DNA of 51,756 bases from Nitrospira sp. (GTDB lineage: Bacteria; Nitrospirota; Nitrospiria; Nitrospirales; Nitrospiraceae), in assembly GCA_019636945.1 (NCBI GenBank), contig JAHBWO010000009.1, positions 1-51,756 on the forward strand, given 5' to 3'. The position numbers were made by a program, and so were the translations under genes. A model generated the notes under the pieces. It was given only the letters and a program-made list of their open reading frames with translations. It made no database searches and was not told where the DNA came from. The stretch's first letter is position 1; each line of letters begins with the position of its first letter. Of the stretch, positions 1-51,756 are shown piece by piece.

Positions 1-1600
1 TCTCGAACTCCAATTTATGACCGAGTATGTTCGGGTGAATCAGCACCACGACCGTGCCGCCATATCGGGCAATCTGCTTCGCCAACACCAGAGCTTGCGG
101 GATACGTTCTCCCATCGGCGGCAATTCCTCGTCTTCAATGGTGACGGGAAATTCGAAGATGTCGACTTCTGACTCTGACAAACGGTCATAGGTCAGCTGG
201 TACGGCAAGTGCGTCAATGAATTGTTCGCCGTCGCCGCGGAACTATAGCGAAACCCGGTTGCCACCAAAGCTTGTGGCAGACTGAACGGATTCGAGAGCT
301 CACCGGGCCGGAATGATACCATCGCACGGCCGCCGCCCAACCGATCGATGAGAAATTTGCTCACGCGCAGTTCACCAAGAATCGTCGCGCCGAATGCCTT
401 CGAGCGGGTTTTCACAAATGGACGGTAACCGGGGTACTGCTCCTCTCCTGTCCCCATGGGAAACGTGTTGAATGAGGCAGAGTGCGCAACGGTGTGGCTG
501 GCTAACTCCATACCAAGGTCGGCCAATCTGGCAAGATGTCGTACCCCTTGTTCATCGAAAAAGATGTCGTCGTTATAATCCCGGATGTATTTCGCCTGAA
601 TAAAGTAGGTTCCGGTCAGTCCCTTGCTTCGTTCAAACTCTGCATAGCCCACCGCATTCGCCATGGACTGCGTAAAATCGACATCGTGCGTGAACATGAC
701 GGAAAGCGATTTCCCGGACGGCACCGTGCCGATCGTCACCGCATTCGGCTCTCCCGTTTGGTACATTCCTTTCAGCAAGCGGAGCCAGACATCCAATGTT
801 GGATCGAATTGATTGTCAAAGCTCGTTGTGAATCCATCAGTACGGTTGTTATAGCCTTTCAGCAACAGGGCGCCGAGATCGATGCCGACGGCATAGGCAT
901 GCCCCCTGTCATAGTCCTTCGACGTCACAGCCACCGACCCGTCAGAATAACTGCCGAGCGCTCCCCTGGCCTGCCTATAGCTGTAGGTTCCGACGGAGTT
1001 TTCCTGCTTGCCGTTTAGTTTGGTCGCCCATTCGGCTGGGTCGGTCATCCGTTCCATAAGAGGATGCGCACGATTCCAACGGATCTCTTGATTGTGCAAC
1101 GCCTCCGCCACGTCCGAATAGCCAAAGACTTCTTCGAGTCCCCCACCCAATACCTGGGTGGCGATCAAGGTGCCGCCATGACGCGGAACGGCGGCCAACG
1201 CGCGAATCGCCTCACGCGAAAATGATGTTCCCGTAATCGTTGGATAGACCAGAATGACCCGATGTTTGAGGGCCTCCCGATAATCCCGCGTCACGACAAA
1301 CGGCACACCGATGGATTTCAGCCCATGCGCCAATCCCAACCAGTTTGATCGCTCCTCTGTCAGTAACAGGGCTAATCGACTTGGACCCCCGATAGCATAG
1401 GCCTGAGGAGATGAGAGACCGGAGGGGACGACAACCGTCTTCTCCGTCGGTCCCGCGAGACCTTGGAAGACAAACACGTCTTTTGAATCCAGTGTTGGTG
1501 GCTCAACCTCAGTGAACTGGACGTGAAACCATCCCGCGAGACCCAAGAGGGAGCAGGTAATCGCTCCAAACACCATTGGACCATAGAGTGGCTTTGTCAT
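1..1600 (-). CDS. Polysaccharide deacetylase (NodB-like) family protein, 3' end cut by window edge
   Basis: An open frame runs from an ATG at 1600 to the left window edge without a stop (533 codons visible), so the C-terminus is missing. It begins with a short charged segment and one hydrophobic helix (about residues 9-27), suggesting a membrane-anchored or exported protein. The N-terminal 290 residues are of unclear fold. NodB deacetylase motifs follow: His-Asp-Val-Asp at 304-307 (catalytic Asp and metal Asp), His-Thr-Val-Ala-His at 369-373 (metal histidines), and an Arg-Pro-Gly motif near 431. This family removes acetyl groups from polysaccharides, usually in the envelope or in exopolysaccharide maturation. 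The substrate cannot be told. The preceding gene on the same strand ends about 260 bp upstream. Confidence 0.8.
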   Translation of the reverse strand, partial: MTKPLYGPMVFGAITCSLLGLAGWFHVQFTEVEPPTLDSKDVFVFQGLAGPTEKTVVVPSGLSSPQAYAIGGPSRLALLLTEERSNWLGLAHGLKSIGVPFVVTRDYREALKHRVILVYPTITGTSFSREAIRALAAVPRHGGTLIATQVLGGGLEEVFGYSDVAEALHNQEIRWNRAHPLMERMTDPAEWATKLNGKQENSVGTYSYRQARGALGSYSDGSVAVTSKDYDRGHAYAVGIDLGALLLKGYNNRTDGFTTSFDNQFDPTLDVWLRLLKGMYQTGEPNAVTIGTVPSGKSLSVMFTHDVDFTQSMANAVGYAEFERSKGLTGTYFIQAKYIRDYNDDIFFDEQGVRHLARLADLGMELASHTVAHSASFNTFPMGTGEEQYPGYRPFVKTRSKAFGATILGELRVSKFLIDRLGGGRAMVSFRPGELSNPFSLPQALVATGFRYSSAATANNSLTHLPYQLTYDRLSESEVDIFEFPVTIEDEELPPMGERIPQALVLAKQIARYGGTVVVLIHPNILGHKLEFE

Positions 1601-1698
1601 TAGTTTGATCAAGAAGGGATGCGGATAGATGATCAACCAAGGCATGTCCTTGGTCGCATTGTCCATCCGGCCATACGAATCACGGACGGATCCTCTGT

Positions 1699-1824
1699 CT
1701 ATTTCGGCACGGCCAGGGGAATCTTGAGCTGGAGTTCACCAGGAACGGACAAGCACAGATCACGTAACGTCAGTGCGATGGCAATGAGACGGAGAAACAC
1801 CACGCATGGAAAAAACAGCGCCAA
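1699..1824 (-). CDS. Possible small hydrophobic protein (41 aa), doubtful
   Basis: The roughly 260-bp spacer between the DUF72 gene and the deacetylase holds a minus-strand frame that reads through a very hydrophobic stretch (Leu-Ala-Leu-Phe-Phe start, then Ile-Ala-Ile-Ala-Leu) and ends with TAG at 1701. It would need a TTG start at 1824, with a GAGAGG purine run about 9 nt upstream. It could equally be the 3' remnant of a lost membrane gene or chance coding potential. No family was recognised. Confidence 0.2.
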   Translation of the reverse strand: MALFFPCVVFLRLIAIALTLRDLCLSVPGELQLKIPLAVPK

Positions 1825-1860
1825 CTGAACAGGCCTCTCACACCCGACTGACCCTGCAAC

Positions 1861-2745
1861 TTACAACATCTCCACGAGCGCTTGAATCGTTTTGGGCGCG
1901 TTACCCTCACTTCGATTGTTCACTAGGACATAGGCCGGTTTGGCTTGGCTGGTCGATTGTTGAATAAGCGCCACAGTGTCTCTACGCATCTCCGGGAGTT
2001 CCGAGACAATTTTGGTATAGGGCGCTGCCCGTTTCTTGGCGTCCGCATAACTCATTTTGAGCGGCGTGAGCAGGCGGAGCACGGTGAATGGAGCTGTGAA
2101 CGTCTGCTGCATCCGTTTGTGCTGTTCCGCTAATGCAGGCATGTAGGACCAATGGTTGTACACGTGCGCCACGCCGTACGCTTCCAGCACCTTCCGATAC
2201 TCAGGTCCAAGGAGGCCGGCGTTACGGATTTCAACCGCGTATTTGAACTCGGTCGGAAGCTGGCTAAAGAACGTGTCGAGTCGAGAGGTAAACTCTCCCA
2301 CAGATAGATCGTGACGTTGAAACTCAAATAAAAACGGGCCTGCGCGGTTCTGGAACTGGGCTTCTCTAAATGGAGCCAGCACCAGATCTTTGAAGAGCTG
2401 TGCATCGAGGAAACGAGGATTCGGCTTGCCGGCCTTTACTCCATACCGTGGATGCGGGGCGAACACAGGCACCGTGATGTCTTCCCAGACCTTGAAACAC
2501 ATCTCCCTGTGCTCAGGCATCTGATCGCAGTAGGCACGAAGCTGCTGACTCGTCGGTGGCCGGTAGAACGTGGAATCATTGCCGACGGTAAGGAAAAGCG
2601 GTGAGCCGTTGCGCAGAAACTGCCAGTACTCGGTCAAACAGTGCTTGGTAAACGTCCCCTTGGGGTAGTCCCTGAAATAGACCTGGCCTTTCCACCCCTC
2701 GTAGGTCCAAGTCGAGGTACCGAATCTGACGAGCGGGGGAACCAT
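1861..2745 (-). CDS. DUF72 (YecE-like) domain protein
   Basis: This 294-residue protein has the typical DUF72 opening: a beta strand with Gly-Thr-Ser-Thr-Trp-Thr-Tyr-Glu-Gly-Trp at residues 9-18. The internal Phe-Lys-Val-Trp-Glu-Asp segment and the Leu-Phe-Glu-Phe-Gln stretch are also family-like. Members adopt a TIM-barrel-like fold. Biochemical function is unsettled in general, so none is assigned here. Length is slightly above the usual 240-280. It is monocistronic in appearance; the next gene on the strand starts about 260 bp downstream, and the divergent nqr operon lies on the other side. Confidence 0.85.
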   Translation of the reverse strand: MVPPLVRFGTSTWTYEGWKGQVYFRDYPKGTFTKHCLTEYWQFLRNGSPLFLTVGNDSTFYRPPTSQQLRAYCDQMPEHREMCFKVWEDITVPVFAPHPRYGVKAGKPNPRFLDAQLFKDLVLAPFREAQFQNRAGPFLFEFQRHDLSVGEFTSRLDTFFSQLPTEFKYAVEIRNAGLLGPEYRKVLEAYGVAHVYNHWSYMPALAEQHKRMQQTFTAPFTVLRLLTPLKMSYADAKKRAAPYTKIVSELPEMRRDTVALIQQSTSQAKPAYVLVNNRSEGNAPKTIQALVEML

Positions 2746-2841
2746 GTCCGGAAGGCAGTGTAGTACTGGGAGGTCAGAGGATCAAGGTGAAGTCCTAGCC
2801 CTCATCGTTCACGACGGTTCGCCACCTAACTGCCGGGGATA

Positions 2842-2910
2842 GTTTCAAGTTTCAGGTTCCAAGTTTCTGGACAACCTAAAACATGAAACCCCAAACCCGA
2901 AACCGTCGAT
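2842..2910 (+). repeat. Interspersed AT/GT-rich repeat, copy A
   Basis: The stretch is made of GTTTCAAG / GGTTCCAAG / GGACAACCT / GAAACC units. The same order of units is found in inverted orientation at about 12229-12289, with the shared core GGTTCCAAGTTTC-GGACAACCT differing at a few positions. The two copies lie on either side of the nqr-nhaD module. Short intergenic repeats of this flavour are common in Nitrospira genomes (recalled, not searched). No coding potential. Confidence 0.65.
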
Positions 2911-2932
2911 CCAGACGACCCCAATTGAAGGC

Positions 2933-2962
2933 TTGACATCACGATGTCCAAACAGTTGTACT
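2933..2962 (+). promoter_or_regulatory. Possible sigma-70 promoter for the nqr operon
   Basis: TTGACA at 2933-2938 is followed after 17-18 bp by TTGTAC/TGTACT (2956-2962). The -35 is perfect but the -10 is poor. It lies about 140 bp before the nqrA start, the only promoter-like element in this gap that points into the operon. Confidence 0.3.
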
Positions 2963-3099
2963 ACGGCACCTTCGCCCTGATTGTATACAGCCCCTTTTAC
3001 GTATGGCCGGGCTCATGATTGACGAAAAGGACAGGCTCATCCTGCAGCGCACACAATACATCAGCTCCTAACCATCGCGGGTTGACCCATTAGGACAAC

Positions 3100-4479
3100 G
3101 TGACTGTCATCGCATCTACCATGATGATCAGAATAAAAAAAGGGCTGGATGTGCCGATCAGCGGAAAGCCGGAGCAGCTGGTCCATCTTGCCAAACCCGT
3201 CCGCCATGTCGGCGTGTTCGGCGTGGATCATGTCGATCTCAAGCCCGCCATGTTGGTCGCCGAGGGGGACAAGGTCAAGCTCGGTCAAGCCCTGTTCGAA
3301 CACAAGAAGTTACCCGGTGTACGCATCACGGCCCCTGGTGCCGGCACGGTGAGGGCGATCCATCGTGGAGCGCAACGCCTCCTCCAGTCGGTCGTCATCC
3401 GGCTTGACGACACCGAAGACGAAGAGACCTTTGCATCTTACCCTGTCGACCAACTGGTCGGCTTGACCGAAGCGCAGGTGGTGGAGAATCTCCTGGCATC
3501 GGGTCTGTGGGTAGCGTTACGCACACGTCCCTACAGCAAGATCGCCGATCCGACCACTCGTCCGGCGGCCATCTTCGTGACCGCGATGGACAGCAACCCG
3601 CTGGCCGCCGATCCTATTGCCATTATTACCGCAGAAACTGAGGCATTCGGCCACGGCCTGACGGTGCTGTCGTGCCTTGGCAGCATGCCTCTGTGGGTGT
3701 GCAAGTCACCTGCTGCTGAACTGCCGTTGCCACAAGGTCTCACCCGCGTACGTCAGGCGAGTTTCGAAGGCCCGCACCCAGCCGGTCTACCGGGGACCCA
3801 CATCCATTTTCTCGAACCCGTAGATGCCAATAAAGTTGTCTGGCACCTCAACTACCAAGAGGTAATCGCGATCGGCAAACTGTTTACCAATGGCCGCCTA
3901 TCGACTCGCCGCATCGTCGCGCTAGGCGGGCCGCGAGTCAAACAGCCACGTCTGTTGCAGACCAGGCTCGGCGCTTGTATCCAGGAGTTGCTTGAGGATG
4001 AGGTGCAAGATGGCGAGAATCGCATCATCTCCGGCTCGGTGTTGTCGGGGCGTCACGCAGCCGGCTGGTCGTCCTATCTGGGGCGCTATCACCTTCAGAT
4101 ATCCGTGATTCCGGAAGGGGTCGAACGAACGTTCATGGGCTGGTTCACGCCCGGGCGGAACACCTTCTCCCAGAGCAACGTCATGCTGTCGAGTCTCTTC
4201 CGTCACCGCAAGGAAGAGTTTGAGATGACCACCGGCCTCAACGGAGGTTTACGCGCCATGGTGCCCTTCGGCAACTTCGAAGAGATCATGCCGCTGGACA
4301 TCCTCCCGACGCAGTTGCTGCGCTACTTGATGGTGGGTGACACCGACATGGCGCAACAATTGGGCTGCATGGAACTGGACGAGGAAGACCTCGCCCTATG
4401 CTCCTTCGTGTGTGTCGGCAAGAACGACTACGGCCCGGTGCTGCGGAACGTGCTGAGCCAGATTGAGAAAGAAGGCTGA
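3100..4479 (+). CDS. nqrA: Na+-translocating NADH:quinone reductase subunit A
   Basis: NqrA is the peripheral cytoplasmic subunit of Na+-NQR, the complex that oxidises NADH, reduces ubiquinone-type quinones and pumps Na+. The protein shows the family N-terminus [11 protein letters not shown]. It then has a Pro-Gly-Ala-Gly-Thr-Val motif in the RnfC/NqrA barrel-sandwich region and a C-terminal Cys-Ser-Phe-Val-Cys-Val-Gly. A GTG start at 3100 has a close AGGA 4 nt upstream. ATG codons at 3121/3124 would give the usual 451-452-residue family length and begin exactly at the conserved N-terminus, so the true start is uncertain. The stop overlaps the nqrB ATG by one base, indicating translational coupling. 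Confidence 0.95.
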
Positions 4480-5693
4480 TGGCAGGTATGAAACGCTATC
4501 TCGATCGTCTCAGGCCCTTGTTTGCTAAGGAGGGCCGGTATGAGAAGTACTACCCCGTGTTTGAGATGGTCGATGGGTTTTTCTATTCCTCTCCCGAAAC
4601 CACACACCACGCACCGCATGTGCGGGACGGCATCGATCTGAAACGATTGATGGTGTACGTGGTGGTGGCGTTGATTCCCTGCATCCTGTGGAGCTGGTTC
4701 AACACCGGCTATCAGGCCAATCTGGCCCTCGCAAAAATGGGTATGGCCAAGACAGGCTGGCGGTACGACCTGCTGGCGGGGCTCCATATCGGGTTTGATG
4801 CCGGCAGCATTCTGGCCAATACGGTCCATGGCTTCTTGTATTTTCTACCGATCTATCTGACGACTTTAATCGTCGGCGGTATCTGGGAAACGGTCTTCTC
4901 CACGGTGCGCCAAAAAGAGATCAATGAAGGTTTCCTGGTCACCTCCATGCTCTTCACGCTGACGCTGCCACCCGATATGCCGCTCTGGATGGTGGCCATC
5001 GGAATTACCTTCGGCGTGGTCCTCGGCAAAGAGATCTTCGGCGGGACCGGCAAGAATTTTCTCAATCCCGCTCTGACCGCGCGAGCGTTTCTGTTTTTCG
5101 CCTATCCCGCTGAAATTTCCGGTGACCGCGTGTGGGTAGCAGTCGACGGCTATTCCGGCGCGACCGCACTCAGCCTGGGAAAAGTCGGGGGCGTTGAGGA
5201 AATCATCAAAGGAGGCACGACCTGGTGGAATGCCTTTATCGGCCTGATGCCGGGCTCTATGGGAGAAACCTCCACCCTCGCCTGTCTGCTCGGCGCGGCG
5301 TTCCTGATCTATACCGGAGTCGGGTCCTGGCGCATTATCGTTGGATGCTTTCTAGGGATGGTCGGGGCCTCGCTCCTGTTCAATGTGATCGGCAGCGAGA
5401 CCAATCCCATGGTGGCGATGCCCTGGTACTGGCACCTGGTGCTGGGTGGGTTTGCCTTCGGCGCGGTCTTCATGGCCACCGACCCGGTGTCGGCCGCCAT
5501 GACGAGTGCGGGGCGCTGGGTGTTCGGCATTCTGATCGGAGCCATGAGCGTGCTGATCCGCGTGGCGAATCCCGCGTTTCCGGAAGGTGTGATGCTCACG
5601 ATTTTGTTCGCCAACGTGTTTGCGCCCCTCATCGATTATGCGGTCGTCCAGCTCAATATCCGACGGAGGCTCCGCCGCCATGTCCGCGCCTGA
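4479..5693 (+). CDS. nqrB: Na+-translocating NADH:quinone reductase subunit B
   Basis: NqrB is the large integral membrane subunit (404 residues, about ten hydrophobic segments) that carries a covalent FMN and forms part of the Na+ path. The flavinylation motif Asp-Gly-Tyr-Ser-Gly-Ala-Thr is present, with acceptor Thr229; this matches the D-x2-S-G-A-T signature recognised by ApbE, which is encoded downstream. The family segment Lys-Asn-Phe-Leu-Asn-Pro-Ala-Leu-Thr-Ala-Arg-Ala-Phe is at 192-204. It overlaps nqrA by 1 nt and nqrC by 14 nt. Confidence 0.96.
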   Translation: MAGMKRYLDRLRPLFAKEGRYEKYYPVFEMVDGFFYSSPETTHHAPHVRDGIDLKRLMVYVVVALIPCILWSWFNTGYQANLALAKMGMAKTGWRYDLLAGLHIGFDAGSILANTVHGFLYFLPIYLTTLIVGGIWETVFSTVRQKEINEGFLVTSMLFTLTLPPDMPLWMVAIGITFGVVLGKEIFGGTGKNFLNPALTARAFLFFAYPAEISGDRVWVAVDGYSGATALSLGKVGGVEEIIKGGTTWWNAFIGLMPGSMGETSTLACLLGAAFLIYTGVGSWRIIVGCFLGMVGASLLFNVIGSETNPMVAMPWYWHLVLGGFAFGAVFMATDPVSAAMTSAGRWVFGILIGAMSVLIRVANPAFPEGVMLTILFANVFAPLIDYAVVQLNIRRRLRRHVRA

Positions 5694-6489
5694 ATCAGAT
5701 TCCGCTGTATCCGCTGCGCCGGTTGAGAGTGCGCGCAGGACGCTACTGGTGACGCTGGTCCTCTGTCTGGTCTGCTCCGTGGTGGTGGCCGGTGCGGCGG
5801 TGCTCCTTCGACCGATTCAGGAGACGAATCAGAAGGCCGACCTCATACGGAATGTGATTGCGGTCTCCGGCCTCCTTAAGGAGGGGCTGACGGAAGAACA
5901 AGCACTCAAACGGATTGACGCCCGTATGATTGAACTGGCGACCGGTGACGAGGTGAAGGGGATCGATCCTGACACCTTTAATATCATCAAGGCCGGAAAG
6001 GATCCCGAGATCTCCACCGAACTCACCCGCCGAGAGGATGTGGCGGGGATCAGGCGAGAACCACGCTATCTGCCGATCTATCGAATCGTCGGCGCCAACG
6101 GTGAGTTCAAGAAACTGATTCTGCCGGTCTACGGCTACGGGCTCTGGTCCACGATGTACGGATTTCTCGCATTGGAGGAGGATCTGCGAACGGTGCAGGG
6201 CCTCCGCTTCTATCAGCATGCCGAAACCCCAGGACTTGGTGGAGAGATCGACAATCCCAAGTGGCGCGCCCAATGGGCGGGTAAAGTCCTCTTCGACGAG
6301 AACTGGAAGGTTCAGATTGAGGTGACGAAAGTCGCGGTTGACAGTTCCTCTCCCGAAGGTCACCATCAGGTTGACGCCCTCGCCGGCGCCACCATCACCT
6401 CGCGAGGGGTGGAGAATACGCTGAAGTTCTGGCTGAGCGACAAGGGGTACGGGCCGTATCTGTCCCGTTTGCGACAGGAAAGGAGCTAA
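5680..6489 (+). CDS. nqrC: Na+-translocating NADH:quinone reductase subunit C
   Basis: NqrC has one N-terminal membrane helix (about 21-43) and a periplasmic FMN-binding domain. The covalent FMN site Asp-Ala-Leu-Ala-Gly-Ala-Thr is at 232-238 (acceptor Thr238), followed by Ile-Thr-Ser-Arg-Gly. Another family feature is Glu-Thr-Pro-Gly-Leu-Gly-Gly (182-188). The ATG at 5680 was chosen because a CGGAGG ribosome-binding site lies 11 nt upstream inside nqrB; an upstream in-frame ATG at 5620 would add a serine-rich tail encoded by overlapping nqrB. 269 residues, normal for the family. Confidence 0.95.
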
Positions 6490-6494
6490 CGCTC

Positions 6495-7160
6495 ATGTCG
6501 TACCAACACAAAAAGATCATTTTCGAACCGATCGTCGACAATAACCCGGTCATCCTCCAGGTCCTCGGGATTTGCTCGGCACTAGCCGTGACATCCAAAC
6601 TCTCGACGACCATCACGATGTGCATCGCACTGACTGTCGTCACCGCCTTCTCCAACGCCGCCATCAGTCTGGTCCGCAATCATACTCCGAGCAGCATCCG
6701 CATCATCGTCCAAATGACCATCATTTCGTCGCTGGTCATCGTCACCGATCAGTTCATCAAAGCCCATGCGTTCAGTATCAGCAAGGACCTGTCGGTCTTC
6801 GTCGGGCTGATTATCACCAACTGTATCGTCATGGGGCGCGCGGAAGCCTATGCGATGAAACACCCCCCGTTCCCCAGCTTCCTCGATGGCCTTGGCAACG
6901 GCCTCGGCTATAGCGCGCTCTTGATGGTCGTCGGAGTCATACGCGAGCTCTTTGGCTCGGGTTCCTTGTTCGGATATCCGATTCTCCCGCTTGATCGGGA
7001 TGGCGGGTGGTATGTGCCAAACGGCTTGTTGCTCCTGCCTCCGAGCGCGTTCTTCCTGATCGGCATGATCATTTGGGTGGTGCGGTCCTGGAAACCGGCG
7101 CAAGTGGAGCAACCTGAATACAAGATCTATCACGCGCCTCGGCCGGAGGTGGCTTCATAA
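6495..7160 (+). CDS. nqrD: Na+-translocating NADH:quinone reductase subunit D
   Basis: This is an integral membrane subunit with about six hydrophobic helices (221 residues). Cys27 (in Leu-Gly-Ile-Cys-Ser) and a second Cys in Thr-Asn-Cys-Ile-Val-Met-Gly-Arg match the cysteines that, with the NqrE pair, hold the intramembrane iron centre. AAAGGAG lies about 10 nt before the ATG. The stop overlaps the nqrE start (TAATGG). In the operon it follows nqrC by 5 nt. Confidence 0.96.
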
Positions 7161-7765
7161 TGGACCTCGTCAATCTGTTCATCAAAGCAGTCTTCGTCGA
7201 GAATCTGGCGCTGACGTTTTTCCTCGGCATGTGCACGTTCCTAGCCGTCTCGAAAAAAATCGGCACCGCGCTCGGACTCGGTATCGCGGTGATCGTCGTC
7301 CAAAGCCTGACCATCCCGATCAATAATCTGATCTACCAATTCCTGATCAAGGATCGCGCGCTGGCATGGGCGGGGCTCCCTGAGATCAGTCTGGATTTCC
7401 TTGGACTCATCACCTACATCAGCGTCATTGCGGCGGTCGTCCAGGTCCTGGAAATGTTTCTCGATCGATATGTCCCGTCACTGTACAACTCGCTGGGGAT
7501 CTTTTTGCCGCTGATTACCGTCAACTGTGCCATTCTTGGAGGCTGCCTGTTTATGGTCGAACGGGACTATAACTTCAGCGAGAGCGTCACTTACGGGGTG
7601 GCCTCAGGTGTCGGGTGGGCGCTCGCGATCGTCGCGATGGCGGGCGTACGAGAGAAGCTCAAGTATTCCGACATCCCCGAAGGGTTGCAGGGACTGGGCG
7701 TCACGTTCATCACTGCGGGATTGATGGCCCTTGGGTTCATGGCCTTTTCAGGAATTCAACTCTAG
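7160..7765 (+). CDS. nqrE: Na+-translocating NADH:quinone reductase subunit E
   Basis: This is a 201-residue integral membrane partner of NqrD, with the inverted topology expected for the D/E pair. Cys25 (Leu-Gly-Met-Cys-Thr) and a second Cys in Val-Asn-Cys-Ala-Ile-Leu-Gly-Gly supply its share of the iron-centre ligands. The C-terminal [16 protein letters not shown] segment is typical. Unlike most nqr operons, the next gene (nqrF) is 214 bp away because a hairpin repeat lies between them. Confidence 0.96.
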
Positions 7766-7841
7766 CAGGTTGCAGAAGCACTCTTTTGACCAGGTAGCAC
7801 GACGCGATGACTGAGTGTCTTACCCTGATTCAAGAACACAC

Positions 7842-7966
7842 GCAGGATGCTCAAAAAGGCCGCCGGCAAGGCCGCAGTGAGCGAAGAGGCGAAGCATACT
7901 CTGCACCGTATGTTGAGTCTCTGAGCGATGCGAGAACGACGGCGGCGAGCTTTTTCAGCATCCTGC
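7842..7966. repeat. MITE-like hairpin element inserted between nqrE and nqrF
   Basis: The 125-bp element has terminal inverted repeats GCAGGATGCT(C/G)AAAAAG at both ends, further partly complementary arms, and a central CATAC-8 nt-GTATG hairpin. It contains no ORF. The nqrF ribosome-binding site begins almost immediately after its right end. Elements with this terminal sequence are, to my recollection, scattered in Nitrospira genomes, but I saw no second full copy in this window. As RNA it would fold into a long imperfect stem inside the polycistronic nqr message and could affect processing or relative NqrF levels. Confidence 0.75.
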
Positions 7967-7979
7967 TAAGAGGACGCGT

Positions 7980-9200
7980 ATGATTGAGATCCTCCTAGGA
8001 GTCGGTGTCTTCACCGGGTTCGTCCTCCTTCTGGCCGTCTTCATTCTGAGTGCGCGCTCGAAACTCGTGGCCAGCGGCAATGTCACGATCACGATCAACG
8101 ACAAGAAATCCATCGAGACGCCGATCGGAGGAAAACTGCTCGGTGCGCTGGGCGACGCCAAGATTTTTATCAGTTCGGCCTGCGGTGGCGGCGGGACGTG
8201 CGGCGTGTGCCGGGTCAAGGTCTTCGAAGGAGGTGGGGTCATTCTGCCGACCGAAACCTCGCATATCAACAAGCGTGAGGCGCGCGAGGGCTACCGTCTC
8301 TCCTGTCAGGTGGCGGTCAAGCAGAACATGAAGATCGAAGTTCCGGATGAGGTCTTCGGGGTCAAGAAATGGGAATGTACCGTGCGCTCCAACCACAATG
8401 TGGCCACCTTCATCAAAGAACTGGTCCTGGAGCTTCCACAGGATGAATATGTCGATTTCCGTGCCGGAGGGTACATCCAGATTTTTTGCCCTCCGTATAA
8501 GCACTCATTCAAGGACTTTGATATCGAGGAGCGATTTCGCAGCGACTGGGACCGGCTGAATCTCTGGGACCTTGTGTCCAAGGTCAATGAGCCCCTCGAG
8601 CGTGCCTACTCCATGGCCAATTACCCGGAAGAACGTGGCATCATTATGCTCAATATTCGCATTGCCACGCCTCCCCCGCGCACGCAAAACCTGCCTCCGG
8701 GTAAAATGTCGTCCTACCTGTTTGGACTGAAGCCGGGTGACAAGGTCACCATCTCCGGACCGTTCGGCGAGTTCTTTGCGCGTGACACCGACAACGAGAT
8801 GGTGTTCATCGGCGGTGGTGCCGGAATGGCGCCCATGCGGTCGCACATTTTCGATCAGCTGGGTCGCCTCAAGACCACTCGCAAGATGTCCTTTTGGTAT
8901 GGGGCTCGATCGAAGCGCGAGATGTTCTATGTCGACGATTTCAACAAGCTGGCTGCCGAGCACGACAACTTCACCTGGCATGTCGCCCTGTCCGACGCGC
9001 TCCCGGAAGACGCCTGGACCGGCTACACCGGATTTATCCATAACGTGCTCCATAATGAGTATCTCAAGACTCATCCGGCGCCTGAGGACTGTGAGTACTA
9101 CCTCTGCGGACCGCCGATGATGAATGCCGCCGTGATCAAGATGCTATTGGACCTGGGCGTCGAGCGGGACAACATCATGCTCGATGACTTCGGAGGATGA
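7980..9200 (+). CDS. nqrF: Na+-translocating NADH:quinone reductase subunit F
   Basis: NqrF is the NADH-oxidising entry subunit: an N-terminal membrane anchor (about 3-24), a 2Fe-2S ferredoxin domain with Cys68, Cys74, Cys77 and Cys109, an FAD domain (Arg-Ala-Tyr-Ser-Met-Ala-Asn-Tyr) and an NADH domain ([10 protein letters not shown]; C-terminal Tyr-Leu-Cys-Gly-Pro-Pro-Met-Met). 406 residues, full length. GAGGA 7 nt before the ATG is a good ribosome-binding site, placed directly downstream of the hairpin repeat. apbE follows after 6 nt. Confidence 0.97.
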
Positions 9201-9206
9201 CCATCC

Positions 9207-10262
9207 ATGCCTCCCGCCATTGCGCGACCCCGTGCGTTGGTTGCCTTGATCGTTCTGCTGGCGGCCGGTACCGGCTTCAGCCTGTTACGCCCTGAGCCGC
9301 CTCCCGCAGAACTGCACATGAGTGGTCGCACCATGGGGACCACCTATAACGTCAAATACCGCCCCACCCCGAATACTCCGACAGTGAAGGACCTCCAGAT
9401 CGAAGTGGACGCCCTGCTGGCCGAGATCAATCACACCATGTCCACCTATGACCCGGAATCCGAACTGTCGCGCTTTAACCGTCTGCGTACCACCGACTGG
9501 GTGCCCGCGTCGGCTTCGCTCCGTGCCGTGCTCAAAGCCGCGCTCGAGATCGGCGCCCAGAGTGACGGGGCGTTTGACATCACGGTTGGCCCCCTGGTCA
9601 ATCTCTGGGGATTCGGCCCCGAGGTGCATCCGGATCGCGTCCCACCTGAACGCGATATTGCCGCCGCCCGTGCGCGCAGCGGACTTGATAAAATTACGCT
9701 CAGTGATACCCTGTCAGCGATACGCAAACGCCGCCCTGATGTCTTCCTGGATCTTTCAGGGATCGCCAAGGGCTACGGGGTGGACCGGGTGGCTGAACGC
9801 ATGACCGCACACGGCATTGACCATTATATGGTAGAGATCGGTGGTGAGATCAGGGTACGTGGACTCAAGGAGCGAGAGACCCCCTGGCGGATCGCGATAG
9901 AGAAGCCGCTGTCGGGCGAACGCTCTGTGCACACAATGCTGGCACTCAGCGACATCGCGCTGGCCACCTCGGGCAACTATCGAAACTTTTTTGAAATCGC
10001 CGGACGGCGCTATTCCCATACCATCGATCCAACCACCGGCTGGCCGATCGATAATCATCTGGTGTCGGTCACGGTGTTGGCGGACACCAGCATGCGAGCC
10101 GACGCCTGGGCCACCGCATTTCAGGTGTTGGGGCCTGAACGTGGCATGGCCATCGCGGAACGGATCAATCTTCCCGTTCTCTTTGTCGTTGAACGGGACG
10201 GACAATTTGAGGAGCGCGTCTGTTGTGCCTTCCAACGGTACCGGAAACAGGAGCTGTCATGA
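9207..10262 (+). CDS. apbE: FAD:protein FMN transferase
   Basis: ApbE attaches FMN through a phosphoester bond to Thr in D-x2-(S/A)-G-A-T motifs, the kind seen here in NqrB (Thr229) and NqrC (Thr238). The protein has an N-terminal hydrophobic export signal (about 9-25), then Arg-Thr-Met-Gly-Thr-Thr-Tyr-Asn-Val. The catalytic region has Thr-Ser-Gly-Asn-Tyr-Arg-Asn and His-Thr-Ile-Asp-Pro-Thr-Thr-Gly-Trp-Pro near residues 270-280. 351 residues, normal length. No lipobox Cys was seen. It is located inside the nqr operon, and its stop overlaps the nqrM start by 4 nt. Confidence 0.95.
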   Translation: MPPAIARPRALVALIVLLAAGTGFSLLRPEPPPAELHMSGRTMGTTYNVKYRPTPNTPTVKDLQIEVDALLAEINHTMSTYDPESELSRFNRLRTTDWVPASASLRAVLKAALEIGAQSDGAFDITVGPLVNLWGFGPEVHPDRVPPERDIAAARARSGLDKITLSDTLSAIRKRRPDVFLDLSGIAKGYGVDRVAERMTAHGIDHYMVEIGGEIRVRGLKERETPWRIAIEKPLSGERSVHTMLALSDIALATSGNYRNFFEIAGRRYSHTIDPTTGWPIDNHLVSVTVLADTSMRADAWATAFQVLGPERGMAIAERINLPVLFVVERDGQFEERVCCAFQRYRKQELS

Positions 10263-10459
10263 CGATTTTCCTGGTGACCTTTCTTGTCATGGTGATTGCG
10301 ATCCTGGCGATGGCGGTGGGTGTCATGCTCGGTCGCCGTCCGATCGGCGGCAGTTGTGGCGGTCTTGAACGCCTTGGCCTGGAGTGCGACGCCGGCTGCG
10401 ACAAGCCCTGCCCGGAACGTCTTGCCCGTCTGCAGTCTCAGAGAAACGAGCTGCTGTAA
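10259..10459 (+). CDS. nqrM: NqrM, Na+-NQR iron-centre maturation protein
   Basis: This is a 66-residue protein with one N-terminal membrane helix and the diagnostic cysteine pattern Cys-Gly-Gly-Leu-Glu, Glu-Cys-Asp, Cys-Asp-Lys-Pro-Cys of the former DUF539 family. NqrM is needed to deliver iron to the NqrD/NqrE centre. The ATG at 10259 lies in an ATGA overlap with the apbE stop, so it is the last coupled gene of the operon. An upstream ATG at 10223 is inside apbE and lacks support. Confidence 0.92.
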   Translation: MTIFLVTFLVMVIAILAMAVGVMLGRRPIGGSCGGLERLGLECDAGCDKPCPERLARLQSQRNELL

Positions 10460-10756
10460 GAGAGCCTGTACTCGTGACAGGGCTCGCATCGTCAGAGATC
10501 GTGCCTACCCTGGTTCGTTGTTCTGTTATGACAGTCCTGCCTCGCGGAAAGTTTGCCTTGCTTTTCACTTATCCGCCTGTGTAACTTCTGATTTTGTCGT
10601 GATTTCTGGAGTATCTGGATCGTCCGGTCGGCGAGCTCTTGGTCTACCATTCGTCGGTACACTAACGATTCCTGTTTGACAGTTCCCGGTCCACCGCAAA
10701 GACGAACCAGCCCTTCTGTCAGCCAACCATAGCGGTTCTCGAAAGGATGGTCGTGC
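10460..10756. other. Intergenic region between nqrM and nhaD
   Basis: No intact gene was recognised. A short minus-strand remnant of a DUF2294-type C-terminus lies at 10662-10715. No strong terminator hairpin was recognised after nqrM, so read-through into nhaD is possible. Confidence 0.5.
10662..10715 (-). pseudogene. Remnant of a DUF2294 (MpsC-like) gene, C-terminal 17 codons
   Basis: In the minus frame ending with TAG at 10662 the sequence reads Gly-Trp-Phe-Val-Phe-Ala-Val-Asp-Arg-Glu-Leu. This aligns with the end of the intact DUF2294 protein at 17299-17691 (Lys-Val-Phe-Val-Phe-Thr-Val-Glu-His-Asp-Leu). A stop codon interrupts the frame just upstream. The fragment is short, but the same ending recurs in two other degraded places, which supports common descent. 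Confidence 0.45.
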
Positions 10757-12214
10757 GTGAATAGTTGTTTGCACTTTGGCATGCTCCTTCTGAGCCTGTT
10801 GTTCAGAACTCCTCGTGTGGTCCAAGTCAGCCTTGCCTCCGTGTTCATCGTATTGGGCTTACCTTCTCTCACGTTGGCTGAAGCAGAATCCCACGCCTCG
10901 ATCGACTTTACCACGTCAGCCGTAGGGTATTTTGCGATATGCGTCTTTGTTCTGGCGTATGCCCTGGTCATGTCCGAAGAGATTACCCACCTGCGCAAGT
11001 CCAAACCGGTGATTCTTGCAGCTGGCATCATCTGGGGAGCGATCGCCCTTGCGTATCCACAGGGTCAAGCCGAACAGGTTGAGAATGCCTTCCGTCACAA
11101 TCTGATGGAATACGCGGAACTGATGCTGTTCTTACTGGTCGCCATGACCTATATCAACGCCCTGGATGAACGACTTGTGTTCGATGCCATCCGCTCGTGG
11201 CTGGTTCGTAAAGGGTTCAACTACCGACAACTCTTCTGGATCACGGGAATCCTGTCGTTTTTCATTTCCTCGTTGGCCGACAATCTCACCACCGCCCTCT
11301 TAATGTGTGCGGTGGTCTTGGCAGTAGGAGCCCACAGCCCGAAATTTGTCAACATCTCTTGCATCAATATCGTGGTGGCAGCGAATGCGGGTGGAGCGTT
11401 CTGTCCTTTCGGCGATATCACGACCTTGATGGTGTGGCAAAAGGGAATCCTAGGATTCTTTGACTTTTTTCAGCTGTTTGTCCCCTCAGCGGTGAACTTC
11501 CTTGTACCTGCTGCAATCATGCACTATGCCATCCCTCGCATGTCTCCACCACCGTCCTCTGAGACCGTCCTCACGAAGATCGGCGCCAAGCGTATTCTCG
11601 GGTTGTTTCTCCTGACCATTTGCACAGCAGTCGGCGTGCACAATTTTCTGCACCTGCCGCCAGTCCTTGGGATGATGACCGGATTTGCCTATCTTGGGTT
11701 CTTCGGACATTATCTAAGCCGAAAACACCATAATGCTTCGACCTACAACCAAGGGGAGATCGGAGATGTCACCCCGTTTGACGTATTTCAAAAGGTGGCC
11801 CGAGCAGAGTGGGACACGCTGTTGTTCTTCTACGGTGTCGTCCTGTGCGTCGGCGGGCTTGGCCATCTCGGCTATATGGCCTTGGCCTCCCACGTGCTCT
11901 ACAGCCAGTGGGGTCCGACCTTCGCCAATGTCTCGATCGGGGTCTTATCGGCGATTGTCGACAACATTCCGATCATGTTCGCGGTGTTAACCATGAACCC
12001 GGACATTTCTGAAGGCCAATGGCTGCTCGTCACGTTGACCGCAGGAGTGGGGGGCAGCCTCCTCTCCATCGGCTCTGCCGCCGGTGTCGCGCTAATGGGG
12101 CAGGCGAAAGGGAAGTATACGTTTTTCAGTCATCTCAAATGGACTCCAGCGATCGCGATGGGATATGCCGCGAGTATTCTTGTGCACATGTGGATCAATG
12201 CGCGGACGTTCTAA
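10757..12214 (+). CDS. nhaD: Na+/H+ antiporter, NhaD family
   Basis: This is an integral membrane protein of 485 residues with about 12 hydrophobic segments and a long N-terminal hydrophobic leader. NhaD-family features include Ser-Ser-Leu-Ala-Asp-Asn-Leu-Thr-Thr-Ala and Ala-Asn-Ala-Gly-Gly-Ala-Phe-Cys-Pro-Phe-Gly-Asp. Later features are Ala-Ile-Val-Asp-Asn-Ile-Pro and Gly-Gly-Ser-Leu-Leu-Ser-Ile-Gly-Ser-Ala-Ala-Gly. These proteins exchange Na+ for H+ across the inner membrane, linking the sodium gradient made by NQR with the proton gradient. The GTG start has AAAGGA 9 nt upstream. It lies 300 bp after nqrM on the same strand, forming a sodium module. Confidence 0.93.
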   Translation: MNSCLHFGMLLLSLLFRTPRVVQVSLASVFIVLGLPSLTLAEAESHASIDFTTSAVGYFAICVFVLAYALVMSEEITHLRKSKPVILAAGIIWGAIALAYPQGQAEQVENAFRHNLMEYAELMLFLLVAMTYINALDERLVFDAIRSWLVRKGFNYRQLFWITGILSFFISSLADNLTTALLMCAVVLAVGAHSPKFVNISCINIVVAANAGGAFCPFGDITTLMVWQKGILGFFDFFQLFVPSAVNFLVPAAIMHYAIPRMSPPPSSETVLTKIGAKRILGLFLLTICTAVGVHNFLHLPPVLGMMTGFAYLGFFGHYLSRKHHNASTYNQGEIGDVTPFDVFQKVARAEWDTLLFFYGVVLCVGGLGHLGYMALASHVLYSQWGPTFANVSIGVLSAIVDNIPIMFAVLTMNPDISEGQWLLVTLTAGVGGSLLSIGSAAGVALMGQAKGKYTFFSHLKWTPAIAMGYAASILVHMWINARTF

Positions 12215-12228
12215 CGCTCATGATTCAT

Positions 12229-12289
12229 GACGGTCGGCGGTTTCAAGTTTGAGGTTTCAGGTTGTCCGGAAACTTGGAACTTGGAACTG
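12229..12289 (-). repeat. Interspersed repeat, copy B (inverted relative to copy A)
   Basis: Read on the minus strand, this stretch gives CAAGTTTC, CGGACAACCTGAAACC, TCAAACTTGAAACCG in the same order as copy A at 2842-2910. Together the two copies flank the whole nqr-nhaD module in inverted orientation. Confidence 0.6.
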
Positions 12290-12533
12290 CTTCAGGCGTT
12301 CTCGCCACGAACCAGGGTTCTTCATGAACAACGCTTCACCCTTCACGTTTTACGAATAACTCACATTGTCTTAACAGCGGATCAGCGATTGCAGCATAAG
12401 AGTGATGGATGCTGCGGCTAGCTCTATCATTCACCGGTTTTTGCACCTGATCAGGGCCTCCACCACCGGCTTCCAACTATAGAATTGGAGCGGATGACCG
12501 CTGAATCCTGTTTTCGCGATGGTGTGCTTGCAA

Positions 12534-12554
12534 ATTCACCATAAACAGGTGAAT
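12534..12554. promoter_or_regulatory. Perfect 7-bp inverted repeat before the ATPase gene
   Basis: ATTCACC, 7 nt, GGTGAAT, immediately followed by ATATATCTCC and the ATG at 12563. The symmetry and position (8 nt before the start codon) fit an operator or an mRNA hairpin that masks the ribosome-binding region. No regulator is assigned. Confidence 0.4.
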
Positions 12555-12562
12555 ATATCTCC

Positions 12563-13792
12563 ATGATCAAGCGAACTATTGAGCACGCGGTCCACTCGGC
12601 CATGGCCGATACGCCGATCGTGCTCCTAAACGGCGCTCGGCAAACAGGAAAAACCACGCTGGCCAGAGTGATGGCTGAGAAAGCCGGGGCAGAATACTTC
12701 ACCCTGGATGATGCGGCCACGCTCGCCTTGGCTGCGAGCGATCCGGTGGGGTTCATCCGCAACCTGCAGGGCCCGGTCGTCCTCGACGAAATCCAGAAGG
12801 CCCCGGATCTCTTCCCGGCGATCAAAGTCACCGTGGACAAGAACCGCACACCCGGTCGCTTTCTGCTGACGGGATCGGCTAACGTGTTGACCTTGCCACG
12901 GTTATCCGAATCACTGGCCGGACGGATGGAGATCATTCCGCTCTTCCCGTTTTCATCGGGTGAGCTTGCCGGCACACGGGAGCGATTCGTGACCCGTCTG
13001 TTTGACGGCACCATCGCCAAAACCAAGTTCACCGCAACGACACAGGATCTTGCAGCCAGATTAACGCGAGGCGGATACCCGGAAGCCGTCGAGCGTACCG
13101 ACGACGATCGCCGGTCGGCGTGGTTTGCGTCCTACATTTCCACCATTCTCCAACGGGACGTGCGCGATCTGGCCCGGGTGGATGCGCTGCACCAGCTGCC
13201 CAACCTGCTCAAACTGCTTGCTGCTCGCACAGCCGGGTTGGCGAATCTCGCCGACATCGGCAGGGATGCCGGACTCCCGCACACAACCTTGACCCGCTAT
13301 CTCGCCCTGCTGGAAACAGTGTTTCTCGTGCATCGCCTCCCGGCCTGGTCAACAAACATGGGCAAGCGCCTGGTCAAGGCCCCCAAACTGCATCTGGTCG
13401 ACACCGGCCTGGCCTGCCATCTGATCGGTGCACAGGCGCGACGACTCCACGACGATCGTGCGTTATTGGGACGGATGCTGGAAACCTTCGTCGTGGGTGA
13501 ACTGCGCAAACAGCTGTCATGGATTGCTCCACACGCCTCGCTCTACCATTTCCGCACCGCCGGCGGGTCGGAGGTGGATGTGGTGCTGGAACAAACCGAC
13601 GGCTCAGTGGCCGGTGTCGAAGTCAAAGGGAGCGCGACCGTGACCGCCTCTGACTTTGTCGCCTTACAAGCGCTACGCGATCAACTCGGTAAACGGTTCC
13701 GCACCGGGCTCGTGCTCTATCTGGGTGATCGCGTCATCCCATTCGGCGAGAAACTCTGGCTCGTGCCGGTCCCCGCCCTGTGGGCGCCCTAA
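12563..13792 (+). CDS. AAA ATPase with C-terminal DUF4143 (PD-(D/E)XK-like) domain
   Basis: The N-terminal AAA_14 domain has a Walker A at Gly24-Ala-Arg-Gln-Thr-Gly-Lys-Thr-Thr32, a Walker B Val-Val-Leu-Asp-Glu-Ile-Gln and the sensor Leu-Leu-Thr-Gly-Ser-Ala-Asn. The C-terminal DUF4143 domain has Gly-Ser-Glu-Val-Asp-Val-Val-Leu-Glu and Val-Glu-Val-Lys-Gly, a nuclease-like metal pattern. 409 residues, the normal size. The family is abundant and patchily distributed, often near toxin-antitoxin and defence genes; its function is not established. Base composition is similar to that of its neighbours. It sits at the left edge of the accessory patch. Confidence 0.9.
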   Translation: MIKRTIEHAVHSAMADTPIVLLNGARQTGKTTLARVMAEKAGAEYFTLDDAATLALAASDPVGFIRNLQGPVVLDEIQKAPDLFPAIKVTVDKNRTPGRFLLTGSANVLTLPRLSESLAGRMEIIPLFPFSSGELAGTRERFVTRLFDGTIAKTKFTATTQDLAARLTRGGYPEAVERTDDDRRSAWFASYISTILQRDVRDLARVDALHQLPNLLKLLAARTAGLANLADIGRDAGLPHTTLTRYLALLETVFLVHRLPAWSTNMGKRLVKAPKLHLVDTGLACHLIGAQARRLHDDRALLGRMLETFVVGELRKQLSWIAPHASLYHFRTAGGSEVDVVLEQTDGSVAGVEVKGSATVTASDFVALQALRDQLGKRFRTGLVLYLGDRVIPFGEKLWLVPVPALWAP

Positions 13793-13849
13793 CCGGCATC
13801 GGTGTTATCCTCACCCTAGATCCGCGTGACTGGAGCGCCATACACGCTC

Positions 13850-13926
13850 AGTAGTCTCTGCGACAGTTGCCGGGCGGGACTCGCACCCGCTGGGGACGTG
13901 CACCTTTTCACGGCGCACTGAATAAT
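13850..13926 (-). ncRNA. Possible 5' fragment of a group II intron RNA
   Basis: On the minus strand the sequence begins GTGCGCC and continues with GGTGCACGTCC, a GCGGG-TGCGAGT-CCCGC hairpin and GCAACTG. This resembles the first part of domain I of bacterial group II introns, which start with GUGYG. No reverse transcriptase or domain V/VI follows before the ATPase gene, so at most a truncated remnant is present. The hairpin also mimics a tRNA T-arm, but no cloverleaf can be formed. Confidence 0.3.
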
Positions 13927-13990
13927 GTGGGCTAAGGCTGGAGCAGAACCTGTTACCTCTGGATCCGCCATCCATCTAACGATCCTCTCT

Positions 13991-14080
13991 CTACTTCCCG
14001 TTTTGCAGTTCTCCATCCGTCGTAAAGACGAACATCCGTTCGCCGTGCTGCACATCGATATCGATGATGGAAAGCAAAAA
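13991..14080 (-). pseudogene. Remnant of a DUF2294 (MpsC-like) gene, C-terminal 29 codons
   Basis: The minus frame ending at a TAG (13991) reads Ile-Asp-Ile-Asp-Val-Gln-His-Gly-Glu-Arg-Met-Phe-Val-Phe-Thr-Thr-Asp. This is closely parallel to the intact copy's Met-Asp-Ile-Asp-Ala-Gln-Ile-Gly-Glu-Lys-Val-Phe-Val-Phe-Thr-Val-Glu. Upstream the similarity disappears into the end of brnA. The gene is clearly truncated. Confidence 0.6.
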
Positions 14081-14115
14081 TGGAGCGTGAGTGTTTCTAA
14101 TCGCAGAAACTCATT

Positions 14116-14409
14116 TCATGCTGCTCTTGATGCAGCCTTCTCCAATAATTCATGAATGAGCGTCTGATAGGGCTTGTGCTGTTTCACGGCCATCTTTCGT
14201 AAACGATCAAGCAGCTGTGGTGAAAGACGGATGGCAATCAACTGCTTCGCCATCCCGCTCGCCGGTCGTCCCACTCGCCTGGCACGTCGCAGTTCGTCGA
14301 CAGTTGATTCCGGGATATCTGAGAAATCAATCTGTGAATCTGGCATAAGCTTGACGTTCTTTCCGACTTGCTTGCCTCGCGCTGATGATCCTGATCGATT
14401 CCTTGCCAT
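14116..14409 (-). CDS. brnA: BrnA-family antitoxin (ribbon-helix-helix)
   Basis: This is a small basic protein with Asp-Phe-Ser-Asp-Ile-Pro-Glu, Arg-Val-Gly-Arg-Pro and a ribbon-helix-helix core (Lys-Gln-Leu-Ile-Ala-Ile-Arg-Leu-Ser, then Leu-Leu-Asp-Arg-Leu-Arg). A helical C-terminus ends Leu-Ile-His-Glu-Leu-Leu. BrnA neutralises the BrnT RNase and represses the operon. The ATG at 14409 is preceded by GGAG at a good distance (97 residues). ATG 14346 is an alternative giving a 76-residue form starting Met-Pro-Asp-Ser-Gln-Ile-Asp. The gene overlaps the end of brnT, the usual toxin-first order of this system. Confidence 0.85.
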   Translation of the reverse strand: MARNRSGSSARGKQVGKNVKLMPDSQIDFSDIPESTVDELRRARRVGRPASGMAKQLIAIRLSPQLLDRLRKMAVKQHKPYQTLIHELLEKAASRAA

Positions 14410-14617
14410 GCTCCGATCTCCGTTTGGTGTAGACAACGAGCAGTATCCTCCCCATCACCGACTGGCCTAGTCGCTTGAACCGCGGCTCCTGATGCGAATG
14501 GGTCAGATCGTCCCAATCTAGGCCATTGGCATCTTCAAAGACGGTTGCTGCCTCCTCGAATGAGACACCGTGCTTTTCAAAGTTGGCGATTGCTTTCGCG
14601 ATGCCCCACGTGAACAC
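14327..14617 (-). CDS. brnT: BrnT-family toxin (ribonuclease)
   Basis: This 96-residue protein shows the BrnT pattern: Lys-His-Gly-Val-Ser-Phe-Glu-Glu-Ala-Ala-Thr-Val-Phe, Arg-Phe-Lys-Arg-Leu-Gly, and Ile-Arg-Ile-Ile-Ser-Ala-Arg-Gln-Ala near the C-terminus. BrnT cleaves RNA and is held inactive by BrnA. The start is a GTG at 14617 with no Shine-Dalgarno; the predicted transcription start is within a base or two of this codon, so the mRNA may be leaderless. A few internal residues are atypical, but the protein appears intact. Confidence 0.87.
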   Translation of the reverse strand: MFTWGIAKAIANFEKHGVSFEEAATVFEDANGLDWDDLTHSHQEPRFKRLGQSVMGRILLVVYTKRRSEHGKESIRIISARQASRKERQAYARFTD

Positions 14618-14623
14618 GTTTCT

Positions 14624-14653
14624 GTATATACACTAATGAGAGATTTGAAACAA
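14624..14653 (-). promoter_or_regulatory. Promoter/operator of brnT-brnA
   Basis: On the minus strand, TTGTTT (14653-14648), a 17-bp spacer and TATATA (14630-14625) form a good sigma-70 promoter. The -10 sits inside the perfect palindrome GTATATAC (14624-14631), a likely site for autorepression by the BrnA ribbon-helix-helix dimer. The expected transcription start coincides with the brnT GTG. Confidence 0.5.
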
Positions 14654-14742
14654 GCCGTACGCGTGCCATGAAGAGGCGAAATGAGTCGACCGCGTGAGGT
14701 CGAAACCCCATCATCTACCCCAACCCACAATCCGCCGGCCTG

Positions 14743-15075
14743 CTACCTCGTCCCATATTGGATCTCCCGATCTGTCGTAAAAACAAAGACCCGCTCGCCG
14801 AACTGTACGTCGATGTCGGTAAAGAGCCCTAGAATTTTGGCGCCGGTGATCTCGCTGACTTGCTCGCAGATCTTATGGCGACCCTGCGCGATGAGGTTCT
14901 GCCGCAGTCGCTTCACCATTTCAACGCTTCCGCAGTTTTGACCAGTTGACGTTCCGCCAGCGTCAGCACACTCTTCAGACGGACGACCACCAAATCACGG
15001 GCGACCAGCGCACGAACTTCGTCCGGGCCACGCTACAGGAATTCCTGCTCGAATTTGATGATTGTGCGGAGGATC
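14743..15075 (-). pseudogene. Decayed DUF2294 (MpsC-like) gene, nonsense and frameshift
   Basis: The minus strand encodes most of a DUF2294 protein in pieces. The first piece is Ile-Ile-Lys-Phe-Glu-Gln-Glu-Phe-Leu, an in-frame TAG at 15035-15033, then Arg-Gly-Pro-Asp-Glu-Val-Arg-Ala-Leu-Val-Ala-Arg-Asp-Leu-Val-Val-Val-Arg-Leu-Lys. Near 14925 the frame shifts and continues Met-Val-Lys-Arg-Leu-Arg-Gln-Asn-Leu-Ile-Ala-Gln-Gly through Glu-Arg-Val-Phe-Val-Phe-Thr-Thr-Asp to a TAG at 14745. Every block has its counterpart in the intact gene at 17299-17691. A normal start was not found. Confidence 0.8.
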
Positions 15076-15464
15076 GGGCTTACGAAGCATACGAGTTGCC
15101 CGAAAACATCTCTGTAGATAGCGAAGGTTCTAGGATTCTATAATTCTTGGTGAGCTGAGCGGTTTCTATCTGGGTGCACTCGACATGACACAGGATTATG
15201 ATGGGTCTGTCTATAGACAAACGGCCTATTCTTGAGTAAGCAACAGCTCCTGGCGATCGGTGATTCTGATGTCCCAGGTCGGGAAAGGCGGTTAGAGGTC
15301 CAGCCTCCGAACACAACGTTTTTCAGTGTGGCATTTGGAGACAGTTCACAAAAAATATGTGCGCCGCTCCGTACCCATCAGAGCACCCCACCAGAGAGGC
15401 CTACGGAAGCTGTGGGGCAGTCAGCTAGACCGAGTATCATTCTGATAGACCGTAGAGACAGACG
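15076..15464. other. Intergenic region before the orphan response regulator
   Basis: No gene was recognised. A short plus-strand frame ending at about 15235 reads protein-like (Gly-Glu-Leu-Ser-Gly-Phe-Tyr) but has no start or family. TATCA-3 nt-TGATA symmetry at 15436-15448 lies just upstream of the regulator gene. Confidence 0.4.
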
Positions 15465-16133
15465 ATGGAACCAATTAAGGTCCTGATTGCAGACGACCAT
15501 GGGGTGGTCCGAGAAGGGCTCATGGCTCTGCTCCAAACAATCGAGGTCATCGATATCGTCGGAGTCGCGAAGAACGGAGTGGACGCTGTCGAAAAAACCA
15601 AGAAATTACTGCCCGATGTGATCCTCATGGACCTCCGCATGCCGTGTATGGATGGCGTGGAGGCGACCCGCCAGATCAAACGCCAGTTTCCCCACATCGG
15701 CATCATCGCGCTCACGATTGAGGAAGAGCAACAGCACATCGTCGACTTTGTCTTAGCCGGCGCCACAGGCTATCTGCTCAAAGATTCTGACCCTTCGCAA
15801 ATCATCAAGGCCATTCGGACCATCGCGCGTGGTGATTCCCTCATCCATCCGTCTATTGCCGGCAAGATCCTGGCTGAGTTTTCGTTGCTTGCCGAAGACA
15901 AGTCTCAAAACCGTCCATTAGTCGATCATGATCTGACCGAACGTGAAATTACCGTGTTACGGCTCGTGGCGAGCGGCCAGTCGAACAAGGAGGTCGCCAA
16001 TAGTTTAGAATTGAGCGAGAAAACCGTGAAGAATCATCTAAGAAACATCTTTCATAAACTGCACGTCTACGATCGCACGCAAGCCGTTGTCCTGGCCATT
16101 CGTCGAGGCATTATTCCCCTCGGGAAGCTCTGA
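15465..16133 (+). CDS. NarL/FixJ-family response regulator (orphan)
   Basis: The receiver domain (1-120) has the acidic pair Asp10-Asp11, phosphoacceptor Asp56 (Val-Ile-Leu-Met-Asp-Leu-Arg-Met-Pro) and conserved Lys in Tyr-Leu-Leu-Lys-Asp. It is followed by a LuxR-type helix-turn-helix (about 150-215: Leu-Thr-Glu-Arg-Glu-Ile-Thr-Val-Leu, Asn-Lys-Glu-Val-Ala, Thr-Val-Lys-Asn-His). 222 residues, full length. No histidine kinase is adjacent, so its sensor and targets are unknown. The Shine-Dalgarno (GTAGAGA) is weak. Confidence 0.92.
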   Translation: MEPIKVLIADDHGVVREGLMALLQTIEVIDIVGVAKNGVDAVEKTKKLLPDVILMDLRMPCMDGVEATRQIKRQFPHIGIIALTIEEEQQHIVDFVLAGATGYLLKDSDPSQIIKAIRTIARGDSLIHPSIAGKILAEFSLLAEDKSQNRPLVDHDLTEREITVLRLVASGQSNKEVANSLELSEKTVKNHLRNIFHKLHVYDRTQAVVLAIRRGIIPLGKL

Positions 16134-16170
16134 TTGTCTCCTCTTCAAATTTGTGTTTTCAGGAACAACT

Positions 16171-16781
16171 GTGATCAGAGTTCCCAATGTACGCCTCATC
16201 ATAGTTCTGTCTATTATGACCGTTCCGATTGTTGGCATCGGCTGCTCAAAGAAGTCACCGTGGGGCGGGAGAGCAGGCTCAAGGATGTGATAGTGCTCAT
16301 CGAGGGGATCGAGAAAGGCAAGCCCTTTGCGTTCACCGATGCTGAAGTGGAAGCCAGTCTCTGTCAGTTCCTGCCATTCGTCACCGTGGTCAGCGACAAG
16401 CGCAAGGTCACGGTGTTTAATCGGGATCCGGTTTCTCACGGCATTCAAGGGTATGCGTACGACCAGTCAGGAGTCGATATTGTCCTGCATCGGCCGGCGC
16501 TACATGTGAGCGGTACGACCGATGTCGTGCAGCTCGTCAAAGGGCGGAAAGTCCTCACCATGCAGTGCGACATGCATCCCTACATGCAGAATTGGGGCTA
16601 TGCCCTCGACAATCCGTATTATGCCGTGACACATCTCAACGGCTCCTTTGCCATCGGTGATCTCCCGGCGGGCACCTACCGTATCAAGGCGTGGCATCCG
16701 ATTCTTGGAGCGGAAGAGCGAGAGTTGACCGTGAAACCCAATGAAACGGTCTCCCGCGATCTGTCGTTTGGGGCAAAATGA
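16171..16781 (+). pseudogene. Periplasmic cupredoxin/carboxypeptidase-regulatory-like lipoprotein gene, frameshifted and internally shortened
   Basis: A GTG at 16171 with AGGA 6 nt upstream starts a lipoprotein signal (Leu-Ile-Ile-Val-Leu, lipobox-like Val-Gly-Ile-Gly-Cys-Ser-Lys-Lys) that runs into a stop at about 16291. The neighbouring frame, from about 16250, carries the conserved domain: Lys-Asp-Val-Ile-Val-Leu-Ile-Glu-Gly-Ile-Glu-Lys-Gly, Met-Gln-Cys-Asp-Met-His-Pro-Tyr-Met, and Leu-Pro-Ala-Gly-Thr-Tyr-Arg-Ile-Lys-Ala-Trp-His-Pro. The signal and domain are thus out of frame, and the usual 40-60 residues between them are missing. If translated from a TTG at 16134 the product would lack a signal peptide. 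It is most likely a recently inactivated gene of a secreted copper-protein-like family. Confidence 0.65.
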
Positions 16782-16949
16782 TCTGCGCACCCCGAGGTGT
16801 AGTTGTCGGTCATAGAGCCTGCCGCAGCCAGTGAGCCATTCTCCTACCGATTGGTCTGGCATGGTGGTGTACATGCCGAGAAAATAGGAGGAGTCGTAGG
16901 CTGCTTGTCTGCGGATGAAACAACCGGGGTCGTGATCAAGGTACGCCCG
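16782..16949. other. Short intergenic stretch
   Basis: Nothing recognisable between the frameshifted lipoprotein gene and the selO remnant. Confidence 0.4.
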
Positions 16950-17220
16950 CCATCAAGGGCAATAGCGTTCATCGATTCGTTGCGGGACATTCACTCCAAA
17001 CTGATGGCCGGAGTACAGCATCGCCAGTGGCTCCATGCCCAGCACAACCAGAGGCCAACCGAAGGTTTGAGCAAACTCCGGACGGGCCTTTCTCCAAGGT
17101 CGATCAGTGTCGGGGCATCGGGATTCGCATGCTCGAGATAGGGGAACGGTCAGAAATCGCATCTGGTTCAGATTGGCGTACAAGGCATCCGGAAACCGCG
17201 CCTAGGAACTGTCGATGGAG
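16950..17220 (-). pseudogene. Remnant of selO (YdiU/UPF0061, protein AMPylase), N-terminal part only
   Basis: The minus strand encodes Leu-Tyr-Ala-Asn-Leu-Asn, Ala-Arg-Pro-Glu-Phe-Ala-Gln-Thr-Phe-Gly and Gly-Met-Glu-Pro-Leu-Ala-Met-Leu-Tyr-Ser-Gly-His-Gln-Phe-Gly-Val, then a degraded Val-Pro-Gln. This matches the characteristic N-terminal region of SelO proteins. The normal Gly-Asp-Gly-Arg-Ala that follows is lost and the frame stops at 16953. The catalytic pseudokinase core is absent. It is a deletion scar from a gene that is normally about 480-500 codons. Confidence 0.65.
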
Positions 17221-17298
17221 AGAGGTGGTAATCTGAGTCCGGCCATCGTTCCGATGTGCCATGGCTTGGTTGGCAAGCCTGGCAACCGGTTCATCGGT

Positions 17299-17691
17299 TC
17301 AACGAACTCGAGGATCTAAGTCATGCTCCACGGTGAAGACAAAGACTTTTTCCCCGATTTGAGCATCGATGTCCATGAAGAGTGCCGTCACCTTTGCCCC
17401 GGTGATGTCGCTCACCTCTTCGACAAGTCGATCACGGCCTTGGGCAATGAGCGTTTGGCGGATCCGTTTGACCATGTCCACACCGTCGGGGGTCTTGGCT
17501 AGCTGCCGCTCCGCGGGAGTGAGTACGCCTTTTAGCCGAACAACGATGAGATCCCGAACAATAAACGCCCGCACGTCCGTCGGACCCCGCCCCATGAAGT
17601 CCTGCTCGAATTTGATGATGGCGTTGCGGATCGCCACCTCCATTTCGGCCTTTGTCCGTTCGTTCTCCATGGGATTGCTGTCCGTCTTCAC
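17299..17691 (-). CDS. DUF2294 family protein (MpsC-like), intact copy
   Basis: This soluble protein of 123-130 residues belongs to the DUF2294 family (PF10057). This family is named after MpsC of the Staphylococcus membrane-potential-generating system MpsABC, where MpsA is NuoL-like and MpsB is DUF2309. Visible blocks are Ile-Lys-Phe-Glu-Gln-Asp-Phe-Met-Gly-Arg-Gly-Pro, Asp-Leu-Ile-Val-Val-Arg-Leu-Lys-Gly-Val-Leu-Thr, Val-Ser-Asp-Ile-Thr-Gly-Ala-Lys and Glu-Lys-Val-Phe-Val-Phe-Thr. The start is either GTG 17691 or ATG 17670; neither has a strong Shine-Dalgarno. It lies divergently beside the carbonic-anhydrase gene and 7-13 kb from the DUF2309/NuoL pair. Degraded copies lie at 10662, 13991 and 14743. 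Confidence 0.85.
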   Translation of the reverse strand: MKTDSNPMENERTKAEMEVAIRNAIIKFEQDFMGRGPTDVRAFIVRDLIVVRLKGVLTPAERQLAKTPDGVDMVKRIRQTLIAQGRDRLVEEVSDITGAKVTALFMDIDAQIGEKVFVFTVEHDLDPRVR

Positions 17692-17810
17692 GTAAGAAAT
17701 CGACTTTGGAGTATAGAGGCCTGATCGTCGAGGTCACAAGGACAATTCCACGTGTTGGGAGAACCTTGGGCACAACGGCCTAGTCGGATGAGGACAATGT
17801 ATCCGATGCT

Positions 17811-17840
17811 TTGACTCCCATGAGCCATATGCTCTATACT
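17811..17840 (+). promoter_or_regulatory. Sigma-70 promoter upstream of the carbonic-anhydrase-like gene
   Basis: TTGACT (17811-17816), an 18-bp spacer and TATACT (17835-17840). Transcription would begin near 17847 and yield a 5' leader of about 245 nt before the ATG at 18094. Confidence 0.6.
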
Positions 17841-17846
17841 TCCTGT

Positions 17847-18020
17847 GCTGTCTTCCTCATGGTGTCTTCTATTCCGGCGATGAGCCTGAACGGGAAGGTC
17901 TAGGAGGCCGGTGAAAAGAAAATGGCCGTAGGGTGATCGGTTCGTTGAGACCGATTGCAGTACAAGCCAACCAAGCGGCTTCGACGAGATGTCGAGCGCT
18001 GGTTGGCTTTTGTGTTTTTG
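17847..18020 (+). ncRNA. Structured leader or small RNA ending in a terminator
   Basis: Between the promoter and the coding start lie several possible hairpins (for example GGCCGG/CCGGCG combinations and ATCGGT-8 nt-ACCGAT near 17936-17955), then a full intrinsic terminator. The layout of promoter, folded region, terminator and gene is that of a riboswitch or attenuator, or of an independent sRNA. I could not match it to a known riboswitch class; fluoride and cobalamin motifs were tried by eye and did not fit. Confidence 0.4.
17964..18020 (+). terminator. Intrinsic terminator/attenuator 74 bp before the carbonic-anhydrase-like gene
   Basis: The outer stem AAGCCAACC pairs with GGTTGGCTT, extended inward by AGCG/CGCT and TCGAC/GTCGA with small bulges. 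It is directly followed by TTTTGTGTTTTT. This is the strongest terminator seen in the window. It is oriented so that it would cut off transcription of the downstream gene unless antiterminated. Confidence 0.75.
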
Positions 18021-18093
18021 GGAGTCAACCATTCCATCAGCAGGAATGCTGCTGGTTCAGTATGACGGCCCTGATCACAGAGGAATCATTGAA

Positions 18094-19191
18094 ATGAGTA
18101 CTTCATCTATACCGCAACCCTCCCCGGATAGTTCGCTCATACGCAAGCTACCCATTCGAGAACGGATCGACTGGTTGATAGAGCATGCCAAGCACTATGC
18201 CCAGGTGTACCAGAGTCCGGAATCCTTTCTGGCGCGCGAGCGGTACAGCGCCAAACACGAAACCGCCATCATCGCGCTCAAGTGCATGGATGGACGCCTC
18301 AATCTGTCCCTGGCCACCAATACTCCCGCCGGGATTATCCAGCCGCTCCGCAATATCGGCGGACGCTTCGACTTAGGTTGGCCGTACTTCGGAGAACTCC
18401 TGACAGCGGAGGTTGAGCGGATGGTCAGACATGGCCGTCGTACGCTGATCCTCATCAATTACCACTTTTCCAAGGGCGATCAACAACGTGGCTGTGCCGG
18501 TTGGGGGTACAACACCGATGCGGCCCGTGAGCATGCAATTCGAATAAAGCGGCAAGTCGAAGAAGTCTTCGGCACAGTCCACGGAACAGTCTATCCCTTG
18601 GTCTGTGGATTCGAAACCGATAAAGAGGCCCTCGTTCTTCATGGAAGCAACCATCGGGAGACCTTGGATCTCGAGACCGCGTCCGCTAAAGATCTCGCGT
18701 CCTTGCCTTCCACATTGTCCCGGCTGTACCCGGACATGCCCGAAGAAATGGAAAAGGATCTCTTGCCGCTGGTACAGGGCAATATCGCCCATATGAAGGA
18801 TCTCAGGAAAAGCGACCACTCACTGGAGATCGTTCACCATGAGTGGATGATCGGCGTCGGACGAGGGTTCCATTGGCTCCACATGCCGAACCTCGCGTTG
18901 ATCATCGGTCCCTACAGCCCGGACCTTGCCGACCCTCTCAGCAAGGCCGGCGGGATCATTGCGGCCAATATGCAACACGACCGCATTCCAGATGACGGCT
19001 TTCTGTTACTTTCCTTGGCACCCTACCACGACGTGGGGGTCGACCGCGCACGGGCTACGCTCAAGAGCCACTTCATGGCCGATTTTGCCGCCCATATCAT
19101 CCGTTCCGACCATCCCAAGATCGCAGACAAGATCAACATCCGCAAAGCCGTCCTGTCCTGGCACACGCGGGCGCTGGAGCTGATTGCGTGA
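18094..19191 (+). CDS. Divergent beta-class-like (CsoSCA-like) carbonic anhydrase
   Basis: This 365-residue protein has the beta-carbonic-anhydrase signature Cys64-Met-Asp66-Gly-Arg68 and, further on, His124 and Cys134 in a His-x9-Cys arrangement. Together Cys64/His124/Cys134 would bind zinc, with Asp66-Arg68 as the gating dyad. The long His-Cys spacing and overall length resemble carboxysomal-shell carbonic anhydrases rather than classic 200-residue beta enzymes. It probably interconverts CO2 and bicarbonate. The ATG at 18094 was chosen for AGAGGA 9 nt upstream; an upstream ATG at 17989 overlaps the terminator stem. It converges on the SulP/DAB operon. No signal peptide was seen, so it is likely cytoplasmic. 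Confidence 0.72.
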   Translation: MSTSSIPQPSPDSSLIRKLPIRERIDWLIEHAKHYAQVYQSPESFLARERYSAKHETAIIALKCMDGRLNLSLATNTPAGIIQPLRNIGGRFDLGWPYFGELLTAEVERMVRHGRRTLILINYHFSKGDQQRGCAGWGYNTDAAREHAIRIKRQVEEVFGTVHGTVYPLVCGFETDKEALVLHGSNHRETLDLETASAKDLASLPSTLSRLYPDMPEEMEKDLLPLVQGNIAHMKDLRKSDHSLEIVHHEWMIGVGRGFHWLHMPNLALIIGPYSPDLADPLSKAGGIIAANMQHDRIPDDGFLLLSLAPYHDVGVDRARATLKSHFMADFAAHIIRSDHPKIADKINIRKAVLSWHTRALELIA

Positions 19192-19293
19192 GCAAATGAC
19201 TCCCTTCTTGAGGGTTTGATCAATCATGCAGACGAAGGGTAGAAGAGAACAGACTTCCTAGTACACAACAAGTCATCATCATCGGAGTGGTCG

Positions 19294-19560
19294 ATGAGAC
19301 ACCAAGATTCCTGGTTTTGGACTCGCCGGGCAGTGATGAAATTCTCTGTCGCTGGTGTCCTGCTCGCGGGCTACAGGTTATTGTGGCCATCGGCTGCGCA
19401 GACCGGCAGCCCTCCCTCCACAGCAACGCGCTCAGACCACGAAGTTATGGATCATGGGGAGACGGATCCGTTTGGTGTGTCGGGACTCGGAAAGAGTGGC
19501 AGGAGGAAATCACGCCTCGGGTTCGAACTCTGTCCCGGCCGCAGCGAACCCACGAGTTAA
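19294..19560 (+). CDS. Putative small exported protein with Tat-like signal
   Basis: The 88-residue frame starts 102 bp after the carbonic-anhydrase-like gene, with GGAG 6 nt before the ATG. Residues 10-35 form an Arg-Arg motif followed by a hydrophobic core and Ala-x-Ala-like end (Thr-Arg-Arg-Ala-Val-Met-Lys, then Pro-Ser-Ala-Ala-Gln), resembling a twin-arginine signal. The remainder is hydrophilic with no known motif, and its last third looks less protein-like. It could be a genuine small periplasmic protein or the truncated start of a lost Tat substrate. Confidence 0.35.
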   Translation: MRHQDSWFWTRRAVMKFSVAGVLLAGYRLLWPSAAQTGSPPSTATRSDHEVMDHGETDPFGVSGLGKSGRRKSRLGFELCPGRSEPTS

Positions 19561-19709
19561 CGCCGACCTTGCAACGTCTCCCCTTAGCCCACGTTCTTCA
19601 TGAGCACCTCTGCCCAAGTTCGGCCTGCGACCATAGCATCTGCCTGCCTGATCGACAGGGGATCTCTTGTGACGAGACGAAGAGGTCCTTGACACGGATG
19701 TCGGACGAA

Positions 19710-20534
19710 TCAACGCACGACGAGGACGGAGCGGTCGGCCCGATGCACGATCTCCTCTGAGACGCTACCCATCAAGAAGCGACGAACGCCTGTTCGCCCA
19801 TGCGAACCGACCACAATGAGGTCGTAACCCTTTCCCACCTCGCAAATCAACTCAATGGGATCACCGCCGCGCACATCCGCAGAAGCCGTGAACCGTGGAC
19901 CATTCAAGGCCTTGACTGTCTCATCCACGCTCTGCCTGGCCTTGAGAGTACGCTCCTCGTGCGCCACATCCTGTTCGACCATCCCATGCTCGCTGGTGAC
20001 CGGAGGGGAAGACACCACGGAAAGAACCGTGAGGGATACGGGGTTCTTGAACGGATGCGCGGTCAGCCACGCCTGTAACCGGGCGGCGTCCTCCGAACCT
20101 TCTACAGCCAGGAGGACCTTGGAAACCGGACGAGCAGCTCCTTTCACGATCAACGTCGGTACCGTTGAATGGGTGAGGACGCGGTGCGAGACGCTGCCGA
20201 TAAACACCTCCGTCAGCCTGGCCAAATCGCGGGTGCCCATGACGATGAGGTCGGCGTTCACCGTAGCGCCGGTGTCGAGAATAAAGGAGGATGGATCTTG
20301 AGCGTCGCACAGCGTACGGATGGAAGGAATCTCGGTTGAGAGCAGAGCGCGGCATTCTTCGATGTGCCGACGACCAGACTCCATTGCCAAGTCACGGAAC
20401 CTGCCGTATTCTTGCATGGGTTCCATCTTGGCCCCATGGGCAAGCACCACTTCATCTAGCTGGTACAGTAACCCGATTTGGTTGACTGCGGGAAGGGTTT
20501 CTCTCGCCGCCCCCACGCCAAGTACGACACGCAT
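19710..20534 (-). CDS. Universal stress protein, two UspA domains
   Basis: Two tandem UspA domains span about residues 1-137 and 140-274. The second keeps the ATP-binding pattern Val-Gly-Ser-His-Gly-Arg-Thr-Gly-(9)-Gly-Ser-Val-Ser; the first has Met-Gly-Thr-Arg-Asp and Gly-Ser-Val-Ser-His. Such proteins bind nucleotides and modulate partner proteins. The start is the second of two adjacent ATGs (20534); GGGGGAG lies just upstream. It is the last gene of the minus-strand carbon-uptake operon, 100 bp after the SulP gene, which suggests a regulatory link with transport. Confidence 0.9.
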   Translation of the reverse strand: MRVVLGVGAARETLPAVNQIGLLYQLDEVVLAHGAKMEPMQEYGRFRDLAMESGRRHIEECRALLSTEIPSIRTLCDAQDPSSFILDTGATVNADLIVMGTRDLARLTEVFIGSVSHRVLTHSTVPTLIVKGAARPVSKVLLAVEGSEDAARLQAWLTAHPFKNPVSLTVLSVVSSPPVTSEHGMVEQDVAHEERTLKARQSVDETVKALNGPRFTASADVRGGDPIELICEVGKGYDLIVVGSHGRTGVRRFLMGSVSEEIVHRADRSVLVVR

Positions 20535-20637
20535 CATGGACTCCCCCTTCTGTTGGAGAACTGGAGCTGTGCCCCTCCAAAGAGAATATGACGCTCAACC
20601 ACGGTAGGTGAACGTCACTCTCCGGTCATGTTCTCCG

Positions 20638-22230
20638 TTATCCTCGCACCAGAGCCGACACGTCACTGTGCGAGGTAGGCCTGAGGCCCTCCTTGCCGAC
20701 GGTCGTCACGCTGCCGCCCGTTAGGGCGTATTCACCATTAAAAAGGTGGAATCGTTCATTCACCGTGTGGTCCATGTAGCTCACTCCGCTGTAGTCGATC
20801 GCCAGTTTCTTGCCGGGCGGGAGCTTGTCCAGTTGGTCGCGCATCGACACGAAATTCATGAAGCCGTGCGCGCCCTTGAGCTTCAGGATCAAGGCGTCGC
20901 CCCGTTCTTCCACAACGGCATCGGCTTTCGGCGAACGGACACCGCGTATGGCATTGGTCACCACCGCGATCACAAAACCGATAATAACACCCCACAGCAG
21001 ATCTACTGCCACCACGATAATGGTCGTGATCGCCATGTAGGCCACTTCCTCCTTACCGATGTGCGCGGCATGGATGAATTCTTTGGGGTGTGCCAGACGG
21101 AAGCCGATGAACACCAGCATGCCGGCCAACGCCGCCAGGGGAATCATGTTGAGGACACCAGGGAAGAGTGCGACAGCGAGAAGAAGGAAGAGTCCATGGA
21201 AGAAGTTGGACCAGCGGGTCCGAGCTCCGTTCATGATGTTCGCCGAGCTACGCACCACTTCCGCGATCATCGGCAGCCCACCGATAAACGAGGACAACGC
21301 ATTGGTTGTGCCTTTGCTGAGCAGCTCCCGATTCATGTTGGACCGACGCTTCCAGGGATCCATCTGATCCATAGCGGCGGCGGTCAACAGAGACTCAAGA
21401 CTGGCGACGAGCGTATAGGTCACGACGAATTTCCAGAACACGCCTGTCCCGGCCATGCCCCAGTCAGGGCCCTGAAAAGAACCCATAAAATCCAGCGGTA
21501 CCTTGACGAGAAACTCCGGACCGATGTTGAGCATTTGAGCCAGAGGCACCGTGACCAGGATGACCGCCATCGGTGCGGGCATCAATTTACCGATCTTTCC
21601 CAGATACGGCCACGCGATCATGATGGCCAGACTCAGTCCGCCGATCATGGCCACGCTGGGAACCAGATTGGCGAAGCTGGAGGGAATCGCCAAGATCGTC
21701 GGAATCATCTTGCCCGAGAAGGTCACGCCCAGCAATGAATGGATCTGCTTGGACATAATGATGATCCCGATGCCAGCCAACATGCCGTGCACGACGTTCA
21801 ACGGAAACATGTTCGTGAGCTTCCCCAGTTTGGCCAACCCCATAAGGATCTGGAGACCACCGCAGATCACACCGACGGCCAGTGCATATCGGAAGCCTGC
21901 CTCGACATTCACCGTGCCATCGGGCATGGCACCCATCGCTTGTACCGCGCCATAGACAATGGCAATCAGACCCGCAGCTGCGCCGTTAATGGTGACATAG
22001 GAACCTCCCAGGAGAGAGCCCAGGATGCCGCCAATGAAGCCGGCAATGACTCCGGCAATGGGCGGCGCTCCGCTGGCAATCGCAATGCCCAGACTCAAGG
22101 GCAGCGCGATGAGGAAGAGAATAAAGCCGGACATCACATCGGTTTTGGCGTTCTGTGTGAGCCCGGGAAAATAATCAAGAGGAGCAGGTCCGGCGTCCTG
22201 GACCTTCGCGACATCTTTTTCTGACGACAT
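20638..22230 (-). CDS. SulP-family anion transporter with STAS domain (likely bicarbonate)
   Basis: This 530-residue protein has a SulP transport domain (about 30-410, roughly 12-14 membrane spans; Asp-Val-Met-Ser-Gly-Phe at the start, Gly-Gly-Leu-Pro-Met-Ile-Ala-Glu-Val-Val-Arg-Ser-Ser-Ala-Asn in the core). A C-terminal STAS domain follows (about 435-520: Leu-Ala-Ile-Asp-Tyr-Ser-Gly-Val-Ser-Tyr-Met-Asp). SulP proteins carry sulfate, bicarbonate or dicarboxylates, often with Na+ or H+. Its place between USP genes and downstream of dabAB, and opposite a carbonic anhydrase, points to bicarbonate (BicA-like). This substrate is an inference. An AGAGGGA ribosome-binding site precedes the ATG. Confidence 0.88.
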   Translation of the reverse strand: MSSEKDVAKVQDAGPAPLDYFPGLTQNAKTDVMSGFILFLIALPLSLGIAIASGAPPIAGVIAGFIGGILGSLLGGSYVTINGAAAGLIAIVYGAVQAMGAMPDGTVNVEAGFRYALAVGVICGGLQILMGLAKLGKLTNMFPLNVVHGMLAGIGIIIMSKQIHSLLGVTFSGKMIPTILAIPSSFANLVPSVAMIGGLSLAIMIAWPYLGKIGKLMPAPMAVILVTVPLAQMLNIGPEFLVKVPLDFMGSFQGPDWGMAGTGVFWKFVVTYTLVASLESLLTAAAMDQMDPWKRRSNMNRELLSKGTTNALSSFIGGLPMIAEVVRSSANIMNGARTRWSNFFHGLFLLLAVALFPGVLNMIPLAALAGMLVFIGFRLAHPKEFIHAAHIGKEEVAYMAITTIIVVAVDLLWGVIIGFVIAVVTNAIRGVRSPKADAVVEERGDALILKLKGAHGFMNFVSMRDQLDKLPPGKKLAIDYSGVSYMDHTVNERFHLFNGEYALTGGSVTTVGKEGLRPTSHSDVSALVRG

Positions 22231-22386
22231 AATGGTTCCCTCTACTTTATTGCGTGAAGATTTTGTCCATATACGAATTCATCTCTCAGTAATGGCACAA
22301 CATTCAGATCCATGGCCCAAGGCAAACCAACTTGCCCCATTCGACCGACATTGACTATATCGCCTGCCTGCTTCTGAGACGGCCTC
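22231..22386. other. Spacer between uspA and the SulP gene
   Basis: 156 bp without a gene; no clear terminator, so co-transcription is likely. Confidence 0.4.
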
Positions 22387-23286
22387 TTATCCGATGACCA
22401 GGACGGGGACGGCGACACCGTGCAGGACTTTCTGTGTGACGCTCCCGTAGATGAACCGGGCTTCACTCTGAAACCCGTAGGCCCCCACAATCACGAGATC
22501 CAGTTGGGTCGATTCCTTGACGATGACCTCAGGCGGATCACCAGTGGCAACGTGACCATGTGCCTTGTAGCGCCCGGCTGCAGGGGCCTGGGCAGGCAGC
22601 GCACTGAGCTTTGCAGCGACGGTATCCACAAGGTTTTGTCCCCACCGCACCGAATCCTCATGCAAATTCTCATGAAAGCGATCATGATTGGCCAATGAGG
22701 TATCCTCGCGGTACGCCTTGAGCGTCGGCACCACATGCAGCACGGTCATCTCGACCGGGTCGTGAAAGGGGTTGGCCAAGAGCCAGCGCTGGATTTGCGC
22801 CGCGTCGTCGATCCCATTCACGGCGACCAACACGCGACGGATCTGTTCCGGCACCTGTTTGACGACCAGCGTTGAGCAGGGGGCATGGCTGGCGATCCGG
22901 TGAGAGACGCTGCCGACGGTGAACTCTCGCTCTTCGCTGCTGAGTTCGCGCGAGCCGGTGACGATCAAGTCGGCCGCCTCCATCTGCGCCGTGTTGATGA
23001 TCACGCGCGCCGCGTTCCCCAGTTCGCATACCTGCTTGACCACGAGGTTCAATTCAGTAGGGACGGATTTCGCCGCTTGCGCCAGGATTTTCTGCCCCGA
23101 GTCCAGCAGGGGGCGCAGCTCTTCCGGAACCGTGCCTCGACCAGCTGGTCCCGTAGCCGGATACTGCGCAAGCCCGTGGTCGACCGCATGCACCAGCGTG
23201 AGCTCAATCGGAGCGTAGAGTCGAGTGACGGCCTGTACCAGCTTGAATGTCGGATCAGATCGATCGACTGCCACGACGACACGCAT
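22387..23286 (-). CDS. Universal stress protein, two UspA domains (upstream paralogue)
   Basis: 299 residues with two UspA domains. The first has Val-Thr-Gly-Ser-Arg-Glu-Leu and Gly-Ser-Val-Ser-His-Arg-Ile; the second has Val-Gly-Ala-Tyr-Gly-Phe and Gly-Ser-Val-Thr-Gln-Lys-Val. The exact Gly-2x-Gly ATP signature is weakened in both domains, so nucleotide binding is uncertain. AAAGGAG is 7 nt before the ATG. It starts 31 nt after the NuoM-like gene, so it is part of the same operon. It is a paralogue of the gene at 19710-20534. Confidence 0.9.
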   Translation of the reverse strand: MRVVVAVDRSDPTFKLVQAVTRLYAPIELTLVHAVDHGLAQYPATGPAGRGTVPEELRPLLDSGQKILAQAAKSVPTELNLVVKQVCELGNAARVIINTAQMEAADLIVTGSRELSSEEREFTVGSVSHRIASHAPCSTLVVKQVPEQIRRVLVAVNGIDDAAQIQRWLLANPFHDPVEMTVLHVVPTLKAYREDTSLANHDRFHENLHEDSVRWGQNLVDTVAAKLSALPAQAPAAGRYKAHGHVATGDPPEVIVKESTQLDLVIVGAYGFQSEARFIYGSVTQKVLHGVAVPVLVIG

Positions 23287-23317
23287 ACCCTGCTCCTTTC
23301 TCAGACACCGTTGACGG

Positions 23318-24859
23318 TCATGGCGCGATGAACAGGGTCAGGATCCGAAGCGGCTGCACCTGCGCGAAGTGCTGCGCGAGGGTAGTGACACTCACCTGCA
23401 TCAGATCCAGCATAAATGCCGGGTAGAGACCGATGCCAAACACCGCCACGGCCAACGGAATTACGCATGCGACCTCACGGCGATTCAGATCGTGCAAGGC
23501 GGCGCTCTGAGGGGAGACAGAGCCCAGCACCAGCCGTTGAATCATCCCGAGCATGTAGGCGACTCCCAACACAATCCCCACCAGCACAAGGAGGACCATG
23601 AGGTAACTATGAGACACGGTTCCGACCAGGACAAGAAACTCGCCGATGAAATTGCCGGTTCCCGGTAATCCGAACGACGCCACGGTGAAGAGGCTCAAAA
23701 CCACTGCAAATCTCGGCATCACCCGATACAGCCCCCCGTAGTTGTTGATCGTCCGGTCATGCGTGCGGTCGTACAACATCCCGGCGGCGAGAAACAGGGC
23801 ACCAGTAGTAACCCCATGATTGACCATTTGGAGAATGGCGCCTTGGACGCTTTGAGTGTTGAGCCCAAAAATACCAAGGGTGACGACCCCCATATGCGCA
23901 ATGGAAGAATAGGCGATGAGTCGTTTGAAATCAGGTTGTGCGAGGGCCATGGCCCCGCCGTACAAAATAGCCAGCACGGAGAGCCACATGATGAATGGGG
24001 CGAACGATGCCGAGGCTTCGGGAAGTATAGAGAGACAGAACCGGATCAACCCGTAGGCCCCCATCTTGAGCAGGAGCCCAGAGAGGATGACGCTGCCAGC
24101 GGTGGGGGCCTCCCCATGCGCATCGGCGATCCAGCCATGAACGGGGAGCATGGGAACCTTGATGGCAAACCCCAGAAACAGCGCCAAGAAGATCCAAGAC
24201 TGGGCCTCCGGTGCATACTGGACCTGCTTCAGCGCCAGCATGTCGAAGGTGCCCCCCGCGTGGTGCAGGCCCAAAATCCCAGCGGGCAGCAGCAGGCTCC
24301 CCATAAAGTTGAACAAGAGGAATTTGATCGCCGCCTGCGTCCGGTTGGGGCCTCCCCAGAACGCAATCATGCAATACGTGGGAATCACCGTGATTTCCCA
24401 GAAAATGAAGAAGAGATAGGCATCCATAGCGGTGAACACGCCCACCACGGCCCCTTCCGCCAGGAGAATGAGCATCATGAAGGCCTTCACGTTCGTCGCG
24501 ATGCTGCGCCAGGAGCCCATGATGCACAAGGGAATGAGAAACGCGGTGAGTAGGACCAGCGGTAAACTAATACCGTCCACACCCACCGCGTATTGGGCGC
24601 CGAATGGCAGTATCCCATCAGCACGATCCACAAATTGTGGCCCACCCGCCGCATGGTCAAAGCTCACCCACAGCCCCACCGCCAGCCCCGACACAAGCAG
24701 GGCGATACTGAGCGTCACCCAGCGAATGGCCTCCCCATGGCGCACGCCTGCGCGAACAGGGAGGAGTCCGACGATCACCATCCCGATCAAAGGAGTCAAC
24801 ACAATCCAACTGACCAGATGGGGGATCCCGAACAAGTTTGCAGGACTTTCCATACTCAC
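23318..24859 (-). CDS. NuoM-like proton-translocating (antiporter-type) subunit
   Basis: This 511-513-residue membrane protein of the NuoM/MrpD type has about 14 helices. The key ion-path residues are visible: Glu in Phe-Ile-Phe-Trp-Glu-Ile and Lys in Ile-Lys-Val-Pro-Met-Leu-Pro-Val-His-Gly-Trp-Ile. A further family block is Lys-Arg-Leu-Ile-Ala-Tyr-Ser-Ser-Ile-Ala-His-Met-Gly. No other complex I genes (nuoA-K) are nearby, so it most likely acts with the NuoL-like and DUF2309 proteins. The GTG at 24859 overlaps the preceding stop by 4 nt (GTGA); ATG 24853 is the alternative start. A DAB complex normally needs one NuoL/M-like subunit; this is a second. Confidence 0.9.
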   Translation of the reverse strand: MSMESPANLFGIPHLVSWIVLTPLIGMVIVGLLPVRAGVRHGEAIRWVTLSIALLVSGLAVGLWVSFDHAAGGPQFVDRADGILPFGAQYAVGVDGISLPLVLLTAFLIPLCIMGSWRSIATNVKAFMMLILLAEGAVVGVFTAMDAYLFFIFWEITVIPTYCMIAFWGGPNRTQAAIKFLLFNFMGSLLLPAGILGLHHAGGTFDMLALKQVQYAPEAQSWIFLALFLGFAIKVPMLPVHGWIADAHGEAPTAGSVILSGLLLKMGAYGLIRFCLSILPEASASFAPFIMWLSVLAILYGGAMALAQPDFKRLIAYSSIAHMGVVTLGIFGLNTQSVQGAILQMVNHGVTTGALFLAAGMLYDRTHDRTINNYGGLYRVMPRFAVVLSLFTVASFGLPGTGNFIGEFLVLVGTVSHSYLMVLLVLVGIVLGVAYMLGMIQRLVLGSVSPQSAALHDLNRREVACVIPLAVAVFGIGLYPAFMLDLMQVSVTTLAQHFAQVQPLRILTLFIAP

Positions 24860-26841
24860 CCTAAGTAATGAAACTCGATTTCCTCGGCTACCACCAGCAA
24901 GAGCATAACAAACAACAAAAACATCAAAAGAACATACGAGACCAAAGGTTCACTGGACTTCTTGAGGGTAACGACTTTCGCGAGTCCCGTTGCCATTCCG
25001 AGCGAGGCGGCGGCAATCCCGTTGGCAGGCCGATCGATAAAGCGCACATCCACACCTTTCCACAGCGCTGAAGCCAACCCTAAGGTAGGACGAACAATCA
25101 GAGCTGCGTACACCTCATCGAAATACCCTCTATTCAAAAGAAATACGTAGATGTGCTTTTTGCGCTCCGACCACCAGGCCGAGGGATGGAACGGAAAAGC
25201 ATGGAAATAGAACGCCGTGGCCCATCCGGCTATCGCGGCCCCGACACCAATAAACAGACTGACGGGGGACCAGCCGGCAAGCGAAATCCTCGCCAGCGCT
25301 TCGACTCCCTCATGGTGTACCGGAGAGATAAATTCGAGAAAGTCACCCCAGATCAGCAGACGGAGCAGGGCGAGCCCTGCCGTGATGGGAATGAGTCCCA
25401 GGAGCAGCGATGCCGAAAACAGCTGCGGACGCATCATCCCCGGTTGAAATCCCTCAGACCAGTCAACACGACCGGATGGCGTGAAAATCTCCAAGGTCCC
25501 CTGGAACAAGTAGAATGCGACGAAAAACGTCGTGGCCAGCGCCGTGATCCAGAAGGCCACCCGTGCATGATCGACGTGCGACAGTTCCCACAACTGTTCG
25601 TAGGGTCCCCAGAAAATGACGATCGGTGGAATCACCGCCATGATCAGGGCGCCGACGTACAGGCTGACGTATTGCCGTGACACTCTGGTTCGTGGTTGGT
25701 GCCCATGTCCGGCGTGGTCGCCATGGTGGGCTCCCCCGATATACTGAAGGGCGCTGCCTGCGGAGAGAAACAGAAAACTCTTCATGGCGCCATGGGTGAG
25801 GAGGTGAAAGATGGCGGCGCCATAGGCGCCGACGCCGCAGGCCATCACCATGAAGCCAAGTTGGCTGATCGTTGAGTAGGCCAGAATGCGCTTGATGTCG
25901 AATGCCGTGAGGGCGACCATGGCGGCAAAGAGGGCGGTTAAGCCGCCGATGACCGCCACCACGTTCATGATGGCCGGAGTCAGCACATACAGCGGCGCCA
26001 TGCGGATCAGGAGGTACACGCCCGCGTTGACCATGGTCGCGGCATGGATCAGTGCGGAGATCGGAGTCGGGGCTTCCATTGCAAAGGGCAGCCAGACGTG
26101 GAGCGGAATCTGCGCGGACTTGCCGATCGGTCCCATGAACAACAGCAACGCTATCACGGAGAGGATGGGGGCCTGCCACTCCAGGCCGAGCCATCCGAGG
26201 AGATTTACCGTCTGATCGGCATACTTCGGCGCGGTGGACAAGATCGTCTGAATGTCGAGTGTGCCGAAGGTGGCCCAGGTCAGGTAGATACCGAATACAA
26301 GGCCGATATCCGCCACCCCATTGACGAGAAAGGCTTTCATCGCGGCATCGCAGGCCGACGGACGGTGTGACCAATGGGAAATGAGCAAGTACGAACACAG
26401 CCCCATGATTTCCCAGAACATGAACAGCATGAACAGATTTGCGCCCATGACCAGCATGATCATGGCGAAGGTAAAGAGCGCGATCAGGGCGAAGAAGCGG
26501 GCGTAGCGCGGGTCCGCCTGCATGTATCGGCTGGAAAAGACATGGACCAGGCTGCTGACCCCGGTGACGAGGAACAGAATAATGACCGTGACCGCATCCA
26601 CATAGAGACCGGCTTCCACGGTCAGACTGCCTGACTTGATCAGGGCATACAACGGGATCGACCGGGCGCCCTGTTGGTACACGTCGATACAGGCCAGGAC
26701 CGAGAGGAAGAATGAGGCGAAGACCGCCGGGATGGCCAGCCGATGGCTCGACTCGCCTAACCACCGGCCGCCCAGCGCGATGGTCAGGAAGGCGGCAAAC
26801 GGAAGTCCTGGGATCAGAATGTAGGCTGCGTTTATCATCAT
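24856..26841 (-). CDS. dabB: NuoL-like membrane subunit of the DAB/MpsAB-type system
   Basis: 661 residues with about 16 helices. It has the NuoL-type Glu (Phe-Met-Phe-Trp-Glu-Ile-Met-Gly-Leu-Cys-Ser-Tyr) and Lys (Gly-Lys-Ser-Ala-Gln-Ile-Pro-Leu-His-Val-Trp-Leu), Ala-Pro-Thr-Pro-Ile-Ser-Ala-Leu-Ile-His-Ala-Ala-Thr-Met and an unusual His-rich cytoplasmic or periplasmic loop (about 370-385). It would conduct H+ or Na+ to power DabA. The ATG at 26841 overlaps the dabA stop (ATGA), a strong sign of coupling; an upstream in-frame start at 26934 lies inside dabA. The direct adjacency to DUF2309 defines the DabAB pair. Confidence 0.9.
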   Translation of the reverse strand: MMINAAYILIPGLPFAAFLTIALGGRWLGESSHRLAIPAVFASFFLSVLACIDVYQQGARSIPLYALIKSGSLTVEAGLYVDAVTVIILFLVTGVSSLVHVFSSRYMQADPRYARFFALIALFTFAMIMLVMGANLFMLFMFWEIMGLCSYLLISHWSHRPSACDAAMKAFLVNGVADIGLVFGIYLTWATFGTLDIQTILSTAPKYADQTVNLLGWLGLEWQAPILSVIALLLFMGPIGKSAQIPLHVWLPFAMEAPTPISALIHAATMVNAGVYLLIRMAPLYVLTPAIMNVVAVIGGLTALFAAMVALTAFDIKRILAYSTISQLGFMVMACGVGAYGAAIFHLLTHGAMKSFLFLSAGSALQYIGGAHHGDHAGHGHQPRTRVSRQYVSLYVGALIMAVIPPIVIFWGPYEQLWELSHVDHARVAFWITALATTFFVAFYLFQGTLEIFTPSGRVDWSEGFQPGMMRPQLFSASLLLGLIPITAGLALLRLLIWGDFLEFISPVHHEGVEALARISLAGWSPVSLFIGVGAAIAGWATAFYFHAFPFHPSAWWSERKKHIYVFLLNRGYFDEVYAALIVRPTLGLASALWKGVDVRFIDRPANGIAAASLGMATGLAKVVTLKKSSEPLVSYVLLMFLLFVMLLLVVAEEIEFHYLG

Positions 26842-29800
26842 GAGATCGGTGGTGAAACCGCCTTCCAGGAGCCTCCCGGCTGATACTCCGAAAACTCTCC
26901 CGTGGTGGGATGGCAGGAGACGAGATAGAGCCACTGATTGTTGAAAAAATTCTGCAGCACCACGTGGCGGGAGATGATCCGGGAGATTCGTTCTGTGTCC
27001 GCCTCGATGACGGCGAGCAGACGAAGCGGCTCATGAAACCGGCGAGCGCCCGTAGTCAGGGCTTGAAACGGAAACCCTGTTTGCAGATCGCTGTGTCTCC
27101 CGAGCATCACGCCGACTCCGCTGACGACATTGTGCAAAACCTTGGTCCCGCTCCCGTACGCCCAGTTGTCCGTCGCGGAAAAATAATACTGAAAATTGAT
27201 CATTTGGCACACGACCAGCGGGGCGGTCATGATGGCCTCCAGCGCCCGGCCGGTTTCGTCCTGGGATTGGTCGTAATTGTGGAGAAAGACCCGACCGTCA
27301 AGCTTGAGCCCTCGGGTCAGCGCCCGGCGTCCGACAATAAACGCCGCATTGCTGGAGAGGCCCCACTCCGGTCTGACCTGCGCCCAGTCACGGCTGACGT
27401 ACGAGGTATAGCGGACGGCATCCGGAGGTGCGGCCCCGCTCGGAGCCCCCGGCAATCGGCCAAGGCGCTCCCGAACGTTCAGGAGTCTTGCCGCCTCCAA
27501 GTCCTGTTGCAGCTGGCGCACATCCGGACGGTGTGACTCCGGCAATTCTTCCAGATCGAACAAGGTGACCTGGTCCGTGGTCGTATTGTGCTCACCGGCG
27601 ATGAACCACGTGTCCTCCGGGATCTCGATCCCCTGGTTCCGGAGCTCCTGGCGGACCTTCGGCTTATTGGCCAAGGCCGCCAAGACTCTGGCATTGGGTC
27701 CGCCGGGATTCCCTCCGCAGGCCCCACAGTGGTACGCGGATGCGTAAGGGTTGTTCTCTGTGGTGCTCGCATGGCCGCAGAGCAGCACGAGGCGCGCAAA
27801 CGCTTTGGTCAGACTCATGACCCGGAGTGCGTTTTCGACCACCGCCGCTTTTTCTGCCGGAGAGAACCTGCTGGCCGCGAAGCGTTCGAGCGACAGATGG
27901 TGATTGTGGGCATTGAGCCCGTACTGATATCGGAGTTCCTCCAGCACGGCATGCTCTTGCTCCACGGATAGACCGAGCCGCTCGGATGCTGTGGTCTGTC
28001 GCCTCGCGTGGCTGCCATCTTCCGGCTCCCGAATGGCGGCGAGCCGGAATTCTTCAAGGACCTCCTGTGAGAGGGTGCCCACGATATTCCCACGGTCGAT
28101 CCGTTGTTTGAGCACATCGGCGATGCAAGCGCGCTCGTTCCCGTCGATGTAAGCCTCACGCTCCTGTTCAGGGAATTTCTCCACCGGGATTTTGGTCGGG
28201 ATCGGTGGGGTGAGCCAGTGACGCAACGCCGTGCGTACCAGCTCATAGGACTTCACAAACAAGGTTTTCCCCAGCATCGCCAGTCCGAACACCAACCCGA
28301 ACAAGTCGAATGTGAGATAGGAACTCGCGGGATTCGCCTTAGCCTGGTGAAACAGGTGCCGGACGAACTGGGTCCAGCGGTCCCCGAGCAGGTAGCGCTG
28401 GACCTCAGGGTCATCAACCAACCGTGGTTCCTCCTTCACCACATATTTAGGCTTGATCAGCACAGGACAGAGGAGAAGATCTTCCTCACGATTGAGCTTC
28501 CGGTAGTCGATCGGCGTGCCGAAGAATCCGGCGAATCCGATCGTATCGTACTCGCCCTGGGCTTCCAGATGACGGCGGAACGGCTTGGAGCGGGCGTCGA
28601 TACAGAACGCGGCTTGCGCTCTCGGTCTCGGACGCTTGTGACTTGTCTCGACTGCGGTTCGCTGCCGCTCATTGATCAGCGTCGTCAGCAAGGCGTTTCG
28701 ATACTCTTGTTCATAGGCCTCGTGCCAGACAGGACGGAGCGCATCGGGCGGGAACCGATCGAGCCAGGACAGCACCGACCTGGCCTCCGCAGATGGCAGA
28801 TGCTGAAGATCCTCCGGGCGAAGTTCGAGGAATTGCGCCAGATGGAAGAGGCGCCAGACGTCCCGGCAGACCGTTTCCGTGTACGCGTCGTGCCCGTGGG
28901 CATGGGAGTCGACGGCCTCCAGATCATGGGATCGCCCCCGTTCGAGCAGATCGGGAAACGTCGGATTGATGCGCAGCTCGCTCCGACAGACTTTCTCGGC
29001 CAGCTCGGCTTCATAAAACAGACGAACGGCCAGATATTCCAGGGGATCGATTGGGTGCCGGCCCTGTTCAGGATAATCCGGGTTCTTGGCTCGCCAGCGA
29101 ATATAGCCGGCCCAGCCCGGCAACCGGGTAAGGTGCCGGCGCAGGTACTCTTCCCGTTGCCGGTCGGAGACCCGCAAGCGGTGAAGGCTCGATGCGAGGG
29201 CGTCTTCAGGGCGGTCTGGGAGCGCTTTTACCCTTCGAGCCCAGCCCGCGATCCCGAGAGTCCATCCAGCAGCTTCGCCCGGCGCGAGATCCCGCCAGGC
29301 CCGATAAAACCCATGCCCGCGTGAGGGCATCGACCAATCCGCCATGCCTTCATCCGCGAATGCGGCGCACCACTTGATCATGTGTTCGTTGATCTCTCGT
29401 TTCAGATCAGAGCCGGTGAGATCGTCGATGATCTCGGCTGCGGTGCGGATGCGCTGCTGTGCCGGTCCAGGCTCGACCTGCGCAGGTGCTCCAGCCTTGG
29501 CCGTGGTAGGGGAATGCCCGTGGCGGCCGTTCGACCCATCTTCGGAAAGATCAAGCGCCTTCAAGGCCCCGACCCACAGCGAATGGACGTAGACCGCTTC
29601 AGGGTCGCCCCCCGCCCCGTGGGACCTCAACCGATCTTTGATGGGCTGAGGAACATCAGGTCGGATCCGGTGTGTGGCGTCTTCCTCCGTGAGTTGCCAT
29701 GGCCATAATTTTTGGTCCAGCGGATCAATGCCGTACACGAAGTGAATGAGAAGGATCTCTTCCAGGTGAAGCCTCCGTTCACCGGCACGAATACTGTCCT

Positions 29801-30185
29801 GCGATGCGAGTTCCGGCACCTGTGATCGCAGGACGCTCAACAGCTCCTTCTCGGAAATCCGTCCCTCGGCGTAGCAGACTCGGTACTCCGCCGTGGACAG
29901 ATAGCCTTCTCCTCCAAGCACCTGCTTCGCTTGTGAGACGGCTTCATGAAAGGGCAAATGTTCGAACCCGATCAAGGGATTGCGATAGGCGAACGTCCGA
30001 AGCGGCCAGTTCGGAGGAATGACCTCGACCGCCTGAGAAACCAGAGCTCGAAGCTCCTCACGCTCTACCTCGTTGAGTGCAGACTGCACCCCCCTTTCCG
30101 ATTGGGCGCTTGTACCTTGTTGTTCTGAAAGCTGCTCAGGACGCACTGGGCTCTTCTTTACTCTCTCAATAAGGAGATCACACAC
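26838..30185 (-). CDS. dabA: DUF2309 protein, DabA-type inorganic-carbon uptake subunit
   Basis: DabA is a large beta-carbonic-anhydrase-like protein which, energised by DabB, hydrates CO2 one way so that bicarbonate accumulates. The zinc-site residues are present: Cys528-Ile-Asp530-Ala-Arg532, His805 and Cys820 (in Tyr-His-Cys-Gly-Ala-Cys-Gly-Gly). The His-Cys distance is 15, identical to that recalled for Halothiobacillus DabA. At 1115 residues it is much longer than the roughly 800-residue founding member; extra sequence lies before Cys528 and between Cys528 and His805. The N-terminal family block Ile-Pro-Pro-Asn-Trp-Pro-Leu is at about 56-62. The GTG start at 30185 sits within an inverted repeat and lacks a clear Shine-Dalgarno, so the exact start is uncertain. 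First gene of the operon. Confidence 0.92.
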   Translation of the reverse strand: MCDLLIERVKKSPVRPEQLSEQQGTSAQSERGVQSALNEVEREELRALVSQAVEVIPPNWPLRTFAYRNPLIGFEHLPFHEAVSQAKQVLGGEGYLSTAEYRVCYAEGRISEKELLSVLRSQVPELASQDSIRAGERRLHLEEILLIHFVYGIDPLDQKLWPWQLTEEDATHRIRPDVPQPIKDRLRSHGAGGDPEAVYVHSLWVGALKALDLSEDGSNGRHGHSPTTAKAGAPAQVEPGPAQQRIRTAAEIIDDLTGSDLKREINEHMIKWCAAFADEGMADWSMPSRGHGFYRAWRDLAPGEAAGWTLGIAGWARRVKALPDRPEDALASSLHRLRVSDRQREEYLRRHLTRLPGWAGYIRWRAKNPDYPEQGRHPIDPLEYLAVRLFYEAELAEKVCRSELRINPTFPDLLERGRSHDLEAVDSHAHGHDAYTETVCRDVWRLFHLAQFLELRPEDLQHLPSAEARSVLSWLDRFPPDALRPVWHEAYEQEYRNALLTTLINERQRTAVETSHKRPRPRAQAAFCIDARSKPFRRHLEAQGEYDTIGFAGFFGTPIDYRKLNREEDLLLCPVLIKPKYVVKEEPRLVDDPEVQRYLLGDRWTQFVRHLFHQAKANPASSYLTFDLFGLVFGLAMLGKTLFVKSYELVRTALRHWLTPPIPTKIPVEKFPEQEREAYIDGNERACIADVLKQRIDRGNIVGTLSQEVLEEFRLAAIREPEDGSHARRQTTASERLGLSVEQEHAVLEELRYQYGLNAHNHHLSLERFAASRFSPAEKAAVVENALRVMSLTKAFARLVLLCGHASTTENNPYASAYHCGACGGNPGGPNARVLAALANKPKVRQELRNQGIEIPEDTWFIAGEHNTTTDQVTLFDLEELPESHRPDVRQLQQDLEAARLLNVRERLGRLPGAPSGAAPPDAVRYTSYVSRDWAQVRPEWGLSSNAAFIVGRRALTRGLKLDGRVFLHNYDQSQDETGRALEAIMTAPLVVCQMINFQYYFSATDNWAYGSGTKVLHNVVSGVGVMLGRHSDLQTGFPFQALTTGARRFHEPLRLLAVIEADTERISRIISRHVVLQNFFNNQWLYLVSCHPTTGEFSEYQPGGSWKAVSPPIS

Positions 30186-30201
30186 CTTGCATCCGGTGTG
30201 T
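30180..30201. promoter_or_regulatory. Inverted repeat overlapping the dabA start codon
   Basis: ACACACC, 8 nt, GGTGTGT; the annotated dabA GTG (30185-30183) is inside one arm. As DNA it could be an operator; as RNA the start codon would be paired. Further palindromes follow upstream of dabA: GCCCCT/AGGGGC (about 30211-30229) and a CCCCCCATATGGTGGGG element (about 30275-30291). Confidence 0.4.
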
Positions 30202-30560
30202 AGAATAAATGCCCCTGACCGCTAGGGGCGTATGGATACCACAGCTCAGCTCGGTTATGCTAGTCAGTCTTTCCCCCCATATGGTGGGGGATAGCGGCAG
30301 CAAGAAAATATCTGTCACTCATCTCCGAGGATTACCTCCGCGAATAACTGCCGCGGATCGCTGTTATCGGTCTGAAGCTTTGCCACAACAAAGCTACCTG
30401 CTGATCGATTCTTACTGCAAGAGATAGACCTGATAGACCTATTGGTCCAGAGCCTTTCGGCCTGCGGTTCCAGAGTGCTCCAAGTTATGGAGATAGTGGC
30501 TGGACCAGCCTTGACGGTACAGATAGAGGACTACCGAATGAATAAGGCCTTGCTGCAGAT

Positions 30561-30582
30561 TCGCACTGTGCGCTATGTGCGA
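30561..30582. promoter_or_regulatory. Candidate upstream activator site for a sigma-54 regulator
   Basis: TCGCAC, 10 nt, GTGCGA, about 230 bp upstream of the sigma-54 promoter candidate, a distance at which NtrC-type enhancers operate. Assignment to the regulator at 34337 is inference. Confidence 0.25.
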
Positions 30583-30812
30583 TATCACTCCTTCTTCTCA
30601 TTCTGGTTACAAGCTAATCTCAAAATTAGAAACAACCCTGTTGAAGATGTACCGGCCCATGGTACCGAGCAACCACCATGCATATCTTCGGTCAAACTAG
30701 ATCATTCTCACCCTGATGACTACGCGCTCCAACGTCGATCTTCTCGACAATCGAGTTTTCGTTAGGTTCTAGTCACTCCTTTCATTTTTCCCATGATCGA
30801 CTTACTCGGCGA

Positions 30813-30826
30813 GGCACGGTACTTGC
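30813..30826 (+). promoter_or_regulatory. Sigma-54 (RpoN) promoter upstream of the DUF2490 gene
   Basis: GGCACGGTACTTGC has the -24 GG and -12 GC dinucleotides exactly 10 nt apart, with the CAC and TT flanks of the consensus. It lies about 280 bp upstream of the DUF2490 start and points towards it; an NtrC-family activator is encoded 3.5 kb downstream. Confidence 0.6.
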
Positions 30827-31092
30827 GGTGTTCTCTTTCCAAAAAACCGCCAGAGGATTTTAAAATCTCCTCGTGAAGGAGCCTCGACGGTAGCGCGCTA
30901 AAGCGATTGCGAAAGAGCTTCATCCTGGAACTTCCTATTGTTGGGTGCATCTTGTGGCTGACCGTCGAATTCGCGTATACAAGCACACTCGACTAGTGGT
31001 CCACATTCACAGGAAATCCAGATTCATGGTGGACTGAGCGAACGTTCTGGACGTAGTAACAACAAAAGATCTATAGGTTGGGAGGTATATCG

Positions 31093-31923
31093 ATGCACAT
31101 AGGTCAATCACACGAAAAGCATATGGAGAAAGCTGCCACGGCTCAACAGAAGTCTGCTTGGTACATAGGACTGTTATTGGCCGGGATAGGTATCTGGAAC
31201 CTATCGGGGGTCGGTGTGACGCCCGCGCAGGCATATGAGCAATTGGGACCGAACACGAGATCGGATTTCCGACTCTGGACCCCGGTGTATCTGAACGTAA
31301 AACTGCCATCCAGATTCCTCGCCTACATGGAAGTCAACCCACGCATCGGCGACGATGTGACCAATATTGATCAGCTACTCCTCCGTCCGGCGATTGGGTA
31401 TCAACTGACTGACAATCTTTCGATCTGGCAAGGCTATGCCTGGGTCGGCAACTTTAACCAGACACCCACCAAATTTATACCGTCGAATTTTTTCGGAGAA
31501 AACCGGATCTTCCAGCAGGCCATCTATACACAGAAATTCGGCGACTTTAAGTTCATGAGTCGCACTAGGATGGAAGAGCGATGGATCGATCACGCCGCCG
31601 GCACCGCCCTGCGATTCCGCCAAATGCTGAAGCTGTCGTACCCCCTGCCGATCGCTCCGGACTGGGCGCTCGTGACCTACGATGAGATCTTTATAAATTT
31701 GAATTCGGTTGACACCTTTGATGAAGTCAGACGCGGTGCCAGCAAAGGACCAGGTGCCGGCATCGACCAAAACCGGTTCTTCCTCGGGGTCAATAAGTCA
31801 TTCAACCAGTACTTCAATGTCGATATCGGCTACCAAAATCAGATGCTCAATAGTCGAACGCTTCATGGCAATGCGAACTTAATCAACCACATTCTGTTAT
31901 TACAGTTTTATATCAATCTATAA
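31093..31923 (+). CDS. DUF2490 outer-membrane protein
   Basis: 276 residues, with a signal peptide ending near Pro-Ala-Gln-Ala (about residue 47). The mature part is a beta-barrel-like chain rich in aromatic, alternating segments (Asp-Phe-Arg-Leu-Trp-Thr-Pro-Val-Tyr, Arg-Phe-Arg-Gln-Met-Leu-Lys-Leu-Ser-Tyr) and a terminal Phe-Tyr-Ile-Asn-Leu, typical of an outer-membrane barrel signature. DUF2490 proteins have no firmly known function. The ATG at 31093 has GGGAGG 7 nt upstream, which decides the start over the earlier frame opening. It is probably transcribed from the sigma-54 promoter. Confidence 0.8.
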   Translation: MHIGQSHEKHMEKAATAQQKSAWYIGLLLAGIGIWNLSGVGVTPAQAYEQLGPNTRSDFRLWTPVYLNVKLPSRFLAYMEVNPRIGDDVTNIDQLLLRPAIGYQLTDNLSIWQGYAWVGNFNQTPTKFIPSNFFGENRIFQQAIYTQKFGDFKFMSRTRMEERWIDHAAGTALRFRQMLKLSYPLPIAPDWALVTYDEIFINLNSVDTFDEVRRGASKGPGAGIDQNRFFLGVNKSFNQYFNVDIGYQNQMLNSRTLHGNANLINHILLLQFYINL

Positions 31924-32390
31924 TCGTCAAGAGAGATCAGTGGACGATTGGGCTCTTCACATTCATTCGATAACGGAAGCAAGGACACGAAGCGCACTCT
32001 GCATCTAGAACAGCTGCATAGCCCGTCGGCATTTGGTCTATAACTTATGTCGCAGACCTCGAATCCGAGGGGAACTCCTCTGCGAATCTCCTGCGCCGCA
32101 AAGCTGTGTGGAGCAGGAGATAGGTCTTCGCCTCTACTTGAGCCTCGCTTCGGCATGATGATGGAATTCTCACCTCTCGCCAGAAGTGATACAAGATTTT
32201 TCTCATGACCAGCTGTGTACTAAACGGGAGCATCTTATCGACGGTGCACATATTGGAAACCTAGGATCCCGTTTGTGGTCAAATCGACGACTTCGTTCGA
32301 CCGCCAATCACACGTGTCTTGGCTTGAGCAGCCATGGGCCCTAGGGCGTGGCTGGACCGAAAATTTTGGATGATATTAGGAGGGGAATCC
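31924..32390. other. Intergenic region before the histidine kinase
   Basis: About 470 bp with no supported gene, terminator or clear promoter. Confidence 0.4.
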
Positions 32391-34334
32391 ATGCGACGGG
32401 ATAACACCTCCCTGTTCAATAATCTTCCAATTCACCACAAATTACGCACGATTTCTGCCATCCCGCTGGCCTCCCTTATCCTTTTCAGCCTCCTGACCTG
32501 GAACAACGTTCAAACGTTTTCAGAAGCTGAAGAGCGTTTGAATAATCTTTACCTTACCCAGAAGACTGCGGCTGAATATATGCGGTTGGTGGTGGATTTG
32601 GAAACCGGGTTTCGAGGATATGTCTTAACTGAGAATGAGTCTGATCTCGAGCCGTATCAGAATGCGCTGACAGACCTCCGCGTGGTCGCAAACGAGCTGA
32701 ACAACAGGCTCGTTGAAGGGCATCAGGCCGATATTCAGGAACACGAGTTCAAGAGCCTTCAAACCCTCGTGAACCAACTCATGACGGAGAAAGAAACTCT
32801 CATCCACGACATTAAAGCAGGCCACAAGCCGGTTTCCCTCCATTATATCCAAGACGGACGTGGAAGAGCGCTGATGTCACAAGTTCGGGCATTGATGGCA
32901 CGGCTCGACCAGCGTGAACGTGCCAGCACCGTGGACGGACTGTCTAGAATGAATACTGATCGCTGGTCGACGCTTCTCGCAATTTTAGGCGGTGGACTGT
33001 TCACATGCTTTCTCATCGGTTGGGGAAACTATGCTATCGCTAAATCGATTGCGGCTCCACTTGTGATCCTGTCGAAAGCCGTGAGCTCCCCATCCGACGG
33101 GTCGGTTCCCACCATTCCGGTTTTTGATCGAAAAGATGAGATCGGGGGACTCAGCAGGGTGATGCAACGGATGAATTTGCAGACGCAAAAGGCCCTTGAT
33201 GAATTGCAGCAATCCGCGAATTCGCTTCGGACGCTCAACCAAAATCTGGCGGCCTCCGAAGCCAAATACCGCAGTCTGGTGGATCATGCTCCAATCGGAA
33301 TCTTTATGACAAGAGCGAGCCAAATCCTCTTCAGTAATCGACATAACCAGTTGTTGGCCGGATTTGATCCTGACAAACAGATCGATCCGGCCAGCTTTCG
33401 TAAACGAATCCATCCAGAGGATGCCGATCGCGTGATGTTGGAGTTTTTACGAGCCATCGCGGAAAAGCGCCCCTGTGAAATGATCTTCCGCTTTGTCCAC
33501 TCCGACGGAGGCACACGCAATATCTTAAGCCGGCTCGTGCCGATCCGCGATTTGAGCACCCCTAGCCCGATGTATATCGGATTTAATATCGACATTACAG
33601 CACTACATACCCTGGAATTACATTTGAGTCGTAGTGAAAAGTTGGCGACGTTGGGGCAGGTGGCGGCCGGCATTGCCCATGAGCTCAGAAATCCGTTGGT
33701 GGGAATCGGCTCGACGGCATCGTTGTTGTTGGATGATTTCGAGTATTCTGACCCAAGACGTGCGGAAATCGAGGTGATTTTACAAGAATCCACTCGAATG
33801 GATCGGATCGTGAATCAGATTGTAGATTATGCAAGGCCGCGCGGTCTTGCACCGAATCGATTTAGATTCTCTGATCTGATCAACGACACCTTACGGGCGA
33901 TGAGTGGACCTCTACAGGGGGATAACGTAAGAATAACAACTTCTTTATCTCTGACAGATGACCATCTACATGCAGATCAGGATCAGATCAAGCAAGTACT
34001 CATCAATATCCTCAGCAACGCGATTGACGCCTCGCCTTCCGTGGACTCCGCCATAGAAATCACGGCCCATGAGGTATCCCAGCACGACAAGCCCGGTATT
34101 TCTATACGAATTCTGGATACCGGGAAAGGCATTCCACCAGACGCTTTGTCTCGCATCTTTGAGCCATTTTTTACATCTGGGAAGCGTCGCGGGACGGGGT
34201 TAGGAATGGCGATTTGCAAGAACATTGTGGAGGCCCATCATGGAGATATTTTTGTGACGAGTGAGGTTGGAAGAGGTACCACCGTGAACATATGGCTGCC
34301 TCTGTCCCAAGATCCCCAACCGGAACTGCCCTAG
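32391..34334 (+). CDS. Sensor histidine kinase (CHASE3-HAMP-PAS-HisKA-HATPase)
   Basis: 647 residues. Two membrane helices (about 19-37 and 194-216) enclose a CHASE3-like extracytoplasmic domain (Leu-Glu-Thr-Gly-Phe-Arg-Gly-Tyr-Val-Leu-Thr at 70-80). A HAMP linker, a PAS domain (about 288-405), HisKA with phospho-His430 in Ala-His-Glu-Leu-Arg-Asn-Pro-Leu, and an HATPase domain (N box Asn-Ile-Leu-Ser-Asn-Ala, G1 Asp-Thr-Gly-Lys-Gly-Ile, Gly-Thr-Gly-Leu-Gly) follow. The ATG at 32391 has AGGAGG upstream and was preferred to the frame opening at 32334. Its stop is 2 nt from the regulator's start: a coupled NtrB/NtrC-type pair. Confidence 0.93.
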   Translation: MRRDNTSLFNNLPIHHKLRTISAIPLASLILFSLLTWNNVQTFSEAEERLNNLYLTQKTAAEYMRLVVDLETGFRGYVLTENESDLEPYQNALTDLRVVANELNNRLVEGHQADIQEHEFKSLQTLVNQLMTEKETLIHDIKAGHKPVSLHYIQDGRGRALMSQVRALMARLDQRERASTVDGLSRMNTDRWSTLLAILGGGLFTCFLIGWGNYAIAKSIAAPLVILSKAVSSPSDGSVPTIPVFDRKDEIGGLSRVMQRMNLQTQKALDELQQSANSLRTLNQNLAASEAKYRSLVDHAPIGIFMTRASQILFSNRHNQLLAGFDPDKQIDPASFRKRIHPEDADRVMLEFLRAIAEKRPCEMIFRFVHSDGGTRNILSRLVPIRDLSTPSPMYIGFNIDITALHTLELHLSRSEKLATLGQVAAGIAHELRNPLVGIGSTASLLLDDFEYSDPRRAEIEVILQESTRMDRIVNQIVDYARPRGLAPNRFRFSDLINDTLRAMSGPLQGDNVRITTSLSLTDDHLHADQDQIKQVLINILSNAIDASPSVDSAIEITAHEVSQHDKPGISIRILDTGKGIPPDALSRIFEPFFTSGKRRGTGLGMAICKNIVEAHHGDIFVTSEVGRGTTVNIWLPLSQDPQPELP

Positions 34335-34336
34335 CC

Positions 34337-35725
34337 ATGCGCGCAACTATTTTTGTGACCGATGATGAGCCCTCCATCCGCGCTGCCATCGTCAAGAAGT
34401 TGGCCCGCCAAGGACATCACACCGTCGGATATGAATCCGCCGAAGCATTACTAGAGGAACTTCGACGCAATACCCCGGATCTGGTATTGCTCGATTTAAA
34501 GATGCCCGGGCTCAACGGTCTGGAGGCGTTGAAACGCGTGCGCCAACTGGCCCCTTCAGCTACCGTCATCATCATGACCGCCTATGGGACGGTCCAGAAC
34601 GCAGTCGAGGCCATGAAGATGGGCGCATATGATTTTCTCGTCAAATCCATACAGCTCGAAGAGATTGAACCGGTGATCAATCGGGCGCTTGAATTACTTC
34701 GCCTCCGAAGACGGTTCGAGGAAGAGCGTGAGCAGCTGAGCCGAAAGTATCAGCTTTCTAATTTGGAAGCCCACAGTCCTGCCATGAAGCAGTTGTTGGC
34801 ACAAATTCGCGAGGTAGCGGACAATTCTAAATCATCCGTTATGCTGCTTGGCGAAACTGGGACGGGGAAGGATTTTCTGGCCCGCGTGATTCACTATAAC
34901 GGGCCTCGGACATCGGCGCCGTTTGTCGGAGTTAACTGTACTGCCATTCCCAAAGAGCTTTTTGAAAGCGAATTGTTCGGATATGAACGAGGGGCGTTTA
35001 CCGGCGCAAATCAGCGGAAGCTGGGCCTGTTTGAGAAAGCGGACGGCGGCACACTGTTTCTGGACGAGATCGGCGACCTGGATGTGTCCATGCAGACTAA
35101 ATTGTTGCGCGTCATTCAGGAACGTTCGTTCCGACGGCTCGGAGGGACCGACGACATTGGTGTCAATTTTCGTTTGATTACGGCAACAAACCGCGAGCTC
35201 AAGAAAGATGTGGAACGCGGAATCTTCCGTGAAGACCTTTACTTTCGCCTCAACGTGGTGGCTTTTGAGATTCCTCCCTTACGAAGGCGGGTCGAAGACA
35301 TTCTACCGCTCTGTCGGCGTGCCATCGTGCGCTTTGCACATGAGTTTAACAAACCCATCCCTGAATGGGACTCAGAAACTAGTGCGTTACTGGAACGATA
35401 CCAGTATCCTGGAAACATCCGTGAACTTGAGAATATCATCGAGCGAGCGATGATTTTTTGCTCAGGTCAAACGCTGACCGACAACTATCTGCCAAGAGAA
35501 TTGCATGATCACGTCAACGCAATTACAACGTCGGTCTCACAAGGGACAGGGCCAGTGATTCGCCTCGAGATTCAGGTCGGTAGACAGACATTGGCGCAGA
35601 TTGAAGAGTCGATCATTCAAGAAACTCTGCGATTGACCCAGTTCAACAAGAGTTTGGCGGCTAGACAACTTGGACTGACTCGCTTCTCGCTGGATCGACG
35701 ATTGAAAAAGCTGGACCACAAGTGA
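34337..35725 (+). CDS. NtrC-family sigma-54-dependent response regulator
   Basis: 462 residues: receiver domain with Asp9-Asp10 and phosphoacceptor Asp53; AAA+ domain with Walker A Gly172-Glu-Thr-Gly-Thr-Gly-Lys178, the sigma-54-contacting Gly-Ala-Phe-Thr-Gly-Ala loop at 219-224 and Walker B Phe-Leu-Asp-Glu-Ile-Gly-Asp (241-247). A Fis-type helix-turn-helix is at the C-terminus (Ala-Ala-Arg-Gln-Leu-Gly-Leu-Thr-Arg-Phe-Ser-Leu). The intact loop means it can activate RpoN promoters, such as the candidate at 30813. It follows the kinase by 2 nt without its own Shine-Dalgarno, so it is translationally coupled. Confidence 0.95.
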   Translation: MRATIFVTDDEPSIRAAIVKKLARQGHHTVGYESAEALLEELRRNTPDLVLLDLKMPGLNGLEALKRVRQLAPSATVIIMTAYGTVQNAVEAMKMGAYDFLVKSIQLEEIEPVINRALELLRLRRRFEEEREQLSRKYQLSNLEAHSPAMKQLLAQIREVADNSKSSVMLLGETGTGKDFLARVIHYNGPRTSAPFVGVNCTAIPKELFESELFGYERGAFTGANQRKLGLFEKADGGTLFLDEIGDLDVSMQTKLLRVIQERSFRRLGGTDDIGVNFRLITATNRELKKDVERGIFREDLYFRLNVVAFEIPPLRRRVEDILPLCRRAIVRFAHEFNKPIPEWDSETSALLERYQYPGNIRELENIIERAMIFCSGQTLTDNYLPRELHDHVNAITTSVSQGTGPVIRLEIQVGRQTLAQIEESIIQETLRLTQFNKSLAARQLGLTRFSLDRRLKKLDHK

Positions 35726-35727
35726 GG

Positions 35728-35750
35728 GAGAGCAGTCAAAAGACTCTCTC
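35728..35750 (+). terminator. Hairpin directly after the sigma-54 regulator gene
   Basis: GAGAG(C)AGTC-AAAA-GACTCTCTC: a 9-bp stem with one bulge beginning 2 nt after the stop codon. There is no clear U-run, so termination efficiency is doubtful. Confidence 0.4.
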
Positions 35751-35993
35751 TGCCTCTGTTGAGAGTTGTCTCGAACCCGGACCAACGTCAAAGAAGCTTA
35801 TAGCCCGTTCCTATCCCAAATACGGATCCCCATTTCTCTCACTACTATGGCCGACCGCGGGTGGTCCCTGCTTGAGAGCCTACGACGTGTACGTTCGTTG
35901 TCTTGCGCGGAGTTCCCCCTACATTTGTGTCATTGTGAAAAGGGGGTGGGCTCAGCCATAAGTACCAGTCACCAATCGGAGATCGGTACTACG

Positions 35994-36218
35994 ATGTCAC
36001 AAATTCTCAACTTAAGCCGTCATGCCAGCGATGAAGAAGCGCAACTCCTCACCTCGTTACTGATCTACCACCTGGTCGAGCAAAGCGGGGGACAGGTACA
36101 CTTCACTGCTGAGGAAATTCGCCAGATGCGCGAGAAGCTCGCGAGTAAGATGGTGCAGATCCAGCTTGGAGATGAGTTGCGGCTTCGCATCATCGACCGC
36201 CTGCCAGAACTCCAGTAA
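35994..36218 (+). CDS. Small hypothetical protein (74 aa)
   Basis: The C-terminal half of a longer open frame reads as a compact helical protein (Leu-Ser-Arg-His-Ala-Ser-Asp-Glu-Glu-Ala, Thr-Ala-Glu-Glu-Ile-Arg-Gln-Met-Arg-Glu-Lys-Leu). The upstream part of the frame is not protein-like. The ATG at 35994 is therefore taken as the start, with a weak GGAG 12 nt upstream. No family recognised. Confidence 0.6.
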   Translation: MSQILNLSRHASDEEAQLLTSLLIYHLVEQSGGQVHFTAEEIRQMREKLASKMVQIQLGDELRLRIIDRLPELQ

Positions 36219-36316
36219 GACCTTCTTTCAGCACTCAGCTACATCTTGATGATAAACCGCACAAAATCTCATTCTTGGCGTTGAGTCTGCATCGCCATTG
36301 TGTTAGCTACTCACGA

Positions 36317-36727
36317 ATGCTTCCCATCTCTGCTTCCATTGCCATTCCAGATCATGAGATTCAGATCCATGCCATACGGTCACAAGGTGCCGGCGGGCAA
36401 AACGTCAATAAAGTCTCCACCGCCATCCATTTGCGATTTGACATCCATGCGTCATCGTTGCCGCTATTCCACAAAAATGCCCTATTGAACCTGCGTGACC
36501 ACCGCATCTCAGCCGACGGCGTGATCACGATCAAGGCCCAGCAGCACCGCACACAAGAGCGTAACCGTGAAGACGCGCTGTCTCGCCTCAAGACGCTGAT
36601 TCTACGAGCGATGATCCCGCGCAAGAAGCGAAAGGCGACGAAGCCCACGAAGGGTGCCCACGAACGACGGATCGACAGCAAGAAACGGCAAGGGCGCTTG
36701 AAGGCATTGAGAAGAACGACAGAATGA
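36317..36727 (+). CDS. arfB: Alternative ribosome-rescue factor B (peptidyl-tRNA hydrolase)
   Basis: 136 residues. ArfB hydrolyses peptidyl-tRNA on ribosomes stalled at mRNA ends. The N-terminal GGQ domain has Ser-Gln-Gly-Ala-Gly26-Gly27-Gln28-Asn-Val-Asn-Lys, followed by Ser-Thr-Ala-Ile-His-Leu-Arg-Phe-Asp. The C-terminal tail is strongly basic (Pro-Thr-Lys-Gly-Ala-His-Glu-Arg-Arg, Lys-Lys-Arg-Gln-Gly), the part that enters the empty mRNA channel. The ATG at 36317 gives the same N-terminus as E. coli ArfB; no strong Shine-Dalgarno was seen. It lies about 100 bp after the small gene. Confidence 0.93.
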   Translation: MLPISASIAIPDHEIQIHAIRSQGAGGQNVNKVSTAIHLRFDIHASSLPLFHKNALLNLRDHRISADGVITIKAQQHRTQERNREDALSRLKTLILRAMIPRKKRKATKPTKGAHERRIDSKKRQGRLKALRRTTE

Positions 36728-36764
36728 CCCAGCGGAGAGAGGGTTCTGTCACTCGTGGATCGAG

Positions 36765-37424
36765 CTAGGAACGTGGTTCCTTGCTCTTGGCACCATTGAC
36801 CCGTGCCTGCTGGAGCAGAGCTTCGGCCTCGGGGATAAAGTCCATCTGCTTTTGTGTCTGCGCGATGACGAGAGCGGCACCCGCCAGAGCCATGGCCTCG
36901 TCATGCTGCCCCCGTTCACATCGCACTCTGGCGAGTGCGAGCCTCGCGTTGACCGCTTTGGGAGCCTGTTGAATGACCTGTTGTAAGAGTCGCTCTCCTT
37001 CCTTGACGTCTCCACCCAACAGACTGGGGAGTTTCACCAGTAAGGTCCCTTTGGCCGAAAGTGCTTCGAGATGTGTGGGGACGATCTCCAGAGTTCGATC
37101 CAATTCCTTCATCATCCGGCGAAGCCCAAAGAGGGAGGTGAGGGTTTCACCGTCGATGCGCAGCAACTCGCCGAGATTGCAGAACAAGGCGAAATGGGCA
37201 TCGGCGCTTCCTTCATCTTCAGCCACCGCCTGTTCACCCAACCGCTGTCCTTGCTGAAAATGGGCGAGACGCGTATCTCGATCTTTGGCCAATCTTCCTT
37301 GATGACATTGATCAAGTGCCTGTTTTGGCAATGTTCCCCCTGAGGATTCGGCCATGGTGGTTGAGGGGAGAAGCAATATCCCACTTGGGATGAGCATCAG
37401 CAGCACCAGCAATGCGCTTTTCAT
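36765..37424 (-). CDS. Exported TPR-like protein
   Basis: 219 residues with a signal peptide ending near Thr-Met-Ala-Glu (about residue 25) and then alpha-helical repeats of tetratricopeptide character. Examples are Gly-Glu-Arg-Leu-Leu-Gln-Gln-Val-Ile-Gln-Gln-Ala-Pro-Lys-Ala and Ala-Arg-Val-Arg-Cys-Glu-Arg-Gly-Gln-His-Asp-Glu-Ala. It probably acts as a periplasmic scaffold; no partner can be named. An imperfect 30-bp palindrome lies about 100 bp upstream. Confidence 0.75.
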   Translation of the reverse strand: MKSALLVLLMLIPSGILLLPSTTMAESSGGTLPKQALDQCHQGRLAKDRDTRLAHFQQGQRLGEQAVAEDEGSADAHFALFCNLGELLRIDGETLTSLFGLRRMMKELDRTLEIVPTHLEALSAKGTLLVKLPSLLGGDVKEGERLLQQVIQQAPKAVNARLALARVRCERGQHDEAMALAGAALVIAQTQKQMDFIPEAEALLQQARVNGAKSKEPRS

Positions 37425-37525
37425 ACACTGTGCACCCTATATGACATAGCGCCATCCTGTCTGGAATCGGGAATGTAACCAGCAAACCCGATGCCATTGT
37501 GCCATGCCCTCTGGTCACTCTAACT

Positions 37526-37555
37526 CATTGATAACGTAAGTTTACGCCATCAATG
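37526..37555. promoter_or_regulatory. 30-bp palindrome between fabI and the TPR gene
   Basis: CATTGAT at one end pairs with ATCAATG at the other, and the inner CGTAA pairs with TTACG. It lies 133 bp beyond the fabI stop and 102 bp before the TPR start, both on the minus strand. It could be a bidirectional terminator-like hairpin or an operator. No U-run is present. Confidence 0.45.
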
Positions 37556-37688
37556 GTGCTTCGTGCCTCGAACTGAACTGAAGCAGAAAAGACACAGGAG
37601 AGTTCCCGCTCGCACAGACCTGGACGACAATACCTTCATGCCTTGCACCACCACTACTGATCTCGACAGAGCGAACCTCGGCACCGAT

Positions 37689-38468
37689 CTACTCACTCGG
37701 CGCGACCATCCCAAGAATATTGAAGCCTCCGTCGACATAGATGACCTCTCCACTGATTCCCCGTCCTAAGGAGCTGACCAAAAACAAGGCCGTATCGCCG
37801 ACGTCACCTTGTTCCGTTGGTCGTCGAAGCGGAGCCACTTCCTTGTGATGATCCACCATCTTCGTAATCCCCGAGACGCCGCGAGCCGCCAGGGTCTTGA
37901 TCGGTCCGGCAGAGATCGCATTGACCCGGATGTTCAGGGGCCCAAGGTCGTAGGCCAGATAACGAACGGCTGATTCGAGAGCCGCTTTGGCGACACCCAT
38001 TACGTTGTAGTGCGGCACCACACGCTCGCTACCGAGATACGTGAGGGTCACAATGGAGCCCCCGGCCGTCATTAACGGCAAGGCGGCTCGTGCAACGGCA
38101 ATCAAAGAATAGGCGCTGATATCGAGCGCCATCGCGAACCCCTGTCGACTGGTGTTGATAAATTGCCCGGTCAACTCCTCACGGGGCGCGAAGGCCAGCG
38201 AGTGGACGAGAAAATCGATTTGGCCGAAGTCTTTTTGTACTTGCTGCATCAGGGCGGTAATCTCTGCGTCATTGCTGACATCGCAAGGGAACGCCTTGGC
38301 CCCCGGCAACGTGGCGGTCAGCTCTTCGACATTCTGCTTCAACCGTTCATTTTGATAATTAAAAAACAGTTGGGCACCTTGTCCGGCAGTAGACTGGGCA
38401 ATGGCCCAGGCAATGCTGTGCTTATTGGCCACACCGATGATGAGTCCTTTTTTCCCGTTGAGCAACAT
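37689..38468 (-). CDS. fabI: Enoyl-[acyl-carrier-protein] reductase (NADH)
   Basis: FabI reduces enoyl-ACP in the last step of the type II fatty-acid elongation cycle. The 259-residue protein has the FabI-type cofactor loop (Gly-Val-Ala-Asn-Lys-His-Ser-Ile-Ala, 12-20), Ser-Leu-Ala-Phe-Ala at 90-94 and the catalytic Tyr144, Tyr154 and Lys161 (Tyr-x6-Lys). C-terminal features are Gly-Pro-Ile-Lys-Thr-Leu-Ala-Ala-Arg-Gly and Val-Asp-Gly-Gly-Phe-Asn-Ile-Leu-Gly. AAGGAG lies upstream of the ATG. The upstream neighbour is a NUDIX hydrolase 35 bp away on the same strand. Confidence 0.95.
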   Translation of the reverse strand: MLLNGKKGLIIGVANKHSIAWAIAQSTAGQGAQLFFNYQNERLKQNVEELTATLPGAKAFPCDVSNDAEITALMQQVQKDFGQIDFLVHSLAFAPREELTGQFINTSRQGFAMALDISAYSLIAVARAALPLMTAGGSIVTLTYLGSERVVPHYNVMGVAKAALESAVRYLAYDLGPLNIRVNAISAGPIKTLAARGVSGITKMVDHHKEVAPLRRPTEQGDVGDTALFLVSSLGRGISGEVIYVDGGFNILGMVAPSE

Positions 38469-38503
38469 AGGTACGGTTCTCCTTCCCCCTAGAGACTGTA
38501 TCT

Positions 38504-39019
38504 TTATCGACGCTGTGTCTTGATGTAGACGGCCTGCAATCCCACGATGGTCTTACCATCACGGATGGTCCCATCCTCGATTTTCGTAATCGCCTCTGAA
38601 AGCGGCATCTCAATCACATCCAGCACTTCATCTCGATCCAAGTGTTGCCGGCCCTTCGTGAGGCCAGTCGCCTTGTAGACATGAATCACTTCATCTGCAA
38701 ACCCTGGTGCCGTGAAGATGCTGGAGAGCAATTCAAAGGTAGAGGCTCGATAGCCGACTTCCTCTTCTAGTTCCCGTGATGCGCAGTGCAAGGGATCTTC
38801 ACCAGAAGCGAGTTTGCCGGCGGGAATTTCATAAATGAATCCACCGGCTGCATGCCGGAACTGCCGGATCAAGACCACCGTGCCATCGTCTTTGATCGGG
38901 ACCACAGCCGCAGCCCCAGGGTGGCGAATCGTCTCGAGATCCACCGTGACCCCGTTGGGCAATTGGACGGTATCGACGTTGAGGGTGATGACTTTTCCGG
39001 TGTAGATATTTCGTGTCAT
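38504..39019 (-). CDS. NUDIX hydrolase, ADP-ribose pyrophosphatase type
   Basis: 171 residues with a complete NUDIX box (Gly-Lys-Leu-Ala-Ser-Gly-Glu-Asp-x5-Ala-Ser-Arg-Glu-Leu-Glu-Glu-Glu-Val-Gly, about residues 68-88). Glu-Ile-Pro-Ala-Gly precedes the box and a downstream Phe-Thr-Ala-Pro-Gly-Phe follows, typical of ADP-sugar pyrophosphatases (NudF/YffH type). It hydrolyses nucleoside diphosphate derivatives; the exact substrate is unknown. It lies between gcvT and fabI on the minus strand. Confidence 0.9.
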   Translation of the reverse strand: MTRNIYTGKVITLNVDTVQLPNGVTVDLETIRHPGAAAVVPIKDDGTVVLIRQFRHAAGGFIYEIPAGKLASGEDPLHCASRELEEEVGYRASTFELLSSIFTAPGFADEVIHVYKATGLTKGRQHLDRDEVLDVIEMPLSEAITKIEDGTIRDGKTIVGLQAVYIKTQRR

Positions 39020-39108
39020 GGAAGTAGATGGCTCATAGCCAATGGCTTATCGTAAGGAGGTCGACAAACGGGATCGACGTTCTTCTTTCTGCTATAGGCC
39101 ATACGCCA

Positions 39109-40212
39109 TCAGCTCTTGAGTTTCTTATAGAACGGCGGCTTCACCACTATGGCTGGTACGGCTTTCCCCCGGATGTCGACCTGAATTCTCGTCCCTGGTT
39201 CTGCGTAGCGTGGCACCACAGAGGCCAAGCCAATCCCTTTTTGCAAGATCGGTGACAGGTTACCGCTTGTGACCTCGCCGATGGATTGCCCCGATGAGTC
39301 GGCTGAAAGCATGGGGAAGCCATGACGGGGAACAGCCTTTTCAAGCAATTCAAACCCGACTAATCGACGCGCCAGACCCTGTGTGCGCTGAGCTAATAGA
39401 GAGGCTCGACCGACAAACTCACCTTTCTCAAGATTCACCACCCAGTCGGCACCGGCTTCGAGCGGACTGGTCTCTTCGCTGATATCATTGCCGTACAACA
39501 GATACCCCATGTCCAGTCTGAGCAAATCACGCGCACCCAAGCCTGCCGGCTTGAGGCCTTCCGGGTGACCAACTTTCAACAGCTGCTCCCAGGCCTGAGC
39601 TGCGAGGTGAGCCGGAAGGTAAAGCTCATAGCCCAGTTCGCCGGTATAGCCTGTCCGTGAAACAATGACGGACCCGCCGAACGCGGTGACTTCTCGGCAC
39701 TGTCTAACTTTAAGGTCCGCAACCTCAGCCACTCCAGCGTCAATCAACAGGTCGCGCGAGATGGGACCTTGCACCGCAATCTGTGCCAGCTCGGTTGAAC
39801 GATCCCTGACTTTGCATCCCTGCACATGGGAAACTTTTTCCATGAACCACGTAACGATCTTCTCGCGATTCGAAGCATTGACGCAAACGAGAAACTCGTA
39901 CGGCTTCACATGATAGATAAAGATGTCGTCTTTGATCCCGCCGTTGGGGTTGCACACCATCGAATACTGCGAGGAGCGAACGGAAATCTTGGAAACGTCA
40001 TTGGTGGTGACATACTGCAGAAACCCGACGGAACCTGGGCCGGAGACCGTGATCCGGCCCATGTGGCTCACGTCGAAAAGACCGGCCTTGCTACGAACGG
40101 TGTGATATTCATCCACCACGCCGCTGTACTGGATGGGCATCTCCCATCCGGCGAAGTCAACCAGCTTGGCGGCAGCGGCGCGATGTTGGGCGATGAGAGG
40201 AGTCTGTTGCAT
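39109..40212 (-). CDS. gcvT: Aminomethyltransferase (glycine cleavage T protein)
   Basis: GcvT transfers the aminomethyl-bound one-carbon unit to tetrahydrofolate in the glycine cleavage system. 367 residues with the family N-terminus (Thr-Pro-Leu-x4-His, Phe-Ala-Gly-Trp-Glu-Met-Pro-Ile-Gln-Tyr), Phe-Asp-Val-Ser-His-Met-Gly, Thr-Asn-Asp-Val, Asp-Ile-Phe-Ile-Tyr and Ser-Arg-Thr-Gly-Tyr-Thr-Gly-Glu-Leu-Gly-Tyr-Glu. The C-terminal region has Gly-Glu-Val-Thr-Ser-Gly. The gcvH and gcvP genes are not in the window. Confidence 0.95.
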   Translation of the reverse strand: MQQTPLIAQHRAAAAKLVDFAGWEMPIQYSGVVDEYHTVRSKAGLFDVSHMGRITVSGPGSVGFLQYVTTNDVSKISVRSSQYSMVCNPNGGIKDDIFIYHVKPYEFLVCVNASNREKIVTWFMEKVSHVQGCKVRDRSTELAQIAVQGPISRDLLIDAGVAEVADLKVRQCREVTAFGGSVIVSRTGYTGELGYELYLPAHLAAQAWEQLLKVGHPEGLKPAGLGARDLLRLDMGYLLYGNDISEETSPLEAGADWVVNLEKGEFVGRASLLAQRTQGLARRLVGFELLEKAVPRHGFPMLSADSSGQSIGEVTSGNLSPILQKGIGLASVVPRYAEPGTRIQVDIRGKAVPAIVVKPPFYKKLKS

Positions 40213-40281
40213 AACAATTCATGCTGACAAGCGTATCAAAGTATTGGGATCGGACCTGTCAGCTTATTAGCTTGGAGCCTG

Positions 40282-40710
40282 TTAACGTACTCCGAGTAAC
40301 TCCACATCAAAAATCAACGTAGCATTCGGTGGGATCACCCCACCGGCCCCACGCGAACCGTATCCCAAATCCGATGGGATCGTCAGCTTGCGCTTGCCGC
40401 CCACCTTCATCCCCTGCACCCCTTCGTCCCAGCCCTTAATGACACGCCCGGCACCGAGCGGGAAGGAAAAAGGTTGCCCTCGATCGACGGAGCTATCGAA
40501 CTTTTTTCCGTTTTCGAGCCAGCCAGTATAGTGCACGCTCACATTCTTTCCTACAACGGCCACGTCCCCCGTCCCGACCGCTTGATCAACATATTTCAGC
40601 CCGGACGGCGTGGTTACTTCTTGATTACTCTCGGCCATGGAACCTCCTACTCCCACTGCTAACGTCAGCACGACGATCGCCATGAGTGATGAAAGATACG
40701 GTGATTTCAT
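40282..40710 (-). CDS. FKBP-type peptidyl-prolyl cis-trans isomerase, exported
   Basis: 142 residues: a signal peptide (cleavage near Ser-Met-Ala-Glu, residue 26) and one FKBP domain with Val-His-Tyr-Thr-Gly-Trp-Leu, Phe-Asp-Ser-Ser, Phe-Xaa-Leu-Gly-Ala-Gly-Arg-Val-Ile-Lys-Gly-Trp-Asp-Glu-Gly and [13 protein letters not shown]. It should assist folding of periplasmic proteins by proline isomerisation. GGAGGAG lies before the ATG. Confidence 0.94.
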
Positions 40711-40917
40711 AGGAATCTCCTCCTCACACTGTATGGCACGGGAGGGAGGGTATGGTCAACTGGAACCTGGCGAGCCGGTTACTGAGGGGCCATTGGCTCC
40801 TGTTGGGTGGGCAAAACCAGGATAGCAGAATGAGAGCCTTTCCGCTCCTCCGCCTGTTCGCTTCACGCTTCACGAAATACGCTTCACACCCATTGGAACG
40901 ATGCGAGAACAAAGCTG

Positions 40918-40943
40918 GCAGACTGTTTCAACAGCCTGTCTGC
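40918..40943. terminator. Palindrome at the end of the FIST gene
   Basis: GCAGACTGTTTCAACAGCCTGTCTGC folds into a stem of GCAGAC with inner CTGTT/AACAG. It starts exactly at the FIST stop codon. On the minus strand it is followed by a moderately T-containing stretch (CTTTGTTC). It may be a terminator or a copy of a short palindromic repeat. Confidence 0.45.
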
Positions 40944-42112
40944 TAGCGGTCGCGCTCGGCGAAGAGCGCCACACTCGCCGTGTAACCATGGAGAAAGTTT
41001 CGTCCGCCGATCGGGCCGATTTCGCCCTGCGCGAAAAACCCGGCGAGTGGAATCGCGCCCAACCGTGCCGACGCAGTCCCGGCATCATGGTTGGGCTTAC
41101 CAAAGAGGCCTTGGCCTCGCCCGCAACAACTGAACATCAGCGCCCCAAGCGGAGGGTGGCGATGCCGTGCATGATCCGCCGCAAGCAGGGCATTGAACTC
41201 CTGACTGGCTGAGACGGCATCGCGTAGTTGGAACTGCACGGTCTGTCCCTCTTGTACCACCTCTCCCACGGCAACCGCGCCGGTGGTTTGGTCGGCACCG
41301 AGCAGGTTGCGGACGAGGAAGTCTCCACGCTCAAAGCGGTTCCGATGCTCATCGACCACAATGCCGAGGTGGACGGCGCGATTGGCACCTCGTCGGTCTT
41401 CTTCAGACAATGAACTAAAGACCGTCTGCAGTCGCCCTAATGCCGGCTCTCCTCCCAATTCGTGAATCAGGTTTCGTTCTGCCTTGGTCACGACAAACCG
41501 CTCCCCGATCAAGCGACAGCCCTGAGAGATCACCGGCCGAATCTCCACGGCCCCGGAAATCCGCACACCCACCAACCCACCGTCATAAACCTGGTCGTTG
41601 AGCACTAAGCGATTCGCCCCGACCTCTTGGCCGCCCCCGACGAGGCCACCGATCGCCTGGGCGCCAGGATAGCGATCATCCAGGATCCCCAGGATGTCTT
41701 GAACGGGCGTTGTAAAGGGATCGGCAAGCAGCAGGAAGGATCCATCGTCGACTCCGGGGATAGGCCATCCCGTGAGATGGAATTGGTCCTGGGTCGGTGA
41801 AAATGACGAATGCAGCGGATGGAGATCGACGTCGGGCAGGGCAGCCGCCCAGACGGTGAGTGCGGGTGTGGTTTCGAGTTCCTCCGCTCCGGCAATCACC
41901 CCCTCGCCGCTACAGCCGAGGAGAAGTTTCGGACGAAGCGTTCCGGTCAGGAGCTCTGCCAACCGACCAGCTCCCTCGGTATGGTGTGCTGAGAAAAAGA
42001 CACAGACAAGGTCGATGGGAGTTCCACCCAGTTGCATGCGAATACTCGCGGCTGCCTCGAACGCGGCCGAGTCCGTATCAACCTGTTGTGAGAGCGCGAC
42101 AGAAAATTGCAT
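40943..42112 (-). CDS. FIST (F-box and intracellular signal transduction) domain protein
   Basis: 389 residues with the FIST_N pattern (Leu-Leu-Leu-Gly-Cys-Ser-Gly-Glu-Gly-Val-Ile-Ala, about 83-94; Ala-Ile-Gly-Gly-Leu-Val-Gly-Gly-Gly) and a FIST_C domain ending Leu-Met-Phe-Ser-Cys-Cys-Gly-Arg-Gly, Phe-Phe-Ala-Gln-Gly-Glu-Ile-Gly-Pro-Ile-Gly and Leu-His-Gly-Tyr-Thr. FIST proteins are predicted small-ligand (amino-acid) sensors, often without attached output domains, as here. Last gene of the minus-strand run that starts at 47988. Confidence 0.88.
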   Translation of the reverse strand: MQFSVALSQQVDTDSAAFEAAASIRMQLGGTPIDLVCVFFSAHHTEGAGRLAELLTGTLRPKLLLGCSGEGVIAGAEELETTPALTVWAAALPDVDLHPLHSSFSPTQDQFHLTGWPIPGVDDGSFLLLADPFTTPVQDILGILDDRYPGAQAIGGLVGGGQEVGANRLVLNDQVYDGGLVGVRISGAVEIRPVISQGCRLIGERFVVTKAERNLIHELGGEPALGRLQTVFSSLSEEDRRGANRAVHLGIVVDEHRNRFERGDFLVRNLLGADQTTGAVAVGEVVQEGQTVQFQLRDAVSASQEFNALLAADHARHRHPPLGALMFSCCGRGQGLFGKPNHDAGTASARLGAIPLAGFFAQGEIGPIGGRNFLHGYTASVALFAERDR

Positions 42113-42190
42113 GGACGAGCCTCATGGGATCGAATGGATCAACAGTCGGAGCATGAAGATCATAGGCACAGGAGAGGAATCGCCCCGGGC

Positions 42191-42424
42191 TCAGACCCCC
42201 GGATCCATGCGCTGAGCTCGGACTTGCGCCAGTTTTTTGTAATAGCGCCACAGGTAGGAATGGTAGTCGTCGACCTGGGCAAGAAGATAGTGTAGTTCCG
42301 TCGGATCCTCTGTTTCCAGCGCCTGAATCATTCGCGCTTTCAGGAACTCGGCAAAGGCTTCCGTCTTTTGCACTGCCGTCATCAGCTGCAATCCACCGCC
42401 GATTTGGTAGTCGCCCATCGACAT
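42191..42424 (-). CDS. Small hypothetical protein
   Basis: 77 residues from the ATG at 42424, which has GAAGGAG 4-5 nt upstream (a second ATG at 42418 is spaced better). The protein is helical and charged, with Lys-Thr-Glu-Ala-Phe-Ala-Glu-Phe-Leu-Lys-Ala and Tyr-His-Ser-Tyr-Leu-Trp-Arg-Tyr-Tyr-Lys-Lys-Leu. No family recognised. It lies 79 bp before the FIST gene. Confidence 0.65.
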   Translation of the reverse strand: MSMGDYQIGGGLQLMTAVQKTEAFAEFLKARMIQALETEDPTELHYLLAQVDDYHSYLWRYYKKLAQVRAQRMDPGV

Positions 42425-42521
42425 GATCTCCTTCGTGCACAGCTGGCCCGAAGAATAGCGAGGAAGATCCCGCAAATGCAAGCACGGTGACGGAGAACTG
42501 TGGAGACTGGCGGGTTACCGA

Positions 42522-43733
42522 CTAGCGTTGGGACGGCCACAAGAGCCGCTTGAGGCGGATGAGATCGATGGCCTCGATGCGATGGTTGTCGCGGCCTGTG
42601 ACGGACGTCGCCATGGTGAGGGCATTGAGGATGGCTTCTTCCGTGGCCTCGACCGTCGCGGTGATGAGGGGATTGATATGACTGTCGGCCAGGTGCGTGA
42701 GGGTGTAGGTGGGTTCTTTTGGATAGTGTGGAATCACATTCGCGGTGGAAAAGGCCAACATGAAATCTCCGCTGCTGTGCCTCGCCGTGGAGCCGGTGCG
42801 GGCCAGGCCGAGCGCGGCTCGCTTTGCGAGTCGCGTAAGCTGCCGGCTGTCGAGTGGGGCATCTGTGGCGATAATAACGATAATGGAACCTTCGCTCTGG
42901 CCGGGCGAGAGCGCCTGCGATTGTTGTTGCGCCAGTGGTGGCTGCTCGTAGAGTTTTCCCACCGGCACGCCGGTGATGACCAGTTCCGGTCTGCGGCCGT
43001 GGTTCGCATTGACCAGTACACCGACCGTATAGCCGCCTTCTTTCTCGGACAGTTTTCGGGAAGCCGTGCCGATACCACCCTTAAACCCATACGACACCAT
43101 ACCGGTACCGGCGCCGATGGTACCCTCTTTCACTGGTCCAGCGCTGACGTTATCCAGAGCAGCGATCACGTCTTGCTCCGACACATGGCGGCCTTGGATG
43201 TCGTTCAGTCGCCCGTCGTCGCATTCCGCGATCACCGGCGTGAGCGTGTCATCTTCGATCCCGATGGCTGGATACTGCTTGATCATCCAACTCATCACGC
43301 CGTTCGCGACACGCGGGATATTCAAGGTGTTGGTGAGGGCTATGGGGTACTCGAGAAAGCCGGATTCCGCGACCCATGAGAGGCCTGTCATTTCTCCGGT
43401 GCCGTTGAGGACGAAGAATCCAGCGGGCACCTTCTTATGCCACACGTCGTCACGCGGCATCACAACCGTGACTCCGGTCCGCACAGGCCCCTGACCTGGA
43501 CTCAATTTTCCTTCACCGGAGATGAGTGTGGTGTGTCCAACCTTCACGCCGACCACATCGGTAATCGCATTAAGCGGACCAGGCTGGAAGGAGCCGATGA
43601 CGATGCCAAGATCTCGAATGCGTTGGCGTGGCTGATCAGGCTCAGCAGCCGCGACGGAGAAACAACCGCTGAGTAGTGCGGCAATGCAAGACACCAACAC
43701 CACTCGTGCGGAGTGCCGGGCGCTAGAGTTCAT
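42522..43733 (-). CDS. P1/S58-family peptidase (DmpA-like), exported lipoprotein
   Basis: 403 residues. The N-terminal signal ends in a lipobox (Leu-Leu-Ser-Gly-Cys). The mature protein has Ile-Thr-Asp-Val-Xaa-Gly-Val-Lys-Val-Gly-His-Thr-Thr, Gly-Val-Thr-Val-Val, Ala-Gly-Phe-Phe-Val-Leu-Asn-Gly-Thr-Gly-Glu and the self-processing/catalytic stretch Gly-Ala-Gly-Thr-Gly-Met-Val-Ser-Tyr-Gly-Phe-Lys-Gly-Gly-Ile-Gly-Thr-Ala-Ser-Arg. Such N-terminal-nucleophile aminopeptidases cleave themselves into two chains. The ATG at 43733 was chosen because a signal peptide follows directly; an open extension to 44057 runs through the preceding gene. The start overlaps the beta-CASP stop by 11 nt. Confidence 0.92.
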   Translation of the reverse strand: MNSSARHSARVVLVSCIAALLSGCFSVAAAEPDQPRQRIRDLGIVIGSFQPGPLNAITDVVGVKVGHTTLISGEGKLSPGQGPVRTGVTVVMPRDDVWHKKVPAGFFVLNGTGEMTGLSWVAESGFLEYPIALTNTLNIPRVANGVMSWMIKQYPAIGIEDDTLTPVIAECDDGRLNDIQGRHVSEQDVIAALDNVSAGPVKEGTIGAGTGMVSYGFKGGIGTASRKLSEKEGGYTVGVLVNANHGRRPELVITGVPVGKLYEQPPLAQQQSQALSPGQSEGSIIVIIATDAPLDSRQLTRLAKRAALGLARTGSTARHSSGDFMLAFSTANVIPHYPKEPTYTLTHLADSHINPLITATVEATEEAILNALTMATSVTGRDNHRIEAIDLIRLKRLLWPSQR

Positions 43734-45120
43734 GTGTACTGGCCGGGTGCGGAACCCGCACGTCGATCTTGGGGTGCTCTGCTTGAATAGCTGCGCCCAA
43801 CGACAGGGCCTGCTTCTCCTCACCATGGACGACAAACACCTTGCTGGGCAGAGGATTGATGGCTCGCACGTAGGCCAACAGATCATTCCGGTCGGCATGG
43901 GCCGACAGACCGTTGAATTTGACGATTTGAGCGCGACGCTTCGTTGGGATGCCAAATATGGGCACCACATCCCACCCTTCCACGAGTTTACGGCCCAGCG
44001 TATGTTCCGCTTGAAAGCCGACGAAGACGATGACGTTCGCTTCGTCCTGAATGGCATGTTTCAGATGGTGGATGATGCGCCCTCCCTCACACATGCCGGA
44101 CGACGAGATGATGACACAGGGCCCGCGCATGGCATTGAGACGCTTGCTTTCTTCCGGTGAGGAGACGAAGTGAATATAGCGCGAGGCAAAGACATCGCCC
44201 CCCGAGGAAAAGGTCTTCATGGTTTCCTCGTCATAGCACTCGGGATGCCGCTTGAAGACTTCGGTAGCCTTTCCCGCCAATGGCGAGTCGATATAAATCG
44301 GGATCGGCTCGACGCGGCCTTCGCCTACCAATTCCTTGATCCGCATCACCAGTTCCTGCGTGCGTCCCACGGCAAATGCCGGGACGATGATCTTGCTCTT
44401 ATGTGTTCTGGCATGTTCGATCAGGTCTTGCGCCTTTCTCTTCATCTCCTCGCCGGCCTGTTCATGCAAGCGGTCGCCGTAGGTCGATTCGAGGATGAGG
44501 ATATCGCAGGCTGGTGGCGGTTCGGGATCGCGGAGGATCGGCATATGGGATCGTCCCAGATCACCGCTGAACAAGACCGTGGTGGTATTGCCGCGTGCCG
44601 TGTATTTCACACGGACGGCGGCTGAACCTAAGATGTGGCCTGCGTCATGGAATGATGCCGTGAGGCGGGGCGCGATCTTCACTTGGTCTCCATACCGAGT
44701 GCCTTCGAATCGCTTCACAATCTTGCGGACATCGTCCGCATCATAGATCGGCTGAACACAAGTCTTTCCCCGTCGTCGCTCCTGTTTGTTGACGTACCGA
44801 CAATCGTATTCCTGCACACGAGCCGAATCTTCGAGCATAATCCCGGCCAAGTCTGCTGAGGCTCGGGTCAAATATACCTTTCCTGAAAACCCTTGTCCCG
44901 GAAGCACCGGCAAAGCTCCTGAGTGGTCGATATGCGCATGCGAGAGCAGTACGGCTCCGAGCGACTTCGGGTCAAACCCCAAATCCTGATTCTTCCGGAA
45001 GGCCTCCTGGCGGCGGCCCTGAAACATTCCGCAATCGAACATAAGCCGAAAGCCAGGAGCTTCCAGCAGATGACGACTCCCCGTTACTGAACGAGCTGCC
45101 CCGTAGAATGAGAGTTTCAT
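43723..45120 (-). CDS. Beta-CASP metallo-beta-lactamase-fold RNA hydrolase
   Basis: 465 residues with the metal motif His61-Ala-His63-Ile-Asp65-His66, the beta-CASP insert (Ile-Xaa-Val-Pro-Ala-Phe-Ala-Val-Gly-Arg-Thr-Gln-Glu), Ser-Ser-Ser-Gly-Met-Cys-Glu-Gly-Gly and C-terminal Phe-Asn-Gly-Leu-Ser-Ala-His-Ala-Asp-Arg plus Val-His-Gly-Glu. Homologues are RNA endo/exonucleases related to CPSF-73. Its ATG overlaps the stop of the LOG gene by 4 nt (ATGA). Confidence 0.94.
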   Translation of the reverse strand: MKLSFYGAARSVTGSRHLLEAPGFRLMFDCGMFQGRRQEAFRKNQDLGFDPKSLGAVLLSHAHIDHSGALPVLPGQGFSGKVYLTRASADLAGIMLEDSARVQEYDCRYVNKQERRRGKTCVQPIYDADDVRKIVKRFEGTRYGDQVKIAPRLTASFHDAGHILGSAAVRVKYTARGNTTTVLFSGDLGRSHMPILRDPEPPPACDILILESTYGDRLHEQAGEEMKRKAQDLIEHARTHKSKIIVPAFAVGRTQELVMRIKELVGEGRVEPIPIYIDSPLAGKATEVFKRHPECYDEETMKTFSSGGDVFASRYIHFVSSPEESKRLNAMRGPCVIISSSGMCEGGRIIHHLKHAIQDEANVIVFVGFQAEHTLGRKLVEGWDVVPIFGIPTKRRAQIVKFNGLSAHADRNDLLAYVRAINPLPSKVFVVHGEEKQALSLGAAIQAEHPKIDVRVPHPASTHEL

Positions 45121-45971
45121 GTGGTGGGTACTCCATTGTGGCGTGCGATCAGGTCCCAGGCTTCTTGAGCCGTTTCCGCATAGTGAAAAAGATCCAGGTC
45201 CGTCTGTGCAATGAGTCCGTACTCCACAAGCAGTTGCCAGTTGATCAGCCTCTCCCAGAAGTCTCGACCGACGAGAATGACGATGACCTTGTCCGTCTTA
45301 CCCGTCTGAAGCAGAGTCAATGTTTCAAACAGTTCGTCGAGCGTGCCGAATCCTCCCGGGAATGCGACGAGTGCCTTGGCCCTGATGAGAAAATGCATTT
45401 TCCTGATCGCAAAGTAGCGAAACTGAAAGCTGAGTCGAGGGGTGATGTAGGGATTTGGGTACTGTTCGTGCGGCAGCGTAATGTTGAGCCCGATCGACTT
45501 GGCACTCACGTCTGCCGCACCACGGTTGGCGGCTTCCATAATGCCGGGACCACCCCCCGTCACGATGACGTAATCGCAATGTCCATCCACTTGGCATGTC
45601 GACGAGACCAACCGCGCAAAGTCTCTCGCTGCATCATAATATTTCGCGAGCTCGAGCTGGCGTTTCGCGATAACCAGTGGTTGTTGGAGCGTCTGATCAG
45701 CCGGAGCCTGCGCGGCTTTCTCTTCTGCTTGCCGCAGTACCTTGATCGCAACCGCTGGCTCGTGCAACCTGGCACTTCCGAAGACGACGATGGTGGACTC
45801 GATCCGCTCTTCTTTTTGGATGAGTTCGGGCTTCAGAAGTTCCAGGCCGATTCGAATAGGACGCAACTCATCCCGTTGAAGAAACTCGGTGTCTTTATCA
45901 GCTGGGATATAAGAAGCAGACGGGTTGTTATTCGTGGGCCACGGAGCGGGATCTGTCGTTCCCTGACTCAT
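45117..45971 (-). CDS. LOG family (TIGR00730-type) Rossmann-fold protein
   Basis: 284 residues with the nucleotide-binding motifs Val-Val-Phe-Gly-Ser-Ala-Arg, Val-Thr-Gly-Gly-Gly-Pro-Gly-Ile-Met-Glu-Ala-Ala-Asn-Arg-Gly-Ala and Pro-Gly-Gly-Phe-Gly-Thr-Leu-Asp-Glu. The Pro-Gly-Gly-x-Gly-Thr-x2-Glu motif is that of LOG-type nucleoside-monophosphate phosphoribohydrolases. The long N-terminus (about 60 residues before the core) is seen in the bacterial subgroup. It shares a 44-bp overlap with the lipoprotein gene before it and 4 bp with the beta-CASP gene after it. Confidence 0.9.
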   Translation of the reverse strand: MSQGTTDPAPWPTNNNPSASYIPADKDTEFLQRDELRPIRIGLELLKPELIQKEERIESTIVVFGSARLHEPAVAIKVLRQAEEKAAQAPADQTLQQPLVIAKRQLELAKYYDAARDFARLVSSTCQVDGHCDYVIVTGGGPGIMEAANRGAADVSAKSIGLNITLPHEQYPNPYITPRLSFQFRYFAIRKMHFLIRAKALVAFPGGFGTLDELFETLTLLQTGKTDKVIVILVGRDFWERLINWQLLVEYGLIAQTDLDLFHYAETAQEAWDLIARHNGVPTT

Positions 45972-46470
45972 GGCTTGCCATTATAGCGGGTCGAACGGGG
46001 CCAATGCCAAGTAGTAATTCATCGGGGGCTGATCGTCCTGACCGCTGGAACGGATAGGGATAGAAGGGTGGCCTGATGAGATGCCGAAGAAACTCCTTCT
46101 GGCGAACGACCCACTGCCCGTCACACAGGACTTCAAAGGCATCAACCCCGAGTCCCGTGCGGGAAAAGATAAGATCGGGATCCACCAGTGTCCAGGGTTT
46201 TGCCAACCATCCAAAATTAACCCGCGAGTATTTCAGGTCGAGGAATCGGTAGGTGGCGACCACCCCCGAATCAGAATCGACGATGGAATCGGGCGCCCCC
46301 AGGTTAGCGACCACTTCGGACAAGGTCGTTTTTCCAGGTACGATGAAGGCCACATCCTCCGGAGCAAGGGAGGTATTGAGCGAGACGCGGATGACGTTAC
46401 AACCCAGCGCAGAGAGACCAATCAGTACTCCCAGCACAATCGAGGCCATTCTACGGATCACCTGTGTCAT
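45928..46470 (-). CDS. BamE/SmpA-like lipoprotein (second of a tandem pair)
   Basis: 180 residues from ATG 46470 (ATG 46482 is possible). Signal peptide with lipobox Ala-Leu-Gly-Cys at about 24. The SmpA/OmlA-like core reads Val-Pro-Gly-Lys-Thr-Thr-Leu-Ser-Glu-Val-Val-Ala-Asn-Leu-Gly-Ala-Pro-Asp. The C-terminus is long and hydrophilic and overlaps the LOG gene by 44 bp, so the last residues may be non-functional. BamE proteins act in outer-membrane assembly; this one is a divergent relative. Confidence 0.75.
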   Translation of the reverse strand: MTQVIRRMASIVLGVLIGLSALGCNVIRVSLNTSLAPEDVAFIVPGKTTLSEVVANLGAPDSIVDSDSGVVATYRFLDLKYSRVNFGWLAKPWTLVDPDLIFSRTGLGVDAFEVLCDGQWVVRQKEFLRHLIRPPFYPYPFQRSGRSAPDELLLGIGPVRPAIMASHESGNDRSRSVAHE

Positions 46471-46471
46471 G

Positions 46472-46858
46472 TCATTCCCCAAACGGCCAGAATCGGAAGG
46501 CCAACGCGTCGGTGCGTTTCGATGCGATCACGTCTTCGACGATCCCTTCACGGTTGAGAACGACGAAGAGATCGTCACTTTTAATGGAAAGACGTGAGAA
46601 ATTGAGGATGATCAATAGGAGACTCCCCGCCTTGGCATCATATCGGTAGTACTGAAAGACGTCTCGACCATTCAGTGGTACCAGCCTATCTGGAGCGCCC
46701 AGGAGACGAAGGACCTCATCCTTCGTGGTGACTCCTTTTTGAAGCGCTGCGACGGTGTCCGATTTAATGTCGTCTCCTAGCGTCCCCCTGCTGAACGCGC
46801 ACCCTTGTATAAGCAGGGTGACGACCAGAAGAGCATAGATGGATCGAGCAATCTTCAT
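46472..46858 (-). CDS. BamE/SmpA-like lipoprotein (first of a tandem pair)
   Basis: 128 residues, starting at ATG 46858 with a strong AAAGGAGG ribosome-binding site. The signal peptide ends in Ile-Gln-Gly-Cys (Cys19). The core Leu-Gln-Lys-Gly-Val-Thr-Thr-Lys-Asp-Glu-Val-Leu-Arg-Leu-Leu-Gly-Ala-Pro-Asp is the typical BamE/OmlA fold signature, as in the following paralogue. The downstream gene starts within 2 bp of its end. Confidence 0.8.
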   Translation of the reverse strand: MKIARSIYALLVVTLLIQGCAFSRGTLGDDIKSDTVAALQKGVTTKDEVLRLLGAPDRLVPLNGRDVFQYYRYDAKAGSLLLIILNFSRLSIKSDDLFVVLNREGIVEDVIASKRTDALAFRFWPFGE

Positions 46859-46872
46859 GTCGAGTCCTCCTT

Positions 46873-47373
46873 TCAGGGATTCGGCCGCTGAGGGCCCAGT
46901 ATGAAATCCTCTTCGTAGACAGTATAGACAGAGGGACTGAGTCCCACACGCCGATAGACCGTTTGAGCATTGTGATTCTGATGTTCCACGTAGAGGCGTA
47001 TTCCACAAACTTGCGGATCCATTTTCGCTCGCGCGGCAATGTGTTCATGCATCGCTCGATACACTCCACGGCGGCGCCACTCCGGTCTCACATAGACGCT
47101 TTGCACCCACCAAAAGACTCCGTTCCGCCAATCACTCCACTCAAATGTGATCATGAGTTGGCCGACAGCAGTCCGGATTGTCCCGACCGAAGTTTCTGCC
47201 ACGATGTAAAAACCATGCTGAGGTTGTGTCAACAGTGCGAGCGTGCCTTTTCGGAGTCGATCAAGATCCAACCGGCGCTGTTCGGTTTCGAGTGCCATAG
47301 CTGCATTGAACTCGAGGATCGCCTGCACATCATGCACCGTGGCTGGCCTAATGACGAACAAGTCTGGATTCAT
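46873..47373 (-). CDS. GNAT-family N-acetyltransferase
   Basis: 166 residues with Ile-Arg-Pro-Ala-Thr at the start, motif A (Val-Gln-Ser-Val-Tyr-Val-Arg-Pro-Glu-Trp-Arg-Arg-Arg-Gly-Val, the acetyl-CoA-binding Arg/Gln-x2-Gly-x-Gly/Ala variant) and motif B (Leu-Tyr-Val-Glu-His-Gln-Asn-x6-Val-Tyr-Arg-Arg-Val-Gly). Substrate unknown. It follows the DUF502 gene by 3 nt and precedes the BamE-like gene by 14 nt: one operon. Confidence 0.9.
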   Translation of the reverse strand: MNPDLFVIRPATVHDVQAILEFNAAMALETEQRRLDLDRLRKGTLALLTQPQHGFYIVAETSVGTIRTAVGQLMITFEWSDWRNGVFWWVQSVYVRPEWRRRGVYRAMHEHIAARAKMDPQVCGIRLYVEHQNHNAQTVYRRVGLSPSVYTVYEEDFILGPQRPNP

Positions 47374-47376
47374 CGC

Positions 47377-47988
47377 TTATGGTAAAGCCGGGGGAGACGC
47401 CGTAAGCCATCCAGCCCGTGGCCTGTAAAATCCTGCCGAGAATTCCATCTTCATGGCCTCCTCGAAAGGCAGATTAATCGGTTTGAGAGCAGGTTCCGGA
47501 ATGAAGGCTAAGTATCCGGTAAATGGATGAATAGCCGTTGGAACAAACACCATCACAAGTGTTTGGGACCGGTCCACCTGAAGAGTCGGCGGGGCGGTAC
47601 CCATGACAAATCCTAAAGCCCAACATCCGTCCCGAGGAAATGGAAAGGCAACTACCCGGCTTTGGCCGAAGCGGGAACGAAAATTGACCAAGTCAGTCAT
47701 GCCTTTTAAGGTGAGATAAATACTTTGGACCAGTGGAATCTGTTCAATCCGCCGCTCCACCCGCTCGAACAGACCGCGAGCGATCATATGATCACCGATG
47801 ACTCCGACAAGAATGAGCAGGAGCACTAAGAGCAGCAGACCAAGACCAGGAACAGGATAGACCAGATATCGTCCCACTACACTATCAAGTGCAGTAAAGA
47901 GGGTCGAGAGGATCAGCAGTGTGGCCCAGGCCGGCACAAGGAGAATGAGCCCAGCCACACAGGTTTTCCAGAAGGCTTTCACCATCAT
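47377..47988 (-). CDS. DUF502 integral membrane protein
   Basis: 203 residues from ATG 47988 (or 47985). Two membrane helices (about 10-32 and 50-72) precede the DUF502 domain: Ile-Pro-Leu-Val-Gln-Ser-Ile-Tyr-Xaa-Thr-Leu-Lys, Val-Val-Ala-Phe-Pro-Phe-Pro, Gly-Phe-Val-Met-Gly and Val-Phe-Val-Pro-Thr-Ala. The function of the family is unknown. The extra N-terminal residues from an earlier frame opening (48036) lack support. It is the likely first gene of a minus-strand operon running to 40943. Confidence 0.88.
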   Translation of the reverse strand: MMVKAFWKTCVAGLILLVPAWATLLILSTLFTALDSVVGRYLVYPVPGLGLLLLVLLLILVGVIGDHMIARGLFERVERRIEQIPLVQSIYLTLKGMTDLVNFRSRFGQSRVVAFPFPRDGCWALGFVMGTAPPTLQVDRSQTLVMVFVPTAIHPFTGYLAFIPEPALKPINLPFEEAMKMEFSAGFYRPRAGWLTASPPALP

Positions 47989-48120
47989 ATTCCGTTCTTG
48001 GCCACCAGTTGTTGGTAGTGTAGCAGAGTTTGCCATCGCTGAAGAGGTCTTGAGACTTCATCGTACTTGGTGGCATGATAGAGGACAATATATGTGACAA
48101 TCGTGGGAAGGATGGACTTC

Positions 48121-48381
48121 ATGAATATCAACCCGGATCTGCTGGCGATCCTCTGTTGCCCCGAGACAAAGCAGAAAGTGACGGTCGCAGAAGACGCCGT
48201 CATCATCGCATTAAATACCTCAGTTACTCGAGGTGGATTGAAAAACAAGGGCAATCGACCAGTTACGGAACCGTTTGAGGCAGGGCTAGTCCGTGAGGAC
48301 GGAACACTCCTCTACCCCATCCGAGACAATATTCCTGTGATGCTGATTGAAGAGGGAATTCCCCTGACGCAGATTCAGTGA
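48121..48381 (+). CDS. Trm112-family (UPF0434-like) small protein
   Basis: 86 residues: Asp-Leu-Leu-Ala-Ile-Leu-Cys-Cys-Pro-Glu-Thr-Lys near the N-terminus, a middle insert, then Leu-Leu-Tyr-Pro-Ile-Arg-Asp-Asn-Ile-Pro-Val-Met-Leu near the C-terminus. This is the Trm112/YcaR pattern; relatives activate methyltransferases or are of unknown role. The second zinc-binding Cys pair typical of eukaryotic Trm112 is absent. ATG 48121 is chosen for AAGGATGG upstream. Confidence 0.88.
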   Translation: MNINPDLLAILCCPETKQKVTVAEDAVIIALNTSVTRGGLKNKGNRPVTEPFEAGLVREDGTLLYPIRDNIPVMLIEEGIPLTQIQ

Positions 48382-48656
48382 CGGTCCCCTCATTGGAATT
48401 GTGGCTTCCGGATTCAGACGCTGCCTGATCATCCCGATACCGACAACGCCCCCTCATATGTGACCAGTGAACGTCGGTCCTTTCCTACGCCTTGATGTTC
48501 AGAGCTGCTCCCAGCCACCCAGAAATCGCAATGTTATGCGAAGTCTTTGGCTCTCGGATGCTCAGCGGTCTGCGAGTCGGCTCTTGCACATGACCAAGTT
48601 CCGTGAACTTGGGGCTACTCGCTTTGTAACGCGAACCTTGTTCAGGGTGGTGGAGA
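48382..48656. other. Intergenic region after the Trm112-like gene
   Basis: No feature recognised in 275 bp apart from shadow frames. Confidence 0.4.
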
Positions 48657-48944
48657 TTATGGAGCGACAATGTGAACGGGTTTTTCAGGATTCTCGGTCT
48701 TTGACCCGGTGGAGGTCCCACATTGCGCACAGAGATATTCGTAGAGATTTCCGGTGGGAAGGACGAGAAGCAGGCGCTCTCTGGTCGGTGTGGCCACTCG
48801 ACACCGGGGACAATAGAGAAGTGAGGCATTCAAGGACCCAAATTGATCCTGCTGGCCTGCCGGCGAAGGACGAGTCCGACTTCGTTGAGCCGAGGGACGA
48901 CCGGGGACCCAGGGCATCCCTGGCTTACGTGGCGTTTGAAACAT
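48657..48944 (-). CDS. Small zinc-ribbon-like protein
   Basis: The frame encodes two Cys-x2-Cys knuckles (Tyr-Cys-Pro-Arg-Cys-Arg and Cys-Ala-Gln-Cys-Gly-Thr) about 24 residues apart, with a hydrophobic strand between them (Leu-Leu-Leu-Val-Leu-Pro-Thr-Gly). This is the classic layout of a zinc ribbon. The start is uncertain: no ribosome-binding site supports the first codon, and the N-terminal 30 residues look unstructured, so the real protein may begin near 48850. No family recognised. Confidence 0.5.
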   Translation of the reverse strand: MFQTPRKPGMPWVPGRPSAQRSRTRPSPAGQQDQFGSLNASLLYCPRCRVATPTRERLLLVLPTGNLYEYLCAQCGTSTGSKTENPEKPVHIVAP

Positions 48945-49122
48945 AATTCATTCTATTGAGATCCCTGCGGCAGGGTCAAGTCATTACGAGTTCGTTCCCG
49001 CCATAGCCAGGCGGCTGAAGAAGGTTCGTCGACAAAATACCAGAAACGTAGCGAAGAGGTTAACGGGGCCCCCAGTCAACATGGCTGGCTGATGCATGCC
49101 CCGTTCAGAAGGAACGTGTGTC

Positions 49123-49491
49123 TTAGGCAGGAGTTTTGGCGGACTCGATCTCAGTCGCAGTAATCAGGCTCGAAAGGTAGTCTGCGACAAAATTGAGAGC
49201 CTCTTCACGCCCATCAGCCCGGCGGCCTTTTTCCCGCCTTTGGACTGATAATTCATGTTCCAGGTCGGACTTCACTTCACCCAAAATGCGTTGCAGGGAG
49301 GATGGCGTGAGGTTCGCATCCATCTCTTCAAGTTCTTGGCAGCGATCAAGGACCCAATTGAGACCCTCAATACGTCCCGCGTAGTGCTCCTGTTCCGCCG
49401 TATCGATCCGTGCCATGGCAGTGGCAAAGGTTTGTGCTTCGTAGATCAGGTTATAAAAGCTGGTGACCGCACGTTGTAGGGATGGGTTCAT
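49123..49491 (-). CDS. Hypothetical helical protein (122 aa)
   Basis: Starts at ATG 49491 with AAAGGAG at ideal distance. It is all-helical in appearance: Leu-Gln-Arg-Ala-Val-Thr-Ser-Phe-Tyr-Asn-Leu-Ile-Tyr-Glu-Ala and a charged coiled-coil-like middle (Glu-Val-Lys-Ser-Asp-Leu-Glu-His-Glu-Leu). No membrane segment or known motif. Stands alone on the minus strand. Confidence 0.72.
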   Translation of the reverse strand: MNPSLQRAVTSFYNLIYEAQTFATAMARIDTAEQEHYAGRIEGLNWVLDRCQELEEMDANLTPSSLQRILGEVKSDLEHELSVQRREKGRRADGREEALNFVADYLSSLITATEIESAKTPA

Positions 49492-49798
49492 AACACTCCT
49501 TTTCCAGTAAATGAAGCGCAATTATACATCAGATTAGGAGGACAACAAGGAGATTTTTTCTCCTGTTCGTTTCTATTGCGACTCTTTTAAGCGGGCTTCC
49601 GGTTCATTCCTCTATGGTCTAGGCTGTGTTCCCTGGTATCAGGAGGTCTTTCCCACCACGAATGGGAGCTGGAGCCCCACTGCTTGACAGCTATGGCTTC
49701 CTGCCTAGATGGAAAAGGGACTTTGTAAGACACGACACGCGTCTACCAAGATGTTCTCGATCGGGTGAGGGTTCGGATGCGAAGGCAGCTGACTAGCT
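49492..49798. other. Intergenic region
   Basis: No gene seen. A small hairpin (AAGGAGA-TTTTT-TCTCCT, about 49549-49565) lies upstream of the 122-aa gene; its role is unclear. Confidence 0.4.
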
Positions 49799-50128
49799 CT
49801 AGGTAAAGAGTAAGGATTCGAATTCGTTCATGAAACCATAATAGAGAGGTGCAAAATCCTTGAGGCACTCCGGGCTGGTCTCCTTCAGCTTTTTAAAAAA
49901 GAACACCTGTGCACGAGGATCAAGCTGCTCGAGAAGTTGACTGAGCTCACCCATGGTGTAGCTTCCCGATGGAACACTCAGAATATAGTGAACCAAGCGT
50001 TCAACGAATTGCTGGGCGATGTACTCACTAGTGAGATATCCATCGGGAAGCTGACCCTTCGCGAGGAAGTCTTTGAAGGGAATAGGTTGAGCCGCAAATG
50101 GGATCGTCTCCTGCTGATCGACTGTCAC
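49799..50128 (-). CDS. Hypothetical protein (109 aa)
   Basis: GTG start at 50128 with a distant CGGAG. It reads as a compact helical protein (Tyr-Ile-Ala-Gln-Gln-Phe-Val-Glu-Arg-Leu-Val-His-Tyr-Ile-Leu, Met-Gly-Glu-Leu-Ser-Gln-Leu-Leu-Glu-Gln-Leu-Asp-Pro-Arg-Ala). No signal peptide or known family. It lies downstream of nxrB on the same strand but beyond its terminator. Confidence 0.65.
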   Translation of the reverse strand: MTVDQQETIPFAAQPIPFKDFLAKGQLPDGYLTSEYIAQQFVERLVHYILSVPSGSYTMGELSQLLEQLDPRAQVFFFKKLKETSPECLKDFAPLYYGFMNEFESLLFT

Positions 50129-50374
50129 GCTGAAATCACTCCGCGAGTGGAAGGCACGACGATGATCTAGAAAAAACTTTACTGGAGGTCCTGCATATCG
50201 TCAAGTGTGCAGAAGATTCAGGAAACGCTGAGTCGAAAGACTAATCCAGCAAGGGAATCAGGCTCTACTTCCAGCGGTGAGATGGCCGTATGAGTGAGAT
50301 GGACCGGTCATTTCATTTGAGAGGATTGAGTTTCCTCGGCTTTCATCGGCAGAAGAGAGTTCTTGAAAAGCAAA
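50129..50374. other. Intergenic region downstream of nxrB
   Basis: About 250 bp between the nxrB terminator and the next gene; no further feature recognised. Confidence 0.4.
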
Positions 50375-50407
50375 AGGGGTGGAGCCCTTCTTCGGAACCC
50401 CACCCCT
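50375..50407 (-). terminator. Intrinsic terminator of nxrB
   Basis: On the minus strand AGGGGTGG pairs with CCACCCCT across a short loop, followed by TTTTGCTTTT. It lies 28 bp after the nxrB stop. Confidence 0.8.
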
Positions 50408-50434
50408 CTTCCTACCTCTCTGGTGCTTACTGAC

Positions 50435-51724
<1,290 letters not shown>

Positions 51725-51756
51725 AGTCTCCTCCGTAATTCATCATAGGCTATTGT

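Follow-up and report, generated by a model that had tools for sequence, protein, structure and literature searches.

The closest described systems to the locus reported here are the DAB2/DAC complexes, represented by DabA2-DabB2 of Halothiobacillus neapolitanus and its MpsAB and YbcC-NdhF relatives. DabA2, the source of the active-site numbering used below, is a subunit of DAB2, for which a cryo-EM structure is available; Leu658 of DabA2, a DAB-specific feature, replaces the usual transition-state residue, and a finger of DabA occupies the site at which the partner subunit lacks the TM12 Lys-Asp pair (PMC13144422). Operons in which ybcC lies upstream of a nuoL homologue, together with NuoM and SulP genes, were described in 2017, and the same study proposed for ybcC/nuoL/nuoM operons that more membrane subunits would mean more ions (PMC5700660); counting ions in such operons is not a new idea. 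A separate literature deals with Mrp/Mnh loci, which have been reported with extra nuoL and nuoM genes as Na+/H+ antiporters in Ca. Nitrospira alkalitolerans (PMC7784846) and the Nitrospirales (PMC12342949), and have likewise been described as a Na+/H+ antiporter in Nitrospina gracilis (PMC3578206). The main texts of these three papers do not mention DabA, and no link between DabA and an Mrp operon was found in the open-access main texts searched.

The window analysed here, a stretch of 51,756 nucleotides from a Nitrospira genome, carries three intact open reading frames on its minus strand. These are dabA (26838-30185; PF10070, 877 bits; 1115 aa as called), which is predicted to encode a cytoplasmic CO2 hydratase subunit, a NuoL-like gene (24856-26841; NDH_I_L, 502 bits; 661 aa), whose product is the proposed DabB equivalent, and a NuoM-like gene (23318-24859; NDH_I_M, 543 bits; 513 aa) for a proposed second ion channel. 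The initial annotation had recognised a three-gene operon of the DabA type with two different antiporter-like subunits and 4-bp overlaps, and both the reading frames and the Pfam and NDH_I matches agree with it: dabA and nuoL share an ATGA at 26841-26838, and nuoL and nuoM a GTGA at 24859-24856. The nuoL start given by the ORF finder (26934, 692 aa) is too early, and the coupled ATG at 26841 yields 661 aa, the length of the relative in locus L102. Similarly, the dabA start at 30185 probably lies 13 codons early, because relatives begin at a GTG equivalent to 30146, which would leave about 1,102 aa. The window is one contig of its host genome (G000), a metagenome assembly of 4.36 Mb in 267 contigs, 88% complete, in which the dabA of the window is the only PF10070 gene. 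A RuBisCO search gave one weak match (57 bits over 169 residues); given that the same search was also positive in B. subtilis, it does not demonstrate a true RuBisCO.

The PF10070 match covers residues 49-1086 of DabA. Residues C528, D530, R532, H805 and C820 align to C351, D353, R355, H524 and C539 of DabA2 and are invariant in alignments of 19 and 38 DabA sequences, which bears out the earlier statement that the active-site residues, that is, the zinc ligands and the Asp-Arg dyad, are conserved. The codons of the zinc ligands were placed by alignment at 28602..28604 (C528, the first ligand), 27771..27773 (H805) and 27726..27728 (C820), all on the minus strand. Leu943, within a PEWGL motif, aligns to Leu658 of DabA2 and is invariant in clade A2, to which the DabA of the window belongs. 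An AlphaFold model of DabA (pLDDT 78), compared with solved folds, lies nearest to CsoSCA (Z 11.4, rmsd 5.0 over 306) and also matches the double beta-carbonic anhydrase of Porphyridium (Z 9.9), suggesting that the modelled protein adopts a double beta-carbonic anhydrase fold. A Foldseek search of the model against the PDB (entries to April 2026) returned no significant match, the beta-carbonic anhydrases being recovered only by VIA. The extra segments noted initially are real when measured against DabA2, as 277 residues separate the first Cys from the His, compared with 173 in DabA2. The description of the protein as oversized does not hold, however: DabA frames in the same order span about 850-1,540 aa, and the size of the window's DabA is therefore ordinary.

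The same model predicts helices at residues 593-617, 619-641 and 644-658. The hydrophobic helix 619-641, presumably a transmembrane finger, contains a single acid, D627 (codon 28305..28307, minus strand), which we propose as the counterpart of Glu444 in DabA2. D627 lies 99 residues from the first zinc Cys, and Glu444 lies 93 residues from it in DabA2; in phmmer and hmmsearch runs with three DabA queries the finger of DabA2 (433-481) was never aligned, and the two acids are equated by spacing. All members of clade A2 have Asp at this position, and the order's other DabA clade has Glu.

The NuoL-like subunit combines features that otherwise occur apart. Following E. coli NuoL numbering, which was verified on an alignment, Lys399-Asp400 of TM12 are replaced by P413 and Y414 (codons 25600..25605, minus strand). 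Both Lys and Asp are absent from all 47 Dab-linked NuoL proteins, where Pro, Ser or Ala and Tyr or Phe take their places, and they are likewise gone from all DabB rows aligned; the complex-I NuoL proteins of the host genome retain Ser-Lys-Asp in TM12. The TM5 Glu144 (codon 26410..26412, minus strand) is present in each of the 47 Dab-linked proteins. DabB proteins have Gln or His at this position in 10 alignable rows, with a gap in the eleventh, and the corresponding residue of DabB2 is Ile151 (PMC13144422). The long C-terminus encoded at 24862..25122 (minus strand), comprising the lateral helix and the last transmembrane helix, is missing from DabB. Helices are predicted here at residues 574-596, 606-626 and 631-660, with low confidence for the lateral-helix part, and the model as a whole (pLDDT 70) matches complex-I NuoL across residues 2-618. 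With 661 aa, Glu144 and a long C-terminus, the protein does not correspond to the short form of DabB (about 550 aa, no Glu144, short lateral helix), and the membrane part is therefore a variant rather than a typical DabB. Judged by its residues, the NuoL-like protein is a hybrid, with the TM12 loss of DabB and the TM5 Glu144 and full lateral helix of complex I. The TM5 Glu of complex I and of Mrp points to the adjacent antiporter subunit, as at the interface of MrpA TM5 and MrpD TM12 (PMC5703873). Retention of Glu144 where a NuoM partner exists, and its loss where none does, is what would be expected from a real NuoL-NuoM contact.

The lateral helix of Dab-type NuoL proteins contains a repeat of ~38 residues (LWRxVDxxxIDR...; 24964-25122 in the window), present in one copy in the window and in up to three or more elsewhere (L104, L123). 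Repeat number does not track channel number, as reduced operons have 1-3 copies and Mrp-bearing ones 0-3.

The NuoM-like protein keeps all four key residues: E155, the equivalent of Glu144, K234 and K265 are conserved in 43 of 43 sequences and E407 in 42 of them, and by this measure the subunit is an intact channel. Among Dab-type loci with room downstream, nuoM directly follows nuoL in 42 of 43, and the one exception is an ORF-calling artefact. An apparent NuoL-NuoM fusion in L157 (1,130-aa ORF) was rejected, as its N-terminal 455 residues are read out of frame. NuoM also occurs as two paralogues. Between the window and L100, DabA is 89% shared and NuoL 86%, compared with only 70% for NuoM; one paralogue is found in the window, L098 and L104, and the other in L100, L102 and L105, while both stand in tandem in L106, from a Methylococcaceae UBA1147 MAG that is possibly misbinned.

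We favour, with moderate confidence and on the strength of the sequences, the reading that DabA, NuoL and NuoM form one membrane complex, in which a CO2 hydratase driven by protons carries an additional ion channel. Such a complex would draw on an ion gradient, and on the membrane voltage, to hydrate cytoplasmic CO2 and trap it as bicarbonate. CO2 would be bound at the zinc of DabA, whose hydrophobic finger, carrying Asp627, might plug into NuoL where the TM12 Lys-Asp pair is missing, as it does in DAB2; this would make NuoL the DabB equivalent and place it at the distal end. The opposite, complex-I-like face of NuoL, with Glu144 and the lateral helix, would hold the NuoM-like subunit. Ion flow through NuoL, and probably through NuoM too, would then drive hydration in one direction and bicarbonate release, with the finger sensing this flow, as has been proposed for DAB2. 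Should NuoM provide another channel, linked to NuoL at the face that bears Glu144, more than one ion, perhaps a second, may be spent per CO2, which would allow for a steeper bicarbonate gradient.

One antiporter-like subunit is enough for all characterised DABs (PMC13144422), and the window could likewise encode an ordinary two-subunit DAB made up of DabA and the NuoL-like protein. The NuoM-like protein would then be a cation/proton antiporter, separate or in an auxiliary role, that shares no more than the transcript with them. The alternation of two NuoM paralogues among close relatives, which makes the NuoM slot look loose, would suit this arrangement. We nevertheless consider it unlikely: the NuoL-like protein retains the Glu144 face and the lateral helix that other DabB proteins have lost, NuoM follows NuoL almost without exception, and a lone NuoM antiporter corresponds to no known functional unit.

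Thirty-nine complete loci (L108, L123, L128, L150, L163 and 34 more; gene identities by Pfam) contain ten genes in identical order and on one strand, namely dabA-mrpE-F-G-(mrpA C-terminal part)-B-C-D-nuoL-nuoM. By phylum they divide into 18 Nitrospirota, 14 Nitrospinota, 4 Pseudomonadota, 2 Myxococcota and 1 Acidobacteriota, and incomplete Mrp-type loci agree with the same order. Linkage is not absolute, since the sole dabA of the complete genome G039 sits 258 kb from the mrp-nuoL-nuoM cluster. The reduced dabA-nuoL-nuoM form is seen in the window and in seven named loci (L098, L100, L102, L104, L105, L106 and L109), where the three genes still stand together in the absence of Mrp genes. It adjoins the Mrp-bearing Nitrospira locus L123 in the DabA tree (97, starred) and in the NuoL tree (94), which favours its nesting within the Mrp form; in the NuoM tree the reduced and Mrp-bearing forms are sisters. 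In an AU test of the reduced form nested in the Mrp form against the alternative, the alternative was not rejected (p 0.163). In our reading the operon of the window has a common ancestor with the ten-gene, Mrp-bearing operon and probably represents a reduced version of it. Rather tentatively, the ten-gene system could assemble into one giant complex, its CO2 hydratase mounted at the distal end of a membrane arm of the Mrp/complex-I kind that holds as many as three ion channels. On this view, what has been called a 'salt antiporter' in nitrite-oxidising Nitrospira and Nitrospina would serve to concentrate carbon, as a counterpart of cyanobacterial NDH-1MS that works without redox chemistry.

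These relatives also lend themselves to another interpretation. With mrpEFG, the C-terminal part of mrpA and mrpB, C and D lying between dabA and nuoL, and with related loci named Na+/H+ antiporters in the three papers cited above, NuoL and NuoM might be parts of an Mrp-type Na+/H+ antiporter for salt and pH homeostasis, and DabA a neighbour or regulator. We give this only a slim chance. The window contains no Mrp genes and so lacks a full MrpA-G set; MbhD was not found in the host genome, in the reduced-operon genomes G002, G037, G251, G270 and G282, or in the close relatives G004, G015 and G040, several of these genomes being incomplete, and yet dabA, nuoL and nuoM persist together. Moreover, the TM12 loss in NuoL fits a DabB and is unexpected in an antiporter subunit. 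A DabA-NuoL-NuoM hydratase remains the reading that we prefer.

The phylogenies separate both membrane subunits from complex I. The Dab NuoM proteins form a clade of 46 rows (SH-aLRT 100) and the Dab NuoL proteins a clade of 48 rows (SH-aLRT 99), with their complex-I homologues outside; a clustering of the NuoM-like protein within complex I, against which the initial annotation had proposed to check, did not occur. All twelve PF00361 matches in the genome were assigned either to the window pair or to complex-I sets on C241 (L, M, M, N fragment), C195 (L, M, N) and C229/C98 (L; M, N), and every one of these sets has its own L and M. The window pair neither falls inside the complex-I clades nor lies beside other nuo genes. 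The separate clades, the complete complex-I sets and the constancy of the nuoL-nuoM order together support, at the level of sequence, an assignment of both proteins to DabA rather than to complex I. That complex I, to whose NuoL and NuoM their sequence similarity is highest, employs them as spare or alternative subunits at its distal end is hardly credible in view of these well-supported clades and self-sufficient sets, and of the loss of a TM12 Lys-Asp pair that is essential in complex I.

For the DabA-NuoL-NuoM complex we infer H+ as the default ion, because DAB2 needs no sodium (PMC13144422). The Na+-NQR cluster reported near the operon is present at 3100-9200, with nqrA, B, D, E and F recognised by Pfam, and is followed by a CitMHS-family transporter gene at 10757-12214. 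The use of Na+ that had been suggested from it is unsupported, since it rests solely on this proximity, with no Mrp genes in the window and no MbhD found in the genome; it is conceivable only for the Mrp-bearing relatives.

Further genes accompany the operon. On the minus strand, a universal stress protein gene (22387..23286; PF00582) starts 32 bp past nuoM and is followed by a gene for a BicA-like transporter of the SulP family (20638..22230; PF00916) and by a second universal stress protein gene of the same run (19710..20537; PF00582), which is also found in L102 and L105. The operon and this downstream run recur in the Nitrospira relatives L100, L102 and L105, and 20 of 51 relatives have a SulP gene upstream of dabA; the SulP protein scores 126 bits against the BicA model, far below the cut-off of 880. 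The gene at 17989-19191 encodes a carbonic-anhydrase-like protein that resembles CsoSCA weakly, contains a Cys-x-Asp-x-Arg, His, Cys motif and lacks an obvious signal peptide, and its relatives adjoin dabA in L100, L101 and L103; a cytoplasmic carbonic anhydrase would counteract a CO2 trap. Divergent from dabA lies a gene for a DUF2490 outer-membrane-type protein (31078-31923), with related genes near dabA in L048, L061, L063, L101 and L107. A CHASE3/PAS histidine kinase and an NtrC-type sigma-54 regulator, encoded about 2 kb upstream of the operon (32334-35725), could control it.

DabA proteins occur in other settings as well. A different Nitrospira DAB locus (L062, L078, L079) contains two DabB-like genes, a DabA of about 1,080-1,140 aa and a degenerate PF00361 protein of about 440 aa without the key charged residues. 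The DabA-like proteins of L061, L063 and L072 reach about 1,440-1,460 aa and contain a large insertion, and no antiporter-like gene lies in the surrounding 15-16 kb.

If our reading is correct, nitrite oxidisers, to which a large share of the second nitrification step is due, pay for CO2 capture with ion gradients and use a machine that has more than one channel. DAB carbonic anhydrases, complex I and Mrp antiporters would then belong to a single evolutionary series, and the present annotation of a locus as a salt-tolerance system would need revision. These systems would also amount to a natural experiment: the same CO2 enzyme comes with a single channel subunit in DabB systems, with two in the window and with three in the Mrp form, making the ion cost per CO2 measurable.

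With DAB2/DAC, the window shares the DabA family, the zinc ligands, the Asp-Arg dyad, the DAB-specific Leu and a NuoL-family partner (PF00361) without the TM12 Lys-Asp pair. It differs from DAB2/DAC in having a full-length, NuoL-like partner that retains Glu144 and the lateral helix, NuoM as a further channel subunit, Asp rather than Glu as the presumed finger acid placed by spacing, and dabA as the first gene. The COGNAT 'clade C' ybcC operons resemble the window in that ybcC/dabA precedes nuoL, often with a COG1008 NuoM and a COG0659 SulP; the study that defined them was unable to say what DabA does, and neither the NuoM paralogues nor the TM12 loss nor the Mrp genes are described in its main text (PMC5700660). 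L and M genes of this kind also accompany Mrp genes in the Mrp/Mnh loci of Nitrospira and Nitrospina; the Mrp part is lacking from the window, whose relatives do carry loci of this make-up. A further parallel is provided by cyanobacterial NDH-1MS (CupA-NdhF3-NdhD3), in which a CO2-hydrating protein sits on a distal NuoL-type subunit adjoining a NuoM-type subunit and which is driven by ferredoxin via the complex-I core. The enzyme is unrelated and the operon of the window contains no redox genes, but the layout of the complex proposed here would be similar.
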